Of a stretch of DNA of 52,975 nucleotides, positions 1-52,975 are shown piece by piece. The stretch is from positions 1 to 52,975 of the forward strand of contig NZ_JAKDKW010000007.1 of the NCBI RefSeq assembly GCF_030453185.1, read 5' to 3'. Both the position numbers and the translations under genes were made by a program. The notes under the pieces are model-generated. The model made no database searches. It worked only from the letters and a program-made list of their open reading frames with translations, and was not told where the DNA came from. Numbering within the stretch: the first letter of the stretch is position 1; every line of letters begins with the position of its first letter. The stretch is from Yaniella sp. Its GTDB lineage: Bacteria; Actinomycetota; Actinomycetes; Actinomycetales; Micrococcaceae.

Positions 1-46
1 ACAATGGCCGGATTCTTATCGCTTTAATGGCCGACTTCTTATTGAC
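1..46. repeat. short tandem repeat, possible insertion-sequence end
   Basis: Two 19-base units at 3-21 and 26-44 match at 16 of 19 positions and start 23 bases apart. Closely spaced terminal repeats of this sort occur at the ends of IS21-family elements, so the window may begin inside the tip of such an element. No transposase reading frame is present here, so this is a guess from repeat pattern only. Confidence 0.2.
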
Positions 47-660
47 AGAACACAGTTACAGCTTGACTGGGGGCGGGAGCCACAGCGCGGAGGTGACATT
101 GTGCGAGTCTGATGAGGACCGCACCGATGATCATCCACCGAACTTGGGACCTTCAGAATGAAGCACCCAGGTCAAGGTAATCGGCACCCCACGTAACGCT
201 TGACGAATATTGATAGGCCCGTCAGCGTCCTGCCAATGCCGGTGACAAGAGCTAAGGTGCCCGGTAGGAATATTCCAGCTTGACCACCCGCAGGGATCAC
301 TTCTTGCTACACCGCACTTAGATACGCAACTACTGAGGTTAGACTGCCCAACGCAGTATGGACACTAGTATCTCAAAAAGTTCTACAACACATCGATAGC
401 GGGGGCTAGGGAGAAAATCCCGTTAATTCCAGCTAGCGCATCCTGATAACGCACCGCCATGTCCAGTGCTGGGCTTCCCCCTCGGCACCAGTCGCTCCCA
501 GCCGAACGAACAATGAGGACTGCTGGGAAGACCGCTCAGAACGGGTTTCACGATTCTGCGGCTCGCAGGTAGCTGCTGCAGGCTGCGAACTGACTGCGCA
601 AGTACGGGCCGTAGAGAAATCTTGCTACGGCGGGGGAGTTATGAACAGTAGGAGTTGGAT
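47..660. other. intergenic stretch without recognisable gene
   Basis: No convincing reading frame, tRNA-like fold or long repeat was found in this stretch of about 600 bases. It lies downstream of the qcrB terminator. It could be a decayed gene or the border of a mobile element. Confidence 0.4.
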
Positions 661-663
661 GTT

Positions 664-702
664 AAAAAATCTGTCCGGTTGAAAATAGATTCAACCGGAC
701 AG
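664..702 (-). terminator. intrinsic terminator of the qcr operon
   Basis: A perfect 12-bp stem (671-682 with 691-702) with an 8-base loop is followed, on the minus strand, by a run of six T (664-669). It sits just beyond the qcrB stop codon and probably ends the ctaE-qcrCAB transcript. Confidence 0.85.
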
Positions 703-726
703 ACTTATCGTCGATTTTCCTATGTG

Positions 727-2424
727 CTAGGAGTCGTCACGTCTACCATCGAGTTCACGTACGGTGGTGTCGACTGAGCCTTGAAGCTTACGACGATCCT
801 GATCGTGTTCAGCCTGAGCTTCAGCGAGTTCCTGAGCGGTGATAGGTTCCACACGGTCTTCAAAGAAACGGCGTGACCAGCTTGCCTTGAACTTGGACCA
901 CATGCCAACACGACCCTTGCTGTTGGGCTGGGCTGGAACAGGTTCCTGTGACTCGAAGGCCACGAGTTCGTACAGACGGTACTGGTCCACCAGTTCATGA
1001 CGCTCAAGGATTGCGCCCTCAGGAGTCCATTCAATGATGCCAGTCTCACGCCCGTGAAGTGCGATCTCGCGATCCTTACGCTGCAGAGCCAAGCAGATTC
1101 GCTTGGTGACGATGAAGCCGATGATCGGCCCAGCGATGATCAAGAAGCGCAAGGCATAAGCAACATCATTCAGTGACAACATAAAGTAGACAGCCATCAA
1201 GTCTGATGACGCTGCTGCCCACATGACGCAGTAGAAAATAACTGCTGCGACACCGGCAGCGGTACGGCCAGGAGCATTGCGTGGGCGGTCCAAGATGTGG
1301 TGCTCCCGGTTGTCACCTGAGATACCACGCTCAATCCATGGCCAGAGCACCATACCTGCAATGAGTGCACCTGCGGGCATCATCGGAATGAGAACGCCTA
1401 ATGGTATTGCGTTCCAACCCCACGGCATTGGAATATGCCATAGGAAGGAGAAGTCACCGAGTGTACCGGGCATCAGTCGGAGAATACCGTCGACCCAACC
1501 GATGTACCAGTCTGGCTGGGTACCCGCAGAGACCGGGGACGGGTCATACGGCCCGTAGTTCCATACAGCGTTGATCTGTAGGAAACCTGAGATCAAGGCG
1601 ATGATACCGAAGACGATGAAGAAGAAGCCACCGGCTTTGGCAGCGTATACGGGACCAACAGGGTAACCGACAACGTTGGTGTGTTTGCGGCCAGGTCCCG
1701 GGTATTGGGCGTGCTTGTGTACAACGACCATGAACAGGTGCACAGCGATCATCAATATGAGCAGTGCTGGAACGACCATGATGTGTAGTGAGTACAAGCG
1801 CGGAATAATCTGGTCACCTGGGAATTCTCCTCCAAAGAAGAAGAATGACAGGTAGGTACCAACTACCGGTATGGCTTTCATAACGCCATCGATAATGCGC
1901 AGACCGTTACCGGAGAGCACATCGTCCGGCAAGGAATAGCCGGTGAAACCTGCGGCAAGAGCCAAGATGAGCAGAACCGAGCCAACGACCCAGTTGAGTT
2001 CACGCGGGCGACGGAACGCACCGGTGAAGAACACACGAAGCATATGTACTGAAACTGCGGCTACGAAGATGAGAGCTGACCAGTGGTGTACCTGGCGCAT
2101 AAACAGACCACCGCGGATCTCAAATGAGATATCCAAGGTAGATGCGTATGCCGCTGACATTTCAACGCCGTAGAGCGGTTTGTACGCGCCATCGTAGACC
2201 ACATGGGCCATGGATGGGTCAAAGAAGAACGTCAAGAAAGTTCCGGACAGAACAAGAATGACGAAGGAGTACAGTGCTACTTCACCAAAAAGGAAGGTCC
2301 AATGGTCTGGGAACAGTTTGCGCCCAAACTCTTTAACAATTTTGGAGGCGCCCATGCGGGTATCTACAAAATTAGCGATCTTCCCTGTTTGGGTAGAAGC
2401 TTGATAGTCCTGAATGACGGACAT
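727..2424 (-). CDS. qcrB: cytochrome bc1 complex cytochrome b subunit
   Basis: The 565-residue protein is the membrane-embedded di-heme cytochrome b of the menaquinol:cytochrome c reductase that forms a supercomplex with the aa3 oxidase in actinobacteria. Several hydrophobic helices carry histidine pairs of the heme-ligand type (VHHW and SVHML in one helix region; SLHIMVV and AVHLFMVVVHKH in another). The quinol-site loop reads QPDWYIGW, the actinobacterial form of the PEWY motif. The long charged C-terminal tail (about 130 residues) is typical of actinobacterial QcrB and absent from mitochondrial cytochrome b. The start codon overlaps the qcrA stop by one base (TAATG), so translation is probably coupled. 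Last gene of the operon, followed by a strong hairpin terminator. Confidence 0.97.
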   Translation of the reverse strand: MSVIQDYQASTQTGKIANFVDTRMGASKIVKEFGRKLFPDHWTFLFGEVALYSFVILVLSGTFLTFFFDPSMAHVVYDGAYKPLYGVEMSAAYASTLDISFEIRGGLFMRQVHHWSALIFVAAVSVHMLRVFFTGAFRRPRELNWVVGSVLLILALAAGFTGYSLPDDVLSGNGLRIIDGVMKAIPVVGTYLSFFFFGGEFPGDQIIPRLYSLHIMVVPALLILMIAVHLFMVVVHKHAQYPGPGRKHTNVVGYPVGPVYAAKAGGFFFIVFGIIALISGFLQINAVWNYGPYDPSPVSAGTQPDWYIGWVDGILRLMPGTLGDFSFLWHIPMPWGWNAIPLGVLIPMMPAGALIAGMVLWPWIERGISGDNREHHILDRPRNAPGRTAAGVAAVIFYCVMWAAASSDLMAVYFMLSLNDVAYALRFLIIAGPIIGFIVTKRICLALQRKDREIALHGRETGIIEWTPEGAILERHELVDQYRLYELVAFESQEPVPAQPNSKGRVGMWSKFKASWSRRFFEDRVEPITAQELAEAQAEHDQDRRKLQGSVDTTVRELDGRRDDS

Positions 2425-3527
2425 TATGCACCACGCTCCTCAGCTGGTCTTGGGTCGCGTTCCCAATATGCAGGACCGACAGGTTCCTGGAAGTCACTTT
2501 GCGCGACGAGGTAACCGTCATTGTCGACAGTGATAGGTAGCTGCGGAAGCGGATGTGATGCCGGGCCGAAGACAACCTTGCACTCCTGAGTGAGGTCGTA
2601 GGTTGACTGGTGGCATGGGCACAGCAAGTGGTGGGTGTGCTGTTCATACAGCGCAATTGGGCAGCCAACGTGAGTACAGATCTTGGAGTATGCGACGATA
2701 CCGTCGACGTGCCAATCTTCACGGCCATCACTAATCTGCATGTCTTCAGGGTTCAGACGCATGAGCAGGACTACTGCCTTTGCCTTCTGGTTCAGCTTGT
2801 CGTGTTCCAGGTCAAGGAGCCCGTCTGGGACAACGTGCAGTGCAGAGCCAATGGTGACGTCTTCTGCCTTAATGGGCGTTCCAGTGACGTCTCGTACCAA
2901 ACGGGTGCCAGTATCCCACATGGTGTGACGCATGCGCTCCACACCGAAGTTCTGTGCTGGATCATCGGACTGATTACCAGAGTTGTCCAGGTCCCGGAAC
3001 ATTGCGACTGCTGGGAGTGGTGCAATGGCAAGAGCACCGATGAGAGTGTTGCGCAACAACGGACGACGCTTGATCTGCGACTCATCAACGATGTCGTTGA
3101 TCATGTTGACCGCATCGGAGCGGTCCTCTTCGTTCGCAACAGATTCTCGTTCTTCAACCCATTCATGGTCCGGCATCAAGGCGCGACCCCATTGGACGAT
3201 GCCGACACCGATGCCGAGCATGGCAAACGCGGTACCAAGACCTAACAGAGTGTTCTGAAGGCGGATGAGGCCCATGTCTGTTTCGTCCAGTGGAAGCTGT
3301 CCGACACCGAAGTACCCTACGAAGAAGATGATGGTACCGATGATGGACAGGATGAACAGGAAAGAAACCTGGCGTTCAGCGCGCTTGGCGGCACGTGGAT
3401 CCTCATCAGTGATACGTGGCCGGTGAGGTGGCAATCCTGGGTCTTCAATAGCGAAGTTGCCCGAATCGTCACCAGCGCGCTCTACGGTGCCCGGTGTACC
3501 GGGATCTCCGTGGCGTTGCTCGCCCAT
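2424..3527 (-). CDS. qcrA: Rieske iron-sulfur subunit of the bc1 complex
   Basis: The 367-residue protein carries the Rieske [2Fe-2S] cluster that takes electrons from menaquinol and passes them to cytochrome c. The two ligand boxes are CTHVGC (residues 284-289) and CPCHQS (303-308), including the disulfide cysteines. The N-terminal part has three hydrophobic segments, as in other actinobacterial QcrA proteins and unlike the single anchor of most Rieske proteins. An acidic cytosolic N-terminus precedes the first helix. It is 64 bases downstream of qcrC and overlaps qcrB by one base, in the usual order qcrC-qcrA-qcrB. Confidence 0.97.
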   Translation of the reverse strand: MGEQRHGDPGTPGTVERAGDDSGNFAIEDPGLPPHRPRITDEDPRAAKRAERQVSFLFILSIIGTIIFFVGYFGVGQLPLDETDMGLIRLQNTLLGLGTAFAMLGIGVGIVQWGRALMPDHEWVEERESVANEEDRSDAVNMINDIVDESQIKRRPLLRNTLIGALAIAPLPAVAMFRDLDNSGNQSDDPAQNFGVERMRHTMWDTGTRLVRDVTGTPIKAEDVTIGSALHVVPDGLLDLEHDKLNQKAKAVVLLMRLNPEDMQISDGREDWHVDGIVAYSKICTHVGCPIALYEQHTHHLLCPCHQSTYDLTQECKVVFGPASHPLPQLPITVDNDGYLVAQSDFQEPVGPAYWERDPRPAEERGA

Positions 3528-3591
3528 AGATCTGATTCCTTTACTCGAGTGATGTTGGTGATGTTCTAATCGACAATAATTCGATAAATGT

Positions 3592-4395
3592 CTAGGAAGA
3601 CCGTGTGGTCATCCAAACCATGAAACCGATAAGTAGTGCAAGACCACCAGTCCAAACAAATAGACCTTCAGCTACCGGTCCCAATGAACCGAGGGATGCA
3701 CCACCTGGGTGGCCCTGGGTTTCAAATTCTTTGAGGTAAGCAATGACGTCGCGCTTGTCTTCTGGTGTGAGGTTCGAGTCTGAGAAGACTGGCATATTCT
3801 GTGGGCCAGTAACCATTGCTTCGTACATGTGCTCTTCTTCAACACCGTGCAGAGTCGGAGCATATTTACCGCGAGTCAGGGCACCACCGCCGGCTGAAGC
3901 CGAGTGACACATGGCGCAGTTAACGCGGAACAGGTCTCCACCGCGGGCAAGATTTACATCAGCGTGATCAGTGTCCAGGTATTCATCTTCTGGGATGGAT
4001 GGACCTGTACCCAAAGAGTGAACGTAGGCAGCCAGCTGCATGGTCTGTTCCTCGTTGAATTGGTTCTGCTTCTCCTGTCCCTGCGGACCGGTCATTTGTA
4101 GTGGCATGCGACCGGTGCCAACCTGGAAGTCAACCGATGCTGCACCTACACCAACGAGGGAGGGGCCAGCAGGTCCACCGGTTGCGCCAATGCCGTGACA
4201 GGACGCACAGTTCGCGTTGAACAGGGTCTCACCGTCAGAGATGTTGTCAGCGCTGGTGTAGTCAGCCTGGGAGTATGCCGATGCGGAGTTGATGTTGGAG
4301 GCAAGCGAGTAGAGACCTCCGGTTAGCAACAGACCCAGCAACAGCAGGGCCACACCGACCATGGGGTGGCGGCGGTTCTGTGAGAGTGCCTTCAC
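3592..4395 (-). CDS. qcrC: di-heme cytochrome c subunit of the bcc complex
   Basis: This is the 267-residue cytochrome cc that replaces soluble cytochrome c in the actinobacterial bcc-aa3 supercomplex. Two covalent heme sites are visible: CASCH (63-67) and CAMCH (160-164). An N-terminal hydrophobic segment (about 13-33) and a C-terminal membrane helix anchor both ends, leaving the two heme domains outside. It lies between ctaE and qcrA in the same direction, about 100 bases after ctaE. Confidence 0.96.
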   Translation of the reverse strand: MKALSQNRRHPMVGVALLLLGLLLTGGLYSLASNINSASAYSQADYTSADNISDGETLFNANCASCHGIGATGGPAGPSLVGVGAASVDFQVGTGRMPLQMTGPQGQEKQNQFNEEQTMQLAAYVHSLGTGPSIPEDEYLDTDHADVNLARGGDLFRVNCAMCHSASAGGGALTRGKYAPTLHGVEEEHMYEAMVTGPQNMPVFSDSNLTPEDKRDVIAYLKEFETQGHPGGASLGSLGPVAEGLFVWTGGLALLIGFMVWMTTRSS

Positions 4396-4494
4396 TTTAT
4401 GTGTTCCTTACGTGTTTTATAACCGGATGAGGTGTGACAAGTCCGTTCCGGTTACCTCGGGTGCGATGGATGTCGAGCCGGCGGACCGAACAAG

Positions 4495-5127
4495 TCACTG
4501 AATGACGTAGATGATAAACCAGAGGGCGACCCAAACTACGTCGACGAAGTGCCAGTAGTACGAAATGACAATGGCAATCGTGGATTCGTGGTTTCCAAAA
4601 CGCTTAGCAAGGTAGGCGCGTCCGATAACGAACAGGAATGCGATGAGGCCGCCAAGCACGTGCAGTGCGTGGAATCCGGTGGTGATGTAGAAGGCTGAAC
4701 CGTAGGCGCTAGAGGCCACGGTCACCCCATGAGACACCAGGGTGGCGTACTCGAAGGACTGTACGGACAAGAAGATGGAGCCCAAGATGAAGGAAACGAT
4801 GAACCATTCCACAACACCCCAGTCCTTCAGCTTGTTGCTCGTGCGCCTTGGGCGAAGGTTGATTGCCGCATGCGTACCCCATTGGGCTGTAAACGAGCTG
4901 ATCACCAAGATGACGGTGTTAATGGTCGCCAAAACTGGATCAAGCAGCGCCGTATTGTCTTCCCACAGGGTGGGAGAGGTAGAGCGCAGCGTGAAGTACA
5001 TTGCGAACAGGCCACCGAAAAACATAACTTCCGACGACAGCCAAACCATCGTGCCGACGGCGCTCAAGTTGGGCCGACTAGGGAAGCCGGTGGGATTATG
5101 CGAGAGAGTCTGAGTTGATGTTGTCAC
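4495..5127 (-). CDS. ctaE: cytochrome c oxidase subunit III
   Basis: The 210-residue integral membrane protein has about five hydrophobic helices and the subunit III signatures WLSSEVMFFGGLFAMYF near the N-terminus, GFHALHVLGG and YYWHFVDVVWVALW near the C-terminus. It is a structural subunit of the aa3 oxidase. The chosen start is GTG at 5127; it has no separated Shine-Dalgarno sequence, and a -10-like CATAAT ends six bases before it, which suggests a leaderless transcript. First gene of the ctaE-qcrCAB operon. Confidence 0.95.
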   Translation of the reverse strand: MTTSTQTLSHNPTGFPSRPNLSAVGTMVWLSSEVMFFGGLFAMYFTLRSTSPTLWEDNTALLDPVLATINTVILVISSFTAQWGTHAAINLRPRRTSNKLKDWGVVEWFIVSFILGSIFLSVQSFEYATLVSHGVTVASSAYGSAFYITTGFHALHVLGGLIAFLFVIGRAYLAKRFGNHESTIAIVISYYWHFVDVVWVALWFIIYVIQ

Positions 5128-5164
5128 CCCTTTATTATGGCCCGAAAACCTTCAAGATTCACAA
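5125..5164 (-). promoter_or_regulatory. putative promoter for ctaE, leaderless
   Basis: On the minus strand CATAAT (5134-5139) is followed by six bases and then the GTG start (5127-5125). TTGTGA (5159-5164) lies 19 bases further up and is a poor -35. The geometry places the transcription start at or next to the GTG. Inferred from spacing only. Confidence 0.4.
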
Positions 5165-5451
5165 TGAGACTTGCGTGCTGCGTGTCATTTTGCTGTGATT
5201 TGTGCAACAGCGGGGCCAAGGGGCCCGCATAATTACCAGGAAGTACGCAGTTTTCGTTGCTTTGCAGGTCAGCTTTTTGCCTTGTCTTTGCGTTCAGAAA
5301 GACACCGAATTGTTAAGCTCGCGAGGCTTCGTCGGCTTACCAGGTCATGACGCTTACGCCTTACGGAGTTATGTTGGGTAAGTGATTCCAGATAGGTAAT
5401 AGGATGACACCTTGTAAAGAGGAATCAATTAGTCCTTAGGAAGCATCACCC
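5140..5451. other. divergent intergenic region ctaE/trpD
   Basis: About 310 bases separate two divergent genes. Apart from the ctaE promoter-like elements and an AGGAAG ribosome-binding site about nine bases before the trpD ATG, nothing was recognised. A short imperfect GC-rich palindrome lies near 5212-5229. Confidence 0.5.
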
Positions 5452-6486
5452 ATGAACTGGCCCACCGTACTATCTGCAGTCTCAAATCAACAACATTTGA
5501 CGCAGGAACAAGCCGCGTGGGCCATGCAGGAAATGATGTCTGGGGTTGCTACGGATGCCCAAATCGCGGGATTTCTGATGGCGCTTTCCACAAAAGGAGA
5601 GACCGTAGATGAACTGTTAGGTATGGCAGACGCGATGCTCGACGAATCGGTGTCGGTTGAGCTTCCTTCTAACGTTCTTGATATCGTCGGCACCGGTGGG
5701 GATCGTCTCGGCACGGTGAATCTCTCGACCATGTCATCACTTGTTGCAGTTGGCGCCGGTGCGAGGATTGTAAAACACGGGAATCGTGGTTCGTCGTCAA
5801 CGGCAGGTGCTGCTGACGTCATCGAAGCTTTGGGCGTTGACTTGAATCTTACGCAATCGCGAGCTAAAGAGTCGCTGGACGAAGCGGGTATCACCTTCCT
5901 ATTCGCTCAGGAATACCATCCTTCAATGCGCTATGTCGCGCCGGCGCGTAAACAGCTCGGTGTACCTACAGCGTTCAACTATCTTGGGCCGCTCTCCAAC
6001 CCTGTTCGGGCCGAGGCGCAGGCACTTGGTTGCGCCTCTGAAGCTATGGCCCCACTATTGGCTGGCGTTCTGGCGGACCGCGGCGTTCGAGGCCTTGTAT
6101 TCCGTGGTTCAGACGGCCGTGACAAGATTACGACGTCGGGACCAACGACGATATTCGAAGTGCGCGATGGTCAAGTGGAGCAGCACGAACTCCACCCTGA
6201 AGATTTTGGTGTCAAAACTGTCTCTGTGGAAGCGCTGGCGGGTCGAGACGGCACACACAACGCAGGCATAGTCCGGGAATTGTTGGCAGGTGTAGCCGGC
6301 CCAGTCCGCGACGCAGTACTGCTCAACACCGCGGCGGGCCTGACTGCCTATGATGCGGACACCACAGGACACCTATTCGAACGCATTCAAACCAACATGG
6401 AACGTGCTGAAGAGTCAATCGACTCCGGAGCTGCTCAACGCGTGCTGGACAACTGGGTGAAAGTATCACGTCCAGACGAGTCATGA
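5452..6486 (+). CDS. trpD: anthranilate phosphoribosyltransferase
   Basis: The 344-residue enzyme joins anthranilate to phosphoribosyl pyrophosphate in the second step of tryptophan synthesis. The diagnostic motifs are in order: GTGGD near residue 80, NLSTMSS, and KHGNRGSSS, which together bind PRPP, Mg and anthranilate. Length is normal for the family. It stands alone here, divergent from ctaE, with no other trp gene nearby, as is common in actinobacteria that keep trpD apart. A hairpin follows the stop codon. Confidence 0.96.
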   Translation: MNWPTVLSAVSNQQHLTQEQAAWAMQEMMSGVATDAQIAGFLMALSTKGETVDELLGMADAMLDESVSVELPSNVLDIVGTGGDRLGTVNLSTMSSLVAVGAGARIVKHGNRGSSSTAGAADVIEALGVDLNLTQSRAKESLDEAGITFLFAQEYHPSMRYVAPARKQLGVPTAFNYLGPLSNPVRAEAQALGCASEAMAPLLAGVLADRGVRGLVFRGSDGRDKITTSGPTTIFEVRDGQVEQHELHPEDFGVKTVSVEALAGRDGTHNAGIVRELLAGVAGPVRDAVLLNTAAGLTAYDADTTGHLFERIQTNMERAEESIDSGAAQRVLDNWVKVSRPDES

Positions 6487-6501
6487 ATTGCTGACACTAA
6501 A

Positions 6502-6529
6502 ATGCTGCCTACCAGAAAGTAGGCAGCAT
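6502..6529. terminator. bidirectional hairpin terminator between trpD and the Lrp-like gene
   Basis: A perfect 11-bp stem (6502-6512 with 6519-6529) and a 6-base loop lie between two convergent genes. On the minus strand the stem is followed by TTTTAG, so it fits best as the terminator of the minus-strand gene; it probably also stops trpD transcripts. Confidence 0.75.
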
Positions 6530-6558
6530 CATGTGCAGGAATGTTTACTTGATGGGTA

Positions 6559-6834
6559 CTAGAAACCTAGAGCAAAACCCTCTTCAAGGTCGTGCTTGGA
6601 ATAGGCGCGGAAGGCCAGGAGCGTCTCGGTATCCATGATGCCGGAAACCTTGGACAGGCGATCCGAGATAACATCCTCTAGCTGATCAAACTCACGTACC
6701 CGAACCATTGCAATCAAATCCCAGGCTCCAGTCACCGAATACACCTGGGTGATACCTTCTTTATCGGCTAGTTCGGTAGCGATTTCAGGGATGCGGTTCG
6801 TGTCGGTTCTGATCATAACGAATGCGGTTACCAT
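6559..6834 (-). CDS. stand-alone Lrp/AsnC effector-binding (RAM) domain protein
   Basis: The 91-residue protein consists only of the alpha-beta effector domain of the Lrp/AsnC family; the usual N-terminal DNA-binding helix-turn-helix is absent. Recognisable elements are the opening strand TAFVMIRTDTNRIPEIA, the central YSVTGAWDLIAMVRV and a DTETLLAFRAYS ending. Such single-domain forms assemble into oligomers and bind amino acids. It is very common downstream of trpD in actinobacteria, which hints at an amino-acid link, but the regulatory partner is unknown. Confidence 0.88.
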   Translation of the reverse strand: MVTAFVMIRTDTNRIPEIATELADKEGITQVYSVTGAWDLIAMVRVREFDQLEDVISDRLSKVSGIMDTETLLAFRAYSKHDLEEGFALGF

Positions 6835-6863
6835 GGTCCTCCTTGGGATGTCTTGGGTCTAGT

Positions 6864-7271
6864 TTAGGCGTTTTTCTGCCTGCGATTTACCAGTGTAGAA
6901 ATAATGCGTCGACCTAAGAGGAAGACACCTAATACTCCAGCTGTGACAAGGATAAAAGCCATAGCAGACGAGTCGCCGAACATTATTGCCCGGAGGACTG
7001 GTCCTAGGATCACTGTGATGAGCCACAGTGCGATTCCCGTCGGGAAAATATTATGGATGAGTTGGCCCGGTTTTATCGCTAAAGCGAGCAAAAGATAGGG
7101 CAGCATAAACGGGATCGCAACACGAGCAATATTGAGGATTCCGAGGTCCCCGTCGTGGGATGAAACACCGATAATCGCAAAAATCACGATGAGCACAGCA
7201 TCGATGAGGAGCATTATAGCCGCGGTTGATGTCGAAGCTGCCGGGGGAGAGGTCTGTGGGTTCGTGGACAT
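6864..7271 (-). CDS. DUF3054-type four-helix membrane protein
   Basis: The 135-residue protein shows four hydrophobic helices. The first contains DAVLIVIFAIIGVSSHDG, the typical opening of the DUF3054 family, followed by a PGQ sequence and a basic C-terminus. Function of the family is unknown. The ATG is preceded by TAGACT and exactly six bases, the spacing expected for a leaderless transcript. It lies 29 bases before the Lrp-like gene in the same direction. Confidence 0.75.
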   Translation of the reverse strand: MSTNPQTSPPAASTSTAAIMLLIDAVLIVIFAIIGVSSHDGDLGILNIARVAIPFMLPYLLLALAIKPGQLIHNIFPTGIALWLITVILGPVLRAIMFGDSSAMAFILVTAGVLGVFLLGRRIISTLVNRRQKNA

Positions 7272-7367
7272 ACTCGTAGTCTAGGACAGCCAACTGCGCC
7301 GACGCTGTATACAACGGCCCCGCCTGGCTGAGACAGGTGTGGCGCACAAGGGCGTAAGGTTGTTGTT

Positions 7368-8021
7368 ATGTTCTGTGTGACTTTAACCGTGACAAAAAAT
7401 ATTGCCAACGTCGAAGCAGGTCAGATAATTGATCAGCTTACTGAATCACTGGCTGTACGCCCGGATGCTGGGGGAGGAGCGGTGTTGAGTTTCCAGACAA
7501 TCGGGTCGCGCCAGGTGCAGAGTTGGCTTCGATCTGCCGACGAAGTTGTTGGGTTTATTTTATCCGCGGCGCGTTCGGGTGTATGGGAGGTGCATCTTGC
7601 ACTGGCCCCTGATGACCAGGTGGGTGAGCTCGATTGGCATGACGGTGAATCAGGTCCTTCAATGCGGGCGCTGATGCAAGATCTCGACTCGCTTGACGCG
7701 TCAAAAGCGTCTGGGGGAGTCCAGATCATGCTGTTACAAGGGCACTCCCTTGTAGGCGCGAAAAGCTCGCCAAGACTGGGGCCGATCGAGGCAGGCTTAC
7801 AACTTTTGTGCTCGATTGAGCGTCGTCGATCCGTTGAGGGTCAAGAGGCTGGTCTGATGGTAAATTCTGGCTACTCCCAAAAAGCCGCTGCCGAACACCT
7901 CGGCGTTTCGCAACAAGCAGTGTCGTCACGTCTCCAGGCCGGGTATTGGTATGAATCTCGGCGAGTTGCATATTGGTTGGCTGAACAGCTGGGGGAGTTC
8001 ATGGAGGCAAAGCTACGTTAA
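7368..8021 (+). CDS. SatD-like protein with C-terminal helix-turn-helix
   Basis: The 217-residue soluble protein starts with a beta-strand region and ends with an HTH: SGYSQKAAAEHLGVSQQAVS is a clear helix-turn-helix pattern around residues 168-187. The overall plan resembles SatD-family proteins, in which the HTH follows an N-terminal domain of unknown role. The assignment is from memory of the family and is moderate. It is divergent from the DUF3054 gene with fewer than 100 bases between them, so the two may share a control region. Confidence 0.55.
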   Translation: MFCVTLTVTKNIANVEAGQIIDQLTESLAVRPDAGGGAVLSFQTIGSRQVQSWLRSADEVVGFILSAARSGVWEVHLALAPDDQVGELDWHDGESGPSMRALMQDLDSLDASKASGGVQIMLLQGHSLVGAKSSPRLGPIEAGLQLLCSIERRRSVEGQEAGLMVNSGYSQKAAAEHLGVSQQAVSSRLQAGYWYESRRVAYWLAEQLGEFMEAKLR

Positions 8022-8334
8022 AGTCTGAAGTCACATGCGCTTGATGTTGCTACACCTTGACGGAGGTGGCTCTAGGTTCTGACTCGATGATTTACTGTAA
8101 CGATAATATCGAGTCTCACTGTTGGTCTTTGTGTGATCGGTTTTGCCGCATCCATTGTGGTCGCTGTGACCACCGGCTCAGGCAGAGGGTATTCTGCGCA
8201 TGTGACAGTGTGATGGGGAGCGAGTGGGCGCACGAGGTGGATGGAGATCCCCTGTAGGGCGGTGCCGAAAACAGCCAACTTTACATAATGTAGATTATCG
8301 GCGCTTTATTGACGTCGAATATCTCTGGAGGAAA
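8022..8334. other. convergent intergenic region with a possible gene remnant
   Basis: In frame on the plus strand, codons from about 8100 to the TGA at 8211-8213 encode a single hydrophobic helix (VGLCVIGFAASIVVAV) with no usable start codon or ribosome-binding site. This could be the remains of a small membrane protein gene. Nothing else was recognised in the 313 bases. Confidence 0.3.
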
Positions 8335-8937
8335 TTACTCAGAAATGATTGGTTGAGTATCTGTTGGAGCGGCCTGCGTCGGGGTCAGTTCGAAAAGTGT
8401 CGCTGACGCATCCTCCCAACGGCCGACAAGCCGGCGGAGTTCTCCACCATCAAGATCCAAATGGTCTAATACGTGATGAACCGACACGGTCCCCCAAGCT
8501 TCTGGAAGTTCGCCACGTATATAAATACTGATATCGGAATCTTCGGTTCCTTGATACTGTCCATCTTGATTATAGAAGTGAAAATCGGCCTGTTGGATCT
8601 CACCGGCGAGTGCTTGATTGAGCATATGAATGCCAACGGGATCTGCCATCGCATCGTAGGCCCACCGATCGCCAAGTACCGGATGGTCCATTTTGACGAT
8701 GAGATAGTCGTCTGCACCTTCTAAAGGCGCTGCCCTGTACGTCATCGGTAGATGCAAAATCTTGTCTTCACGTTTCAGAATGAAGCCTTCGAAACCAACT
8801 TCGCCACCTGTGTCATCAAATCGATACGTGCCGATAAGCTCCGGATCTCCAGAACCGCCCCAGAATTGTTTGTCTAACCATGCGGTCACAAACTCTTTTT
8901 TTGTGGGGTTAGTCTCTACTACATATACTGTGGCCAT
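8335..8937 (-). CDS. maltokinase N-terminal-cap-like (CG0192-related) protein
   Basis: The 200-residue protein matches the stand-alone cap-like family related to the N-terminal domain of maltokinase. Clues are GTYRFDDTGGEVGFEGFIL, the LPMTYRAAPLEGAD segment and DHPVLGDRWAYDAMADPV, which recur in that order in actinobacterial members. Catalytic kinase motifs are absent, so it is not an enzyme by itself. The ATG has no ribosome-binding site but sits six bases after TAGACT, which suggests a leaderless transcript. Confidence 0.72.
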   Translation of the reverse strand: MATVYVVETNPTKKEFVTAWLDKQFWGGSGDPELIGTYRFDDTGGEVGFEGFILKREDKILHLPMTYRAAPLEGADDYLIVKMDHPVLGDRWAYDAMADPVGIHMLNQALAGEIQQADFHFYNQDGQYQGTEDSDISIYIRGELPEAWGTVSVHHVLDHLDLDGGELRRLVGRWEDASATLFELTPTQAAPTDTQPIISE

Positions 8938-9120
8938 ACAATCAGTCTACGCGGTGGCCAGAAAAATCTCAGCTCTGGCGCTAAGCTAGTCGATTCGACT
9001 CACGTTGGATCTCTACTCCACAATATTTAGGCAAAGCCTATCTTGGCTCTTGGGTCATTCTGGCGACATTGTTGAGGTTAGCAAGTACCCTTAAACACAT
9101 GAACACACATATGGGAGGCC

Positions 9121-9588
9121 ATGATGCTTGAGTGGATCCTAGAGAATTTCTGGTCCTTTTGGCTGATTATGATGTTATTGCTCATCAGCGTGCAAGTCAT
9201 GACTGGCGAAATGACCTTCCTCCTCATTTCTGCAGGTGCCCTAACTGCGGTTATAGCGGATGTACTGGGAGCACCAATTTATGTGCAGTTCATCATCGTG
9301 ACAGTGATATCCATCGCCTCGCTGATCTGGCTACGAAGTTTTGACACAAAACGTCCTGAAAATGACAGCGGCCCCTCTCCCTGGAGTGTAAACCGATATG
9401 TTGGACGCGTAGGCGACGTCACTGAAGAGGTCACTACAAGTCAAGGCAGAGTCCGAATCGGTAATGAGATCTGGTCGGCCCGGACCTACAGCACAACACC
9501 GATACCGATGGAAACGCCGGTGGTTATCCAACAAATTGAAGGAGCCATTGTCTGGGTGGCAACGACCCCTGAATCGTTCGAATCGTAG
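9121..9588 (+). CDS. NfeD-like membrane protein
   Basis: The 155-residue protein has two to three hydrophobic helices in the first 70 residues and a small beta-rich C-terminal domain with VGRVGDVTEEV and GRVRIGNEIWSART, the OB-fold pattern of short NfeD proteins. Short NfeD proteins work with SPFH/band-7 partners in membrane microdomains. The next gene is such an SPFH protein, 82 bases downstream. GGGAGG lies just before the ATG. Confidence 0.88.
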   Translation: MMLEWILENFWSFWLIMMLLLISVQVMTGEMTFLLISAGALTAVIADVLGAPIYVQFIIVTVISIASLIWLRSFDTKRPENDSGPSPWSVNRYVGRVGDVTEEVTTSQGRVRIGNEIWSARTYSTTPIPMETPVVIQQIEGAIVWVATTPESFES

Positions 9589-9670
9589 TCCAGTAGGTAT
9601 GGCGCAGGGTATTCAGTAGGTAGAGTCAGTTTCTACAAAGCGATATCAACGATCAATAGAGGAAAACATC

Positions 9671-10789
9671 GTGGACATCTTTCTAATTATCCTCTTCGTT
9701 GTGTTGGCTATCTTCGTGGTAGCCATCTTGGCGAAGTCCTTCAAAATTGTGCCGCAGGGCCACTGCGGTATTATCCAACGACTTGGTAAGTATCAGCGTA
9801 CGCAAATGGCAGGGCTCACCATGATGGTCCCCTTTGTTGATGAGATGCTGCCGTTGATCGACATGCGTGAACAGGTAGTTACTTTTCCGCCGCAACCGGT
9901 CATTACCGAAGACAACCTCGTGGTCTCGATCGATACCGTGGTGTATTTTCAGATCAACGATCCGACCGCAGCGACCTACGGCATTGCCAACTACATTGCA
10001 GCTGTAGAGAACTTGACCACCACAACGATTCGTAACGTGGTTGGTTTCATGAATCTTGAAGAAACACTGACCTCGCGTGACGCCATCAATACGCAGCTGC
10101 GCGGTGTTTTGGATGAGGCGACTTCTAAGTGGGGTCTGCGGGTGTCCCGTGTTGAAATCAAAGCTATTGATCCCCCACGAACCATCCAGGATTCGATGGA
10201 AAAGCAGATGCGAGCGGAACGTGATCGTCGCGCCGCGATCTTGACCGCTGAAGGACAGAAACAGTCCGAAATCCTGACGGCTGAAGGTCAGCGTCAGTCC
10301 GCAATTCTCGAGGCTGAAGGCGATGCTCAAGCTGCGATTTTGCGAGCAAACGCTGAAGCAGAAGCCATTGTGACGGTATTCGAAGCAATCCACGAGGGTA
10401 AGCCGAATGCTGATCTGTTGGCCTACCAATACCTTCAGGTACTCCCCCAAATTGCCGACTCTGAGTCGTCGAAGATGTGGATTATCCCGTCGGAAGTTAC
10501 CGACGCCTTGAACCGTTTTAGCGGAACTTACGGTCCAGAAGGAGGACCGGCTGGTTCGGCTCCGTCCGGTGGTGGGTCTAGTGATTCTGGACCATCGTCT
10601 GACGCGCCTGCTCCCCCACCAGCGCCAAAGAGCCGTCGAGCAAAACGCCCAACAACAGCAGCAGAAATCGCTGATGTTGCACCGAAAGCCCCAAAATTAG
10701 AAGATACTTCTCTCGAAGATGCCCTAGCTGAGCCTGAAATTGAAGAGGACGTCTTTCGAGATGGACCAAATGACGGGGAACAAAAGTAG
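9671..10789 (+). CDS. SPFH/band-7 (stomatin-like) protein
   Basis: The 372-residue protein begins with one membrane helix (about residues 3-25), continues with a band-7 domain (VPQGHCGIIQRLGKY, then MREQVVTFPPQPVITEDN), a long charged coiled-coil with repeated LTAEGQ-type units (about 185-235), and ends in a proline- and acid-rich tail. Start codon is GTG after GAGGAAAAC. Stomatin-type proteins form oligomeric scaffolds on the inner membrane; pairing with NfeD is a conserved arrangement. The disordered tail of about 90 residues is longer than in QmcA-type members. Confidence 0.9.
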   Translation: MDIFLIILFVVLAIFVVAILAKSFKIVPQGHCGIIQRLGKYQRTQMAGLTMMVPFVDEMLPLIDMREQVVTFPPQPVITEDNLVVSIDTVVYFQINDPTAATYGIANYIAAVENLTTTTIRNVVGFMNLEETLTSRDAINTQLRGVLDEATSKWGLRVSRVEIKAIDPPRTIQDSMEKQMRAERDRRAAILTAEGQKQSEILTAEGQRQSAILEAEGDAQAAILRANAEAEAIVTVFEAIHEGKPNADLLAYQYLQVLPQIADSESSKMWIIPSEVTDALNRFSGTYGPEGGPAGSAPSGGGSSDSGPSSDAPAPPPAPKSRRAKRPTTAAEIADVAPKAPKLEDTSLEDALAEPEIEEDVFRDGPNDGEQK

Positions 10790-10866
10790 CTCGTAATGCG
10801 TTGTACATCGCGAGGCCTAGTTAGATAGACTGTCTTGTCTGCAAAGTTGCTTGGAGGAATTTCTGA

Positions 10867-11214
10867 ATGTCTGATCGTTCATTGCGCGGTATGCGTCTCG
10901 GTGCCCAGTCTATGGAAACCGAAGCAGGCGTCGAGCCTGCTCCACGTCAGCAAATTGAGTATCGCTCAGAAGATGGCGAATCGGTTGTCGTAACCTTCGC
11001 TGCCGAAGCTGATGTGCCCGATAGCTGGACCACCAAATCCGGAAAAGAAGCCCTTCGTGTGGACGGCGAGACGCCTGTACTCGATCAGGCTAAACCGCAG
11101 CGTACCCACTGGGACATGCTCCTAGAGCGTCGTAGCATTGAAGAGCTAGAGGAAACTCTAGAAGGACAGCTCAAAAAATTGCGTGCACGTCGTGGTGAGG
11201 AAGTCGACGCCTAA
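10867..11214 (+). CDS. rbpA: RNA polymerase-binding protein RbpA
   Basis: The 115-residue protein is the actinobacterial RNA polymerase activator that contacts sigma factor and beta prime. The N-terminal tail reads SDRSLRGMRLGAQS, and the C-terminal sigma-interaction helix reads THWDMLLERRSIEELEETL. Most micrococcal RbpA proteins have zinc-ligand cysteines in the central domain (YxCxxGH...WxC); here these positions are YRSEDGE and WTTKSG, so the domain is predicted to be zinc-free. GGAGGAAT stands before the ATG. A strong terminator follows. Confidence 0.93.
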   Translation: MSDRSLRGMRLGAQSMETEAGVEPAPRQQIEYRSEDGESVVVTFAAEADVPDSWTTKSGKEALRVDGETPVLDQAKPQRTHWDMLLERRSIEELEETLEGQLKKLRARRGEEVDA

Positions 11215-11240
11215 CGGCGTTGTAAAATTTATTACGAGAA

Positions 11241-11281
11241 AAGCGGGGTCCGTAACCAGTGGTTACGGACCCCGCTTTTGT
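11241..11281. terminator. strong bidirectional terminator between rbpA and the mannosyl transferase gene
   Basis: A perfect 17-bp stem (11241-11257 with 11261-11277) encloses a 3-base loop. TTTT follows on the plus strand and TTTTCTCG on the minus strand, so it can end both convergent genes. Confidence 0.9.
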
Positions 11282-11289
11282 GCTTGCTG

Positions 11290-12021
11290 CTAGCACCCGA
11301 AACGTTGTTTGAGCTTTTGGGCTCTTGCTGCAAGTCCCCATTGGGTCACGTTAGTGAATGCTTCGGTAATAATGTTTCCTGACATTTTGGATTCACCGAA
11401 TTCGCGTTCCATAAAGGTGATCGGCACTTCAACTATGCGCTTACCCAGCTGGGCGGTTCTAAAGGACATATCTACTTGGAAGCCGTAGCCTTTCGACTGA
11501 ACGGCTTCTAGGTCCATAGCTTCCAGGGTGGTTGCACGGTAGGCACGGAAACCGGCGGTGATGTCCGTTAGACGCAGTCCCAAAAGAATTTGTGGATACA
11601 GCGAACCACCAATGGACAGCAGTTTTCTGTACCATGGCCAGTTCACCATTTTGCCACCGGGAACTCGACGCGAGCCGATGACGAGATCTGCTTCGTCGAC
11701 GGCCTGCAATAACCGCGGTAGTTGTTCTGGTTGGTGTGAGCCGTCTGCGTCCATTTCAACTAATACGTCATACTCGCGCTGTAAGCCCCACCGAAACCCG
11801 GCGATATAGGCGCCACCTAGGCCGTCTTTGATTTCGCGGTGTAGAACGAAGACCTGATCGTCTTTGGCAGCTTGTGCATCCGCCCAAAGACCGGTGCCGT
11901 CCGGTGAGTTATCATCCACCACCAATACGTCTGATTCTGGCACCGCCGCGCGTAGTCGCTGCAGCGTCCCCGGCAATGATTCAGCTTCGTTATATGTGGG
12001 AATAATAGTTAATACGCGCAC
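11290..12021 (-). CDS. ppm1: polyprenol monophosphomannose synthase
   Basis: The protein of about 243 residues is a GT2-family glycosyltransferase that makes polyprenyl-phosphate mannose from GDP-mannose. Visible motifs are IIPTYNEAESLPGTL at the N-terminus, VVDDNSPDGTG with the nucleotide-binding acids, and VEMDADGSHQPE with the metal-binding DxD. The GTG at 12021 is chosen because AAAGGA lies just upstream; a longer frame reaches 12072 without a good site. The product feeds mannosylation of glycolipids and proteins at the membrane. Confidence 0.9.
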   Translation of the reverse strand: MRVLTIIPTYNEAESLPGTLQRLRAAVPESDVLVVDDNSPDGTGLWADAQAAKDDQVFVLHREIKDGLGGAYIAGFRWGLQREYDVLVEMDADGSHQPEQLPRLLQAVDEADLVIGSRRVPGGKMVNWPWYRKLLSIGGSLYPQILLGLRLTDITAGFRAYRATTLEAMDLEAVQSKGYGFQVDMSFRTAQLGKRIVEVPITFMEREFGESKMSGNIITEAFTNVTQWGLAARAQKLKQRFGC

Positions 12022-12100
12022 AAGTGTCCTTTTCGTACAATGTGTGTCCGACAAGTGAGCCGGATCAACCACCGATTATAGCCAGAGAACCTGAGTGAAG

Positions 12101-13096
12101 TTAGATAATTTGGCCGTTGCGGATGGTGAACTGCAATTTGGGTGGTTCTTCAGTTGAAGACAATATTGGCAATAGTGCCGTGCCCGCGCGCTTATCGGTT
12201 GACCAGTGCGCTGCTTTCACATCGGGCGCTTGGACACCAAGTTGTTCAGCTTGCCAAACATTAAAATCAGCCGGTGAGCCCACGGCAATCTGCCCGGCTC
12301 CCATATTGGCTTGAGCAATACGGCTTGGGAGAACCCGTACAGCATCGCGAGATACGGTGTTGAAAGCAGCCCGTGTGGAGATTCGTTGATCTATATCGTC
12401 ATTTTCAATCAGCGCGGTCACGAGTTCCCATAATGAACCGGTCCACTCCCCTGTTCCCATGGACACGTGGACGCCCTCGGCGATGAGGGAAGCGGCCGGC
12501 GCAGAGATCTTCGGTGTGGCCTCTACAATCCGGGGAACTATCGTAATGGACGCGTGTAGCGTCACAAGCTGACTAATCTGTTGAGCGCTCATGGGGTGGT
12601 TGGCTAGGATCCTATGCCGACTCCGCATGAGTGATGCATTGCTTTGTTGTGCCAGGATATCCAGCACGTGGTCGAGATGTTCGGGGCTGTGAGATTGAAT
12701 CAACAGCTGTGTTGGCGGCTTCAAATCAAGCATGATATTGGGTAATTGCTCGAGTTGCCCTGCAGCGACAAAAACGCCGTCGGCAGTATTGGGATCGGTA
12801 TCGTGTGGTGCGTAATAGACGCGCTCTGCGCCGGGAACCGTCGAACTGAACGTACTTCGAGTATCGCCGGGTGTGACTGGTGTTGTTGAAAAACCGTCGA
12901 TAAAAGCGGGGGTGATCAGTGTGCCGCGAAGATCCTTGGTGTTGACCGGGCCCGTGACGGTAGCTGCTACAAGCCGTTCTCCTGCTTCATCTGAACCCAA
13001 CCAAGCTACTACACCATTATCGGCGTGAAGGGCATTAGCATAGGGCTCTGATACGGAATGTATGTAACCGTTGGTTAACAGCAGGCTTGTAGTCAC
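12101..13096 (-). CDS. amidohydrolase-like protein lacking the metal-binding motif
   Basis: The 331-residue protein has an amidohydrolase layout: an N-terminal beta domain (LLLTNGYIHS), the LRGTLITPAFIDG junction and a C-terminal ADFNVW strand. Catalytic members carry HxH straight after this junction (PGFVDTHxH); here the sequence is FIDGFSTT, so the first two metal ligands are gone. The family occurs next to this helicase in related genomes, as I recall. It is probably not a metal-dependent hydrolase; its role is unknown. It overlaps the helicase gene by four bases (ATGA). Confidence 0.7.
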   Translation of the reverse strand: MTTSLLLTNGYIHSVSEPYANALHADNGVVAWLGSDEAGERLVAATVTGPVNTKDLRGTLITPAFIDGFSTTPVTPGDTRSTFSSTVPGAERVYYAPHDTDPNTADGVFVAAGQLEQLPNIMLDLKPPTQLLIQSHSPEHLDHVLDILAQQSNASLMRSRHRILANHPMSAQQISQLVTLHASITIVPRIVEATPKISAPAASLIAEGVHVSMGTGEWTGSLWELVTALIENDDIDQRISTRAAFNTVSRDAVRVLPSRIAQANMGAGQIAVGSPADFNVWQAEQLGVQAPDVKAAHWSTDKRAGTALLPILSSTEEPPKLQFTIRNGQII

Positions 13097-16026
13097 TGAT
13101 TCAAATCCAGTCGTTCAATTGGGTTGTACTCGTCAATATCGTCGGTAGCATTTGGGAGTTTGACCGTCGAAGAATAGGAGATAATTCCACGGTTGACGAG
13201 GTCTCTGGCTCGTCGGCACCGGCGCGCCAGATCCGGGTGAGTATCGTCTAGCGATGCGAGCTGGCCCAGGAGGTCCATGACCTGACGTGCCCAGCGTACG
13301 AAATCTCCAGCGGCCATATCGGCACCGGTCAGTGATGCCAGGAGTTCATGGCCACGGACCCAGCGAACGATAGGCCAGACCAACCCTGGATGTGGTTGAG
13401 CTGTAACAACCAAATCAGCTTGACGTTCCGTCTGCTGTAGGTTGAACCAGTGCTCATCTACGATATCCAAAGCGCCCTGGAGCATTTGCGTTGGCATAGC
13501 CGGCTGGAAGACCTGGGCTTCAGCAGAAGACTCAAAGACCAAGAGAGCGGCAAGGCCCGCGAGGTCTTCAGGCGCCATGTTATCCATCATCCCTGACTGC
13601 AGAAGCAATGAGACCAGCAGGTCTCTATCACCGTAGACGCGGCGGAGGCTTTGACCAGGTTCCGTGACTTGGTCGTGTTCGACATAGCCGAAGTCGGTCA
13701 GTAAATTGATGATCCGATCGAATGTTCGAGCGATCGTGTTGGTGCGACCCTGGATCTTAGCAATGTTCTTATCGGCTTCGGCACGAAGTTTGTTCCATCG
13801 ATTCGCCCATGTTTGGTGATGCTCACGTTCAGGACAGCCATGACACGGATGAGCGTGTAGTTCTTCGCGGAGTTGCTCTACCCGCCCGAGGTCATGCTCA
13901 TCCTTATAGCGGAATCCCACGGGCGCCTTGCCATCAGATATCGGTGGAAGTTGCTGGCTGATGGCTCCGTGCATCCAACCGGCGATGTTCTTCCGATGTT
14001 TTGGCGATTTCGTCAGCAACTTGCGTGGAAGCTCAACGCCTGCAAATGGTACAACTGGCTCGTCCATTTCATCCGTAGAGAGCCGACGTAACTGACCTTT
14101 GGCGGTCACGACGCCGACGCGTGGATTAGTGGGGTTGCCTGCTGCTGAAACAACCACCGAAGTGCCGAGCTGGCGCGACCCCTGCACATCAATTATGTCG
14201 CCCTCTGCAAGTTTATTCAGCGATTCCATAATAGCGCGACGACGCACACGGTTGCGTGAGCGAGAAGCAGCTTTCTCGGCGGTAGAGAGCTCCTGGCGTA
14301 GACGAGCGTATTCAGTGAAGTCCCCCAGGTGGCATTCCATGGCTTCTTCATATCCGGATAATGAGCGCTCTTGGCGTTGAACTTCTTGAGCTATGCCAAC
14401 GACAGACCGATCAGCTTGGAACTGCGCAAACGAAGACTCCAGGATATTGCGCGACCGTTCGCGGCCAAAGCTAGCAAGGAGATTGACCGCCATGTTGTAA
14501 GTAGGTTTGAAAGAAGAATTCAGCGGATAGGTGCGGCGTGCAGCGAGCCCTGCGACGGCTGAGGGATCGAGGCCCGGTTGCCACATGACTACAGCATGTC
14601 CTTCGACGTCGATACCACGTCGACCAGCACGACCGGTCAGTTGCGTGTACTCCCCCGGTGTGATGTCTTTGTGCGATTCGCCGTCGAACTTCACGAGTCG
14701 TTCGATGACGACAGTTCGTGCGGGCATGTTGATGCCTAGCGCAAGTGTTTCGGTGGCAAAGACCGCCTTCACAAGGCCGGTTGCAAAGAGCTCTTCAACA
14801 ATTTCCTTAAACAGCGGCAGTAAACCGGCGTGATGCGAAGCGAAACCTCGACGTAAGCTATCTCGGAAATTCCAGAAACCAAGAGCGTCACGATCCTGTT
14901 CGGCCAGGACCGTCGCGGCGCGGTCAACCGTCTCTAAGATTTGGCGTTTTTCGCCGTCAGTTGTGAGATCCAACCCGGCGTTTAAGCACTGCTCGACCGC
15001 CGCTTCGCACCCGTTTCGAGAGAAAATGAAACCGATGCAAGGCAGCAGACCTTCGCGGGATAAGGTCCGTATCATTTGCGGACGCGAGACGCGCATATCC
15101 CTGTGCTGTGATTGTGGTCGATCGTTGGCCCCACGAGACGCTGAAAAGTCTGATTGACGGCGGTTGCCTTGTCGACGACCACCTCGCGTTCGTTGTCGAT
15201 TTCGAGAACGTGAACCTGGACGTCCCCAGTCGTTTACCTGGGCGTCTCTACGGGCAACTTCGGCAAGTTGGGCCAGCTCAGGATTGACCTTGGTGGTTGG
15301 CTGTTGATCCCCGGTCATTGAAAAGAGATCATAAAGGTCCTTACCGACCATCACGTGTTGCCACAGAGGTACGGGACGGTGTTCGGAGACGACCACGGTG
15401 GTAGAACCTCGCACGGTATCTAACCATGCTCCGAACTCTTCAGCGTTCGATACGGTTGCCGACAGGGCAACCAGCTGCACTGATTCGGGGAGGTGGATGA
15501 TGACTTCTTCCCACACTGCCCCGCGGTGACGGTCTGCCAGGTAGTGGACTTCGTCCATCACCACGTACCCCAGATTTTCCAAGGTGTCAGATTCTGCGTA
15601 CAACATATTGCGCAGGACTTCGGTGGTCATCACGACGATCTGGGCATGAGGATTACGAGCTGTATCGCCGGTTAGGAGACCGACCTTTTCGCTCCCGTAA
15701 ACGGCGACCAAATCAGTGTATTTCTGGTTACTGAGCGCCTTGATGGGGGTTGTGTAGAACGCTTTCTTGCCTTGGGCGAGTGCGAGGTGAATCGCGAACT
15801 CTGCGACCACTGTTTTGCCTGCGCCCGTTGGAGCGGCAACAAGAACTGCATGCCCGTCTTCCAAATATTCGGCTGCTTCGAACTGGAAATCGTCCATGGG
15901 GAACTTCAAGTCCGCTGAGAATTTTCCCAGCTCGGTCTTGGCGAATTCTGCGCGCTTTCTTGAAGCAGCGTAGCGTTCCGACGGAGAAAGGTTTTGATGC
16001 GGATGATCAGCGGTATCGGCACACAT
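13093..16026 (-). CDS. helY: DExH-box RNA helicase, Mtr4/HelY-like
   Basis: The 977-residue protein is a Ski2/Mtr4-like superfamily 2 helicase. In order are the Q-like segment PMDDFQFEAAEYL, Walker A APTGAGKT (about residues 62-69), DEVHYL (Walker B), SATVSN, and in the second domain the QLTGRAGRRGID block. The C-terminal half is the DSHCT-type region. A basic insertion rich in R, G and N follows the first RecA domain (about residues 265-315). Actinobacterial HelY proteins are thought to act on structured RNA. It lies in a minus-strand cluster with the tat genes. Confidence 0.92.
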   Translation of the reverse strand: MCADTADHPHQNLSPSERYAASRKRAEFAKTELGKFSADLKFPMDDFQFEAAEYLEDGHAVLVAAPTGAGKTVVAEFAIHLALAQGKKAFYTTPIKALSNQKYTDLVAVYGSEKVGLLTGDTARNPHAQIVVMTTEVLRNMLYAESDTLENLGYVVMDEVHYLADRHRGAVWEEVIIHLPESVQLVALSATVSNAEEFGAWLDTVRGSTTVVVSEHRPVPLWQHVMVGKDLYDLFSMTGDQQPTTKVNPELAQLAEVARRDAQVNDWGRPGSRSRNRQRTRGGRRQGNRRQSDFSASRGANDRPQSQHRDMRVSRPQMIRTLSREGLLPCIGFIFSRNGCEAAVEQCLNAGLDLTTDGEKRQILETVDRAATVLAEQDRDALGFWNFRDSLRRGFASHHAGLLPLFKEIVEELFATGLVKAVFATETLALGINMPARTVVIERLVKFDGESHKDITPGEYTQLTGRAGRRGIDVEGHAVVMWQPGLDPSAVAGLAARRTYPLNSSFKPTYNMAVNLLASFGRERSRNILESSFAQFQADRSVVGIAQEVQRQERSLSGYEEAMECHLGDFTEYARLRQELSTAEKAASRSRNRVRRRAIMESLNKLAEGDIIDVQGSRQLGTSVVVSAAGNPTNPRVGVVTAKGQLRRLSTDEMDEPVVPFAGVELPRKLLTKSPKHRKNIAGWMHGAISQQLPPISDGKAPVGFRYKDEHDLGRVEQLREELHAHPCHGCPEREHHQTWANRWNKLRAEADKNIAKIQGRTNTIARTFDRIINLLTDFGYVEHDQVTEPGQSLRRVYGDRDLLVSLLLQSGMMDNMAPEDLAGLAALLVFESSAEAQVFQPAMPTQMLQGALDIVDEHWFNLQQTERQADLVVTAQPHPGLVWPIVRWVRGHELLASLTGADMAAGDFVRWARQVMDLLGQLASLDDTHPDLARRCRRARDLVNRGIISYSSTVKLPNATDDIDEYNPIERLDLNQ

Positions 16027-16037
16027 AAAGGCTAATG

Positions 16038-16910
16038 CTAGTCCTCACGAGTAATTTCAGACAGTGGCTGTGCCCCACGCTGAATCTCCGCTTCGCCGGC
16101 ACTACCTTGGGCGGCCATTTTCTTTGACCGCCGACGATCGCTGAGTAATGCTATCCCAAGCGCCAGTGCGAAGAGCAGAGCAAGTGGTGCACCGAGATAG
16201 AACATCGTCATGACATCCGAACCTGGTGCGCCCATCGCTGCGATGACGGCGATCAAAAACACTGAGATGCGCCAGTGTTTCAGCATGGTCTTGCCTTCTA
16301 AAATCCCGGCCATGTTGAGTCCGACTAAGACGACGGGGATCACCAAGGCAATGCCGAACGCCAGCAGGAGCCGAGTGACAAACGGTATATAAACGGTTGC
16401 TAAAACTCGGTGTGCACTACCGTCAGGAGTCAACGAAGTGAAGAAGGCCATAGCCTGCGGCAGCGCGAACCACCCGAGTGCGATGCCTCCGATGAACAGT
16501 GGTACGGCGGCCGCGATGAACCCCATGGCATATCGGCGCTCATGCTTTCGCAAACCCGGCACGATGAATGCCCAGATCTGGTACAACCAAATCGGTGAGG
16601 CAAGGATCAGCCCAATAAATAGAGCCACCTGAAACATGATGTCAAAAGGCTGTGCTACAGAAGAGAAGATCACTTCGACGGGTGCATCTTCGGTAGACAG
16701 GCTTGTAATGGGTTCAGTCAGTATGCTGAAAGCCGGTTGGTAGACGATGAAACCGACTATCGTTCCCAAAAGGATGGCAAGCCCAGCTTTGAAGAACCGG
16801 TTGCGTAATTCCCGAAGATGCTGCCGAAGCGACATCTGTCCCTCGAAAGAGTCTGAACGCTTTTTGCGTCCTTTTTTCTTCGACGCGGAACTCTGATCAG
16901 TTGAAGTCAT
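16038..16910 (-). CDS. tatC: Sec-independent protein translocase subunit TatC
   Basis: The 290-residue protein has six hydrophobic helices and the TatC signature LRQHLRELRNRFFKAG at the N-terminus, followed by IWLYQIWAFIVPGLRKHERR. It is the receptor for twin-arginine signal peptides. Basic N-terminal and charged C-terminal tails are usual for actinobacteria. It is 15 bases downstream of tatA and 11 bases before helY. Confidence 0.96.
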   Translation of the reverse strand: MTSTDQSSASKKKGRKKRSDSFEGQMSLRQHLRELRNRFFKAGLAILLGTIVGFIVYQPAFSILTEPITSLSTEDAPVEVIFSSVAQPFDIMFQVALFIGLILASPIWLYQIWAFIVPGLRKHERRYAMGFIAAAVPLFIGGIALGWFALPQAMAFFTSLTPDGSAHRVLATVYIPFVTRLLLAFGIALVIPVVLVGLNMAGILEGKTMLKHWRISVFLIAVIAAMGAPGSDVMTMFYLGAPLALLFALALGIALLSDRRRSKKMAAQGSAGEAEIQRGAQPLSEITRED

Positions 16911-16925
16911 GGACTCGGCAATAAG

Positions 16926-17210
16926 TTACTTCGAACGCTGTTCTTCCGAGTCTGAATTCGCAGAATTTTCGCTTTGAGGAATGACGGTGCCTTCGACAGC
17001 CGATTCGTCATCTTCAGCATCGGAGTTTTTGGTGGCTTTGGCGCTTTCCGCACCCTTGCCATCGGACTTCATTTCTTTGACTTCTGACTTCAGAATGCGC
17101 ATCGACTGACCCATGTTTCGTGCCATTTTTGGCAGCTTATTGGCGCCAAAGAGCAAGAATGCCAGCAGAACCAACACCAGAAGAATGACCGGGTACCTGA
17201 AGATGTTCAT
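16926..17210 (-). CDS. tatA: Sec-independent protein translocase subunit TatA
   Basis: The 94-residue protein has one N-terminal membrane helix (about 7-23), the [14 protein letters not shown] hinge and amphipathic helix, and a disordered acidic tail. It forms the pore-like assembly of the twin-arginine export system. The QcrA Rieske protein in this window is a likely client, since Rieske proteins are classic Tat substrates. Confidence 0.95.
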
Positions 17211-17258
17211 TGTCTACCTTTCTATACAGCTGACTCCATTGTACAGCTGCCATCTAAC

Positions 17259-19259
17259 TTACCGGGCCGAGCCATGAAGAGTCGTCATAGTGCCGTTCAT
17301 CATTTCCCAGATGGTTTCGCGTATTGCTTGGGGCTGTACTACGACGATCTGTCCGGCGTGTGTTGCTAATAAGTCTAGCAATGGCGTCAGGGTTTGGAAC
17401 GCCAACTGGGCGAAAATGGAGCCGTCATCAGCGATGGCCGTGGCCGTCGGGTGATAGGCATTCATGACGTCCCGATAACGATGGGTGGCATGGACAATGA
17501 CGGTAAGTGCCTCTTTAGTAACCTGTGGTGCGATGGTATTTTGAGACACTCGACGTCGAGCAGGGTCAAAAGGTAGCTCAGTGATCGATGCTGAGCCGAT
17601 CCGATCCAGACGGAAGGTGCGGTGCCCTGAAGTTTCTTGACACCAAGCATGAACATAGCCGTGCCCCGAGGTATAGAGCAACTGCAGTGGTTCAATAGCG
17701 CGAGTGCTGATCCCACCGGATGATTCTGAGTAGTAACTTATGCGGATCACTCGGTGTAGTTGGGCTCCCTTGTGGAGTACTTCGGCGACCTCATCGTCCT
17801 CCCCCAGGCTCAAATCCGGATGGACAATATGATCTTCAGATCCTACGTTTGGATCAACCAGATCGATGGCCTCGCGAAGCTTGGATCCCAAGGATTGTGC
17901 TGCCGACTGTTGTGCAGCGCTAATTCCTGGGATGGTCGGAACTGCGTTGAGCCCCGATATCAGTCCAAGGGCTTCTGGCGCGGAGAGTTGCCAGGGTTGT
18001 GCCAACAACTCGGCGTTGGAAATCTCAACTGGCTCAGCATGTGGATCTATTTCGAACTGTCCGCCGGCAAAATCAGTTTCTGGCATTCCCCAAAACTGCA
18101 TGGCCGATAGATCCTCGGTCAGCGTGGCGTCGTCGATATTAAAGCGCTGACAGACTTGCTCTCGAGGCATTGTTCCACCGTGTTGGTTCACCACGGCCAC
18201 GATACCGAGACGCCGTGAAATCACGTCCCTGTCACCAGTTCTACGACGGGTGCGAGTGACTTTAAGCAGTTTTGGTACGGACAACGCTGAGGCCCCGGTA
18301 TGGGCGTCACGAACCATGGCGGTGATGTCGCCAACAAGTTCGGCGAGCTCGGCGCTCTGCTGCGGGTCCACGCGCGCATTGGTGGTCAGTGCTGCGATGC
18401 TGGCTGCGACCTTCAACGGATCGCGGTAGGTAAAGTGCAACAGCTCCCACCCGGAGGAATGCTGGACGACGTCGGCGCGAATACGCAAGCTCGAGGAGAC
18501 GTTCTCGGCGACCCAAACGTATGCCTCGGCGGCAACTTGTTCGGTGTGCAGGCGTGCGCGAATAGCTTCTATGCTGAACTGTTGCGGCCGCAACGATGAC
18601 TCTCGTTGTCCATCGAGTGCGTCGTTCGGCAGCAAGGTGATCGCTTTGGACTCGATACGGGAGAGTCGGAAGATCCGTTCGTCGTTGCGGTCCAGATCCC
18701 AACCCACCACATACCAGTGTTGGTGGGCCATAAATACGGCCCATGGCCGCAGTCGTCGATTGACGATCTCATCACGGCCAACGGTGCGGTAGCGAAAGCG
18801 GATAGGTGCTTGTTCTCGGGTTGCCGCCACGATATCTGTGAGGAGGGACTGTCCCGAGGCAAGCTGTGCGCCGACGAATGGAGGACTGGCAGGCTGGCCT
18901 GCTGTCATACGAGTCAACGCAGCGTGGATGGCATCTTCAATTGGGGTCTTCATCCACAAGGCACGCGCCTGGTGTAGCGCGATGATCTCATCATCGGTTA
19001 GCGCGAGATCAGGGAGATAAAGCCGGTCGCGATCGATCAGGTACACGCCGTCGGCGGTGGTTTTTTGCTGCCACTGGACGGGTACGCCAATGGCGGTCAG
19101 CGCTTCTTTATCTCGAGAAAATTGGCGCTGCTTGGCCGCCGTAGTGGTGTTCTGGTGATCGTAGAGATAATTGAAGATGTCATTTTTGGCGCGTCCGTTT
19201 GCTCCGGCTTCTAAAAGAAGCCAGAGCAGCGAAACGATACGTTCCGCGGAACGGGACAC
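17259..19259 (-). CDS. pafBC: fused PafB-PafC WYL-domain transcription activator
   Basis: The 666-residue protein is a tandem of two HTH-WYL units that are separate pafB and pafC genes in mycobacteria. The first half starts with AERIVSLLWLLLEAG and has a WYL region with RRLRPWAVFMAHQHWYVVGWD; the second half repeats HTH (TRTRRRTGDRDVISRRL) and WYL (IEPLQLLYTSGHGYVHAW). PafBC senses single-stranded DNA and drives the LexA-independent DNA-damage response. The fused form is known from other Micrococcales. Two bases separate it from the upstream FKBP gene. Confidence 0.9.
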   Translation of the reverse strand: MSRSAERIVSLLWLLLEAGANGRAKNDIFNYLYDHQNTTTAAKQRQFSRDKEALTAIGVPVQWQQKTTADGVYLIDRDRLYLPDLALTDDEIIALHQARALWMKTPIEDAIHAALTRMTAGQPASPPFVGAQLASGQSLLTDIVAATREQAPIRFRYRTVGRDEIVNRRLRPWAVFMAHQHWYVVGWDLDRNDERIFRLSRIESKAITLLPNDALDGQRESSLRPQQFSIEAIRARLHTEQVAAEAYVWVAENVSSSLRIRADVVQHSSGWELLHFTYRDPLKVAASIAALTTNARVDPQQSAELAELVGDITAMVRDAHTGASALSVPKLLKVTRTRRRTGDRDVISRRLGIVAVVNQHGGTMPREQVCQRFNIDDATLTEDLSAMQFWGMPETDFAGGQFEIDPHAEPVEISNAELLAQPWQLSAPEALGLISGLNAVPTIPGISAAQQSAAQSLGSKLREAIDLVDPNVGSEDHIVHPDLSLGEDDEVAEVLHKGAQLHRVIRISYYSESSGGISTRAIEPLQLLYTSGHGYVHAWCQETSGHRTFRLDRIGSASITELPFDPARRRVSQNTIAPQVTKEALTVIVHATHRYRDVMNAYHPTATAIADDGSIFAQLAFQTLTPLLDLLATHAGQIVVVQPQAIRETIWEMMNGTMTTLHGSAR

Positions 19260-19261
19260 AG

Positions 19262-19657
19262 TTAGCGAACCTCCACCAGGTCAACGACGAAGATGAGGGT
19301 TTCATTAGGACCAATGTCGTTGCCGGCACCATTTTCCCCGTAGGCCAGGTGGGATGGGATCTCGAGACGACGACGGCCGCCGACCTTCATACCCAGTAAT
19401 CCCTGATCCCAGCCGGTGATAACCTGGCCAACACCCGCGGTGAAGTCCAGTGGTTCTCCGCGGTTCCAGGAGGCATCGAATTCAGCTCCGGTGGACCATG
19501 CAACGCCCACATAGTGGCACGAGATAGGTGAGCCAGCGATGACTTCTTTGCCGGTCCCTTCGATGATATCTTCGATCACCAGTTCTTCTGGCGGGGTATC
19601 GCCCGGGAAATCGATTTCTGGGCGGGTACGGTCTAGTTCGCGTTTACCAAATGACAT
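19262..19657 (-). CDS. FKBP-type peptidyl-prolyl cis-trans isomerase
   Basis: The 131-residue cytosolic protein is a complete FKBP domain: SCHYVGVAWSTGAEFDASW, GQVITGWDQGLLGMKVGG and SHLAYGENGAG are the conserved strands around the drug/proline pocket. Its first six codons (MSFGKR) form part of the attachment site of the integrative element, so everything upstream of the ATG is now element DNA. That DNA supplies a good ribosome-binding site (AAAGGAGA), so translation is probably preserved. It is followed two bases later by pafBC. Confidence 0.94.
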   Translation of the reverse strand: MSFGKRELDRTRPEIDFPGDTPPEELVIEDIIEGTGKEVIAGSPISCHYVGVAWSTGAEFDASWNRGEPLDFTAGVGQVITGWDQGLLGMKVGGRRRLEIPSHLAYGENGAGNDIGPNETLIFVVDLVEVR

Positions 19658-19658
19658 G
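19641..19658. repeat. attachment site copy, left (attL)
   Basis: The 18 bases cgtttaccaaatgacatg are identical to 48591-48608. Adding mismatches, similarity runs from 19635 into the ribosome-binding region. The repeat covers codons 1-5 and part of codon 6 of the FKBP gene. Confidence 0.85.
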
Positions 19659-19777
19659 TGGTCTCCTTTAGTCGGTAGAATTTGATGTCTTCATGTCTAC
19701 AGGCGCGTGGCACTGCGCCAAATTCCTTCCCCACAATACCCGCTACTCCCCTGTAAATTCCTCAAGATGCCCTTTCA

Positions 19778-19809
19778 AAAGTGTTCATAAAGTGTTCGTA
19801 AAAGTGTCC
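19778..19809. repeat. arm-type direct repeats, left end of element 1
   Basis: Three 9-base units start 11 and 12 bases apart: AAAGTGTTC (19778), AAAGTGTTC (19789) and AAAGTGTCC (19801). The first two recur at the right end of the same element (48362 and 48373) with the same 11-base step. Placement inside both ends fits integrase arm sites or excisionase sites. Confidence 0.6.
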
Positions 19810-19873
19810 ATTATCCCCACAGAGCACTCTGGGGCCATCATAGTGCCCCCGGTGACCGGTGTTGGGAAAGACG

Positions 19874-19882
19874 CCGGACACT
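19874..19882 (+). promoter_or_regulatory. CCGGACACT motif before HTH gene 1
   Basis: The motif begins exactly 17 bases before the ATG at 19891. The same spacing is found before 48838 and 52709. No Shine-Dalgarno sequence is present between motif and ATG. It may be an operator or part of a promoter giving leaderless transcripts. Confidence 0.6.
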
Positions 19883-19890
19883 ACCTATGT

Positions 19891-20109
19891 ATGGCTGTTT
19901 CAAAAGTAGAACCGAAGATAACCAAGCATGATCTCCCTCGACTCATGACCAGAGATGAGGTTGCTGAGTATTTAGATGTTGCACCAAAGACATTGAGCAA
20001 CTGGAACTCTGCCGGCACTGGACCGACACCTGTGAGGTATGGCGGTCGCTCTGTGAAGTACCTTCCTGAAGATGTCTACGAGTGGGTACGCAGCAAACGG
20101 GCGGCATAA
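19891..20109 (+). CDS. excisionase-like HTH protein
   Basis: The 72-residue protein is a MerR-like winged helix of the excisionase/HTH_17 type: LMTRDEVAEYLDVAPKTLS is the helix-turn-helix, NWNSAGTGP the wing and YLPEDVYEWV the last helix. The start at 19891 is preferred over upstream ones because the CCGGACACT motif keeps the same 17-base distance in three homologous positions. Position at the element edge suggests a recombination directionality factor or a regulator of the core genes. Two homologues are at 48838 and 49210. Confidence 0.82.
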   Translation: MAVSKVEPKITKHDLPRLMTRDEVAEYLDVAPKTLSNWNSAGTGPTPVRYGGRSVKYLPEDVYEWVRSKRAA

Positions 20110-20144
20110 AAAACGCCCCGGCCACCATGACGATGACCGGGGCG
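20108..20144 (-). terminator. terminator for the membrane-anchored transfer-type gene
   Basis: An 11-bp stem with one G-T type mismatch (20114-20124 with 20134-20144) is followed on the minus strand by six T. It ends the minus-strand unit 23526-20167; it may also slow transcription from the HTH gene. Confidence 0.8.
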
Positions 20145-20166
20145 CTATGCGCAGAAGCTCAGATGG

Positions 20167-21327
20167 TTACGGTGCGTCCTCTGGAATACAGGGGCTACCG
20201 GAGTTGTCAACGAAATCGTCTGGGTCCACGTAGTGGAAGTCATCGATGACGTTGGTTTCACCGGTGGTGTCGATGGTCGCCTCTAGTGTGCGTGGTCCAT
20301 CAATGACTGGCTCCATGTCATCGGCAATCCACGCCCAGCACACGCTCATGTCCACTGCGCTGTCGTTCTGGTGGTCCAGTGCTTCATATTCGATAATCCA
20401 TGGGTAGGACTTCGCGCTGTGCTCATATGCTGTCCACCAAGATTCAGACGGCGTTGGGCGGTGCGGTGTTTGCACGGTGTCAGCTAGCGCGCTGGTCATT
20501 AAGGGCTTGGACCGGATGAGTCCGTCTGTGTGGTGAATGTCTTCTCCGGCGTCCCAGGTCGTTGAGACCTCGACAAAGTGCAAGGCAAGTTCATCGACAG
20601 ACAGACCTTTAGCAGAGGCGTCACTGGGCACCGAAATGTCTTGTGGACCCATAGCTTTCAGTTCACTCCACGAAGGTCCGTCACCTGCTGCAACCGGAGG
20701 TGCTTCATCCTTGACGGTCTCCACAATTAGATAGTCGCCGGGGTTATATCCAGTGCCTTCCATCCAGGTGTGGAATTGTTCACGGCCCTTATCTTCGTGG
20801 CCGGAATAGAGGTGCAAGTGAACACCAAAGTCATGAGTTGAAGAACCCTCTGGCAGACCCTGATAGGCACCATAATGGCTGCCCTCTTGTGGCAGATCAT
20901 GCAAGATAGGGTGCTTGTCGTGCATATCTTCGGCAAGCTCGTGGTACTCCTCAGTCACGATCTGCTCTTCACTAACCGCTTCCTCTTCCTCGACAAGCTC
21001 TTCAGCTTCTTCCGATGACGGGATCAGACTGACGTGCACGATCTGCGCTTCGCCAGGCTCCACGGTGATTGGTAAGGAATCGGGTTCAAAGCCTGCACTA
21101 GATGCTTCAACCATGACTTCACCTGACAGTTCTACCGTCACCACTTGCCCATGGGTGATTTCTCCCATATCTTCACCGCCTACTACGACATCCACCTGGT
21201 TGGGCGATACTTCAAAGGTCAGCTCAGTTTCAGGGGTGCTCCAAGGTCGGAGCAGAGCCAATACGATGACGGCTAGCACTGCGATAATCCCAGCAATGGG
21301 CCAGTATGTCTTGATCGACTTCGACAT
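20167..21327 (-). CDS. membrane-anchored protein with PEGA-like and NTF2-like regions, transfer-associated
   Basis: The 386-residue protein has one N-terminal membrane helix (about 10-27), a PEGA-like beta domain (about 34-105), a very acidic linker and a C-terminal globular domain. The C-terminal domain shares a pattern with the lipoprotein at 49526 (a TTW-x-A-x-EDI stretch followed by TDG and R), which suggests a related NTF2-like fold as used by VirB8/TcpC-type proteins. It lies directly after the cell-wall hydrolase gene in both elements, which supports a role in the mating apparatus. Strong ribosome-binding site AAAGGAGGAG. Exact function unknown. Confidence 0.6.
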   Translation of the reverse strand: MSKSIKTYWPIAGIIAVLAVIVLALLRPWSTPETELTFEVSPNQVDVVVGGEDMGEITHGQVVTVELSGEVMVEASSAGFEPDSLPITVEPGEAQIVHVSLIPSSEEAEELVEEEEAVSEEQIVTEEYHELAEDMHDKHPILHDLPQEGSHYGAYQGLPEGSSTHDFGVHLHLYSGHEDKGREQFHTWMEGTGYNPGDYLIVETVKDEAPPVAAGDGPSWSELKAMGPQDISVPSDASAKGLSVDELALHFVEVSTTWDAGEDIHHTDGLIRSKPLMTSALADTVQTPHRPTPSESWWTAYEHSAKSYPWIIEYEALDHQNDSAVDMSVCWAWIADDMEPVIDGPRTLEATIDTTGETNVIDDFHYVDPDDFVDNSGSPCIPEDAP

Positions 21328-21374
21328 TGCTCCTCCTTTGGAGAATGTTGGAAATACTACGTGTTTAGATGCTC

Positions 21375-21388
21375 AGTGTCCGGACACT
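21375..21388. promoter_or_regulatory. perfect 14-bp palindrome containing the CCGGACACT motif
   Basis: AGTGTCCGGACACT is a perfect inverted repeat and contains the motif on both strands. It overlaps the intergenic gap between the hydrolase stop and the next minus-strand gene (start 21327). A symmetric site suggests a dimeric DNA-binding protein. Confidence 0.6.
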
Positions 21389-21399
21389 GAATATACCCA

Positions 21400-23526
21400 C
21401 TATTCGGCATTCACTAGACGAGCGACTTCGTACCCGCCCCTGCCGTCAGAAAGGTAGGTGTGGTGGCCTGATGGTGGACGTGTGCTTAGTGACGCGCCCT
21501 GTGAACGACCATCAGAACCCGTATGACGCTCACCGGTATAGATGAAGATGTGACCATTCAAAAATAGAATGTCACCAGATTGTAGATCGCCCTCGCTCGA
21601 CGGATAGAAAGTCTCGTACTTGTCGCTATTTCGTAAATACGACTGCTGCACTGCGGTACCTCGAACGGGGAAACTTTCATCGGCGCCACTGCTGCGCATC
21701 ACGGTAGCAACGAACACGCCGCAGTCGGTGAAGTAAGCGGTATGGAAGTCAGAGTTGATCCCGGACGATACCTCAACGAATTCTGGTTTTGCAGCGGATC
21801 GACCATAACCGTGAGCCATGCTGCTTGGCAGACTAACAATGTTGTCCCAGGCAAGATACATAGAGGCCTCAGTCACGCTGCCGGTTGGGACATCACCACC
21901 GCCACCAGGCACACAGTCGGAGGTGTAGTCGCCTTCAGATGCAGCCAGAATCTTTTCGACATATGGCTTGGTCTGCGTCCTGAATTCTCCGTGCTTGAAC
22001 ATTTCATCGAGGTCAAAGTTGTACTGCTGCACCCGACCTTGACCGGCGTTATACCCGGCCAGCGCAAGCTGAGCTAGATGCTCTTCATCCTCGGCATGGT
22101 CTTCCATGAATTCCCGCAGATACTTCATGTACCGGCCCTGGGCAGCGATAGAGTCTTCTGGGTCCCAGGGGTCTCCACCTTCACCAAATGATGGCCAGGT
22201 TCCAGGCATAAATTGTGCGATGCCCATGGCTCCCACAGGCGACTGTGCGTTCGGGTCCCACCCTGATTCAGCTTGAATCTGTGCACCGATAAAGCTTGTG
22301 CTAAAACCTGATTCTGCCGCGGCATCCTCAACGGCTGACAAATACTCATCGGGGATATTGACGGAGTCGCTTCCGCCTCCCCCACCGCCAGGGGTGCATA
22401 TCGGTCCGCCACCTGACTCAGCACCACCTACCTTCCAGTTGCGCGCCCGGTCAACGATGGATTGCGCTTTACTATCCGCATCAACGATGGGAATTGTTTC
22501 GACAACTTCAATCCAGGTATCAAATGTCTGTTCGCGAAGTTCGTCTTGACCTTCAATAGGTGTCCGACCACCAGACGTAACTGCCAGCGTGTACCCTGTG
22601 GCAAGGTCCATAGGTACGTCGGTGCCGGTTACCTCGCGCTGTTGTGCAGACAGGGCATCGGCAACCCACCGGGCTTCGTCTTCGATCTCCAGGTCTTCTT
22701 CTTGCTCGGCGCCAGGAGTGTCTACGACCAGTTCTTCAACGGCATCATCGGTGAGTCCGAACCATCCGTCATCGGGACGTTCACCATCATCAGTTGATGC
22801 ATTTTCTTCGGCCAGGACAGAGGACAGCACGTAGAAGTCTGCACCCGCAGTATTGGCTGTGTTTTGCAGCATCCGCTCAACAGTGGCGTTACCGCCATAG
22901 GAGGATGATGCTTCTTCGGCTACTGATTCGCCAGCATCTCTCCGAGAGGCGGATTCATGACCAGAGTCTGTGTCGCCGAATAGGCCAAACAGCAACAGTG
23001 AGCTGATCACTGTTTGGAAGAGGGTGATGCCTCCAAAGACGACCAAGATAACAGTCCAAAAGGACTTGGACTTCACGACTGCCTTTGCAGCGCCAATACC
23101 GGCACCGGCCCAGCCGCCCTTCATCGCCCCCTTGATCGCGCCCGATGCTACTTTTGCAGCGTCTTTGCCGACCTGCTGAGCGCCGCGCTTGGCCATCGAG
23201 TCGTCTTTATTCGATCCCCCATCCTCACCGGCTTTGTCGAGGCCTTTTAGTGCATTGCCGCCCATTTTCTTGGCGCGGTCCGACATAGACGAGGACTTCT
23301 TCTTTGAGTCACCCTTCGATTTCTGTTGACGTTCAGCAGCCTGCTTCGCAAGACCTTGTTCCTCTTGGTTCAGCTGCTCTTTGGAGAGCTTGGTCGTGCC
23401 CATGGGCTTGTCGGCAGCTGGATTGACCTGTGCTGGTGCGCCAGCTTTGGGTTCCGGGGGCTTGGGAGTTTTGGGGGTCGAGGCAGCCTTGGGCTTTGGC
23501 TTGGGCAGCTTTGGGGTGTCGGCCAC
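21400..23526 (-). CDS. conjugation-type cell-wall hydrolase: lytic transglycosylase plus NlpC/P60-like domain
   Basis: The 708-residue protein starts with GTG after CTGGAG. Regions in order: a proline/lysine-rich cytosolic tail (1-130), one membrane helix (about 156-184), a conserved outer region containing DGWFGLTDDAVEEL (about 210-365), a soluble lytic transglycosylase domain with QAESGWDP (catalytic Glu420) and LALAGYNAG, and a C-terminal NlpC/P60-like domain with TDCGVFVAT (Cys602) and a downstream NGHIFIY histidine. Such proteins open peptidoglycan for type IV secretion in Gram-positive ICEs. Homologous in its first 530 residues to the protein at 50307, but with a different last domain. 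Confidence 0.85.
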   Translation of the reverse strand: MADTPKLPKPKPKAASTPKTPKPPEPKAGAPAQVNPAADKPMGTTKLSKEQLNQEEQGLAKQAAERQQKSKGDSKKKSSSMSDRAKKMGGNALKGLDKAGEDGGSNKDDSMAKRGAQQVGKDAAKVASGAIKGAMKGGWAGAGIGAAKAVVKSKSFWTVILVVFGGITLFQTVISSLLLFGLFGDTDSGHESASRRDAGESVAEEASSSYGGNATVERMLQNTANTAGADFYVLSSVLAEENASTDDGERPDDGWFGLTDDAVEELVVDTPGAEQEEDLEIEDEARWVADALSAQQREVTGTDVPMDLATGYTLAVTSGGRTPIEGQDELREQTFDTWIEVVETIPIVDADSKAQSIVDRARNWKVGGAESGGGPICTPGGGGGGSDSVNIPDEYLSAVEDAAAESGFSTSFIGAQIQAESGWDPNAQSPVGAMGIAQFMPGTWPSFGEGGDPWDPEDSIAAQGRYMKYLREFMEDHAEDEEHLAQLALAGYNAGQGRVQQYNFDLDEMFKHGEFRTQTKPYVEKILAASEGDYTSDCVPGGGGDVPTGSVTEASMYLAWDNIVSLPSSMAHGYGRSAAKPEFVEVSSGINSDFHTAYFTDCGVFVATVMRSSGADESFPVRGTAVQQSYLRNSDKYETFYPSSEGDLQSGDILFLNGHIFIYTGERHTGSDGRSQGASLSTRPPSGHHTYLSDGRGGYEVARLVNAE

Positions 23527-23564
23527 GAGTCGTCTCCAGAGGGTCAGAATTTCTATCCTGTGGA

Positions 23565-23573
23565 AGTGTCCGG
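23565..23573 (-). promoter_or_regulatory. CCGGACACT motif before the hydrolase gene of element 1
   Basis: Minus strand CCCCGGACACTTCCA (15 bases) is identical to the sequence before the homologous gene in element 2 (52659-52675 region). It lies about 40 bases before the GTG start, which has its own ribosome-binding site. Confidence 0.6.
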
Positions 23574-23740
23574 GGTGGAATCGTGACCATCAAGCAAGCG
23601 TCAGAGAAGGCATTAAAGTTGCATAGCGTAGAAAAATAAAGAAACTAATACAGAACGTTTCGGAACGAACTCTTAGCTTGAGCGTAAATAACCTCGATTC
23701 CGGTTAGTCTCAATGGTTCTAACCGCTCAAATCTATATAC

Positions 23741-24115
23741 TTAACCACCATAGTGTTGAGGACTGCGCCATCTAACTTTTGATCGCACCAACCTTCCTAA
23801 AGTAAAAACAAACGCTAAAAGGCTGAAAGCCAAAACAACAGCAAAGATCGCCACGACGGGATTGACCCACCAGGAGACTAAATCATAATCTTCGTTGCAA
23901 GGGTAGCTGATTGGAAAATAGGTATTTGGAGCGTGAGAAAGACGATACTCAGAATCATAGGGTTCACCAGCCAAGAAACATGCATCTTCAATTTGGTTTA
24001 GAGACGAAGCGTGGCCCCAAAAAAAGAACACCACGAAAGCACCGAGTGAAAGATAGCACACAGTGAACCAACCCAGAGGACCAGGCGACATCACGAAATC
24101 TGTCAGGCCACGCAT
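23741..24115 (-). CDS. small two-helix membrane protein, unknown
   Basis: The 124-residue frame has two clear membrane helices (WFTVCYLSLGAFVVFFFWG and VVAIFAVVLAFSLLAFVF) around a cysteine-containing outer loop (ACFLAG and YPCNED), and a basic end. The ATG at 24115 is chosen because the helix-bearing part starts there; the frame is open further up to 24316 with less protein-like sequence. In another frame, 24311-23988 begins with MFQELMPDQPRQNLREFID, which also looks protein-like, so an upstream gene or a frameshift is possible. Not recognised as a known family. Confidence 0.45.
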   Translation of the reverse strand: MRGLTDFVMSPGPLGWFTVCYLSLGAFVVFFFWGHASSLNQIEDACFLAGEPYDSEYRLSHAPNTYFPISYPCNEDYDLVSWWVNPVVAIFAVVLAFSLLAFVFTLGRLVRSKVRWRSPQHYGG

Positions 24116-24443
24116 CTTCTTGGCGTTTCTTTTGATCACTGTTCCAGCCGCGCCCTTTCTGACAGAACATGCGCGAAGCCGCTCGTGAAACTGCCCAGCG
24201 AACTGGGTCCGGGGTGTGCCCGTCGGTGACTTTATATCCGCCCTCGTGCAGCGTATCAATGAATTCTCGCAAGTTCTGTCGAGGTTGGTCTGGCATGAGT
24301 TCTTGAAACACAGCATACTCCTTCGGTACTGAAGCCTACATGGCCCTCCCTTTATTGTGCACTGTCAAGATGAAGTTTTCAGGGTTAGACGCACGCATAG
24401 CACTACTTGCAAGTAAATCGCAGGCAAAATAGCCCTTAAATAA

Positions 24444-24498
24444 GATGAACGACGTGCATGCTGCGCTTGTGGTGATTTTCGCATGCACATCGTTCATC
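24444..24498. repeat. 18-bp inverted repeat
   Basis: Arms 24444-24461 and 24481-24498 are complementary at 17 of 18 positions and enclose a 19-base loop. In RNA this would be a very stable hairpin. No T-run follows on the plus side, so it is not a simple terminator. Confidence 0.7.
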
Positions 24499-24582
24499 CA
24501 GCTTTTGAGGAGTCATCCGCGTGGCGATCCGTTTTCAACACCACTCATCATGAAAACGGACCGCCCCGGCGGTCGCACAGCA

Positions 24583-25002
24583 TCAGGGCAGAGAGGTGAC
24601 TACCCGGTTGCTGCACGGTACGGTATGTTCATTGCTCGCATCAACGAACATATCGAAAACGGGACTCATATGCCCCCGACGGCGTTCTGTGCACCTCACA
24701 ACAAATGCAAGAACACCGTGCATGGAAGTGTTTTGGTCATCCGCAACAACACCAACTCCACCATTTTCGACACCTGCAGCGCGCTCACAAAACGCTGCGT
24801 GATCGGCACCGTACCCTTCCTTGTTAGCAGCCATCAAAGAGGAAACTGGGCTAACGCAGAAGGAGTTCAAAACACTATTTGTCCGGCGAGCCAATACAGT
24901 GTCCGCTTTCTGCATATGCGCCATAGCGGTGCATATCCTTGCGGTAGCTGCTGTCGTCACCGGGCATTCCCCTTCGTCTTGGGACATTATTTCTCTCACC
25001 AC
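24583..25002 (-). CDS. candidate small protein behind a DtxR-like box
   Basis: A frame of 139 codons starting at GTG 25002 (or ATG 24990, which has GAGAG six bases before it). Amino-acid content is rich in A, G, V and D as in real proteins, but no domain is recognised. It contains several cysteines. Its only support is the DtxR-like box about 60 bases upstream, which has no other gene to control in that direction. Overlapping plus-strand frames argue against it. Confidence 0.25.
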   Translation of the reverse strand: MVREIMSQDEGECPVTTAATARICTAMAHMQKADTVLARRTNSVLNSFCVSPVSSLMAANKEGYGADHAAFCERAAGVENGGVGVVADDQNTSMHGVLAFVVRCTERRRGHMSPVFDMFVDASNEHTVPCSNRVVTSLP

Positions 25003-25058
25003 GCAGGATCATGGAATACGATCAAGTTGAATAAAATCAAGGAGTAAATGTTATTCAC

Positions 25059-25077
25059 TTAGGGTATCCTAACCTGC
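25059..25077 (-). promoter_or_regulatory. DtxR/IdeR-like iron box, orphan
   Basis: The 19-base site matches the DtxR/IdeR consensus TTAGGTTAGGCTAACCTAA at 14 of 19 positions. It lies downstream of the hmuV stop codon, so it cannot serve the heme transporter; it faces 25002-24583 on the minus strand. Confidence 0.5.
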
Positions 25078-25175
25078 TACAGAGAATACTATACGTCTGG
25101 CTCAGCAGGAAGGCAAGGGTTTAACGAAAGTTCTTGAAATACTGGATTCTGGGAGTCCCGTAGAGACGGTTTTGC

Positions 25176-25970
25176 CTATGCTTGCCGTCGTGGCAGTACC
25201 ACTGGCCGTCCGGTATCTGGGTCCGGAATAATCCGTACGGCGGTCCCATAGATCTCTTGCACCCGTTCGGCCGTGAGTACCTGGCCTGGTGTGCCACAGG
25301 CCGCCAGCTTCCCGTGATGCAAGATGGCGATGGTATCGGCATAGGCAGCAGCCAGCGATAAATCGTGGAGCACAATAATCACCGCTTGCCCTTGGCGTGC
25401 AATTTCTCTTGCGATCCGCAGCACTTCTTCTTGATGCCGCAGATCCAAGGCAGCGGTGGGCTCATCGAGCATAACAATGCGTGTGCGCTGCGCCAGGACA
25501 CGAGCTAACGACACCCGGGCTTTTTCACCACCGGAGAGCGTCGGAAACGATCGTTGCTGCAGATGCGCAACATCTGTAACAGCAACGGCCTGTGCAATCG
25601 CAGCGTCATCCTGGTCGGCCTGCGGTGTACCGATCCACGGCGCACGCCCCATATCGATGACGTCTTGGGCCGTGAAGGAAAAGGCCACCTGGTTTGCCTG
25701 CAAGAGCACCGCACGGGTCCGTGCCAGCTCCTTGGCTTCCCAGCGGGCCAGCGGCCGGTCGTCTAAGGAAACCTCACCGGCGGTTGGTTTTAAATCACCG
25801 GCAAGCAGTCCGAGCGCCGTGGATTTGCCGGCACCATTTGGTCCGACTAAGGCCAGCACTTCGCCGTAGTTGACATCCAGAGACACGTTTTCGATAATGC
25901 GGTGCGAGCCAACCTGATAACTGACTGCATCCAGGGTTAATGCCGTGGTGGTCGAGGTGGTGACGGTCAT
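25176..25970 (-). CDS. hmuV: heme ABC transporter ATP-binding protein
   Basis: The 264-residue ATPase has Walker A GPNGAGKST (near residue 40), signature LSGGEKARVSLARVLA, Walker B IVMLDEPTAALD and the switch histidine in VLHDLSLAAAYAD. It belongs to the FecE/BtuD-like importer ATPases; heme specificity is inferred from the HtaA, HtaB and HmuT genes in the same operon. It overlaps hmuU by four bases. No terminator was seen beyond its stop codon. Confidence 0.92.
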   Translation of the reverse strand: MTVTTSTTTALTLDAVSYQVGSHRIIENVSLDVNYGEVLALVGPNGAGKSTALGLLAGDLKPTAGEVSLDDRPLARWEAKELARTRAVLLQANQVAFSFTAQDVIDMGRAPWIGTPQADQDDAAIAQAVAVTDVAHLQQRSFPTLSGGEKARVSLARVLAQRTRIVMLDEPTAALDLRHQEEVLRIAREIARQGQAVIIVLHDLSLAAAYADTIAILHHGKLAACGTPGQVLTAERVQEIYGTAVRIIPDPDTGRPVVLPRRQA

Positions 25971-27073
25971 GCCCAGCCTCCTGCTTTGCGGCGGTTACGT
26001 CGAATGAGCCAGAAGAAGAACGGTCCTCCCACCAGTGAGGTGAGCATGCCGATTGGCAGATCCGCTGCTGGAATGAGTGTTCTTGCCAGCAGATCAGCAT
26101 AGACCATCAAGGTGGCCCCGCCGATAACCGAGAGCAGTAATAGCCATCGGTGGCCGGGGCCGACCAGCATGCGGATCAGGTGGGGAACAACGAGTCCGAC
26201 AAAAGCAATGATCCCAACGAAGGCGACTCCAACCCCGGTTAGCAGTGCCACCAGGACGACTGAAAATATGCGGAGCCGTTCGACCTTCACACCTAAATGC
26301 GACGCCGTCCTATCCCCCAGAGACAATAGATCGTATTGCGATGACAATCCCAGCGCCAGCAGGGTGGCTAAGGCCGACACCACAGCTACAATCAGCACTT
26401 CGTTCCAACGCGAACCGTTCAGCGAACCCAGTTGCCAGAACACGATCTGTTCTCGACTCTGGGTGTCTCCGGCGAAGTTGATCAGCGCTAAGCCAGCACC
26501 AGCAAAAGCATTCACCGCAATGCCGGTTAATAATAGCGTTACTACTTCGGTGCGTCCTTGGGACCGTGCGGTGGAATAGACGATCAGCGTGGTGATTAAT
26601 CCGCCGAGGAACGCCAGCACGGCGACGGTCCAGTTCCCAAAAAACGTGAGACCAAATGTGATGGCCGTGGCAGCACCCAGGGCCGCCCCGGATGACACCC
26701 CGACCACCCCGGGTTCGGCCAGTGGGTTACCGAAGATGGCTTGCATGACTCCCCCGGCGACGGCAAGCGCTGCACCAACGAGCAGTGACATCATGACGCG
26801 CGGAAAACGAATCTGCCACAGCGTCTGTTCAATAAGCCGATCATCCGGGGCCGCACCATTATCAAAGCCCAGCGCCTGGAACACCGTACCGGCTACCTGG
26901 GAGGCACCGATCGGAAGTTGGCCCAGGCTGGCAGACAGCACCACACCTAGCACCAACAGCACGACGGTTATGACCACGACTACCAGGTTCTTGGTTGGTA
27001 AGCGGTGCCACCTTTTTCGTCGAGGTCGGTGCCCGGGAGTTGTGGTGGTGGCCATGTCTTGGGTTACTGCCAT
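25967..27073 (-). CDS. hmuU: heme ABC transporter permease
   Basis: The 368-residue protein is a FecCD-family permease with about ten hydrophobic helices and a basic N-terminal tail of 30 residues. Family marks are RFPRVMMSLLVGAALAVAGG, NPLAEPGVVGVSSGAALGA and LGVKVERLR followed by a cytosolic loop that contacts the ATPase. It forms a homodimeric channel with HmuV and receives heme from HmuT. Overlaps hmuV by four bases and meets hmuT in a one-base TAATG overlap. Confidence 0.93.
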   Translation of the reverse strand: MAVTQDMATTTTPGHRPRRKRWHRLPTKNLVVVVITVVLLVLGVVLSASLGQLPIGASQVAGTVFQALGFDNGAAPDDRLIEQTLWQIRFPRVMMSLLVGAALAVAGGVMQAIFGNPLAEPGVVGVSSGAALGAATAITFGLTFFGNWTVAVLAFLGGLITTLIVYSTARSQGRTEVVTLLLTGIAVNAFAGAGLALINFAGDTQSREQIVFWQLGSLNGSRWNEVLIVAVVSALATLLALGLSSQYDLLSLGDRTASHLGVKVERLRIFSVVLVALLTGVGVAFVGIIAFVGLVVPHLIRMLVGPGHRWLLLLSVIGGATLMVYADLLARTLIPAADLPIGMLTSLVGGPFFFWLIRRNRRKAGGWA

Positions 27074-28215
27074 TATTCGTTGCCTTGTGCTGCCCGGGCG
27101 GCATCAGCAGACTCGGGTGCGTACACGGCGCGCGCTAGTGCGTCGAGCACGTCGGCTGAGCGAGGTCCAAAGGATAAGATCTGGCCGTCCTCCATATCGA
27201 CGATTCGTTGATTTTCTCCGGCTGTGGTGATGGCTACCGCGGGTTTTTCTTCCAGTAAGCCTTCAATACCATCAACAGATTCGATACCGCCGGACATCGT
27301 CAAGATGAGATCTGGGTCTGCGGCAACCAGGGCTTCGTCGGTCATAGGCTTCATGCCTTCCCATCCCAGCTCTTTGGCAACGTCAACGCCACCCAGCGCC
27401 GAAATCAGATCATCCGCACCAGACTCAGAACCAAACATGTAATAGACCCCGGCGTTTCCTCGCAGGTAGAGGAACAACATCCTGACCTTTTCGTCCTCGT
27501 CCTGTGGTGCAATTTCAGCAATCTGGGCGATCTTGTCTTCGATGTCCTGTCCGGTTTGTGTTGCCAGCTGTTCACCAACTTCGGTGGCACCGTAAACTTC
27601 CGCGACCTGGCGGATCAGGTTTTGGGCACCATCAAAGGAAGATTCATTTTCCAGGAACACGACGGTGATGCCGACGTCGGTCAGTTGCTCAACGACATCT
27701 CGAGGTCCCACAGAGCCATCAGTGATCACAACGTCTGGGGCCAGTCCAATGATTGCTTCAGCATTGACCGTGTGTCCGCCGGAGGTGACGGTCTCCAGGT
27801 CTTCCGTACCGGCGAATGTGGTGGATTGGTCGACGCCGACCAGCGTGTCCGAGAATCCTAAGGCCCATATTGACGCAGCGATGGAACCGGCCATATCCAA
27901 TGCCACAACACGCGAAGTATCAGTAATTTCGATCTGTTCTTCTCCACCCGCCTGGGTGTAGGAGGTCACGGTGGTGGGCAACGACTGGTCCGGGTTTTCA
28001 GTAATTGGTTCGATCACGGCATCTGGAATCACTGCCGTTGAGGGACCTTCGTACGAGCGAGGGTCCTCTAGCACTTCAACTTCTGATAGATCCTGCTGTG
28101 GAGCATCCTGTGCTTGGCCATGTCCGGTGTTGCTACAGCCAGCCAAAAACAGGAGTCCCACTATGGCTGTGGCCAGTGTGGCGGTCAGCTGGGATGTTCT
28201 TCGAGTACCGCGCAT
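27073..28215 (-). CDS. hmuT: heme-binding substrate lipoprotein
   Basis: The 380-residue protein has a lipoprotein signal peptide ending LFLAGC (lipid-modified Cys near residue 27) and a class III periplasmic-binding fold: RVVALDMAGSIAASIWALGF at the start of the first lobe, and DVVITDGSVGPRDVVEQL before the connecting helix. It closely follows the HmuT pattern of corynebacteria. It takes heme from the HtaA/HtaB proteins and delivers it to HmuUV. It meets htaB in a one-base overlap. Confidence 0.92.
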   Translation of the reverse strand: MRGTRRTSQLTATLATAIVGLLFLAGCSNTGHGQAQDAPQQDLSEVEVLEDPRSYEGPSTAVIPDAVIEPITENPDQSLPTTVTSYTQAGGEEQIEITDTSRVVALDMAGSIAASIWALGFSDTLVGVDQSTTFAGTEDLETVTSGGHTVNAEAIIGLAPDVVITDGSVGPRDVVEQLTDVGITVVFLENESSFDGAQNLIRQVAEVYGATEVGEQLATQTGQDIEDKIAQIAEIAPQDEDEKVRMLFLYLRGNAGVYYMFGSESGADDLISALGGVDVAKELGWEGMKPMTDEALVAADPDLILTMSGGIESVDGIEGLLEEKPAVAITTAGENQRIVDMEDGQILSFGPRSADVLDALARAVYAPESADAARAAQGNE

Positions 28216-29105
28216 TAGTTATTCCCCATCATCTCGTCGAATTCATCAGAGCCATGCTGGCGTTGCCTGGTCCGCTGAGGTTTTCGTCCGCCGACAAAGA
28301 AGCCGATGGTAAAGCCAATCACTAACAGGGCCAGTCCGCCCAGGCTGATGGGTAACCAGGGAAGCTGCGGCGCCGGGATAATCGTGGGTTCCGGCTGAAC
28401 CACATCCTCAGCGTTCTCCGGGACATCGGGTTCATCGGTTGTTGCCGTCGCGGAGTCACAGTCGGCCATATCGAAGCTCAATGCTATTGGGTCCAGTGCT
28501 TCACCAGCTTCGTAGAAGCCGCCGAAGGCTGCAGCGCCCGAGTTTGTGAGCGTTGTTTGCAGGTCGGTGAGTTGTACCGAACCATCATCCGGTGAGATGT
28601 CCTCATCCAGGCTGATTTCGCCCACCCACTGTTGGTCTGCGTCAACGGCTACATCACCATCCATGTCATTACTTATGGTGTCCAATAACAGTGCGGCTTC
28701 TCCGTCGCCTTCAAATTCGAAGGTCGGGTTGGCTATGGTTAGGTCTAGCACACCGTCGTGGCCCGTAAACTGCACAGTGCCTTCGAAGGTGATGTCACCG
28801 GTTTCTGTTGCTGGATCGTACGCACCACTGCCGTCAGACCAGGTGAAATGGGGTGTGTCATATGAAGCACCTTCTGAGGTGTCCCACGAGCCGTTGGCGA
28901 TGCTGCCAGAGATGTAGGCACGGAAGCTTTCCTTAACACCCCAGTCCAGTGTTGCATTGGTTATTTGACACAATCCGGCCTCTGCGGTCTCGGCTTCGGT
29001 GGTTTGATCGGCAAAGGCAATGGATGGGGCTGCCAGTAGTGCGGCGCCAAGCGTCACCGGAAGCAGTGCTTTGGACAAACGTGCTGTGACGTTTGGAATC
29101 CTCAC
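28215..29105 (-). CDS. htaB: HtaB-like heme-binding membrane-anchored protein
   Basis: The 296-residue protein has a signal peptide (cut near AFADQ), one HtaA domain and a C-terminal membrane helix with a basic tail. The HtaA domain shows WGVKESFRAYISGSIANG, FTGHDGVLD and FGGFYEAGEALD; by comparison with corynebacterial HtaA, Tyr64, His116 and Tyr198 should be the heme-site residues. Start is the GTG at 29105, which has AAGGAG seven bases upstream; a frame reaching 29153 would run into htaA. Order htaA-htaB-hmuTUV suggests heme relay from wall to membrane. Confidence 0.88.
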   Translation of the reverse strand: MRIPNVTARLSKALLPVTLGAALLAAPSIAFADQTTEAETAEAGLCQITNATLDWGVKESFRAYISGSIANGSWDTSEGASYDTPHFTWSDGSGAYDPATETGDITFEGTVQFTGHDGVLDLTIANPTFEFEGDGEAALLLDTISNDMDGDVAVDADQQWVGEISLDEDISPDDGSVQLTDLQTTLTNSGAAAFGGFYEAGEALDPIALSFDMADCDSATATTDEPDVPENAEDVVQPEPTIIPAPQLPWLPISLGGLALLVIGFTIGFFVGGRKPQRTRQRQHGSDEFDEMMGNN

Positions 29106-29145
29106 GATTTCTCCTTGAGTAATGTTGTTGTGTCGACATACGGGT

Positions 29146-31812
29146 TTAGCCATCCGTCAATGACCCTGCTTGCATTCGTCGGTGCCGGGCTACGAGTAAG
29201 GTTGAACACCCTGCAATCGATAGGAGACTTCCGGCACTGGCCCACCATTCCCACGGTTGCATTCCGGTCAGCGCCAGTAATACGTCGCTACTGGCCGTAT
29301 TCGGACTGGTGGGCACGGTCGTGTCCATGGCTGCGGTTGCGCGGGCCAGCAGAATGTCGATTTCGGCTCCGGCATCACTGCTACCCTGCAGGGTGATGAT
29401 GTGCTCACCGGTGGCATCACTGGGCAATGTGCCCGACCATTCAACCGTGCCGTGTTCGTCGGCAACGGCCGTATCATCGAGCACGATGGGTTCTGCCCCA
29501 TCGGAATTTTCGTAGAGGACAGCCAACACGCCACTATCTTCTGCATCGAAGCCCTCTGCTTTGATCTTGATGCGACCGCCTTGGCGGATCTGGTCTTCGG
29601 GTGTCAAAACCTCGAGGCCTTCGGTTGTTGGAGGGGTATCGGCTGCCTCATACTGGGATTCGTCATCTTCGCCACTCCCTGCGGCACTGGTCCCAAAGGA
29701 TTCGTTACTTGCCGTGCCCACGGTAAATGTCACCGGATCCAGGTCGATACTCTGGGAGGCACTCACGCCCGCAAGAGAACCGTTGACCGGCACATTCGAC
29801 CAGGTCACCGAACCATTGGCATTTTCCGTTTTTGTTCCCTGGGCAAGGTCCAGTGGATAGGAAGCCTTCCCGTGGCTGGTGTTGTTGCCGGTGTGCAGGG
29901 TGGCCGTGGAGGCATCCTGCACGGTAATAGATGGGTTCGAGACCAGGAACATGCTCATCCCGTAGCCTTTAAAGTTGACCACACCCGAGAAGTTCACGGT
30001 GCCCGTCTGGTTTTCCTCGTCCCAGTCACCACCGGTAGCCTGTGGGAATACCCAACCGCTACCGACGCCGCTGGTTTCGATCTGTCCGCCAGCACAGTGT
30101 TTACTTGGGGTGGGGCAACTTGAGGAACCAGCTTTCTCGGTTGTATATGCGGCGAAATAGTCTGAGACACCCCACTTCATGGATCCGGCCGCAGAGCCTT
30201 CACCAGAGGTTTCGGCTACCGCGGGTGTTGACGAATCGTTGGACGAGGCGTTGCTTTGAGATTTTGGTGAAGCTGCCGGCGGCTTAGCGGTGCCGTGCTT
30301 GGTGCCTTCCCCAATGGTCAGGGTGATGCGGTCTAGTTCTTCACCGGTTGCATAGAACTCACTGCTGCCGTGGGAGAAGAATTGTTTGCCCTGGCTATGT
30401 AGGTTCACCGGGGCACTGCTGAATCGCACAGCGTCCCCGCCAAGTTCCTGTTTTTTAGCTTTGGCCAGATCTATGGTGGCCAGAGTGATGGTTTTGCCTT
30501 GCGAGGTTGTCTGAAGTGTGGCGGAGTTGGAATTTTCGACAACTATCACCGGGTTGGACAGCGTGACATCCATGACGCCGCTGTGACCATAAAAGTTCAC
30601 GTTACCGGCATATTGGATCTTGCCACTGGACCCGTTCCAGGTGGTGCCAGAGTCTGCCTGTGGGAAGGTGAAGGCACCGTTGCCGCGGGCTTGTTTGGCA
30701 CCGCCAGATGGGGTAATTTTTCCGTTCGCAATGCCGCCAGTGACGTAGTTCCGGAAGCTTTCTTTAACACCCCACTCCATGCTGCCTTGTACGCCTGAGC
30801 TCGAGGCACCTTCACTTGAGGATTTTTTGATGACCGAGACCGTAATATTCTTTGCCGCGGTGGAGTACTCAGCACTATCCGGGGTGAACTCTGCACGGAT
30901 CGTGTGGTCTCCACGAGACAGTGAGTTGGTTTTGAATTGTGCCTTGCCCTGCTGGGTTGCGGCCTCAGCCAGAACCGTACCGTCGCTATTCTTGAATTCG
31001 ACACGGCCTGCGAGTTGCGGCGTTACCGTGGCATTGAGCGTTACAGTTTCGCCCTCATAGACCGTCGATGATGAAGCCGTGATTGCCAGAGCCGCTGGTT
31101 TGACTGGTGTTTCTGGTTCCGTGGGTGGTGCGGCCTGGTCGATACCAAATTTGACGTTATCCACCTGTTTGCCAGGCTGGTAGTTCTCATTGGTGCGTGC
31201 AAAAACATCGGCACCATCTTCAGTAAAGAATGCTTTGGCATCGACCTGCCCAGCCTGCAGTTCATCATGGGTAAATTCTAGATCCACGATCTCTACGCGT
31301 TGCTGGTTGTATTGCGGAAAGCCGGCTTCGCCGGGTTGATCCACGATTGCCGACATTTTGGCAGTGGTGGGTGAGGTCAGGGTGATCTGTATGTCAGTAA
31401 ATTTTTGGTCAAGTGCCCAACTCCCCTCGGGGACTCCAACGCCTTGATGTCCTTGGGACAGCATGGACCCCCGGTAGGTGATCGTCCCGGTCCCGGCGAC
31501 TGGATTGATTTCTCCGGTGGCTTCAGTCCAGGTAACACGGTGGTTGTCATCCACGGTTGCTGGAGCTTCTGCCTTAATGTGTCCGTTAGCGATGCCACCG
31601 GTAATGTATTTGCGCCATTCGCTGTTGATACCCCACGTTAGTGTTCCGTCGCTAACGTTCTGCATGTCATGTTCTGATGTGTTGGTTTGGTCTGCCCAGG
31701 AAGCAGTGGCCATGAGCATCGAACCGGAACCAATTGCTACCAGCAGCGTTAGAAGCAGCGTTATTGATCTGCGGATGATGCTTAGGGACATGGTATTTCG
31801 CCCCATAGTCAT
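29146..31812 (-). CDS. htaA: HtaA-like cell-wall heme receptor with three HtaA domains
   Basis: The 888-residue protein has a signal peptide (to about 41), HtaA domain 1 (about 57-220), an Ig-like domain (240-330), HtaA domain 2 (343-500), HtaA domain 3 (543-700), a second Ig-like domain and a C-terminal LALTG (846-850), hydrophobic helix and ARHRRM tail. The LALTG motif fits class E sortase anchoring. Domains 1 and 2 keep Tyr69/His122 and Tyr356/His410/Tyr487. Domain 3 has Tyr in place of the His (FKGYGMS) and an extra cysteine pair (SSCPTPSKHC), so it may bind differently or serve as spacer. Start could also be the ATG at 31806. Confidence 0.9.
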   Translation of the reverse strand: MTMGRNTMSLSIIRRSITLLLTLLVAIGSGSMLMATASWADQTNTSEHDMQNVSDGTLTWGINSEWRKYITGGIANGHIKAEAPATVDDNHRVTWTEATGEINPVAGTGTITYRGSMLSQGHQGVGVPEGSWALDQKFTDIQITLTSPTTAKMSAIVDQPGEAGFPQYNQQRVEIVDLEFTHDELQAGQVDAKAFFTEDGADVFARTNENYQPGKQVDNVKFGIDQAAPPTEPETPVKPAALAITASSSTVYEGETVTLNATVTPQLAGRVEFKNSDGTVLAEAATQQGKAQFKTNSLSRGDHTIRAEFTPDSAEYSTAAKNITVSVIKKSSSEGASSSGVQGSMEWGVKESFRNYVTGGIANGKITPSGGAKQARGNGAFTFPQADSGTTWNGSSGKIQYAGNVNFYGHSGVMDVTLSNPVIVVENSNSATLQTTSQGKTITLATIDLAKAKKQELGGDAVRFSSAPVNLHSQGKQFFSHGSSEFYATGEELDRITLTIGEGTKHGTAKPPAASPKSQSNASSNDSSTPAVAETSGEGSAAGSMKWGVSDYFAAYTTEKAGSSSCPTPSKHCAGGQIETSGVGSGWVFPQATGGDWDEENQTGTVNFSGVVNFKGYGMSMFLVSNPSITVQDASTATLHTGNNTSHGKASYPLDLAQGTKTENANGSVTWSNVPVNGSLAGVSASQSIDLDPVTFTVGTASNESFGTSAAGSGEDDESQYEAADTPPTTEGLEVLTPEDQIRQGGRIKIKAEGFDAEDSGVLAVLYENSDGAEPIVLDDTAVADEHGTVEWSGTLPSDATGEHIITLQGSSDAGAEIDILLARATAAMDTTVPTSPNTASSDVLLALTGMQPWEWWASAGSLLSIAGCSTLLVARHRRMQAGSLTDG

Positions 31813-31879
31813 CGTCCTCCTCGAGGTGGAGTTGAGTTGAAAAGCCTGTATGCGGTAGAAAAGCTTGAGAACGCCCGCA

Positions 31880-31920
31880 GGGCGATCCGCTTACGTCGCT
31901 ATGACGCCGGCGGATCGCCC
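31880..31920 (-). terminator. hairpin between the surface-repeat gene and htaA
   Basis: A perfect 11-bp stem (31880-31890 with 31910-31920) lies between two genes of the same direction. No T-run follows at once on the minus strand, so it may be an attenuator or mRNA-processing hairpin that sets the ratio of the surface protein to the heme genes. Confidence 0.55.
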
Positions 31921-31939
31921 GGGACGTAGGTGTGCAGTA

Positions 31940-34267
31940 CTACACTGAAGTGTTCTGGGTTTCAGTTATTGCACGTTTGCGGTTATGAGCCACGATCATG
32001 GCGCCGAACACAACCATGAGCAATGCAATGATTGCTGCCATGGTGATGCTTGCACCGGTGGTTGCAAGTCCGCTTTGGGTACCGCCGGTTTGGTCACCAG
32101 CAGTCGTAACAGCACCATCGCTATCGGTATCGGTATCGGTGCCATTGCCGGTATCGTCGCCGTCATTGCCAGCGGGAGCATCTGCTGCGATCACCGTGAA
32201 GGTGCCGGCAAATGAACCGAGATCATCGTTAGCGAAGGTCACGGTGTGTTCCCCGAGTTCGAAATCTTCCGGGACGGTCCAGCTGGTTGACGCAGAGTTG
32301 CTTTCGTCAGCCGTAACGGTGTCCAGTTCAATTGGATCAGACTGCACAGTCACGTTGAACGCAGTTCCCGCTGTAACAGGAGCAATCGAGAAGGTGACCT
32401 CGTCGCCTTGCCGTACGGAAGCATCAGAAGAATCGTTAACGGTTACAGTGATGTCGTTGTTGTCATCGGTATCGTCATTCCCGTTGCCGGTTTCGTCTTC
32501 GTCTTCGTCATCGTTACCGTTCTCACCGCCATTGCCGTTTTCGTCTTCGTCTTGGTCTTCGTCGTTGTTATCTGGGATGTCGAGTTCATCCCAGTTGATT
32601 TCGAGATCAGCACGACCATAGAGATTGGCTTCGGAAGGATTAGAACGAGTCGGCCAAGAAATGACTTCGTAGTCTTTTTCAGGATCGACACTGTCAACAT
32701 CAACGGTCAAAACCGCGTCAACATTGCCATGGTCGTCAATCGACGCCGAAATAGCAGTATCCGTGTCGCTAACCTCACCAAGATCCGAACCCTGTTCAAT
32801 CAACGTGAAGTACGCACCAGGACCAGCCTGACCAGGTAACGCCTGCACCTCACCAAAACCGGACCCCGAAATCGCAATCTCCAGACCCTTTTCAGTTACC
32901 TGAGAGGCCTTGGCAGTAAAGCTAATCGAAGTGTCAGTATCCTCGTCCTCATCTCCTGGGGTTGGCACCGGGAAAAGTGCCTCCCAATCGATGGTGACGT
33001 CAGCACGGGCGAAGAGATTTTCCTCAGATGGTATTGCACGGGATGGCCAGGAAATTACTTCGTAGTCTTTCGAAGCGTCCAGTTCTTCAGCATCGATGCT
33101 CAATACGGTTTCCAGTTCACCGTTTTCATCGATTACAGCGGATACCGCGGTAGCATCCTGTCCGACTGCAGAAAGTTCTGAGTCTTTCTCGATTAACGTG
33201 AAGTAGGCCAGTGGGACCCCCTGACCAGGAAGAGCTTCGACAGCGTCAAAACCTTTTCCTGCGATAGCAATATCAATACGTTCATCGGCAACTTCGGTTA
33301 CGGAAGTCGTAAATTCAGGATTTACCTCTGGAGTTTCCTCGTCTTCGTCTTGGTCCTCGTCGTTGTTATCTGGGATGTCGAGTTCATCCCAGTTGATTTC
33401 GAGGGCAGCACGACCATACAGATTGGTTTCGGAAGGATTAGAACGAGTCGGCCAAGAAATGACTTCGTAGTCTTTTTCAGGATCGACACTGTCAACATCA
33501 ACGGTCAAAACCGCGTCAACATTGCCATGGTCGTCAATCGACGCCGAAATAGCAGTATCCGTGTCGCTAACCTCACCAAGATCCGAACCCTGTTCAATCA
33601 ACGTGAAGTACGCACCAGGACCAGCCTGACCAGGTAACGCCTGCACCTCACCAAAACCGGACCCCGAAATCGCAATCTCCAGACCCTTTTCAGTTACCTG
33701 AGAGGCCTTGGCAGTAAAGCTAATCGAAGGCTCAGTATCCTCGTCCTCATTACCGTTCTCGTCGCCGGCTGGACGATCAAGCAGGACGTCCCAGTCAATG
33801 TCAATATCGGTGCGGGCAAACATGTTTGCTTCGGTCGGGAACGAACGGTTTGGCCATGCAATGACCTCGTACTCTGAGCCTTCTTCCAGCTCAGCGACGG
33901 GCACATTAAGCAAATCCGAGAAATTTCCCTCTTCGTCGATTATCGCGGAAATCGAGGTCGCGGTATCCGTGACATCTGCGAGATCAGCAGCTTTATCAAT
34001 AACCATTAGATACGTGCCAGGCGCTGACTGGCCCGGAAGTGCGGACACATCGTCAAAGCCCGTGCCTTCAATTGCCACCTCAATGCGTTCATTCGGCACT
34101 TCGGTCACTTCAGCAGTGATCGCCTTATCGCCAGCTGCCTTCGCCGGGGCTGACACAGCTAAAAGGCCACCCATCGCTAAGGCTGCAGCGGTCATAAGAC
34201 CTACTGCACCCTTCATTTTCGAAGCATGCTGCCCAGGTAATGGGTCATGCATTGACGTAACTGTCAT
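31940..34267 (-). CDS. repeat-rich cell-wall-anchored surface protein
   Basis: The 775-residue protein (start at 34267 after AAGAAGGAAA) has a signal peptide ending APAKA, four repeats of about 115 residues, acidic D/E/N/G linkers, an Ig-like domain and a C-terminal LATTG, helix and NRKRA tail, as in class E sortase substrates. Each repeat shows GFxxVxALPGQ, a Y-x-LIxK/Q region and YEVIxWPxRS. Repeats 2 and 4 are almost identical. The repeat is not HtaA-type and I do not recognise it as a named heme domain, but its position as first gene behind an iron box and before htaA suggests heme or iron-source capture. Confidence 0.75.
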   Translation of the reverse strand: MTVTSMHDPLPGQHASKMKGAVGLMTAAALAMGGLLAVSAPAKAAGDKAITAEVTEVPNERIEVAIEGTGFDDVSALPGQSAPGTYLMVIDKAADLADVTDTATSISAIIDEEGNFSDLLNVPVAELEEGSEYEVIAWPNRSFPTEANMFARTDIDIDWDVLLDRPAGDENGNEDEDTEPSISFTAKASQVTEKGLEIAISGSGFGEVQALPGQAGPGAYFTLIEQGSDLGEVSDTDTAISASIDDHGNVDAVLTVDVDSVDPEKDYEVISWPTRSNPSETNLYGRAALEINWDELDIPDNNDEDQDEDEETPEVNPEFTTSVTEVADERIDIAIAGKGFDAVEALPGQGVPLAYFTLIEKDSELSAVGQDATAVSAVIDENGELETVLSIDAEELDASKDYEVISWPSRAIPSEENLFARADVTIDWEALFPVPTPGDEDEDTDTSISFTAKASQVTEKGLEIAISGSGFGEVQALPGQAGPGAYFTLIEQGSDLGEVSDTDTAISASIDDHGNVDAVLTVDVDSVDPEKDYEVISWPTRSNPSEANLYGRADLEINWDELDIPDNNDEDQDEDENGNGGENGNDDEDEDETGNGNDDTDDNNDITVTVNDSSDASVRQGDEVTFSIAPVTAGTAFNVTVQSDPIELDTVTADESNSASTSWTVPEDFELGEHTVTFANDDLGSFAGTFTVIAADAPAGNDGDDTGNGTDTDTDSDGAVTTAGDQTGGTQSGLATTGASITMAAIIALLMVVFGAMIVAHNRKRAITETQNTSV
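32543..32952. repeat. 410-bp direct repeat, copy 1
   Basis: Nearly identical to 33341-33750 (offset 798 bases), differing at only a few positions. It encodes repeat 4 of the surface protein and part of the acidic linker. Recombination between copies would remove 798 bases in frame (266 codons). Confidence 0.9.
33341..33750. repeat. 410-bp direct repeat, copy 2
   Basis: Second copy of the sequence at 32543-32952; encodes repeat 2 of the surface protein. The near identity contrasts with the diverged repeats 1 and 3 and points to recent duplication or gene conversion. Confidence 0.9.
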
Positions 34268-34394
34268 ATGTACGTTTCCTTCTTTTAGGTGTAGATGATT
34301 GGACACAAAAATCTAAGGTCATGATTCCTGGAGGGAATTACAGCACGACAACGACACCAAACTTGGACGACCCGGTGTTGTTACACTTATTCAC

Positions 34395-34413
34395 TAAGGC
34401 GCGCCTTACCTAA
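34395..34413 (-). promoter_or_regulatory. DtxR/IdeR-like box before the heme-uptake operon
   Basis: The site matches the 19-base consensus at about 13 positions and reads TTAGGTAAGGCG on the minus strand, with a strong inverted-repeat character (TAAGGCGCGCCTTA). It lies about 130 bases before the start at 34267. Confidence 0.6.
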
Positions 34414-34723
34414 TTAACGGATCACTATACGTTCCTCTGTGAGCGATGACAACCAAAGGTAAGATTTGGGCGTTTTGTTACATCGGCCGGGTCGTGAGAG
34501 TGGAAGACGGTCAGAACTGCGAAGAATAAACACTGAATACAAGCACAATTGTGTGATATGAATGAGAGCGTTGAAAATAGCACCCAAAATTCACGCTCCT
34601 AAAAGTTTGCTGACGCAACAGCAAGACGACCAGCCGTCCCCGAAGCAGGCCCAAATTCAGCCCCATTGTCACCCGACGATCATGCTTGACGCGGTGAGAA
34701 TATGATGGGGGTTCTCATTTGAT

Positions 34724-34742
34724 TAAAGGTAGGCTAACCTAA
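34724..34742 (+). promoter_or_regulatory. DtxR/IdeR-like box before heme oxygenase
   Basis: The best match in the window, 16 of 19 positions, with an intact right half GGCTAACCTAA. It lies about 65 bases before the heme oxygenase ATG. Confidence 0.75.
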
Positions 34743-34807
34743 GACCCAATATATGCCCGAAGCAATTTTTCTGCGGGCCTCGTCCGATACACACCAAAGT
34801 AGGTTCA

Positions 34808-35488
34808 ATGCCACGTTCAGAAGACTCACATTCATTGGCGTCGCGGGTACGACAGCTCACGGCGGAAGACCACAGATCTGCTGAGACAGCATCGTTTATT
34901 ACTGGGCTCATGGGTGGAGAGCGCTCCGTCCGGGATTACGCACTCCTCGTTTCGCAATATCATTTCATTTACGAGGCGTTGGACGCTGCCGCAGAAACAC
35001 TGCGCACTGAGACAATTCTCCCCGGAGTCACAGCATTATTGGATCCCAAGCTTGACCGCCGGTCAGCAATTCAACGTGATTTGGCAACGCTGCTACCAGA
35101 AACTGGACTGTCCTGCGCACTTGTGCCGATGAAAGCTACGGTCGAGTATGTAGAGCGTATTCACCAGGTTGCAAACGATCCTGCACGGCTGACAGCCCAC
35201 CACTACTTGCGCTACTTAGGCGACCTTTCCGGGGGCCTTGCTATTGCGCGTTTGATGCAACGGCACTATCAAGTTCCAGATCATCAACTCAACATGTACA
35301 CTTTCGAATCGATCGAAAAACCAAAGTTGTATAAAGATGCATATCGAGACCAGCTGAACCGACTCGGGCTAACGGTCGAACAGGAAGAAACGTTCATCGA
35401 GGAAGCTGGTTTTGGTTTCGGCTATAACAAGAGGATTTTCGAAGAGTTGGGCGACTACGCTGATTCTTTGACTCCAATGACAGTCTGA
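34808..35488 (+). CDS. hmuO: heme oxygenase (biliverdin-producing)
   Basis: The 226-residue enzyme opens heme to biliverdin, CO and free iron in the cytosol. The proximal heme histidine lies in LTAEDHRSAE near residue 22, and the distal helix has the family motif YLGDLSGG. Length and order of segments match corynebacterial HmuO. It is divergent from the heme-uptake operon and preceded by its own iron box, so it should be induced with uptake under iron limitation. Confidence 0.95.
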   Translation: MPRSEDSHSLASRVRQLTAEDHRSAETASFITGLMGGERSVRDYALLVSQYHFIYEALDAAAETLRTETILPGVTALLDPKLDRRSAIQRDLATLLPETGLSCALVPMKATVEYVERIHQVANDPARLTAHHYLRYLGDLSGGLAIARLMQRHYQVPDHQLNMYTFESIEKPKLYKDAYRDQLNRLGLTVEQEETFIEEAGFGFGYNKRIFEELGDYADSLTPMTV

Positions 35489-35869
35489 GCACTTGGAAAA
35501 GCCCGAGCGACTTTTCCTGGAACGTGCTGGCCGAATAGTCTTTTACTACAGATAGTCGCCGGCCGTTGCCATAACTATTCAAAGGTAAGCACGCCTTAAG
35601 ACCAGTTTATGGTCACTGCGAGCGAGCCGACCTCGACAAGACGTGGCAACCCTGTGAGCATACGCTCACGTGAACACACACCAAATATGTTTGAATCATC
35701 TGATGCTGGTGGCATTTGTAGTCATCATGGCCTTTAATAGTACTCGGTGACCTTCCACTCACAGAGAAACGGCAAGGCACGCTCACTGTTTGGCTGCGAT
35801 CGGGGCATACCGAAGAGAACTGCCCGTCAGCCCCAACGGTGTTGAGAAAAACTAATTTCGAGAATTGTG
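35489..35869. other. convergent intergenic region with a possible orphan iron half-box
   Basis: The region lies between two stop codons. GGTAAGCACGCCTTAAG at 35583-35599 resembles a degenerate DtxR box; eight bases after it an ATG (35608) opens a 42-codon frame to 35736 without ribosome-binding site. Either a small RNA, a small protein or chance. No clear terminator was seen. Confidence 0.3.
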
Positions 35870-36355
35870 TCATCTTGGGGTTAGGCTGTTTTCGATTGCG
35901 CTGATCACCTCTGGAGCATCCGGGGTGGTGCGGGACCGAAACCGATGAATCTCCCCCGAAGGGCCAAGAAGAAATTTTTCGAAGTTCCATTTCACTCTGC
36001 CCGCTTTGCCTTCTGAGTCCGGAGTCTTTTTGAGTTGAGTGTATATGGGATGCTCGTGCCGACCGTTGACCCGGATGGGCTCAAAAATCGGGGACGTGAT
36101 GCCGTAGTTTATGGAGCAGAATTCTTGAATGGCCGCATTTGACCGCAGCTCCTGCAGGAATTGATTGCTTGGGAACCCCAGCACCTGCAGTCCCCTATCA
36201 CCGTATTTCTGTTGCAGCTGCTCCAGCGTCGCATATTGGGGCGTCAGCCCGCATCGAGAAGCGACATTGACGATTAGCAGGGTCTTGTCGTCAAAGTTTG
36301 CGAGGGAAGTCTCGGTTCCCTCCATGGTCTTGATGGGGATATCACGAAGATTCAT
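35870..36355 (-). CDS. glutathione-peroxidase-family thiol peroxidase
   Basis: The protein of about 161 residues has the peroxidatic cysteine in NVASRCGLTPQY, the FPSNQF motif and the WNFEKFLLGPSG motif with the catalytic Trp/Asn. In most cysteine-type members the second motif is FPCNQF with the resolving cysteine; here it is Ser. The start at ATG 36355 gives a family-typical length; a GTG at 36394 is the alternative. It follows the siderophore ABC genes after 136 bases in the same direction and probably protects against peroxide during iron uptake. Thioredoxin or mycothiol is the more likely reductant in this group. Confidence 0.85.
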   Translation of the reverse strand: MNLRDIPIKTMEGTETSLANFDDKTLLIVNVASRCGLTPQYATLEQLQQKYGDRGLQVLGFPSNQFLQELRSNAAIQEFCSINYGITSPIFEPIRVNGRHEHPIYTQLKKTPDSEGKAGRVKWNFEKFLLGPSGEIHRFRSRTTPDAPEVISAIENSLTPR

Positions 36356-36491
36356 ATCCGGTACAACGCCTTGCGGATGGTCGTCATTCCGCACACTGCG
36401 TCGTCACATGAAAATTCATGGTGTGAAAGAGGTAGAGGCTTTGGTCGGTGTGGTCATTAGCGACGCTCCTGCTTGGTCGGGCAGCTATTAC

Positions 36492-38297
36492 TCAGCCCTG
36501 TTGTTTGGGTTCACGTTGGGCGCGAGTGGTGGAAAACAACGGCGATTCAGGGATCGAACTCCAAGCATTCCAGAGTCGCTGATATTGGCCTTGTACCGCT
36601 AATAATTCATCGTGGGTTCCCGACTCAACGATACGACCTTCATCCATGACGATAATTCGATCCGCGGACAGCACCTGGTTGAGCCGGTGCGCAACGATGA
36701 TTCCGGTTCTACCTCGAAGTACTTGAGTAATGGCCTGATCCAGGACACCGGAGGAACGCACAATTGATTCCGCACCTGCCTCATCCAAAATGAGCACTTG
36801 CGGGTTGGCCAGATACGCTCGTGCCAACGCTATTTGTGCTGCTTGGACAGCACTGAGTTGATGCGCGCCATCTCCCACGAGGGTGTCGAGATTAGCAGGC
36901 AGTTCTACAACCCACGGTTGGGCTGCCACCGCAGTCACAGCCTCCCAGAGTTGTGCTTCAGTGGCATCGGGACAAGCCAGGGTGAGGTTCTCGGTCAGAG
37001 ATCCGGTGAAAATATGGGTTTCTTGGGTTACCAACCCCACCGAGGTTGCTTGGGTCGATCCACCGGTCGCATCGTCACCCACCAGCACTTGCCCGCTTTC
37101 GGGTACTAGCAAGCCGGCGATCAGCAATGCCAACGTGGATTTCCCTGCGCCACTGGGGCCGACCAGAGCGACTTGTTCACCGGGTTGGATATCAAGATTA
37201 ATATCGTGCAGCACGCGGGTGTGTTGACGGTCAAAATCTAGGTTACGGATTTGCACTTGCCCTGGCCGCACAACTGCGGAGGGCAATGACTGGACCGGTG
37301 CGACCTGATCGGGCATGTTGGCGAGTCCGGCTATGCGGGTGAGTGACGCCGCAGCGGATTGAATGTCATTGAGACTGTTGACAACCATGCTCATGGGGTT
37401 AAAAAGCCGGTGGAAGAGCAGTGCGGCAGTGGTGACGGCGCCAACGGTGGCAAAGTTGAAGTCGACCAGGAAGTAGCCGGTCAACAGAATCATGGCCAGG
37501 CCGGTGTATTCGGCCCAGTTTAACCATTTACTCCAGCTCGTTCGAAACCATAAAATACCTCGTGAGCTCAGCCTGGCGGTATTTGAGGAGTCATCAATTT
37601 GGGCAGCAAAGTGTTCCTGAGCTTGATAGGCGTCAACGGTGTCTGTCCCGCGCAGTGCCGCGATCACCGTTTCTGCGCGAACCGCAAAGAGTTGACGTTC
37701 TTGCGCAAAACGGGGTGTGGCACGTGGCAAGTACCAAAGCAGCGCGAAATAGTACACCGGGAGGGCGCATAGTCCGGCCAGCGCTAAGACCGGGTGCAAA
37801 CCAATGAGGCCGCCTAGGGTCAGCACGATGGCCAGGACTGCGCTCACCAGCGGGCCCAGTAGCGGACCAAGTGTCCGGCCGATGACAGCAACATCGTCAC
37901 TGATCCGGCTGACGACGTCCCCAATACCGGCTTGTTCGATCCGTTCGCCAGGTAATTGCAGGGTGCGTTCCAGGGCTTGTTCGCGCAGTCCGGCGAGAAT
38001 ATGCTGCCCGAGCCTGGCCACGGTTGCTGCCCCGGCACCAGCGGTCACCCCGCCAATGAGCATGGCAGCAAGCAGTGGTCCCACCCAGCTGAGCATGTTG
38101 ATATTCGTTGCATCGGCTGTGATCTTGTCGATCAGGTGCCCGACGATACAGGGGGCGACCAGACCACTGGCGGCAGCCACCAGACTCAGCATGATCGCGC
38201 TGGACAGCAGCAGGCCGTGGCCGCGGACGCAGTTTCGCAGCAGGGCCAAGGTTTGACGGGCGGTGGCCAACGGCAACTGATGGCTGGTGGAATTCAT
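36492..38297 (-). CDS. ABC transporter half, catalytic-site subunit (IrtB-like)
   Basis: The 601-residue exporter-fold subunit has six helices (about 25-325) and an ATPase domain. Walker A is intact (GPSGAGKST, 380-388) and Walker B ends LDE (504-506), but the signature is LSAVQ (481-485) instead of LSGGQ. The start at 38297 overlaps the preceding gene by four bases (ATGA). Together with the partner at 38294 and the siderophore-interacting protein it resembles a split mycobacterial IrtAB system, which uses an exporter fold to import ferric siderophores. Confidence 0.85.
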   Translation of the reverse strand: MNSTSHQLPLATARQTLALLRNCVRGHGLLLSSAIMLSLVAAASGLVAPCIVGHLIDKITADATNINMLSWVGPLLAAMLIGGVTAGAGAATVARLGQHILAGLREQALERTLQLPGERIEQAGIGDVVSRISDDVAVIGRTLGPLLGPLVSAVLAIVLTLGGLIGLHPVLALAGLCALPVYYFALLWYLPRATPRFAQERQLFAVRAETVIAALRGTDTVDAYQAQEHFAAQIDDSSNTARLSSRGILWFRTSWSKWLNWAEYTGLAMILLTGYFLVDFNFATVGAVTTAALLFHRLFNPMSMVVNSLNDIQSAAASLTRIAGLANMPDQVAPVQSLPSAVVRPGQVQIRNLDFDRQHTRVLHDINLDIQPGEQVALVGPSGAGKSTLALLIAGLLVPESGQVLVGDDATGGSTQATSVGLVTQETHIFTGSLTENLTLACPDATEAQLWEAVTAVAAQPWVVELPANLDTLVGDGAHQLSAVQAAQIALARAYLANPQVLILDEAGAESIVRSSGVLDQAITQVLRGRTGIIVAHRLNQVLSADRIIVMDEGRIVESGTHDELLAVQGQYQRLWNAWSSIPESPLFSTTRAQREPKQQG

Positions 38298-39919
38298 GCG
38301 GTCACCCATTTTCGGTATTCGGTGACGGTTTGCAGCAGGTGCTGATGCGTCCCCGTGTGGGTTGGTTGCCCATGGTTAGCAAAGATGATGCGGTCGGTGA
38401 CCGCTAGCAGTGCCGGCGAGTTCGTGATCACCACGGTGGTGCGTTGTGTTTGGGGCCCATGTCTGAACCGGGCTAATCGGGGTGCGATTTCGGCCTCGGT
38501 GGCAGAATCTAATCCGGTGGTGGGGTGGTCTAAGACCAGTACTGCTGGGTCAGCATATAATGCCCGTGCCAGCGCAAGGCGTTGGCGTTGGCCACCCGAT
38601 AAGGTGGTGCCGCGGTCCCGGATGGGTGTGTGGATGCCATCGGGCAGGGCCGCAACGAATTCCAATGCGTGGGCCGCATGTAGGGCCTGCCGCATCCGGT
38701 CGTCATCGGATTGGAGCGGTGCGATAGCCCCCAGACGCAGGTTCTGGGCAACTGTGCCAGCAAACAGATCCACCTCGGCTGGTTCGGCGTGCACCCGGGC
38801 ATCTTCTACCCGGTGCTCATAGTGCAGTGCTGTGCAGGCAGCCGCATCCCCGACCAGTCCAATGAACTCGCCGACTTGGACCCGGATGGCCGGGTTAGCC
38901 GTGGTGGACGATACCCCTTGCTGCGGGCTGTTGGCAGGGTTGGGGTCGAGATCGGATGGGGTGTGGCTGGCATCAATGATGCGTTGTAGACCCGCGTGGG
39001 TGGTGGCTCGCAGTTGGAGGAAATGTCCGATATGTGACAGGGGTTCGGTCATAAATTGTGCGGCACCCACGGCGGTCACAAAGCCGCCGATACTGATCTG
39101 GCCGTCCAGGGCAAATAGGCCTGCGGCAATCACGGCACTGACCATGACCACGTTGCCGGCCAGTGTACTGGCCCCCTGTTGGATAGCCTGGGCGTTACCG
39201 GCCCGAATGCCAGCGACGGCGGCCTGCTGGCTGCGCTGACGGTAGCGGTGGGCCGCTTCCCTGCCGGCGTTGAGGCCGTGGAGTATTCGCAATCCGCTCA
39301 GCGCATCGGTGGCCCATCCGGTAGCCTGCGCAAGGGAGTGTTGTTGGGCCGCAACCCGCCGGGTAATAAGTTTGGAGATGCGTTCCAGCACCAGCGTGGC
39401 GACCACGGCGATGACAATCAACATCATGCCAAGACCAACATTGACGTTTAAAAGCACAGTACAGGTCACTGCGAGCGCAGCACCGGCACCAAATAGTGCA
39501 GAGGAATAGTCAATGGTTTGGGACGCCAGATCGGCGTCCGAGGTGGCCAGCGATAACTGTTGGCCGCGAGTGAGTTTCGGGTTACCCCGTCCGGCGAGGA
39601 AGTGTTGTGAGAGTCGGCCGCGCATCCGGTGTGCTTCATTAATGGTACTGCCGAAACCGTATCGGGAAGCCCACCGCCAGCACAGGGTGAGTGCCAGAAA
39701 CGTGAGTGTCAGCAGTGCCAGGTCTATCAGCAGCCACCACGGGTTCGCATCGGATATGGCGGTATCAATGGTCAGACCGATCAGCAGTGGGATGAGGGCT
39801 TCGCAGCTTTGATGCCCCATGATCAGCAGACTGGCGGCTATGTGGCGTGAGCGGTTGCGTTTTAGAATGTCTCGGACGGCACCCCGAATGGTGGGGGCAA
39901 GAACGACTTCTTGGCTCAA
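38294..39919 (-). CDS. ABC transporter half with degenerate nucleotide site (IrtA-like)
   Basis: The 541-residue subunit has six helices (about 25-300) and a shortened ATPase domain. The Walker A region reads GLVGDAAACTAL (about 354-365) without the GKS/T lysine, and Walker B ends LDH (463-465) where the catalytic Glu should be; the signature LSGGQRQR (440-447) is intact. About 40 residues between Walker A and Q-loop are missing. Start is TTG at 39919 because it overlaps the stop of the preceding gene (TTGA); an in-frame extension to 40081 would lie inside that gene. Partner of the subunit at 36492. Confidence 0.82.
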   Translation of the reverse strand: MSQEVVLAPTIRGAVRDILKRNRSRHIAASLLIMGHQSCEALIPLLIGLTIDTAISDANPWWLLIDLALLTLTFLALTLCWRWASRYGFGSTINEAHRMRGRLSQHFLAGRGNPKLTRGQQLSLATSDADLASQTIDYSSALFGAGAALAVTCTVLLNVNVGLGMMLIVIAVVATLVLERISKLITRRVAAQQHSLAQATGWATDALSGLRILHGLNAGREAAHRYRQRSQQAAVAGIRAGNAQAIQQGASTLAGNVVMVSAVIAAGLFALDGQISIGGFVTAVGAAQFMTEPLSHIGHFLQLRATTHAGLQRIIDASHTPSDLDPNPANSPQQGVSSTTANPAIRVQVGEFIGLVGDAAACTALHYEHRVEDARVHAEPAEVDLFAGTVAQNLRLGAIAPLQSDDDRMRQALHAAHALEFVAALPDGIHTPIRDRGTTLSGGQRQRLALARALYADPAVLVLDHPTTGLDSATEAEIAPRLARFRHGPQTQRTTVVITNSPALLAVTDRIIFANHGQPTHTGTHQHLLQTVTEYRKWVTA

Positions 39920-40737
39920 TGTTCGGCTCGACCTCGTTTCCAATAGCCGCTGAAAGTAATCGCTTCTCTGGGTACGTGGTGGTCGTTGACCAACAGGCGT
40001 CGCAACTGTTTGACCACCCCGGATTCGCCGGCGATCCAGGCGTAGAACCCCGGCGTTGCAGGCTGCTGAGCCAAGGCCCACTCGTGGATATCGACAGCTA
40101 ACTGACCATCAGCAGGAGTCACGCGGTGCATGTACTGGTTGGGTCCGGTCTGCTGTACGGTTTGGGCGTCCTGGACCATCTCCGATGCTAAAAAGACGTG
40201 GTATTGGGTTTCGGGTTGGCTTTTGGTCAGGATATTGCGGATGGCCGGGAATGCGGTTTCGTCTCCAACCAGCAGGATTCTCTTGGCGGCACCCGGGCGA
40301 AAGTCGATGCCGCCGGTGGAGTCTTCGGCCCGTGAGTCCGGGCCCACCACCAGTAGCCGGTCCCCCGGTGTGGCCTGTTGGGCCCATTGTGATGCTGGAC
40401 CGCCAGGAGTATGCACCACGAAGTCGATGTCGATTTCTTCTTGTGCCGGTCGGATGCCGCTGGCGGTAAACGTGCGGATCGTGTTGCGCTGGTCAGCCGG
40501 TAACATCCGCCATTTGGCATACCACTGGTTGAGTCCCGGTGGTGGGTCATCCAGGATGCCGAAATCACCGTATCCGCCCTCGGGCAGTTCCAACACTATT
40601 TTCATGCGTTGGTCCAACCCGTGTGCCGCATAGTTGCGCAACTGGGGTCCAGCCAGGGTGATGCGAATGATATGCGGGCTTAACTGGGTGACGGCCTCCA
40701 CGCAGGTGTGGAATACCGGGAAGGGGGTGTAGGTCAT
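39916..40737 (-). CDS. siderophore-interacting protein (flavin-dependent ferric-siderophore reductase)
   Basis: The 273-residue protein belongs to the SIP/ViuB family: an FAD-binding barrel (about 10-125) with MKIVLELPEGGYG, and a NAD(P)H domain (about 130-273) with ILLVGDETAFPAIRNIL and the C-terminal GYWKRGRAE block. It reduces imported ferric siderophore to release iron in the cytosol. The ATG at 40737 is chosen for the AGGA just before it. In mycobacterial IrtA this domain is fused to the transporter; here it is a separate gene coupled to it. Confidence 0.9.
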   Translation of the reverse strand: MTYTPFPVFHTCVEAVTQLSPHIIRITLAGPQLRNYAAHGLDQRMKIVLELPEGGYGDFGILDDPPPGLNQWYAKWRMLPADQRNTIRTFTASGIRPAQEEIDIDFVVHTPGGPASQWAQQATPGDRLLVVGPDSRAEDSTGGIDFRPGAAKRILLVGDETAFPAIRNILTKSQPETQYHVFLASEMVQDAQTVQQTGPNQYMHRVTPADGQLAVDIHEWALAQQPATPGFYAWIAGESGVVKQLRRLLVNDHHVPREAITFSGYWKRGRAEH

Positions 40738-40756
40738 GCATCCTAAACTTTCGCAT

Positions 40757-40783
40757 GCTGCGGACACCGGGTGTGTCCGCAGC
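40757..40783 (-). terminator. hairpin between the binding-protein gene and the reductase gene
   Basis: A perfect 11-bp stem (40757-40767 with 40773-40783) with a 5-base loop lies between the binding-protein stop and the reductase start. No T-run follows on the minus strand, so partial read-through or mRNA stabilisation is more likely than full termination. Confidence 0.6.
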
Positions 40784-40797
40784 TGAGTGGACTATGG

Positions 40798-41844
40798 CTA
40801 GTTGTTCTCGAGTTTGGCGACGACGTCTTCAAGTTCGGGCACAACCTGGTCCAGTGCAATGCTCAGGCTGGGCACGGTGCCGGCAGTGGTTCCTGCCATA
40901 ATGTCACTTTCTGGGTCTACGATGATGGCACGACCATCTTTGACCACATCCAGTGAGTTGATCAGCGCATCATTTTCTAGGTCTTCGATGGGATAACCGA
41001 TGGTGGTCAGCACGGCGATATCACTATCCATGGCTTCAACCTGTTCCACTGACACGGCCGCGAAGAAGCCATCCGGGCTGGGGAGTTCGGCGATCTCTGC
41101 GTCCAGTACGAAGCCGAGATCCCCGTAGAGGTCGAAGCGGGCATCACCGGGCAGGCTGGCACCGTAGGCATCACCGAATTTGGAGCCGGAGACCAGTTCG
41201 ACGCCATCAAATTGGGGGTGTTCGTCTTTGATATCGGCAATCTTCTCGTCAAGTTCGGCAACCTGTGCTTCGCCCTCCTCGACTTTGCCGAGACCTTGGG
41301 CAATAGTACGGGTGTGGTCACGCCAGTTCACCGCATAATCCGGTGTGCCTTCGGTTGCTTGAATCGTTGGAGCAATTTCGCTGAGCCGTTCATAAGCTTG
41401 GTCATCGAATGCTGCCCGCACGTTGAGGATCACATCTGGGTCCAAGGACTGGATCTGCTCGTAGTTTAGTGATTCATCCCCGCGTTCAATCAATTCGACT
41501 TCGGTGTCACCGAAGTCATCGGCGATCCAGGAGCCCACCCCGTTGTTTTCTTCACCGTGGGACTGCCAGTCCAAAATTGCCACGGGTTTGACGCCGAGCG
41601 ACAGCGCAACTTCACCGTCTGACCAGCCCAGGGCCACCACCCGTAATTCCTCACCATCTGCTGGTGCGGGCACATCAACGGTGCCGTATTTTGTTTCAAC
41701 GCTGCCCAAAATGTTCTCTGAGCCGGGAGGTTCAGCGGCTGGGTCAGTAGTGTCGTTGCCAGAACAGCCGCTGAGCACGAGTGTCAGTGCCGCGGCGGTG
41801 GTCACCAGAAGTATTGCGGGGTTTTTGCGGGTGGACATAGACAT
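40798..41844 (-). CDS. ferric-siderophore-binding lipoprotein
   Basis: The 348-residue protein has a lipoprotein signal peptide (LTLVLSGC, Cys near residue 27) and a FhuD/FecB-type binding fold: ELRVVALGWSDGEVALSLGV at the start, SLDPDVILNVRAAFD before the hinge helix. The substrate is probably a hydroxamate or citrate-type siderophore but cannot be named from sequence. It lies 50 bases after the ATPase gene, in the same direction. Confidence 0.9.
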   Translation of the reverse strand: MSMSTRKNPAILLVTTAAALTLVLSGCSGNDTTDPAAEPPGSENILGSVETKYGTVDVPAPADGEELRVVALGWSDGEVALSLGVKPVAILDWQSHGEENNGVGSWIADDFGDTEVELIERGDESLNYEQIQSLDPDVILNVRAAFDDQAYERLSEIAPTIQATEGTPDYAVNWRDHTRTIAQGLGKVEEGEAQVAELDEKIADIKDEHPQFDGVELVSGSKFGDAYGASLPGDARFDLYGDLGFVLDAEIAELPSPDGFFAAVSVEQVEAMDSDIAVLTTIGYPIEDLENDALINSLDVVKDGRAIIVDPESDIMAGTTAGTVPSLSIALDQVVPELEDVVAKLENN

Positions 41845-41894
41845 GATGTTGTTCTCCTGAAGTTGTTGTTACCGGGTTAAAATATTGTCTGGGG

Positions 41895-42698
41895 TTAGCC
41901 TTGGACGGCACCGTGGGCTAGCGGAATGATCAGTGGGGTGCCCGATTCCGGATCTTCGACGATGCGACTGCGCACCCCGAACGTGGCTTCAATAAGTTCG
42001 GCTGTGACCGTTTCAGCTGGTGGCCCTTGTGCCAGGATGGTGCCGTCTTTGATGGCCACCAAATGGGTGCCATAGCGGGCGGCCTGATTCAGATCGTGCA
42101 GCACCGCCACCAGCGTGTGGCCGGTCTTATTGAGTGTGGTGCATAATTCCAGTACTTCGATTTGGTGGGCCAGATCCAAAAAGGTGGTCGGCTCATCCAG
42201 TAGCATCAACGGGGTGTCTTGGGCAAGGACCATGGCAATCCACACCCGCTGGCGTTGCCCGCCCGATAGCTGGTCCACCGCTGAGGTTGCCAATGCGGTG
42301 AGCCTGGTGTCTGCCAGTGCCTGCTGGACGGCGGCCTCATCAGTCTGGGTCCACTGTCGGAAGATACCCTGGTGTGGATGCCTGCCCCGAGATACCAGGT
42401 CAATGACGGTAATGGACTCCGGTGCCACCGCGCTTTGGGGCAGCAGCCCGATGCGGCGGGCCAGTTCCTTGGTGCGCATGGAGCTAATATCGGCACCATC
42501 CAGCAGCACCCGTCCCGATTGCGCCGGCAGCAGCCGTGCCATGGAACGCAGCAGGGTAGATTTACCCGAAGCGTTGGCACCCACGATGACGGTGAATGAG
42601 CCCGGCGGGATCTCCAGGGAGACGTTGTCAAGAATAGTGCGCTTATCGTAGCCGGCGTGTAAGCCCTGGGTGCTGAGTTGGTTCACAATACTGTTCAT
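41895..42698 (-). CDS. siderophore ABC transporter ATP-binding protein
   Basis: The 267-residue FecE-type ATPase has Walker A GANASGKSTLL, signature LSGGQRQRVWIAMVLA, Walker B LMLLDEPTTFLD and switch VLHDLNQAARYG. The start at 42698 overlaps the preceding permease stop by four bases (ATGA); a frame to 42734 exists but would overlap further. It energises the two permeases encoded just upstream. Confidence 0.93.
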   Translation of the reverse strand: MNSIVNQLSTQGLHAGYDKRTILDNVSLEIPPGSFTVIVGANASGKSTLLRSMARLLPAQSGRVLLDGADISSMRTKELARRIGLLPQSAVAPESITVIDLVSRGRHPHQGIFRQWTQTDEAAVQQALADTRLTALATSAVDQLSGGQRQRVWIAMVLAQDTPLMLLDEPTTFLDLAHQIEVLELCTTLNKTGHTLVAVLHDLNQAARYGTHLVAIKDGTILAQGPPAETVTAELIEATFGVRSRIVEDPESGTPLIIPLAHGAVQG

Positions 42699-43777
42699 GC
42701 TCGATTCTTTCGGCTTTGGTTGATCAGCAGCCACACCAAGTAGCAGCCGCCGACCACGACGGTGACGGTACCCACCGGCAATTGGGTGGGAGCCACGATG
42801 GTGCGAGATATCAGGTCACTGGTCACCAGTAACAGTGCCCCCAGCATCGCACTTGCCGGCAAGGGAATTGTGCCGGTTTTGGTCATGCGGACGGCGATTT
42901 GTGGGGCCACCAAGGCGATAAATGCGATGGGTCCGGCAACCGATACCACCCCGGCGGTCAAAGCCACGGCTAACAGGATCATCCACCTGCGCAATCGGTC
43001 GACTTGTACGCCCCGGCTGATGGCCACATCATCACCAAAGGGCAGCATGCTGATGTCACCGGAAAGCCGGGCCAGAAACGGCAGACACACCAGTAGGACA
43101 ACGGCTACCGTGAGCACATCTGCCCAGGTAGCGGTGTTGATCGATCCAGCACCCCAGATAGCCGCTGATACGGCACTTTCCAGTTTCGCCGTCAACAGCA
43201 GGTAGGTGTTTATTGAACCCAGCAGTGCGCTGATGCCAATGCCGATGACGATGAGTCGGAATCCGGTCAGGCCCTTGCGTAGCGCCAGCAGGTAGATCAT
43301 AGCTGCGGTGAACAGCCCACCAAGCATGGCTCCCAGGACCGATCCGGTATGGGAGGTTTGGAAGACGAGCATACCGATCAGCGCACCGGTGTACGCCCCG
43401 GTGTTGAATCCGATGATATCGGGGCTGCCCAGGGGGTTGTTGGTGAGTGTTTGAAACAGTGCTCCGCTCAACGCCAAGGCGGCACCGCCCAGCAACGCCA
43501 GGGTGATGCGCGATAGACGCCAGTGGACCACCACCCGGTAGATGCCGTCATCTGCTTGTCCTCGCAGCGCTGCCAGGACGTCACTAAAGTTCAGGGTGGA
43601 GTCACCAATGGTCAGCGACCAGAATCCGACCGCCAGCGCTAGCACCGCCAGAGTAACCGTCACGGTCAGGCTGCGAAGATTAACACGTAGGGTGTGGCGA
43701 CTGCCGGGGATTTTCAAGAATCGTGTGCTGGCTGGCCAAGATGCTGCAGTGAGTTGTTTCGTCGGAGTTTGCGTCAC
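42695..43777 (-). CDS. siderophore ABC transporter permease 2
   Basis: The 360-residue FecCD-family permease has about ten helices, with LSRITLALLGGAALALSGALF, NPLGSPDIIGFNTGAYTGA and GVQVDRLRRWMI as family marks. It forms a heterodimer with the product of 43774. Overlaps both neighbours by four bases, so the four transport genes are translationally linked. Confidence 0.94.
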   Translation of the reverse strand: MTQTPTKQLTAASWPASTRFLKIPGSRHTLRVNLRSLTVTVTLAVLALAVGFWSLTIGDSTLNFSDVLAALRGQADDGIYRVVVHWRLSRITLALLGGAALALSGALFQTLTNNPLGSPDIIGFNTGAYTGALIGMLVFQTSHTGSVLGAMLGGLFTAAMIYLLALRKGLTGFRLIVIGIGISALLGSINTYLLLTAKLESAVSAAIWGAGSINTATWADVLTVAVVLLVCLPFLARLSGDISMLPFGDDVAISRGVQVDRLRRWMILLAVALTAGVVSVAGPIAFIALVAPQIAVRMTKTGTIPLPASAMLGALLLVTSDLISRTIVAPTQLPVGTVTVVVGGCYLVWLLINQSRKNRA

Positions 43778-44829
43778 AGTGTTTTTGCCTCACTTCGGCG
43801 AACCAGCCAGATCAGTACCGGGGCGCCGACGAAGGCGACCACAACACCGGCGGGAAGTTCGTTACCCAGTAAGATCCGACCGACAATATCGGCGCTGAGC
43901 ACCAGTGCCGGTGCGCTGATCACACTCACGGGGATGACCCAGCGCTGATCTGGGCCCACCACACTGCGCACCGCGTGGGGCACCATGAGCCCAATGAAGC
44001 TCAGCGGTCCGGCCGCCGCGGTAGCCGCCCCGCACAGCAGGGTGATTGCGACAAATCCCAGTGCCCGAATCCAGGCCACGTGGACTCCCAGGGAACGGGC
44101 GAGGTCTTCGCCCAGGGCCAGTGAATTGAGTTGTCGAGCCAGTCCCAGGGCAATGAGCAGTCCCAGGATAATAAATGGCAGCACGCCCTGGACCACGTCC
44201 ATTTGACGGCCCTGCAGGGATCCGGCACTCCAGTAGCGGACTTTGTCAAAGACCTGTGGGTTGAGCAGCGTGATGCTAGAACTCATACCGGTCAGCACCG
44301 CCCCGAGGGCAACCCCGGTCAGGACCAGGTGCACCGGATTGCCGCCCTGTCTGCCGGTGGTGCCGATCAGAAACACGGCAACAGAAATGAGTAATGCGCC
44401 CAGCATCGCACACCACACTTGCCCGAACGTGGTGCTAATTCCCAGCAGACCGGCACCCAAAGTCACAAATAAATAGGCTCCGGCGTTGACACCCAAGATA
44501 CCGGGGTCGGCCAGTGGGTTGCGGGTCATTGCCTGAATCAGGGCGCCGGCAGCTCCCAGGGCAGCACCCACCAGCACCGCCAGGATGGTGCGTGGGATGC
44601 GGTAATCACGCACGATGAGCAGGTTGGACTCGCTGCCGGTGCCGCGTAGCGCGGCCCAGGAGTCTGTCAGGCTCATCGCCCCAGATCCCACAAAGCAGCT
44701 GATCACACACAATATGGCCACCAGGAGTATGCCCAGGACTGCTGCACTGGTGCGTCCTGGGGCACCAATCCGTTGACGCAACGGTGCCACAGTATCCGGT
44801 GAGGCCGCGGCCCCTATGGTCGCAGCCAT
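43774..44829 (-). CDS. siderophore ABC transporter permease 1
   Basis: The 351-residue FecCD-family permease has the same plan as its neighbour: YRIPRTILAVLVGAALGAAGA, NPLADPGILGVNAGAYLF and SLGVHVAWIRALG. First transport gene of the siderophore operon; a DtxR-like box lies about 65 bases upstream. Third positions in this block look clearly richer in G and C than in the flanking backbone, in line with a separate origin of the cargo. Confidence 0.94.
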   Translation of the reverse strand: MAATIGAAASPDTVAPLRQRIGAPGRTSAAVLGILLVAILCVISCFVGSGAMSLTDSWAALRGTGSESNLLIVRDYRIPRTILAVLVGAALGAAGALIQAMTRNPLADPGILGVNAGAYLFVTLGAGLLGISTTFGQVWCAMLGALLISVAVFLIGTTGRQGGNPVHLVLTGVALGAVLTGMSSSITLLNPQVFDKVRYWSAGSLQGRQMDVVQGVLPFIILGLLIALGLARQLNSLALGEDLARSLGVHVAWIRALGFVAITLLCGAATAAAGPLSFIGLMVPHAVRSVVGPDQRWVIPVSVISAPALVLSADIVGRILLGNELPAGVVVAFVGAPVLIWLVRRSEAKTL

Positions 44830-44892
44830 ATGTCACTGCCTAACATCTGCCGTCAGCACTCCTAGGTAATACACGATTCGGCGGCCCTGATA

Positions 44893-44911
44893 TTAAGCAA
44901 GGCTTACCTAA
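44893..44911 (-). promoter_or_regulatory. DtxR/IdeR-like box before the siderophore uptake operon
   Basis: The site matches the 19-base consensus at 15 positions (GGCTTACCTAA half intact). It sits between the AraC-type gene and the first permease gene, so the operon can respond to iron independently of the regulator gene. Confidence 0.7.
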
Positions 44912-44957
44912 GTCATACTAGGACGGCGTGCAAGGTGACGCAATAAGCCGATTCAGA

Positions 44958-45740
44958 CTATGAGTTGGCCAAATCGGACATCATGTTTTCGCGGAACCGA
45001 CCGGGGGTTTCCCCCATGGTCTCCCGGAACGCGGCAATGAATGAGCCGGTGTCCAGATACCCCACCTCAGTGGCAACTTCGGCGACCGGGTAGCCCTCGG
45101 CCAGTAAGATCAGTGCGCGTTGCATGCGCAACCGGCGGCGCCACTCGGTGAAACTTTGACCTACCGATGCGGTAAATGCGCGTGCCAGTGTCCTGCTACT
45201 GGCGCCACCCAGTCGTGCCCAATCATCCAGGGTCCTGGTATCTGCCGGATTCTGGAACAGCGCCTCTGCAATGCTGACAAGACGACGATCGGCTGGGATG
45301 GGTAAGTCAATCAGCAGACTTGCCGGTTCAATCAGGTCAAAGACGACCCGTTCGGCGCGGCGGCGCGCCTCGGGGGCAAGATCCTGCCGCTCCAGGTGCA
45401 ACAACAACTCGTGTAGCAGGGCACTGATCTTCAGGCAGGTCGGCTTGGTGGGCGAGAATGTTGAATGGTCGGTGGCAAAGAAACTGGCATGGAACTGTGT
45501 TCCTGTCGAGATACTGCCGGCATGCACTACCCCGGCGGGCATCCACAACCCCCACCCCTCGGGCACCGCCCAGATTCGCTGCTCCAGCACAATGGTCATA
45601 ACCCCGTTCCGCACCCACGTCAGCTCATGCACCGGATGTGTATGCGGCTCCCAGGACACCGGGCGGTCTGGTTGATCCGACTCCGTTGCGATCACAAAAT
45701 CGACGACGGCGGCTTCGGTAGCCGAGCCTTGCACTGACAT
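44958..45740 (-). CDS. AraC-family transcription regulator of siderophore uptake
   Basis: The 260-residue protein has an N-terminal cupin (WEPHTHPVHELTWVRNG, VPEGWGLWMPAGVVHAG) and a C-terminal double HTH (LGGASSRTLARAFTASVGQSF and YPVAEVATEVGYLDTGSFIAAFRE). The start at 45740 has GGGGAG nine bases upstream; the frame continues to 45809 with no support. AraC regulators beside siderophore transporters often sense the ferric siderophore, so substrate-dependent activation of the operon is likely. Confidence 0.88.
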   Translation of the reverse strand: MSVQGSATEAAVVDFVIATESDQPDRPVSWEPHTHPVHELTWVRNGVMTIVLEQRIWAVPEGWGLWMPAGVVHAGSISTGTQFHASFFATDHSTFSPTKPTCLKISALLHELLLHLERQDLAPEARRRAERVVFDLIEPASLLIDLPIPADRRLVSIAEALFQNPADTRTLDDWARLGGASSRTLARAFTASVGQSFTEWRRRLRMQRALILLAEGYPVAEVATEVGYLDTGSFIAAFRETMGETPGRFRENMMSDLANS

Positions 45741-45759
45741 CAGAGCCACTCCCCTAGTT

Positions 45760-46050
45760 TCATAGAATTTCGCGGACCCCGGCACATCTAGGATCCGACT
45801 GTCGGCCACGAATGAGGTTCAACAGTTGTCGACGTCGCACAGACTGGAGGTGTGTCACAAGACCTCCACCGGGAACGGACACGTTGGTTGACGGCGCGCG
45901 CAGCAACGACAAAGCAGAAATAATATCGGAGACCTCGGACACCACAAATTGCTGTACTTCATTACAGAATGGCATAAGTTTTTGGTCGTGAACCGAGCCA
46001 TAGGTGGCACCCACCGCCGAGTCCAGCCATGTTGTGTTCAGTTGGGACAT
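45760..46050 (-). CDS. unknown small protein, possible remnant of the element core
   Basis: A 96-codon frame beginning MSQLNTTWLDSAVGATYG, with a hydrophobic-patterned helix FVVSEVSDIISALSLL. It is soluble and unlike any family I recognise. It lies between the regulator gene and the truncated FtsK-like gene in the same direction and may be a fragment of an ICE core gene. No good ribosome-binding site precedes the ATG. Confidence 0.35.
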   Translation of the reverse strand: MSQLNTTWLDSAVGATYGSVHDQKLMPFCNEVQQFVVSEVSDIISALSLLRAPSTNVSVPGGGLVTHLQSVRRRQLLNLIRGRQSDPRCAGVREIL

Positions 46051-46138
46051 CGTGGTACTCGAATTCAATAATCTCAAGCTGTATACTACATCCAAACAAA
46101 AGCACATGAAAAATAAGGAATATCACAGTTGCCGCACA

Positions 46139-46996
46139 TCAAGCCTCAACGTTGGACCACCGCACTGCGCCGCGTGCCAGAAATTGAGCAATGTAAGAGT
46201 TGACGACCGTGGATTTACCGGCCTGGGCGATACCACCGATTTGGACGTGTTGGTGAGCTGAGATGTCGATGATCTGCTCGGTATGCTTCTTGCCGGGCTC
46301 GGGCAATGCGATGCCGATAGGAATGTGGAAGTGATCTTTTTTCTCAGGGTTGAACGGTTCGACTTTGGACGGCAACGGCGTGGAATACACCGCTTCAAAG
46401 GTCGGCAGTTTTGCCGGGATAATGGAACCAGTTCGTGCCCGAGTATCCGTTTCAAAGTACCAACCAGGCTGACCGATAATCGTCTCGGTCACCTCGGTGA
46501 GCGCCTTGTCGTGTGCTGATGGTCGGTAGGTTGCCGGCACGGTGAAATCAAAGCCACCTTTCGACCGTGAAGTCACCTGAATGTCCCACGCTTCGCAACG
46601 CAACGCGGTGGACAAGGCGTCTCGTGCAAGTACGATACTTTCGTCGAGTTTTGACAAGATGGCACGACGACGGTGCGGCTCGAAAGTGGTCATGACATAG
46701 CCTGGGTAAGCATCGGCAAAGGCAAGCGCACGCTTCTTGCCATCCCGCTCGGTGGTGCCGGTTGGTAACGGCACTTCAATAGATGCCTTACCGGTGTGCG
46801 AGGCGATGGCGGATCGGTTTTCGCGGCGCAACACAACTTTGCCGGTCGCGGGTTCAAAGTTTTCCATTTCAAACCCGTCACCGTGCTCTGCTGCGACCGC
46901 TTTGACGACCTTGTCGATGTGGCGCTGATTTTCAGAATCGAATGCGTGGCCTACATTGACGGTAATTCGGTCGATGCCGATAGCGATGACGCTCAC
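46139..46996 (-). pseudogene. truncated FtsK/TraB-like DNA translocase
   Basis: The 285-residue frame carries the N-terminal region of an actinobacterial FtsK/SpoIIIE-type transfer ATPase and reaches Walker A (GGIAQAGKST, about 254-263), but stops 22 residues later. Walker B and the rest of the motor (several hundred residues) are missing, and the last residues (RWSNVEA) do not fit the family pattern. Without the motor it cannot pump DNA. The junction near 46140 probably marks where cargo replaced the conjugation core. Lies 68 bases after the integrase gene. Confidence 0.75.
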
Positions 46997-47064
46997 CTCT
47001 GCTGATACTCTGGCTGACGAAAGCCTTCTGACTTATGTACTCACCTGTGCATCATGCAGGGCTT

Positions 47065-48264
47065 TTATTCTTCAGTCTTCCCGAACCGTTCTAAAGAGTT
47101 GGCATGATCGATGACCGGTGACTGCTCTTGATCCCAATAGTGACGACGGGTGACCTCTGGAGTGGAATGTCCGCCTTGTTTGGAAGCAGATTCGATGCCG
47201 TGTGTTTCGGCGATCTGAGACAGGACCGTTTTTCGAGAAGTGTGGAATTTCAGTCGTTGCGGGACATCAATGCCCAAGTCTTTTCTGGCACGTTCAAATG
47301 CTCGCTCTGCTGTCCCATAAAGACTTCTCACATGGAATGGATTGCCGGCGTTATTGAAAAATACAAGACCGGTGGCGTTTTGAGGCATCCGTCGTTTCAG
47401 AATCTCTATGCCGAATTGAGGCAGTGTGAGTTTCTTGGTTTTACCACCTTTAGGCGATCCGATCACATTGGTCTTCTTGTCTCTGGTGAGCACAGCCAGC
47501 TGGATATGAACCCATCCTTGTGTTTCGGGTCCCTCTGGTAGGTGCACGTCTTCCCACGTCATTCCTAGCACCTCTGAGATGCGGCACCCTGTGGCCAGCG
47601 ACATGTCGTAAATGTCGAGGATGCATTGGTTTGAGTTCGGAACATTTTCCATCCAGTGTCGAAGTGCGGTGCGGATGTTTTCGATTTGTTCGTCACTCCA
47701 TGACACAGGCTTGGGAGCTCTGTAGCCGACTTGCGGGATGCTTCGTGCAACGTTATGTCGAACGATCCCATTCTGGATAGCAAAGTCAAAGAACTTGACG
47801 AGTAAACTGCGACATTCGTGGGCGGTTCCAAGCAGACCGCCATCAGGTTTGACTATGTTTTGCAATGCTTGGTGAAGTGAACCCGCGGTGCATTCTTCTA
47901 AAGTCATATCGCCACATTGCGGACTCAGATGGTTCCTGTACCGGCTTTCCAAATCTCGAATAGTTCGAGGCAATGGCCGGCGTGGTGAGTGATCGTTACG
48001 CACAGAGTCAAAGTATCGCTGAGCTAAAGCGTCAAAGGTTACAACGGTAGACGCTTCTTCTCGGGTGATAATTTTTTCGGATAAATTGTGCCATTTAGTT
48101 TTCAGCGCGCTCGTTGCAGCTGCTTTAGTCGTGGCACGAGCTGTCAGATTACGCCGTTCACCCCAGGAGTCTCGATACAGGCATCTTGCGACCCATTTTT
48201 TCGGCCCCTCCTGTCGGTGACCGATTTCCCCACGTTCCCCAATGCGAAGTCGTTGCCTGGCCAT
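47065..48264 (-). CDS. int: tyrosine-type site-specific integrase
   Basis: The 399-residue protein has an arm-binding N-terminal part (about 1-65), a SAM-like core-binding domain (75-180) and a catalytic domain with Arg228 (TGCRISEV), a beta-sheet Lys in SPKGGKTKK, HTSR (341-344), GGH (His366) and nucleophile Tyr376 (RRHYWDQ). All catalytic residues are present, so it should be active. It reads away from the right att site, which is about 330 bases from its start, the normal arrangement in ICEs. It targets the 5' end of the FKBP gene instead of a tRNA. Confidence 0.95.
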   Translation of the reverse strand: MARQRLRIGERGEIGHRQEGPKKWVARCLYRDSWGERRNLTARATTKAAATSALKTKWHNLSEKIITREEASTVVTFDALAQRYFDSVRNDHSPRRPLPRTIRDLESRYRNHLSPQCGDMTLEECTAGSLHQALQNIVKPDGGLLGTAHECRSLLVKFFDFAIQNGIVRHNVARSIPQVGYRAPKPVSWSDEQIENIRTALRHWMENVPNSNQCILDIYDMSLATGCRISEVLGMTWEDVHLPEGPETQGWVHIQLAVLTRDKKTNVIGSPKGGKTKKLTLPQFGIEILKRRMPQNATGLVFFNNAGNPFHVRSLYGTAERAFERARKDLGIDVPQRLKFHTSRKTVLSQIAETHGIESASKQGGHSTPEVTRRHYWDQEQSPVIDHANSLERFGKTEE

Positions 48265-48315
48265 ATGCCCCGGTTGCTCCTATAAGATCAAAATACAGCT
48301 GATTTGCAATAGAAG

Positions 48316-48324
48316 AGTGTCCGG
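48316..48324 (-). promoter_or_regulatory. CCGGACACT motif before the integrase gene
   Basis: Reads CCCCGGACACT on the minus strand, 60 bases before the integrase start. Places integrase expression in the same motif set as the HTH and hydrolase genes. Confidence 0.55.
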
Positions 48325-48361
48325 GGATTTTTGGACGAGGGGCAGAGGAAATGTTGAACCA

Positions 48362-48381
48362 AAAGTGTTCGTAAAGTGTTC
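48362..48381. repeat. arm-type direct repeats, right end of element 1
   Basis: AAAGTGTTC at 48362-48370 and 48373-48381, start-to-start 11 bases, same units and step as 19778-19797 at the left end. Confidence 0.6.
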
Positions 48382-48590
48382 ATGTGCTTTTTCGACATTT
48401 TGGTTCGTGTAGAACAGGGCCAAAGATAACCCATGAATTTCAGACAAATCATCAGATCGGCTAACTAGTAAGACCGCACCAGCAAGCCGATCTGATGGAC
48501 ATCTTCACCTGAATGACTGAAGTGAAATTCGCGCTTCACTTCACCTATGTTCAGCGAATATTCTGCGAGAAAACCCGGTCATAAAGTTCA

Positions 48591-48608
48591 CGTTTACCAA
48601 ATGACATG
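48591..48608. repeat. attachment site copy between the two elements
   Basis: Identical to 19641-19658. It forms the right end of element 1 and the left end of element 2. On the minus strand it still encodes MSFGKREL, then runs into ten other codons and a stop (48607-48551), confirming that it is a captured gene tip. Confidence 0.85.
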
Positions 48609-48724
48609 GGGTTCCTACTTCGTTGTTATCTCGCGTCAACCCAAGCATACTCGCCTGGTATTGCGCCGTTTTCCATTTCAATAGTACCCTGTGCTGCATT
48701 CGATTTCCCTTTGCTTAACTTTCA

Positions 48725-48756
48725 AAAGTCAACGTAAAGTCAACGTTAAAGTGTCC
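48725..48756. repeat. arm-type direct repeats, left end of element 2
   Basis: AAAGTCAAC at 48725 and 48736 and AAAGTGTCC at 48748, steps of 11 and 12 bases, as at the left end of element 1. The first two units differ from those of element 1 (AAAGTGTTC), so this element probably uses an integrase with another arm specificity. Confidence 0.6.
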
Positions 48757-48820
48757 GCTTTCCCCCTGTGACACTATTAGGAACTCTACTTCCTTCTGTT
48801 GATCCACTCTGCAAACCTCG

Positions 48821-48829
48821 CCGGACACT
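48821..48829 (+). promoter_or_regulatory. CCGGACACT motif before HTH gene 2
   Basis: Begins exactly 17 bases before the ATG at 48838, as at 19874 and 52692. Confidence 0.6.
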
Positions 48830-48837
48830 ATCTGTGT

Positions 48838-49050
48838 ATGACTCAGCAGCAGGAAAAGATCGTTGACCGAAAAGACCTCCCCCGATTGATGACTCGACAG
48901 GAGGTTGCAGAATATCTGAACATCTCCCCCAAGACCCTGAGTAACTGGCGCTCCAAAGGTGGAGGTCCAACGCCAGTGCATTCTGGAAGCAGGGCGCGAA
49001 TGTATTTGCCCGAAGACGTCTTAGAGTGGGTGCGCAGTAAGCGGGTTTAG
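48838..49050 (+). CDS. excisionase-like HTH protein
   Basis: The 70-residue protein is a close relative of the one at 19891: LMTRQEVAEYLNISPKTLS, NWRSKGGGP and YLPEDVLEWVRSKR. The wing differs (HSGSRAR), so DNA specificity may differ. Start chosen by the conserved motif distance. Position next to the arm repeats suggests excision control for element 2. Confidence 0.82.
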   Translation: MTQQQEKIVDRKDLPRLMTRQEVAEYLNISPKTLSNWRSKGGGPTPVHSGSRARMYLPEDVLEWVRSKRV

Positions 49051-49209
49051 GGTATAACAACATCAACTGTGGTGCTGACATGGAAAATCCCTATACCTAT
49101 TTACTTAGAGGCTGTTTTGCACCACCTCTACGCCGCCACATCTGACATCTGAAATCCTCTACTCTTGCAAAGAAAACCCTGGCCTATTAGAGGAAAGGAA
49201 GTATCAGCT

Positions 49210-49431
49210 ATGAGCGATACCACCACTGTGACCGCTATGACCAAGCACGATCTGCCCACCTTGATGACGAGAGATGATGCCGCCGAGCTTTTGGGGGTCA
49301 GCCCTCGGACTCTGAGCAACTGGAACTCCGCTGGCCGTGGCCCACGACCTGTCAAATATGGTGCTCAATCGGTGATGTATCTCCCCGAAGACATCCAAGC
49401 GTGGATTGCATCGGAGCGAGCCGCCTCATAG
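49210..49431 (+). CDS. second excisionase-like HTH protein of element 2
   Basis: The 73-residue protein has the same fold (LMTRDDAAELLGVSPRTLS, NWNSAGRGP, YLPEDIQAWI). Unlike its two relatives it has a normal ribosome-binding site (GGAAAGGAAG) and no CCGGACACT motif upstream, so its control differs. Its wing is closer to the element 1 protein than to its neighbour. It may be a regulator and not the excisionase, or the reverse. Confidence 0.8.
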   Translation: MSDTTTVTAMTKHDLPTLMTRDDAAELLGVSPRTLSNWNSAGRGPRPVKYGAQSVMYLPEDIQAWIASERAAS

Positions 49432-49471
49432 GGCGAACGACGCCTACTGTCCTGCCGTCCTGAAGAGACAC

Positions 49472-49507
49472 AACAGCCCGGAAACCGTCGCGGTCACCGG
49501 GCTGTTT
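49472..49507. terminator. hairpin terminator between HTH gene and lipoprotein gene
   Basis: A perfect 10-bp stem (49472-49481 with 49497-49506) followed by TTT on the plus strand, between convergent genes. Confidence 0.65.
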
Positions 49508-49525
49508 GACGAATCGAGGCAGATC

Positions 49526-50266
49526 CTACTGGAAGCCACCCTCGGTGAAGTTCGAGATAACCCAGTCCTTACCGTCGCGTTCAACATGGAAGACCCACTG
49601 GCGTTCATCATCTCTCATGGTCCATCCGTCTTCGGAGACCCAGGTGGGTTGGGTGATGACCCGCATTTCAGCAAAGTCGCCCTCATCGTAGATGTCGGTA
49701 ATCACAGACCAGGGTTGTGTGGCACCATCGTGTTCAAAAGATTTCAGCCACCCATAGCTGTGAGTGGGATTTTGTGGCGGAGTGAAATATTCATCGAAGT
49801 CGTCCACGAACAAGTTCAGTGCGCGGCGATACCCGTCAGTCTCTGAGAAGTCCTCGTTGGCAATCCAGGTGGTCATAATGTTGGCCGCGGTCAACACCAG
49901 CTGCTGAGGGTCCATGTCCTTGGGGGTGACGCTCTCTAGAGCATAGACCTCTTCATTGGTTGGTCGTGTCACCTCATCAAGCGCCGGAGGTCGCTGGTCT
50001 CCGGTTTGCCATGCCAGGGTTTCAACACCTGGTAGTGGTTCCTGGTAGTCGTCGTGCAAGGCATCGTCTTCAGATTCATCTGATGGCTCGTCATCTTGCT
50101 CATCGGACTGCTGTGGTGTCCCCTCGGCTGGGAAGGGGTCGAAGCCGATATTTTGCGGCTGCTTTCCACCAGCGGCATCGTGGTCGTCATGGGTGGAGCA
50201 GCCGATCAATCCTATGGATGCAGCCAGGACAAAGGCGATGGTTGAGGTGATAACTCGTGGTTGTTT
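49526..50266 (-). CDS. lipoprotein with NTF2-like domain, transfer-associated
   Basis: The 246-residue protein starts at 50266 (AGGAAG upstream) with a lipoprotein signal ending GLIGC, a long acidic disordered stretch and a C-terminal domain of about 120 residues with TTWIANEDFSETDGYRRAL and HVERDGKDWVISNF. It occupies the same place after the hydrolase gene as 20167 in element 1, with membrane lipid anchor instead of a membrane helix. Role in the mating apparatus is inferred from context. Confidence 0.6.
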   Translation of the reverse strand, partial: KQPRVITSTIAFVLAASIGLIGCSTHDDHDAAGGKQPQNIGFDPFPAEGTPQQSDEQDDEPSDESEDDALHDDYQEPLPGVETLAWQTGDQRPPALDEVTRPTNEEVYALESVTPKDMDPQQLVLTAANIMTTWIANEDFSETDGYRRALNLFVDDFDEYFTPPQNPTHSYGWLKSFEHDGATQPWSVITDIYDEGDFAEMRVITQPTWVSEDGWTMRDDERQWVFHVERDGKDWVISNFTEGGFQ

Positions 50267-50306
50267 CATATCTGTATTGCTTCCTGAGCTGTTTGACGGC
50301 CCACGA

Positions 50307-52619
50307 TCAAGCGGCATGGCTTTCACTTATACGAATATATCCCGGAATCTCACTAGATGTGTGAACAGTGACACTGTAGGCCGAGACATTGGTGTAGTTG
50401 TAGTGCTCAACGGTGACCTGATCGCCATTGACTTCTGCGACGAATCCGACGTGGCCGTAGCCACCGCCAACATCGTTGTACCCCCACCATGCGATGTCGC
50501 CTGGTTGCGGGGTTTTGGTGAACTCCATGCCATCGACCTGGGTGAGAATATCAACCCATGAACCTGCACCTCGTTGACCAGAACCATAGCTAACACCTAG
50601 CTTGGCGAAGGTGAATGGTGGCTGCTGACCGGAATCAGGGGTCCACCCCATGGCCTGATTGACTCGCCACATGACAAAGTCGGTGCACTCCCGCTGAGTG
50701 TGCCCAAAGGTGGTACGGGCAAAGCCCCAGCCCTTGACGCCCACCGGTTCGCGGTACGGATAGTCATCGGCCCCGATACCTTCCACAGTTAGGCCGCTGG
50801 AAAAGGCCGCACAGTTGACTGAAAAGCCCGTGGCGTCAACGCCGTTGAGAATCTTTTCCACATAGTTCTGAGTCTCACGGAACGGCGGTACTCCACCATA
50901 TTTCTGCACGTTCCCAGGACCGGCATTATAGGCAGCTAACGCCAGTTTGATTTGTTCCTTAGTATCCCCTCCGGCCATGTCCTCCACAAATTCCATCATT
51001 TCCTTCATGTATCGACCCTGAGCTGGAATCGCATCATTGGGGTTGTATGCATCTCCCCAATTGCCGTATGCAGCCCAAGTATCAGGCATGATCTGGGCGA
51101 TACCCATTGCACCTGCCGGCGAAGTGACCGTTGGGTCAAATCCTGACTCGTGGAACAGCTGGGCGGACAAAATCTCTGATGAGACGCCCGAGGTGGCAGC
51201 AGCTTGCAGGATCAGCGGCTGGTATTGCGCCGGTGCCGAGATGTCCGTTGCCGGTGCTGTATCTTCTGATGCGGTATTGACGACCGGGGTGCAGACTTGC
51301 TCCTCTTTGCTGACCTTCCAGTCACGTGCCCGATCCACGATGCTTGGGGCGTTGTCCTCAGCGTCTTCAATAGACAGGGCTTCAACAGCTTCCACCCACG
51401 TGTCGATGACCTGCTGGCGCACTTCTTCTTGTCCGTCGATGGGCTGGCGACCACCGGAGACAACTGACAGGGTGTAGCCTTGTGCTAAATCAGCGGATGC
51501 TCCGGGACCAAAGTGTTCGTCTTTGGCATCCAGGATTAGATCGCCAATATATCTAGCCTCATCCTCAACACTCCACTGACCATTTTCCAGTTCGATACCT
51601 GACGATGCCAAGTAGTCTTTGGCCTCATCAGTCAAGCCGAACCAGCTGGTGGGATCGCCGTCGTCGGCACCTTCGTATTCAGCCAAAATCGACGACAGGA
51701 TATAGAAGTCAGCACCGGTAGTTTCGGCAACACGCTGCATCATCCGTTCAGAGGAATCCGCGCCATCGTAGTCATCACTGACCACCTCAGCGGTTGACTG
51801 ACCAACAGACGCTCGTGCAGCAGACTCCTGGGCAGAATCGGTGTCTCCGGCCAACAAACTCATCAGCATCATGCCAAGCAGCGAAATACCGATGCTAACG
51901 ATCAACAGGATGCCGGTAATGACAACCCAAAAGGATTTGGTTTTCAGCAGGCTGGTAACTGCCCCGGTTGCGGCGCCGTGTAATCCGCCTTTGACAGCAC
52001 CTTTGATCGCACCCTTGGCGACTTTTGCGCCATCACGACTAACCTGTTTTGCTGTTCGTTTGGCTGCATTATCTTCTTCGCTGGATTCAAGACTGTTGGA
52101 AAGCTTTGTGACAGCACCACTGATTGCTTTACCAGCAGGAGTGACACTGGCAACACCAGACACACCGGCAAGCGTGGCATCCTCTAGGCCTTGTGATGAG
52201 AGGCTGTCAGCTGAGTCGGATTTTGCCATATTCACGGACCGAGCGGCCTGAGCTATGCGCGATGATTTTTTCTGTTTCGCCCCCTGAGTAGCGGACTGGC
52301 GATTGGTAGCTTGTTGAACGGCGCCCGGTGCATCATTGTCATCACCAGCAGACAGGTTACCTGCGCTGTCGACGTCTTGTTGGGGCAGCTTGCTCTTAGC
52401 GTTGGGCACCACCGGCTGAGGTCGGCGGGGCGTGTTGTCGTTGGGCTGACCCACTGATGGCTGGCTGCGTCGATGCGAGCTGGTATGTAGCCCAATTTGT
52501 GGTTCAGCCGGCTGTTGAGAGCTTTGAGGTGTTGTCGAGGCGTTGTCGCGCGCCGTCTTACTGTGCAACGGTTGTGACGACATCGATTCTTCGCCACTGG
52601 ACTTCGACGATTTCGTCAT
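50307..52619 (-). CDS. conjugation-type cell-wall hydrolase: lytic transglycosylase plus CHAP domain
   Basis: The 770-residue protein starts at ATG 52619 (GGAGAG upstream). Regions: disordered Q/S/P-rich cytosolic tail (1-190), one membrane helix (about 230-257), the conserved outer region with SWFGLTDEAKDYL, a lytic transglycosylase domain with FHESGFDP (catalytic Glu491) and LALAAYNAGPGN, and a C-terminal CHAP domain with RECTDFVMW (Cys) and GYGHVGFVAEV (His). It aligns with the element 1 hydrolase up to the transglycosylase, then switches to CHAP. It should cut glycan strands and peptide stems during mating. Confidence 0.87.
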   Translation of the reverse strand: MTKSSKSSGEESMSSQPLHSKTARDNASTTPQSSQQPAEPQIGLHTSSHRRSQPSVGQPNDNTPRRPQPVVPNAKSKLPQQDVDSAGNLSAGDDNDAPGAVQQATNRQSATQGAKQKKSSRIAQAARSVNMAKSDSADSLSSQGLEDATLAGVSGVASVTPAGKAISGAVTKLSNSLESSEEDNAAKRTAKQVSRDGAKVAKGAIKGAVKGGLHGAATGAVTSLLKTKSFWVVITGILLIVSIGISLLGMMLMSLLAGDTDSAQESAARASVGQSTAEVVSDDYDGADSSERMMQRVAETTGADFYILSSILAEYEGADDGDPTSWFGLTDEAKDYLASSGIELENGQWSVEDEARYIGDLILDAKDEHFGPGASADLAQGYTLSVVSGGRQPIDGQEEVRQQVIDTWVEAVEALSIEDAEDNAPSIVDRARDWKVSKEEQVCTPVVNTASEDTAPATDISAPAQYQPLILQAAATSGVSSEILSAQLFHESGFDPTVTSPAGAMGIAQIMPDTWAAYGNWGDAYNPNDAIPAQGRYMKEMMEFVEDMAGGDTKEQIKLALAAYNAGPGNVQKYGGVPPFRETQNYVEKILNGVDATGFSVNCAAFSSGLTVEGIGADDYPYREPVGVKGWGFARTTFGHTQRECTDFVMWRVNQAMGWTPDSGQQPPFTFAKLGVSYGSGQRGAGSWVDILTQVDGMEFTKTPQPGDIAWWGYNDVGGGYGHVGFVAEVNGDQVTVEHYNYTNVSAYSVTVHTSSEIPGYIRISESHAA

Positions 52620-52664
52620 GCAGGCTCTCCAAGCTGTTGAAGGATAGTTAGTACCTGCACTGGA

Positions 52665-52673
52665 AGTGTCCGG
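52665..52673 (-). promoter_or_regulatory. CCGGACACT motif before the hydrolase gene of element 2
   Basis: Same CCCCGGACACTTCCA sequence as before the element 1 hydrolase gene; about 46 bases before the ATG at 52619. Confidence 0.6.
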
Positions 52674-52691
52674 GGTCAAATCTATGCTCTG

Positions 52692-52700
52692 CCGGACACT
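52692..52700 (+). promoter_or_regulatory. CCGGACACT motif before the DnaE/PHP-like gene
   Basis: Begins exactly 17 bases before the ATG at 52709; the opposite-strand copy lies 19 bases away. The divergent pair could bind one protein that controls both genes. Confidence 0.6.
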
Positions 52701-52708
52701 GTCTGGGT

Positions 52709-52942
52709 ATGACTTCAACAACCTATGTGCCACTTCACGTCCACACCGAGCACTCAGAGCTTGATGGATTGGCGCGACTCGACGGCCTGACCAAGGCGGT
52801 GTCTGATGCCGGCATGTCAGCCTGTGCTATCACCGACCATGGCTCCCTGGCGGGGCTGTGGGCCTTTGCACGAAGTGCCCAGCGGTACAACATCAAACCC
52901 ATTCCGGGAATTGAAGCATACTTAGCCTTGATCCACCGATGA
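52709..52942 (+). pseudogene. DnaE-like polymerase N-terminus (PHP domain), truncated
   Basis: The 77-residue frame starts MTSTTYVPLHVHTEHSELDG and contains AITDHGSLAGLWAF and IKPIPGIEAYLA, the first metal-binding blocks of the PHP domain of DNA polymerase III alpha/DnaE proteins. It stops at 52940-52942 directly after the EAYLA block, where full-length proteins continue for about 1000 residues. Disruption by an insertion at the window edge, or a frameshift, is likely. A polymerase under the element's own motif would be an unusual transfer-associated gene. Confidence 0.7.
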
Positions 52943-52975
52943 ATAATGTGGTGGTGTCGGCGTTTTAACGTAGAG

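Follow-up and report, generated by a model that had tools for sequence, protein, structure and literature searches.

The two ATPase domains of an ABC transporter work as a dimer, in which each ATP lies between the Walker A motif of one half and the signature motif of the other. The locus described here raises the question of what becomes of such a motor when one half has no Walker A and the other has no signature. We analysed a stretch of 52,975 nucleotides from Yaniella sp., the whole of which is called the window below, where two adjacent genes encode half-transporters, A and B, with exactly this division of motifs. Pairs of the same lopsided kind are found in many actinobacterial relatives, so that this looks like an old working design, not a broken gene. 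It seems most likely, from motifs, conservation, selection and genomic context, that A and B would form a heterodimer with one ATP site that moves siderophores under iron control, and we hold this overall reading with reasonable confidence.

The gene row and the motifs of the two halves

Both genes lie at the end of a row on the minus strand, which reads in transcription order FecCD, FecCD, FecE-type ATPase, binding protein, SIP-type reductase, half A and half B.

44893 to 44911, no strand given: DtxR-type iron box with 2 mismatches, 64 bases ahead of the row from FecCD to B
43774 to 44829, minus strand: FecCD-type permease, first gene past the iron box (domain search)
42695 to 43777, minus strand: second FecCD-type permease (domain search)
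41895 to 42734, minus strand: FecE-type ATPase of the classical importer (ABC_tran; named FecE from its position)
40798 to 41844, minus strand: siderophore/iron-complex binding protein, Peripla_BP_2 (domain search)
39916 to 40767, minus strand: siderophore-interacting reductase, SIP (Pfam PF08021 and PF04954), with a TTGA overlap with the start of half A
38294 to 39919, minus strand: half A, type IV ABC half-transporter, 541 aa (motifs, Pfam, alignment, structure model)
36492 to 38309, minus strand: half B, type IV ABC half-transporter (motifs, Pfam, alignment, structure model)

The iron box was called with what we take to be the DtxR-type consensus, to which three matches were found in the window against a mean of 0.02 in shuffled sequences. 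The reading frames of both halves are intact. That of half A is over-long when opened at GTG 40081; we prefer TTG 39919, which overlaps the TGA of the reductase (TTGA) and gives the protein of 541 aa. Half B probably starts at ATG 38297, where it overlaps the stop of half A (ATGA). The SIP gene is separate from half A and shares four bases with it, in agreement with the earlier note on this DNA, which had described the reductase as a separate, coupled gene. Given the two stop/start overlaps, all three genes look translationally coupled.

In Pfam searches half A matched PF00664 with 63.3 bits and PF00005 with 41.1 bits, the latter at profile positions 67-137 only, and half B matched them with 110.3 and 88.9 bits. 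Both halves contain an ABC_membrane and an ABC_tran domain and thus have the make-up of type IV fold half-transporters. When eight A and B halves were searched against NCBIfam, generic exporter models alone were returned, far below their cut-offs, and the SIP matched none of its models. The motifs of the two halves are located as follows.

38828 to 38851, minus strand: Walker-A-equivalent stretch of half A, GDAAACTA, motif lost (sequence and alignment)
38588 to 38602, minus strand: signature of half A, LSGGQ, intact (sequence; SGGQ in 77/77 aligned A-halves)
38525 to 38539, minus strand: Walker B of half A, LVLDH, Asp kept and catalytic Glu replaced by His (sequence)
37137 to 37160, minus strand: Walker A of half B, GPSGAGKS, intact (sequence; G, G, G, K, S/T in 74/74 B-halves)
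36843 to 36857, minus strand: signature position of half B, LSAVQ, degenerate (sequence; SGG in 0/74 B-halves)
36780 to 36794, minus strand: Walker B of half B, LILDE (sequence)
36687 to 36689, minus strand: H-loop His of half B (sequence)

The earlier note had stated that half A has lost the Walker A Lys and the catalytic Glu and kept LSGGQ, and that half B has kept Walker A and the Glu and carries LSAVQ; both statements were borne out when these motifs were read again. Half A has also kept its D-loop, and half B its Q-loop Gln and H-loop His. Since ATP is held between Walker A and the opposite signature, the site made of the cis parts of B and the trans parts of A is complete, and both faces of the mirror site are lost.

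The losses extend beyond those listed in the earlier note, in that A is also without the Q-loop Gln and the H-loop His, and B without the D-loop Asp. It had further been claimed that about 40 residues of the ATPase domain of A were lost. The shortening itself was confirmed, and its size depends on the measure: 24 residues separate the Walker A and Q-loop columns in half A, where the median of B-halves is 48, while between first strand and signature A of the window has 107 residues and its B has 134.

The same split in relatives

Relatives were drawn from 395 genomes of the family, plasmid records and 394 genomes of the class. Fragments below 430 bits (L051 A and B, L052 A, L136 B) were dropped ahead of the motif table, and the near-copy pairs L053/L054 and L056/L061 are still counted within the alignment of 77 A-halves and 74 B-halves. 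None of the 77 A-halves has a Walker A motif (the Lys column reads K in one), a Q-loop Gln or an H-loop His, and every one of them has the S, G, G and Q of the signature and the D-loop Asp. Their Walker B Asp is present in 9/77, Glu in the catalytic column in 26/77 and DE in 6/77. Conversely, Walker A (G, G, G, K, S/T), the Q-loop Gln, the D and E of Walker B and the H-loop His were found in all 74 B-halves, a complete SGG in 0/74 and the D-loop Asp in 18/74. Ordinary half-transporters from the same loci, taken as controls, had intact motifs in 7/7 cases. The complementary motif loss, being the same in all aligned A-halves and B-halves, is beyond chance, and the complementary dead and live composite sites that had been proposed from the window recur throughout this set.

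Among the best 30 class-wide matches to A, Walker A was absent and LSGGQ present in all 30. Fourteen further A-halves near the score boundary (344-425 bits) were all without Walker A, 13 having SGGQ and one SGGE. The next-best 16 loci read, at 298 bits or less against the family profile, had Walker A and the look of ordinary exporters, 13 of them with an LDD Walker B. We looked for relatives whose half A has a normal Walker A, which in the earlier note were to speak for a recent disabling mutation, and found none among the A-halves read at no less than 344 bits against the family profile. Since the 15 A-halves behind the A profile were already without Walker A, the search leans toward such proteins; the transmembrane-only trees described below and the intact proteins just under the score gap were used as checks on this bias.

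A best match with an E-value of 1e-100 or better was obtained in 190/394 class genomes, in a by-eye tally for which most proteins were not individually read. A B-half was present in the same stretch at 76/79 loci with an A-half. Within the genus, a full-length relative was found in none of the 8 other genomes searched, and the window's own genome is alone of the 9. A search of the genome contigs for related loci returned two distant exporters and nothing else, and in viral contigs the matches were for the most part ordinary exporters, with a single partial B-half (L344).

Structure models

AlphaFold2 monomer models were made from a 26-row alignment, which held the window proteins and mostly ordinary exporters; the mean pLDDT was 83 for half A and 85 for half B. 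The ATPase domain in the model of half B has strands at 352-361, 364-374 and 379-383, the P-loop helix at 390-397 and strands at 405-410 and 424-427. In the model of half A there is a strand at 352-357, a poorly predicted stretch at 360-374 (pLDDT <50) and a strand at 376-379, and the signature helix is present at 442-456. By our own matching of these elements, the P-loop helix and three strands appear to be missing from half A in the models.

With Foldseek, the best matches of the half A model were TM287/288 chains; with VIA-align, CydDC and TmrAB chains came top, tied, and IrtAB chains matched too. The ATPase domain of A superimposed on ComA (3vx4_D) with 1.9 Å over 196 residues. Whole-chain superpositions of half A gave an rmsd of about 17-19 Å because a monomer had been folded, so that the match of the ATPase domain is the informative one. 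For half B the best half-size profile match was TM288, and TmrAB was next.

Cargo and direction

An iron-boxed row with a full FecBCDE-type importer and a SIP makes a siderophore the most likely cargo, although the presence of that importer in the same row leaves the cargo and the direction of A-B itself less than certain. Neither an NRPS condensation domain nor an IucA/IucC domain was found in the window's genome (assembly 97% complete), and any siderophore is therefore probably foreign.

The neighbourhood counts cover loci with at least 7 kb read; with the window's proteins and a sequence motif as queries, they may have passed over diverged genes. FecCD, binding-protein, SIP or AMP-binding genes were nearby at 44/62 loci of the window clade versus 0/13 of the sister clade, where it should be kept in mind that AMP-binding genes are not siderophore-specific and that loci within one clade are not independent. 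When AMP-binding genes were left out, siderophore-type neighbours were counted at 35/62 and 0/13 loci, respectively. At 18/62 window-clade loci there was none of the tested neighbours, and two close relatives, L050 and L018, are among these; at another near relative, L110, AraC-regulator, FecCD, FecE-type and binding-protein genes lie beside A and B. In the sister clade, 58 neighbour ORFs from 10 loci included guaA-type domains in 5 and IMPDH in 3. This clade sits elsewhere, so siderophore cargo is not a family-wide trait. In the window a SIP gene in the same orientation adjoins one of the halves, and so it does at 7 other loci (next to A in L057, L058, L063, L064, L126 and L129; next to B in L141).

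Two loci, L359 and L360, carry two FecCD genes, a FecE-type ATPase, a binding protein and a B-half, followed by an NRPS; L152 and L155, which overlap them, carry an NRPS followed by an A-half, and an ornithine/lysine monooxygenase ahead of the row was seen at L359 only. The B and A halves of these loci show the same complementary motif loss. We take this gene order to be that of the cch cluster of Streptomyces coelicolor, and by gene order, not by sequence comparison, we assign CchG/CchI (SCO0493/SCO0491) to the family of the window. CchGI (SCO0491 and SCO0493, in the cluster SCO0489-0499) is described as the presumed exporter of coelichelin, with CchCDEF as the uptake system (PMC12161575), and export of coelichelin by CchGI is presumed in PMC3765725 as well. 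Among the matches listed in our literature search, which were mostly open-access, no title or abstract reported that CchI or a relative lacks Walker A.

The window's row resembles CchG/CchI in having FecCD, FecCD, FecE, a binding protein and both halves, as read through L359/L360 and L152/L155. It differs from loci of that type in that these have an NRPS gene between the halves, whereas the window's genome is without an NRPS condensation domain, and the shortening of the window's A-half is not seen in those of L152 and L155. We propose a family of CchG/CchI-type pairs, marked by a Walker-A-less A that has SGGQ, a B that has Walker A and no SGG, and a common transmembrane grouping, and the window pair fits in with it. 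Siderophore export is presumed for CchGI (PMC12161575, PMC3765725).

A full classical importer is already in the row, which favours export. Considering this importer, the probably foreign siderophore and a SIP overlap that recalls IrtA, we propose that the iron-free siderophore would be sent back out by A-B once the SIP has stripped the iron. Export or recycling of the iron-free siderophore is a direction to which we lean without firm commitment, and it is ranked above import.

Import would take place if the pair worked like IrtAB, as the earlier note had suggested, with A-B taking the ferric siderophore in and the separate SIP docking on A in place of the reductase that is fused to IrtA; we regard this as the main rival, at somewhat less than even chance. 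The pair is indeed like IrtAB in being a predicted type IV fold heterodimer tied to a SIP-type reductase, and the overlap of SIP with A in the window, together with its position beside A or B at the seven other loci, agrees with a docked reductase. In the absence of synthesis genes of the two classes searched, nothing of those classes would be home-made for export. The match of the half A model to IrtAB chains is compatible with import too, and so is our careful tree, which neither showed nor rejected a grouping of A with IrtA or of B with IrtB (p-AU 0.388 and 0.331; the deep branches are weak). With FastTree, IrtA and IrtB both fell on the B side, but their long branches meet there.

The motifs argue otherwise. 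In six IrtAB-type pairs, which we labelled so from their reductase-ABC fusion, each half carries Walker A and (L/M)SGGE; these pairs scored 112-171 bits against the A profile, compared with 195-298 bits for ordinary A-type halves, which had been picked by that profile. According to PMC10246721, IrtAB of M. tuberculosis binds two ATPs, and a Walker A and a signature enclose each of them. Neither A nor B of the window has both Walker A and LSGG(E/Q). Both ATP sites are thus complete in IrtAB, and the likeness to it claimed in the earlier note was not supported as a family assignment. In addition, CchGI, a family member by gene order, is a presumed exporter (PMC12161575), and the FecBCDE-type importer in the row weighs against a second import route. 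YbtPQ is likewise a siderophore importer with an exporter fold; it differs from the window pair in that ADP-vanadate was present in both of its sites (PMC10967856).

A proposed single live ATP site

We propose that A and B make up a single heterodimeric type IV (exporter-fold) ABC transporter with one ATP engine. Half B would provide the Walker A, the Q-loop, the Walker B with its Glu and the H-loop of the sole live site, and half A would provide the trans parts of the same site, LSGGQ and the D-loop. The mirror site would be lost, as A has no P-loop for a nucleotide and B no signature to close on it. One ATP would be bound and hydrolysed per cycle, and the ATPase domain of A would serve as a docking clamp. 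That an ATP site is composed of the Walker A of one half and the signature of the other is stated in PMC7756269. Extended to the relatives, we think it probable, with slightly more reserve than for the window itself, that this is a widespread actinobacterial family in which one ATP site has been removed outright and not just slowed, one nucleotide is used per cycle and the partner domain acts as a signature/D-loop clamp.

Motif loss by itself is no proof of lost nucleotide binding, and the pair might instead be an ordinary heterodimer in which A binds nucleotide non-canonically, in the manner of the degenerate sites of known exporters. We consider this unlikely, even though the stretch from Walker A to Q-loop columns has a normal length of at least 40 residues in 67/77 A-halves, Walker A, the Q-loop Gln and the H-loop His each being present in 0/77 and the half A model of the window showing no P-loop helix, with residues 360-374 below pLDDT 50. 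Known transporters do work with such sites: Pdr5 functions with its Walker A Lys changed to Cys and other motifs of the site altered (PMC7756269), and CydD, whose site is presumed to be degenerate, holds a nucleotide in structures (PMC10374445).

TM287/288, TmrAB and CydDC resemble the window pair in that the signature of B is degenerate and A is without the catalytic Glu, so that one composite site is complete and the other is degenerate over both halves. The difference lies in the Walker A that is expected in both halves of that type, so that both sites can bind ATP, whereas A-halves of the window's family are Walker-A-less; the 16 ordinary loci keep Walker A, and the family's A is in addition without the Q-loop Gln and the H-loop His. 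Pdr5 of yeast is a protein of the ABCG fold, a single polypeptide in which the motifs are substituted, not deleted. It is similar to the window pair in that all motifs of one composite site are altered, spread over two domains (PMC7756269). Degenerate sites are common, being found in 21/29 human full-length or heterodimeric proteins (PMC7756269). What sets the present family apart from these known systems is that, across a large bacterial clade, one half has lost its whole set of nucleotide-binding motifs and, in some lineages, a part of the domain as well.

Age of the loss and selection

Trees were calculated from transmembrane columns only. The FastTree run, in which every second B-half was used (36/71 kept), placed 86 A-halves in one group and 36 B-halves in another (both starred), and in the careful tree of 34 hand-picked rows the A group had support of 99/95 and the B group of 100/100. 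Left out of the trees were L051, L052, L054, L059 and L061 (fragments and near-copies), L245 and L247 (two of the 14 boundary A-halves) and L230 (one of the six IrtAB pairs). Grouping of A with ordinary A-type halves, as seen with FastTree, was not supported by the careful tree either (58/88, weak). As each half forms one group on transmembrane-only trees, the loss of Walker A is old, and from these sequences it probably happened once in A-halves. Extra shortening like that of the window (less than 40 residues between the Walker A and Q-loop columns) was found in 10/77 A-halves. Their lineages are not all adjacent on the FastTree tree, and L110, which is grouped with the window, is not shortened, so the shortening probably happened several times; judged from the sequences, the deletion in the window's ATPase domain is a later, second step after the loss of Walker A.

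The columns of the A ATPase domain that are conserved at 97% or more belong almost solely to the signature helix, the D-loop and positions close by. A Ser that is 99% conserved in A-halves stands at the column that in B follows the H-loop His. The dN/dS of the A ATPase domain was 0.07-0.39 in nine informative pairs of relatives (these share loci and are not fully independent; A of the window, which has no close relative, is outside them), and it was higher than that of B in 7/8 pairs having both. Of the 12 pairs calculated, three were set aside, two of which were near-identical with almost no changes (~0.8 and ~0.4) and one saturated (0.65). With dN/dS well below 1, the A ATPase domain is under selection in the relatives, more loosely than that of B.

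It is very improbable that A and B work apart, with B as a homodimer: a B-B dimer would be without any LSGGQ and an A-A dimer without a P-loop, B-halves accompany A-halves at nearly all loci (76/79), and the trees of the two halves are broadly similar (careful tree). Least probable of all is that A is a copy in decay or was disabled by a recent mutation, in an operon that is losing the pair, for although full-length relatives are missing from the other genus genomes searched (0/8), the A-half of the relative L051 is split into two frames and the ATPase domain of A mostly evolves faster than that of B, the relatives read share the Walker A loss, the ORF is intact with overlapping starts, and dN/dS is well below 1 in all nine pairs. 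A recent knockout of half A was rejected on the same grounds of shared loss and dN/dS, and there was no sign of a frameshift or assembly error in the window, as relatives share the loss.

What a one-site pair may mean

The prevalence of a degenerate second ATP site in ABC transporters has been called enigmatic (PMC7756269), and about 15% of transport is left in P-glycoprotein when one of its Walker A Lys residues is mutated (PMC4846820). In the heterodimer proposed here, evolution appears to have run a strong form of this one-site experiment and to have kept it across many genera. The one-site cycle could thus be studied in natural proteins, and the division of motifs offers a test for spotting this pair in siderophore loci.

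In the window, a haem-uptake island was observed at 25176-35488, with the following features.

Features of the haem-uptake island and of the sequence beside its heme oxygenase gene
below the binding-protein gene, minus strand: FecCD-like gene and ABC ATPase
27073-28215: binding protein
28215-29153: HtaA-domain protein, first of two
29146-31812: HtaA-domain protein, second of two
34395 and 34724 (between 34306 and 34808): two iron boxes, matched to a DtxR-type consensus
34808-35488, plus strand: heme oxygenase

A protein of 788 aa encoded at 31940-34306 adjoins the haem genes; repeats, acidic linkers and a C-terminal end resembling a membrane anchor were recognised in it by eye, and no Pfam match was found.

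In the sister clade of Walker-A-less pairs, which groups apart from that of the window (loci L135, L138, L140, L142, L145-L148, L150 and L153), none of the iron genes searched for (FecCD, binding-protein, SIP or AMP-binding) was found near the pair, and the neighbours include guaA- or IMPDH-type domains. An A/B pair was also seen on a Pseudonocardia megaplasmid (L018, 6022-9299), where the surrounding stretch carries aldoxime dehydratase and cyanase genes and the same iron genes were not found. In another relative (L051, 7219-8861, genome G323) the A-half is divided between two frames, which represents either a frameshift or a sequence error.

The residue following the lost H-loop histidine is almost invariant among the A-halves, being serine in 99% of the 77 aligned, whereas B has arginine at the position after its H-loop histidine. 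This serine may possibly provide a new contact in the A-halves.
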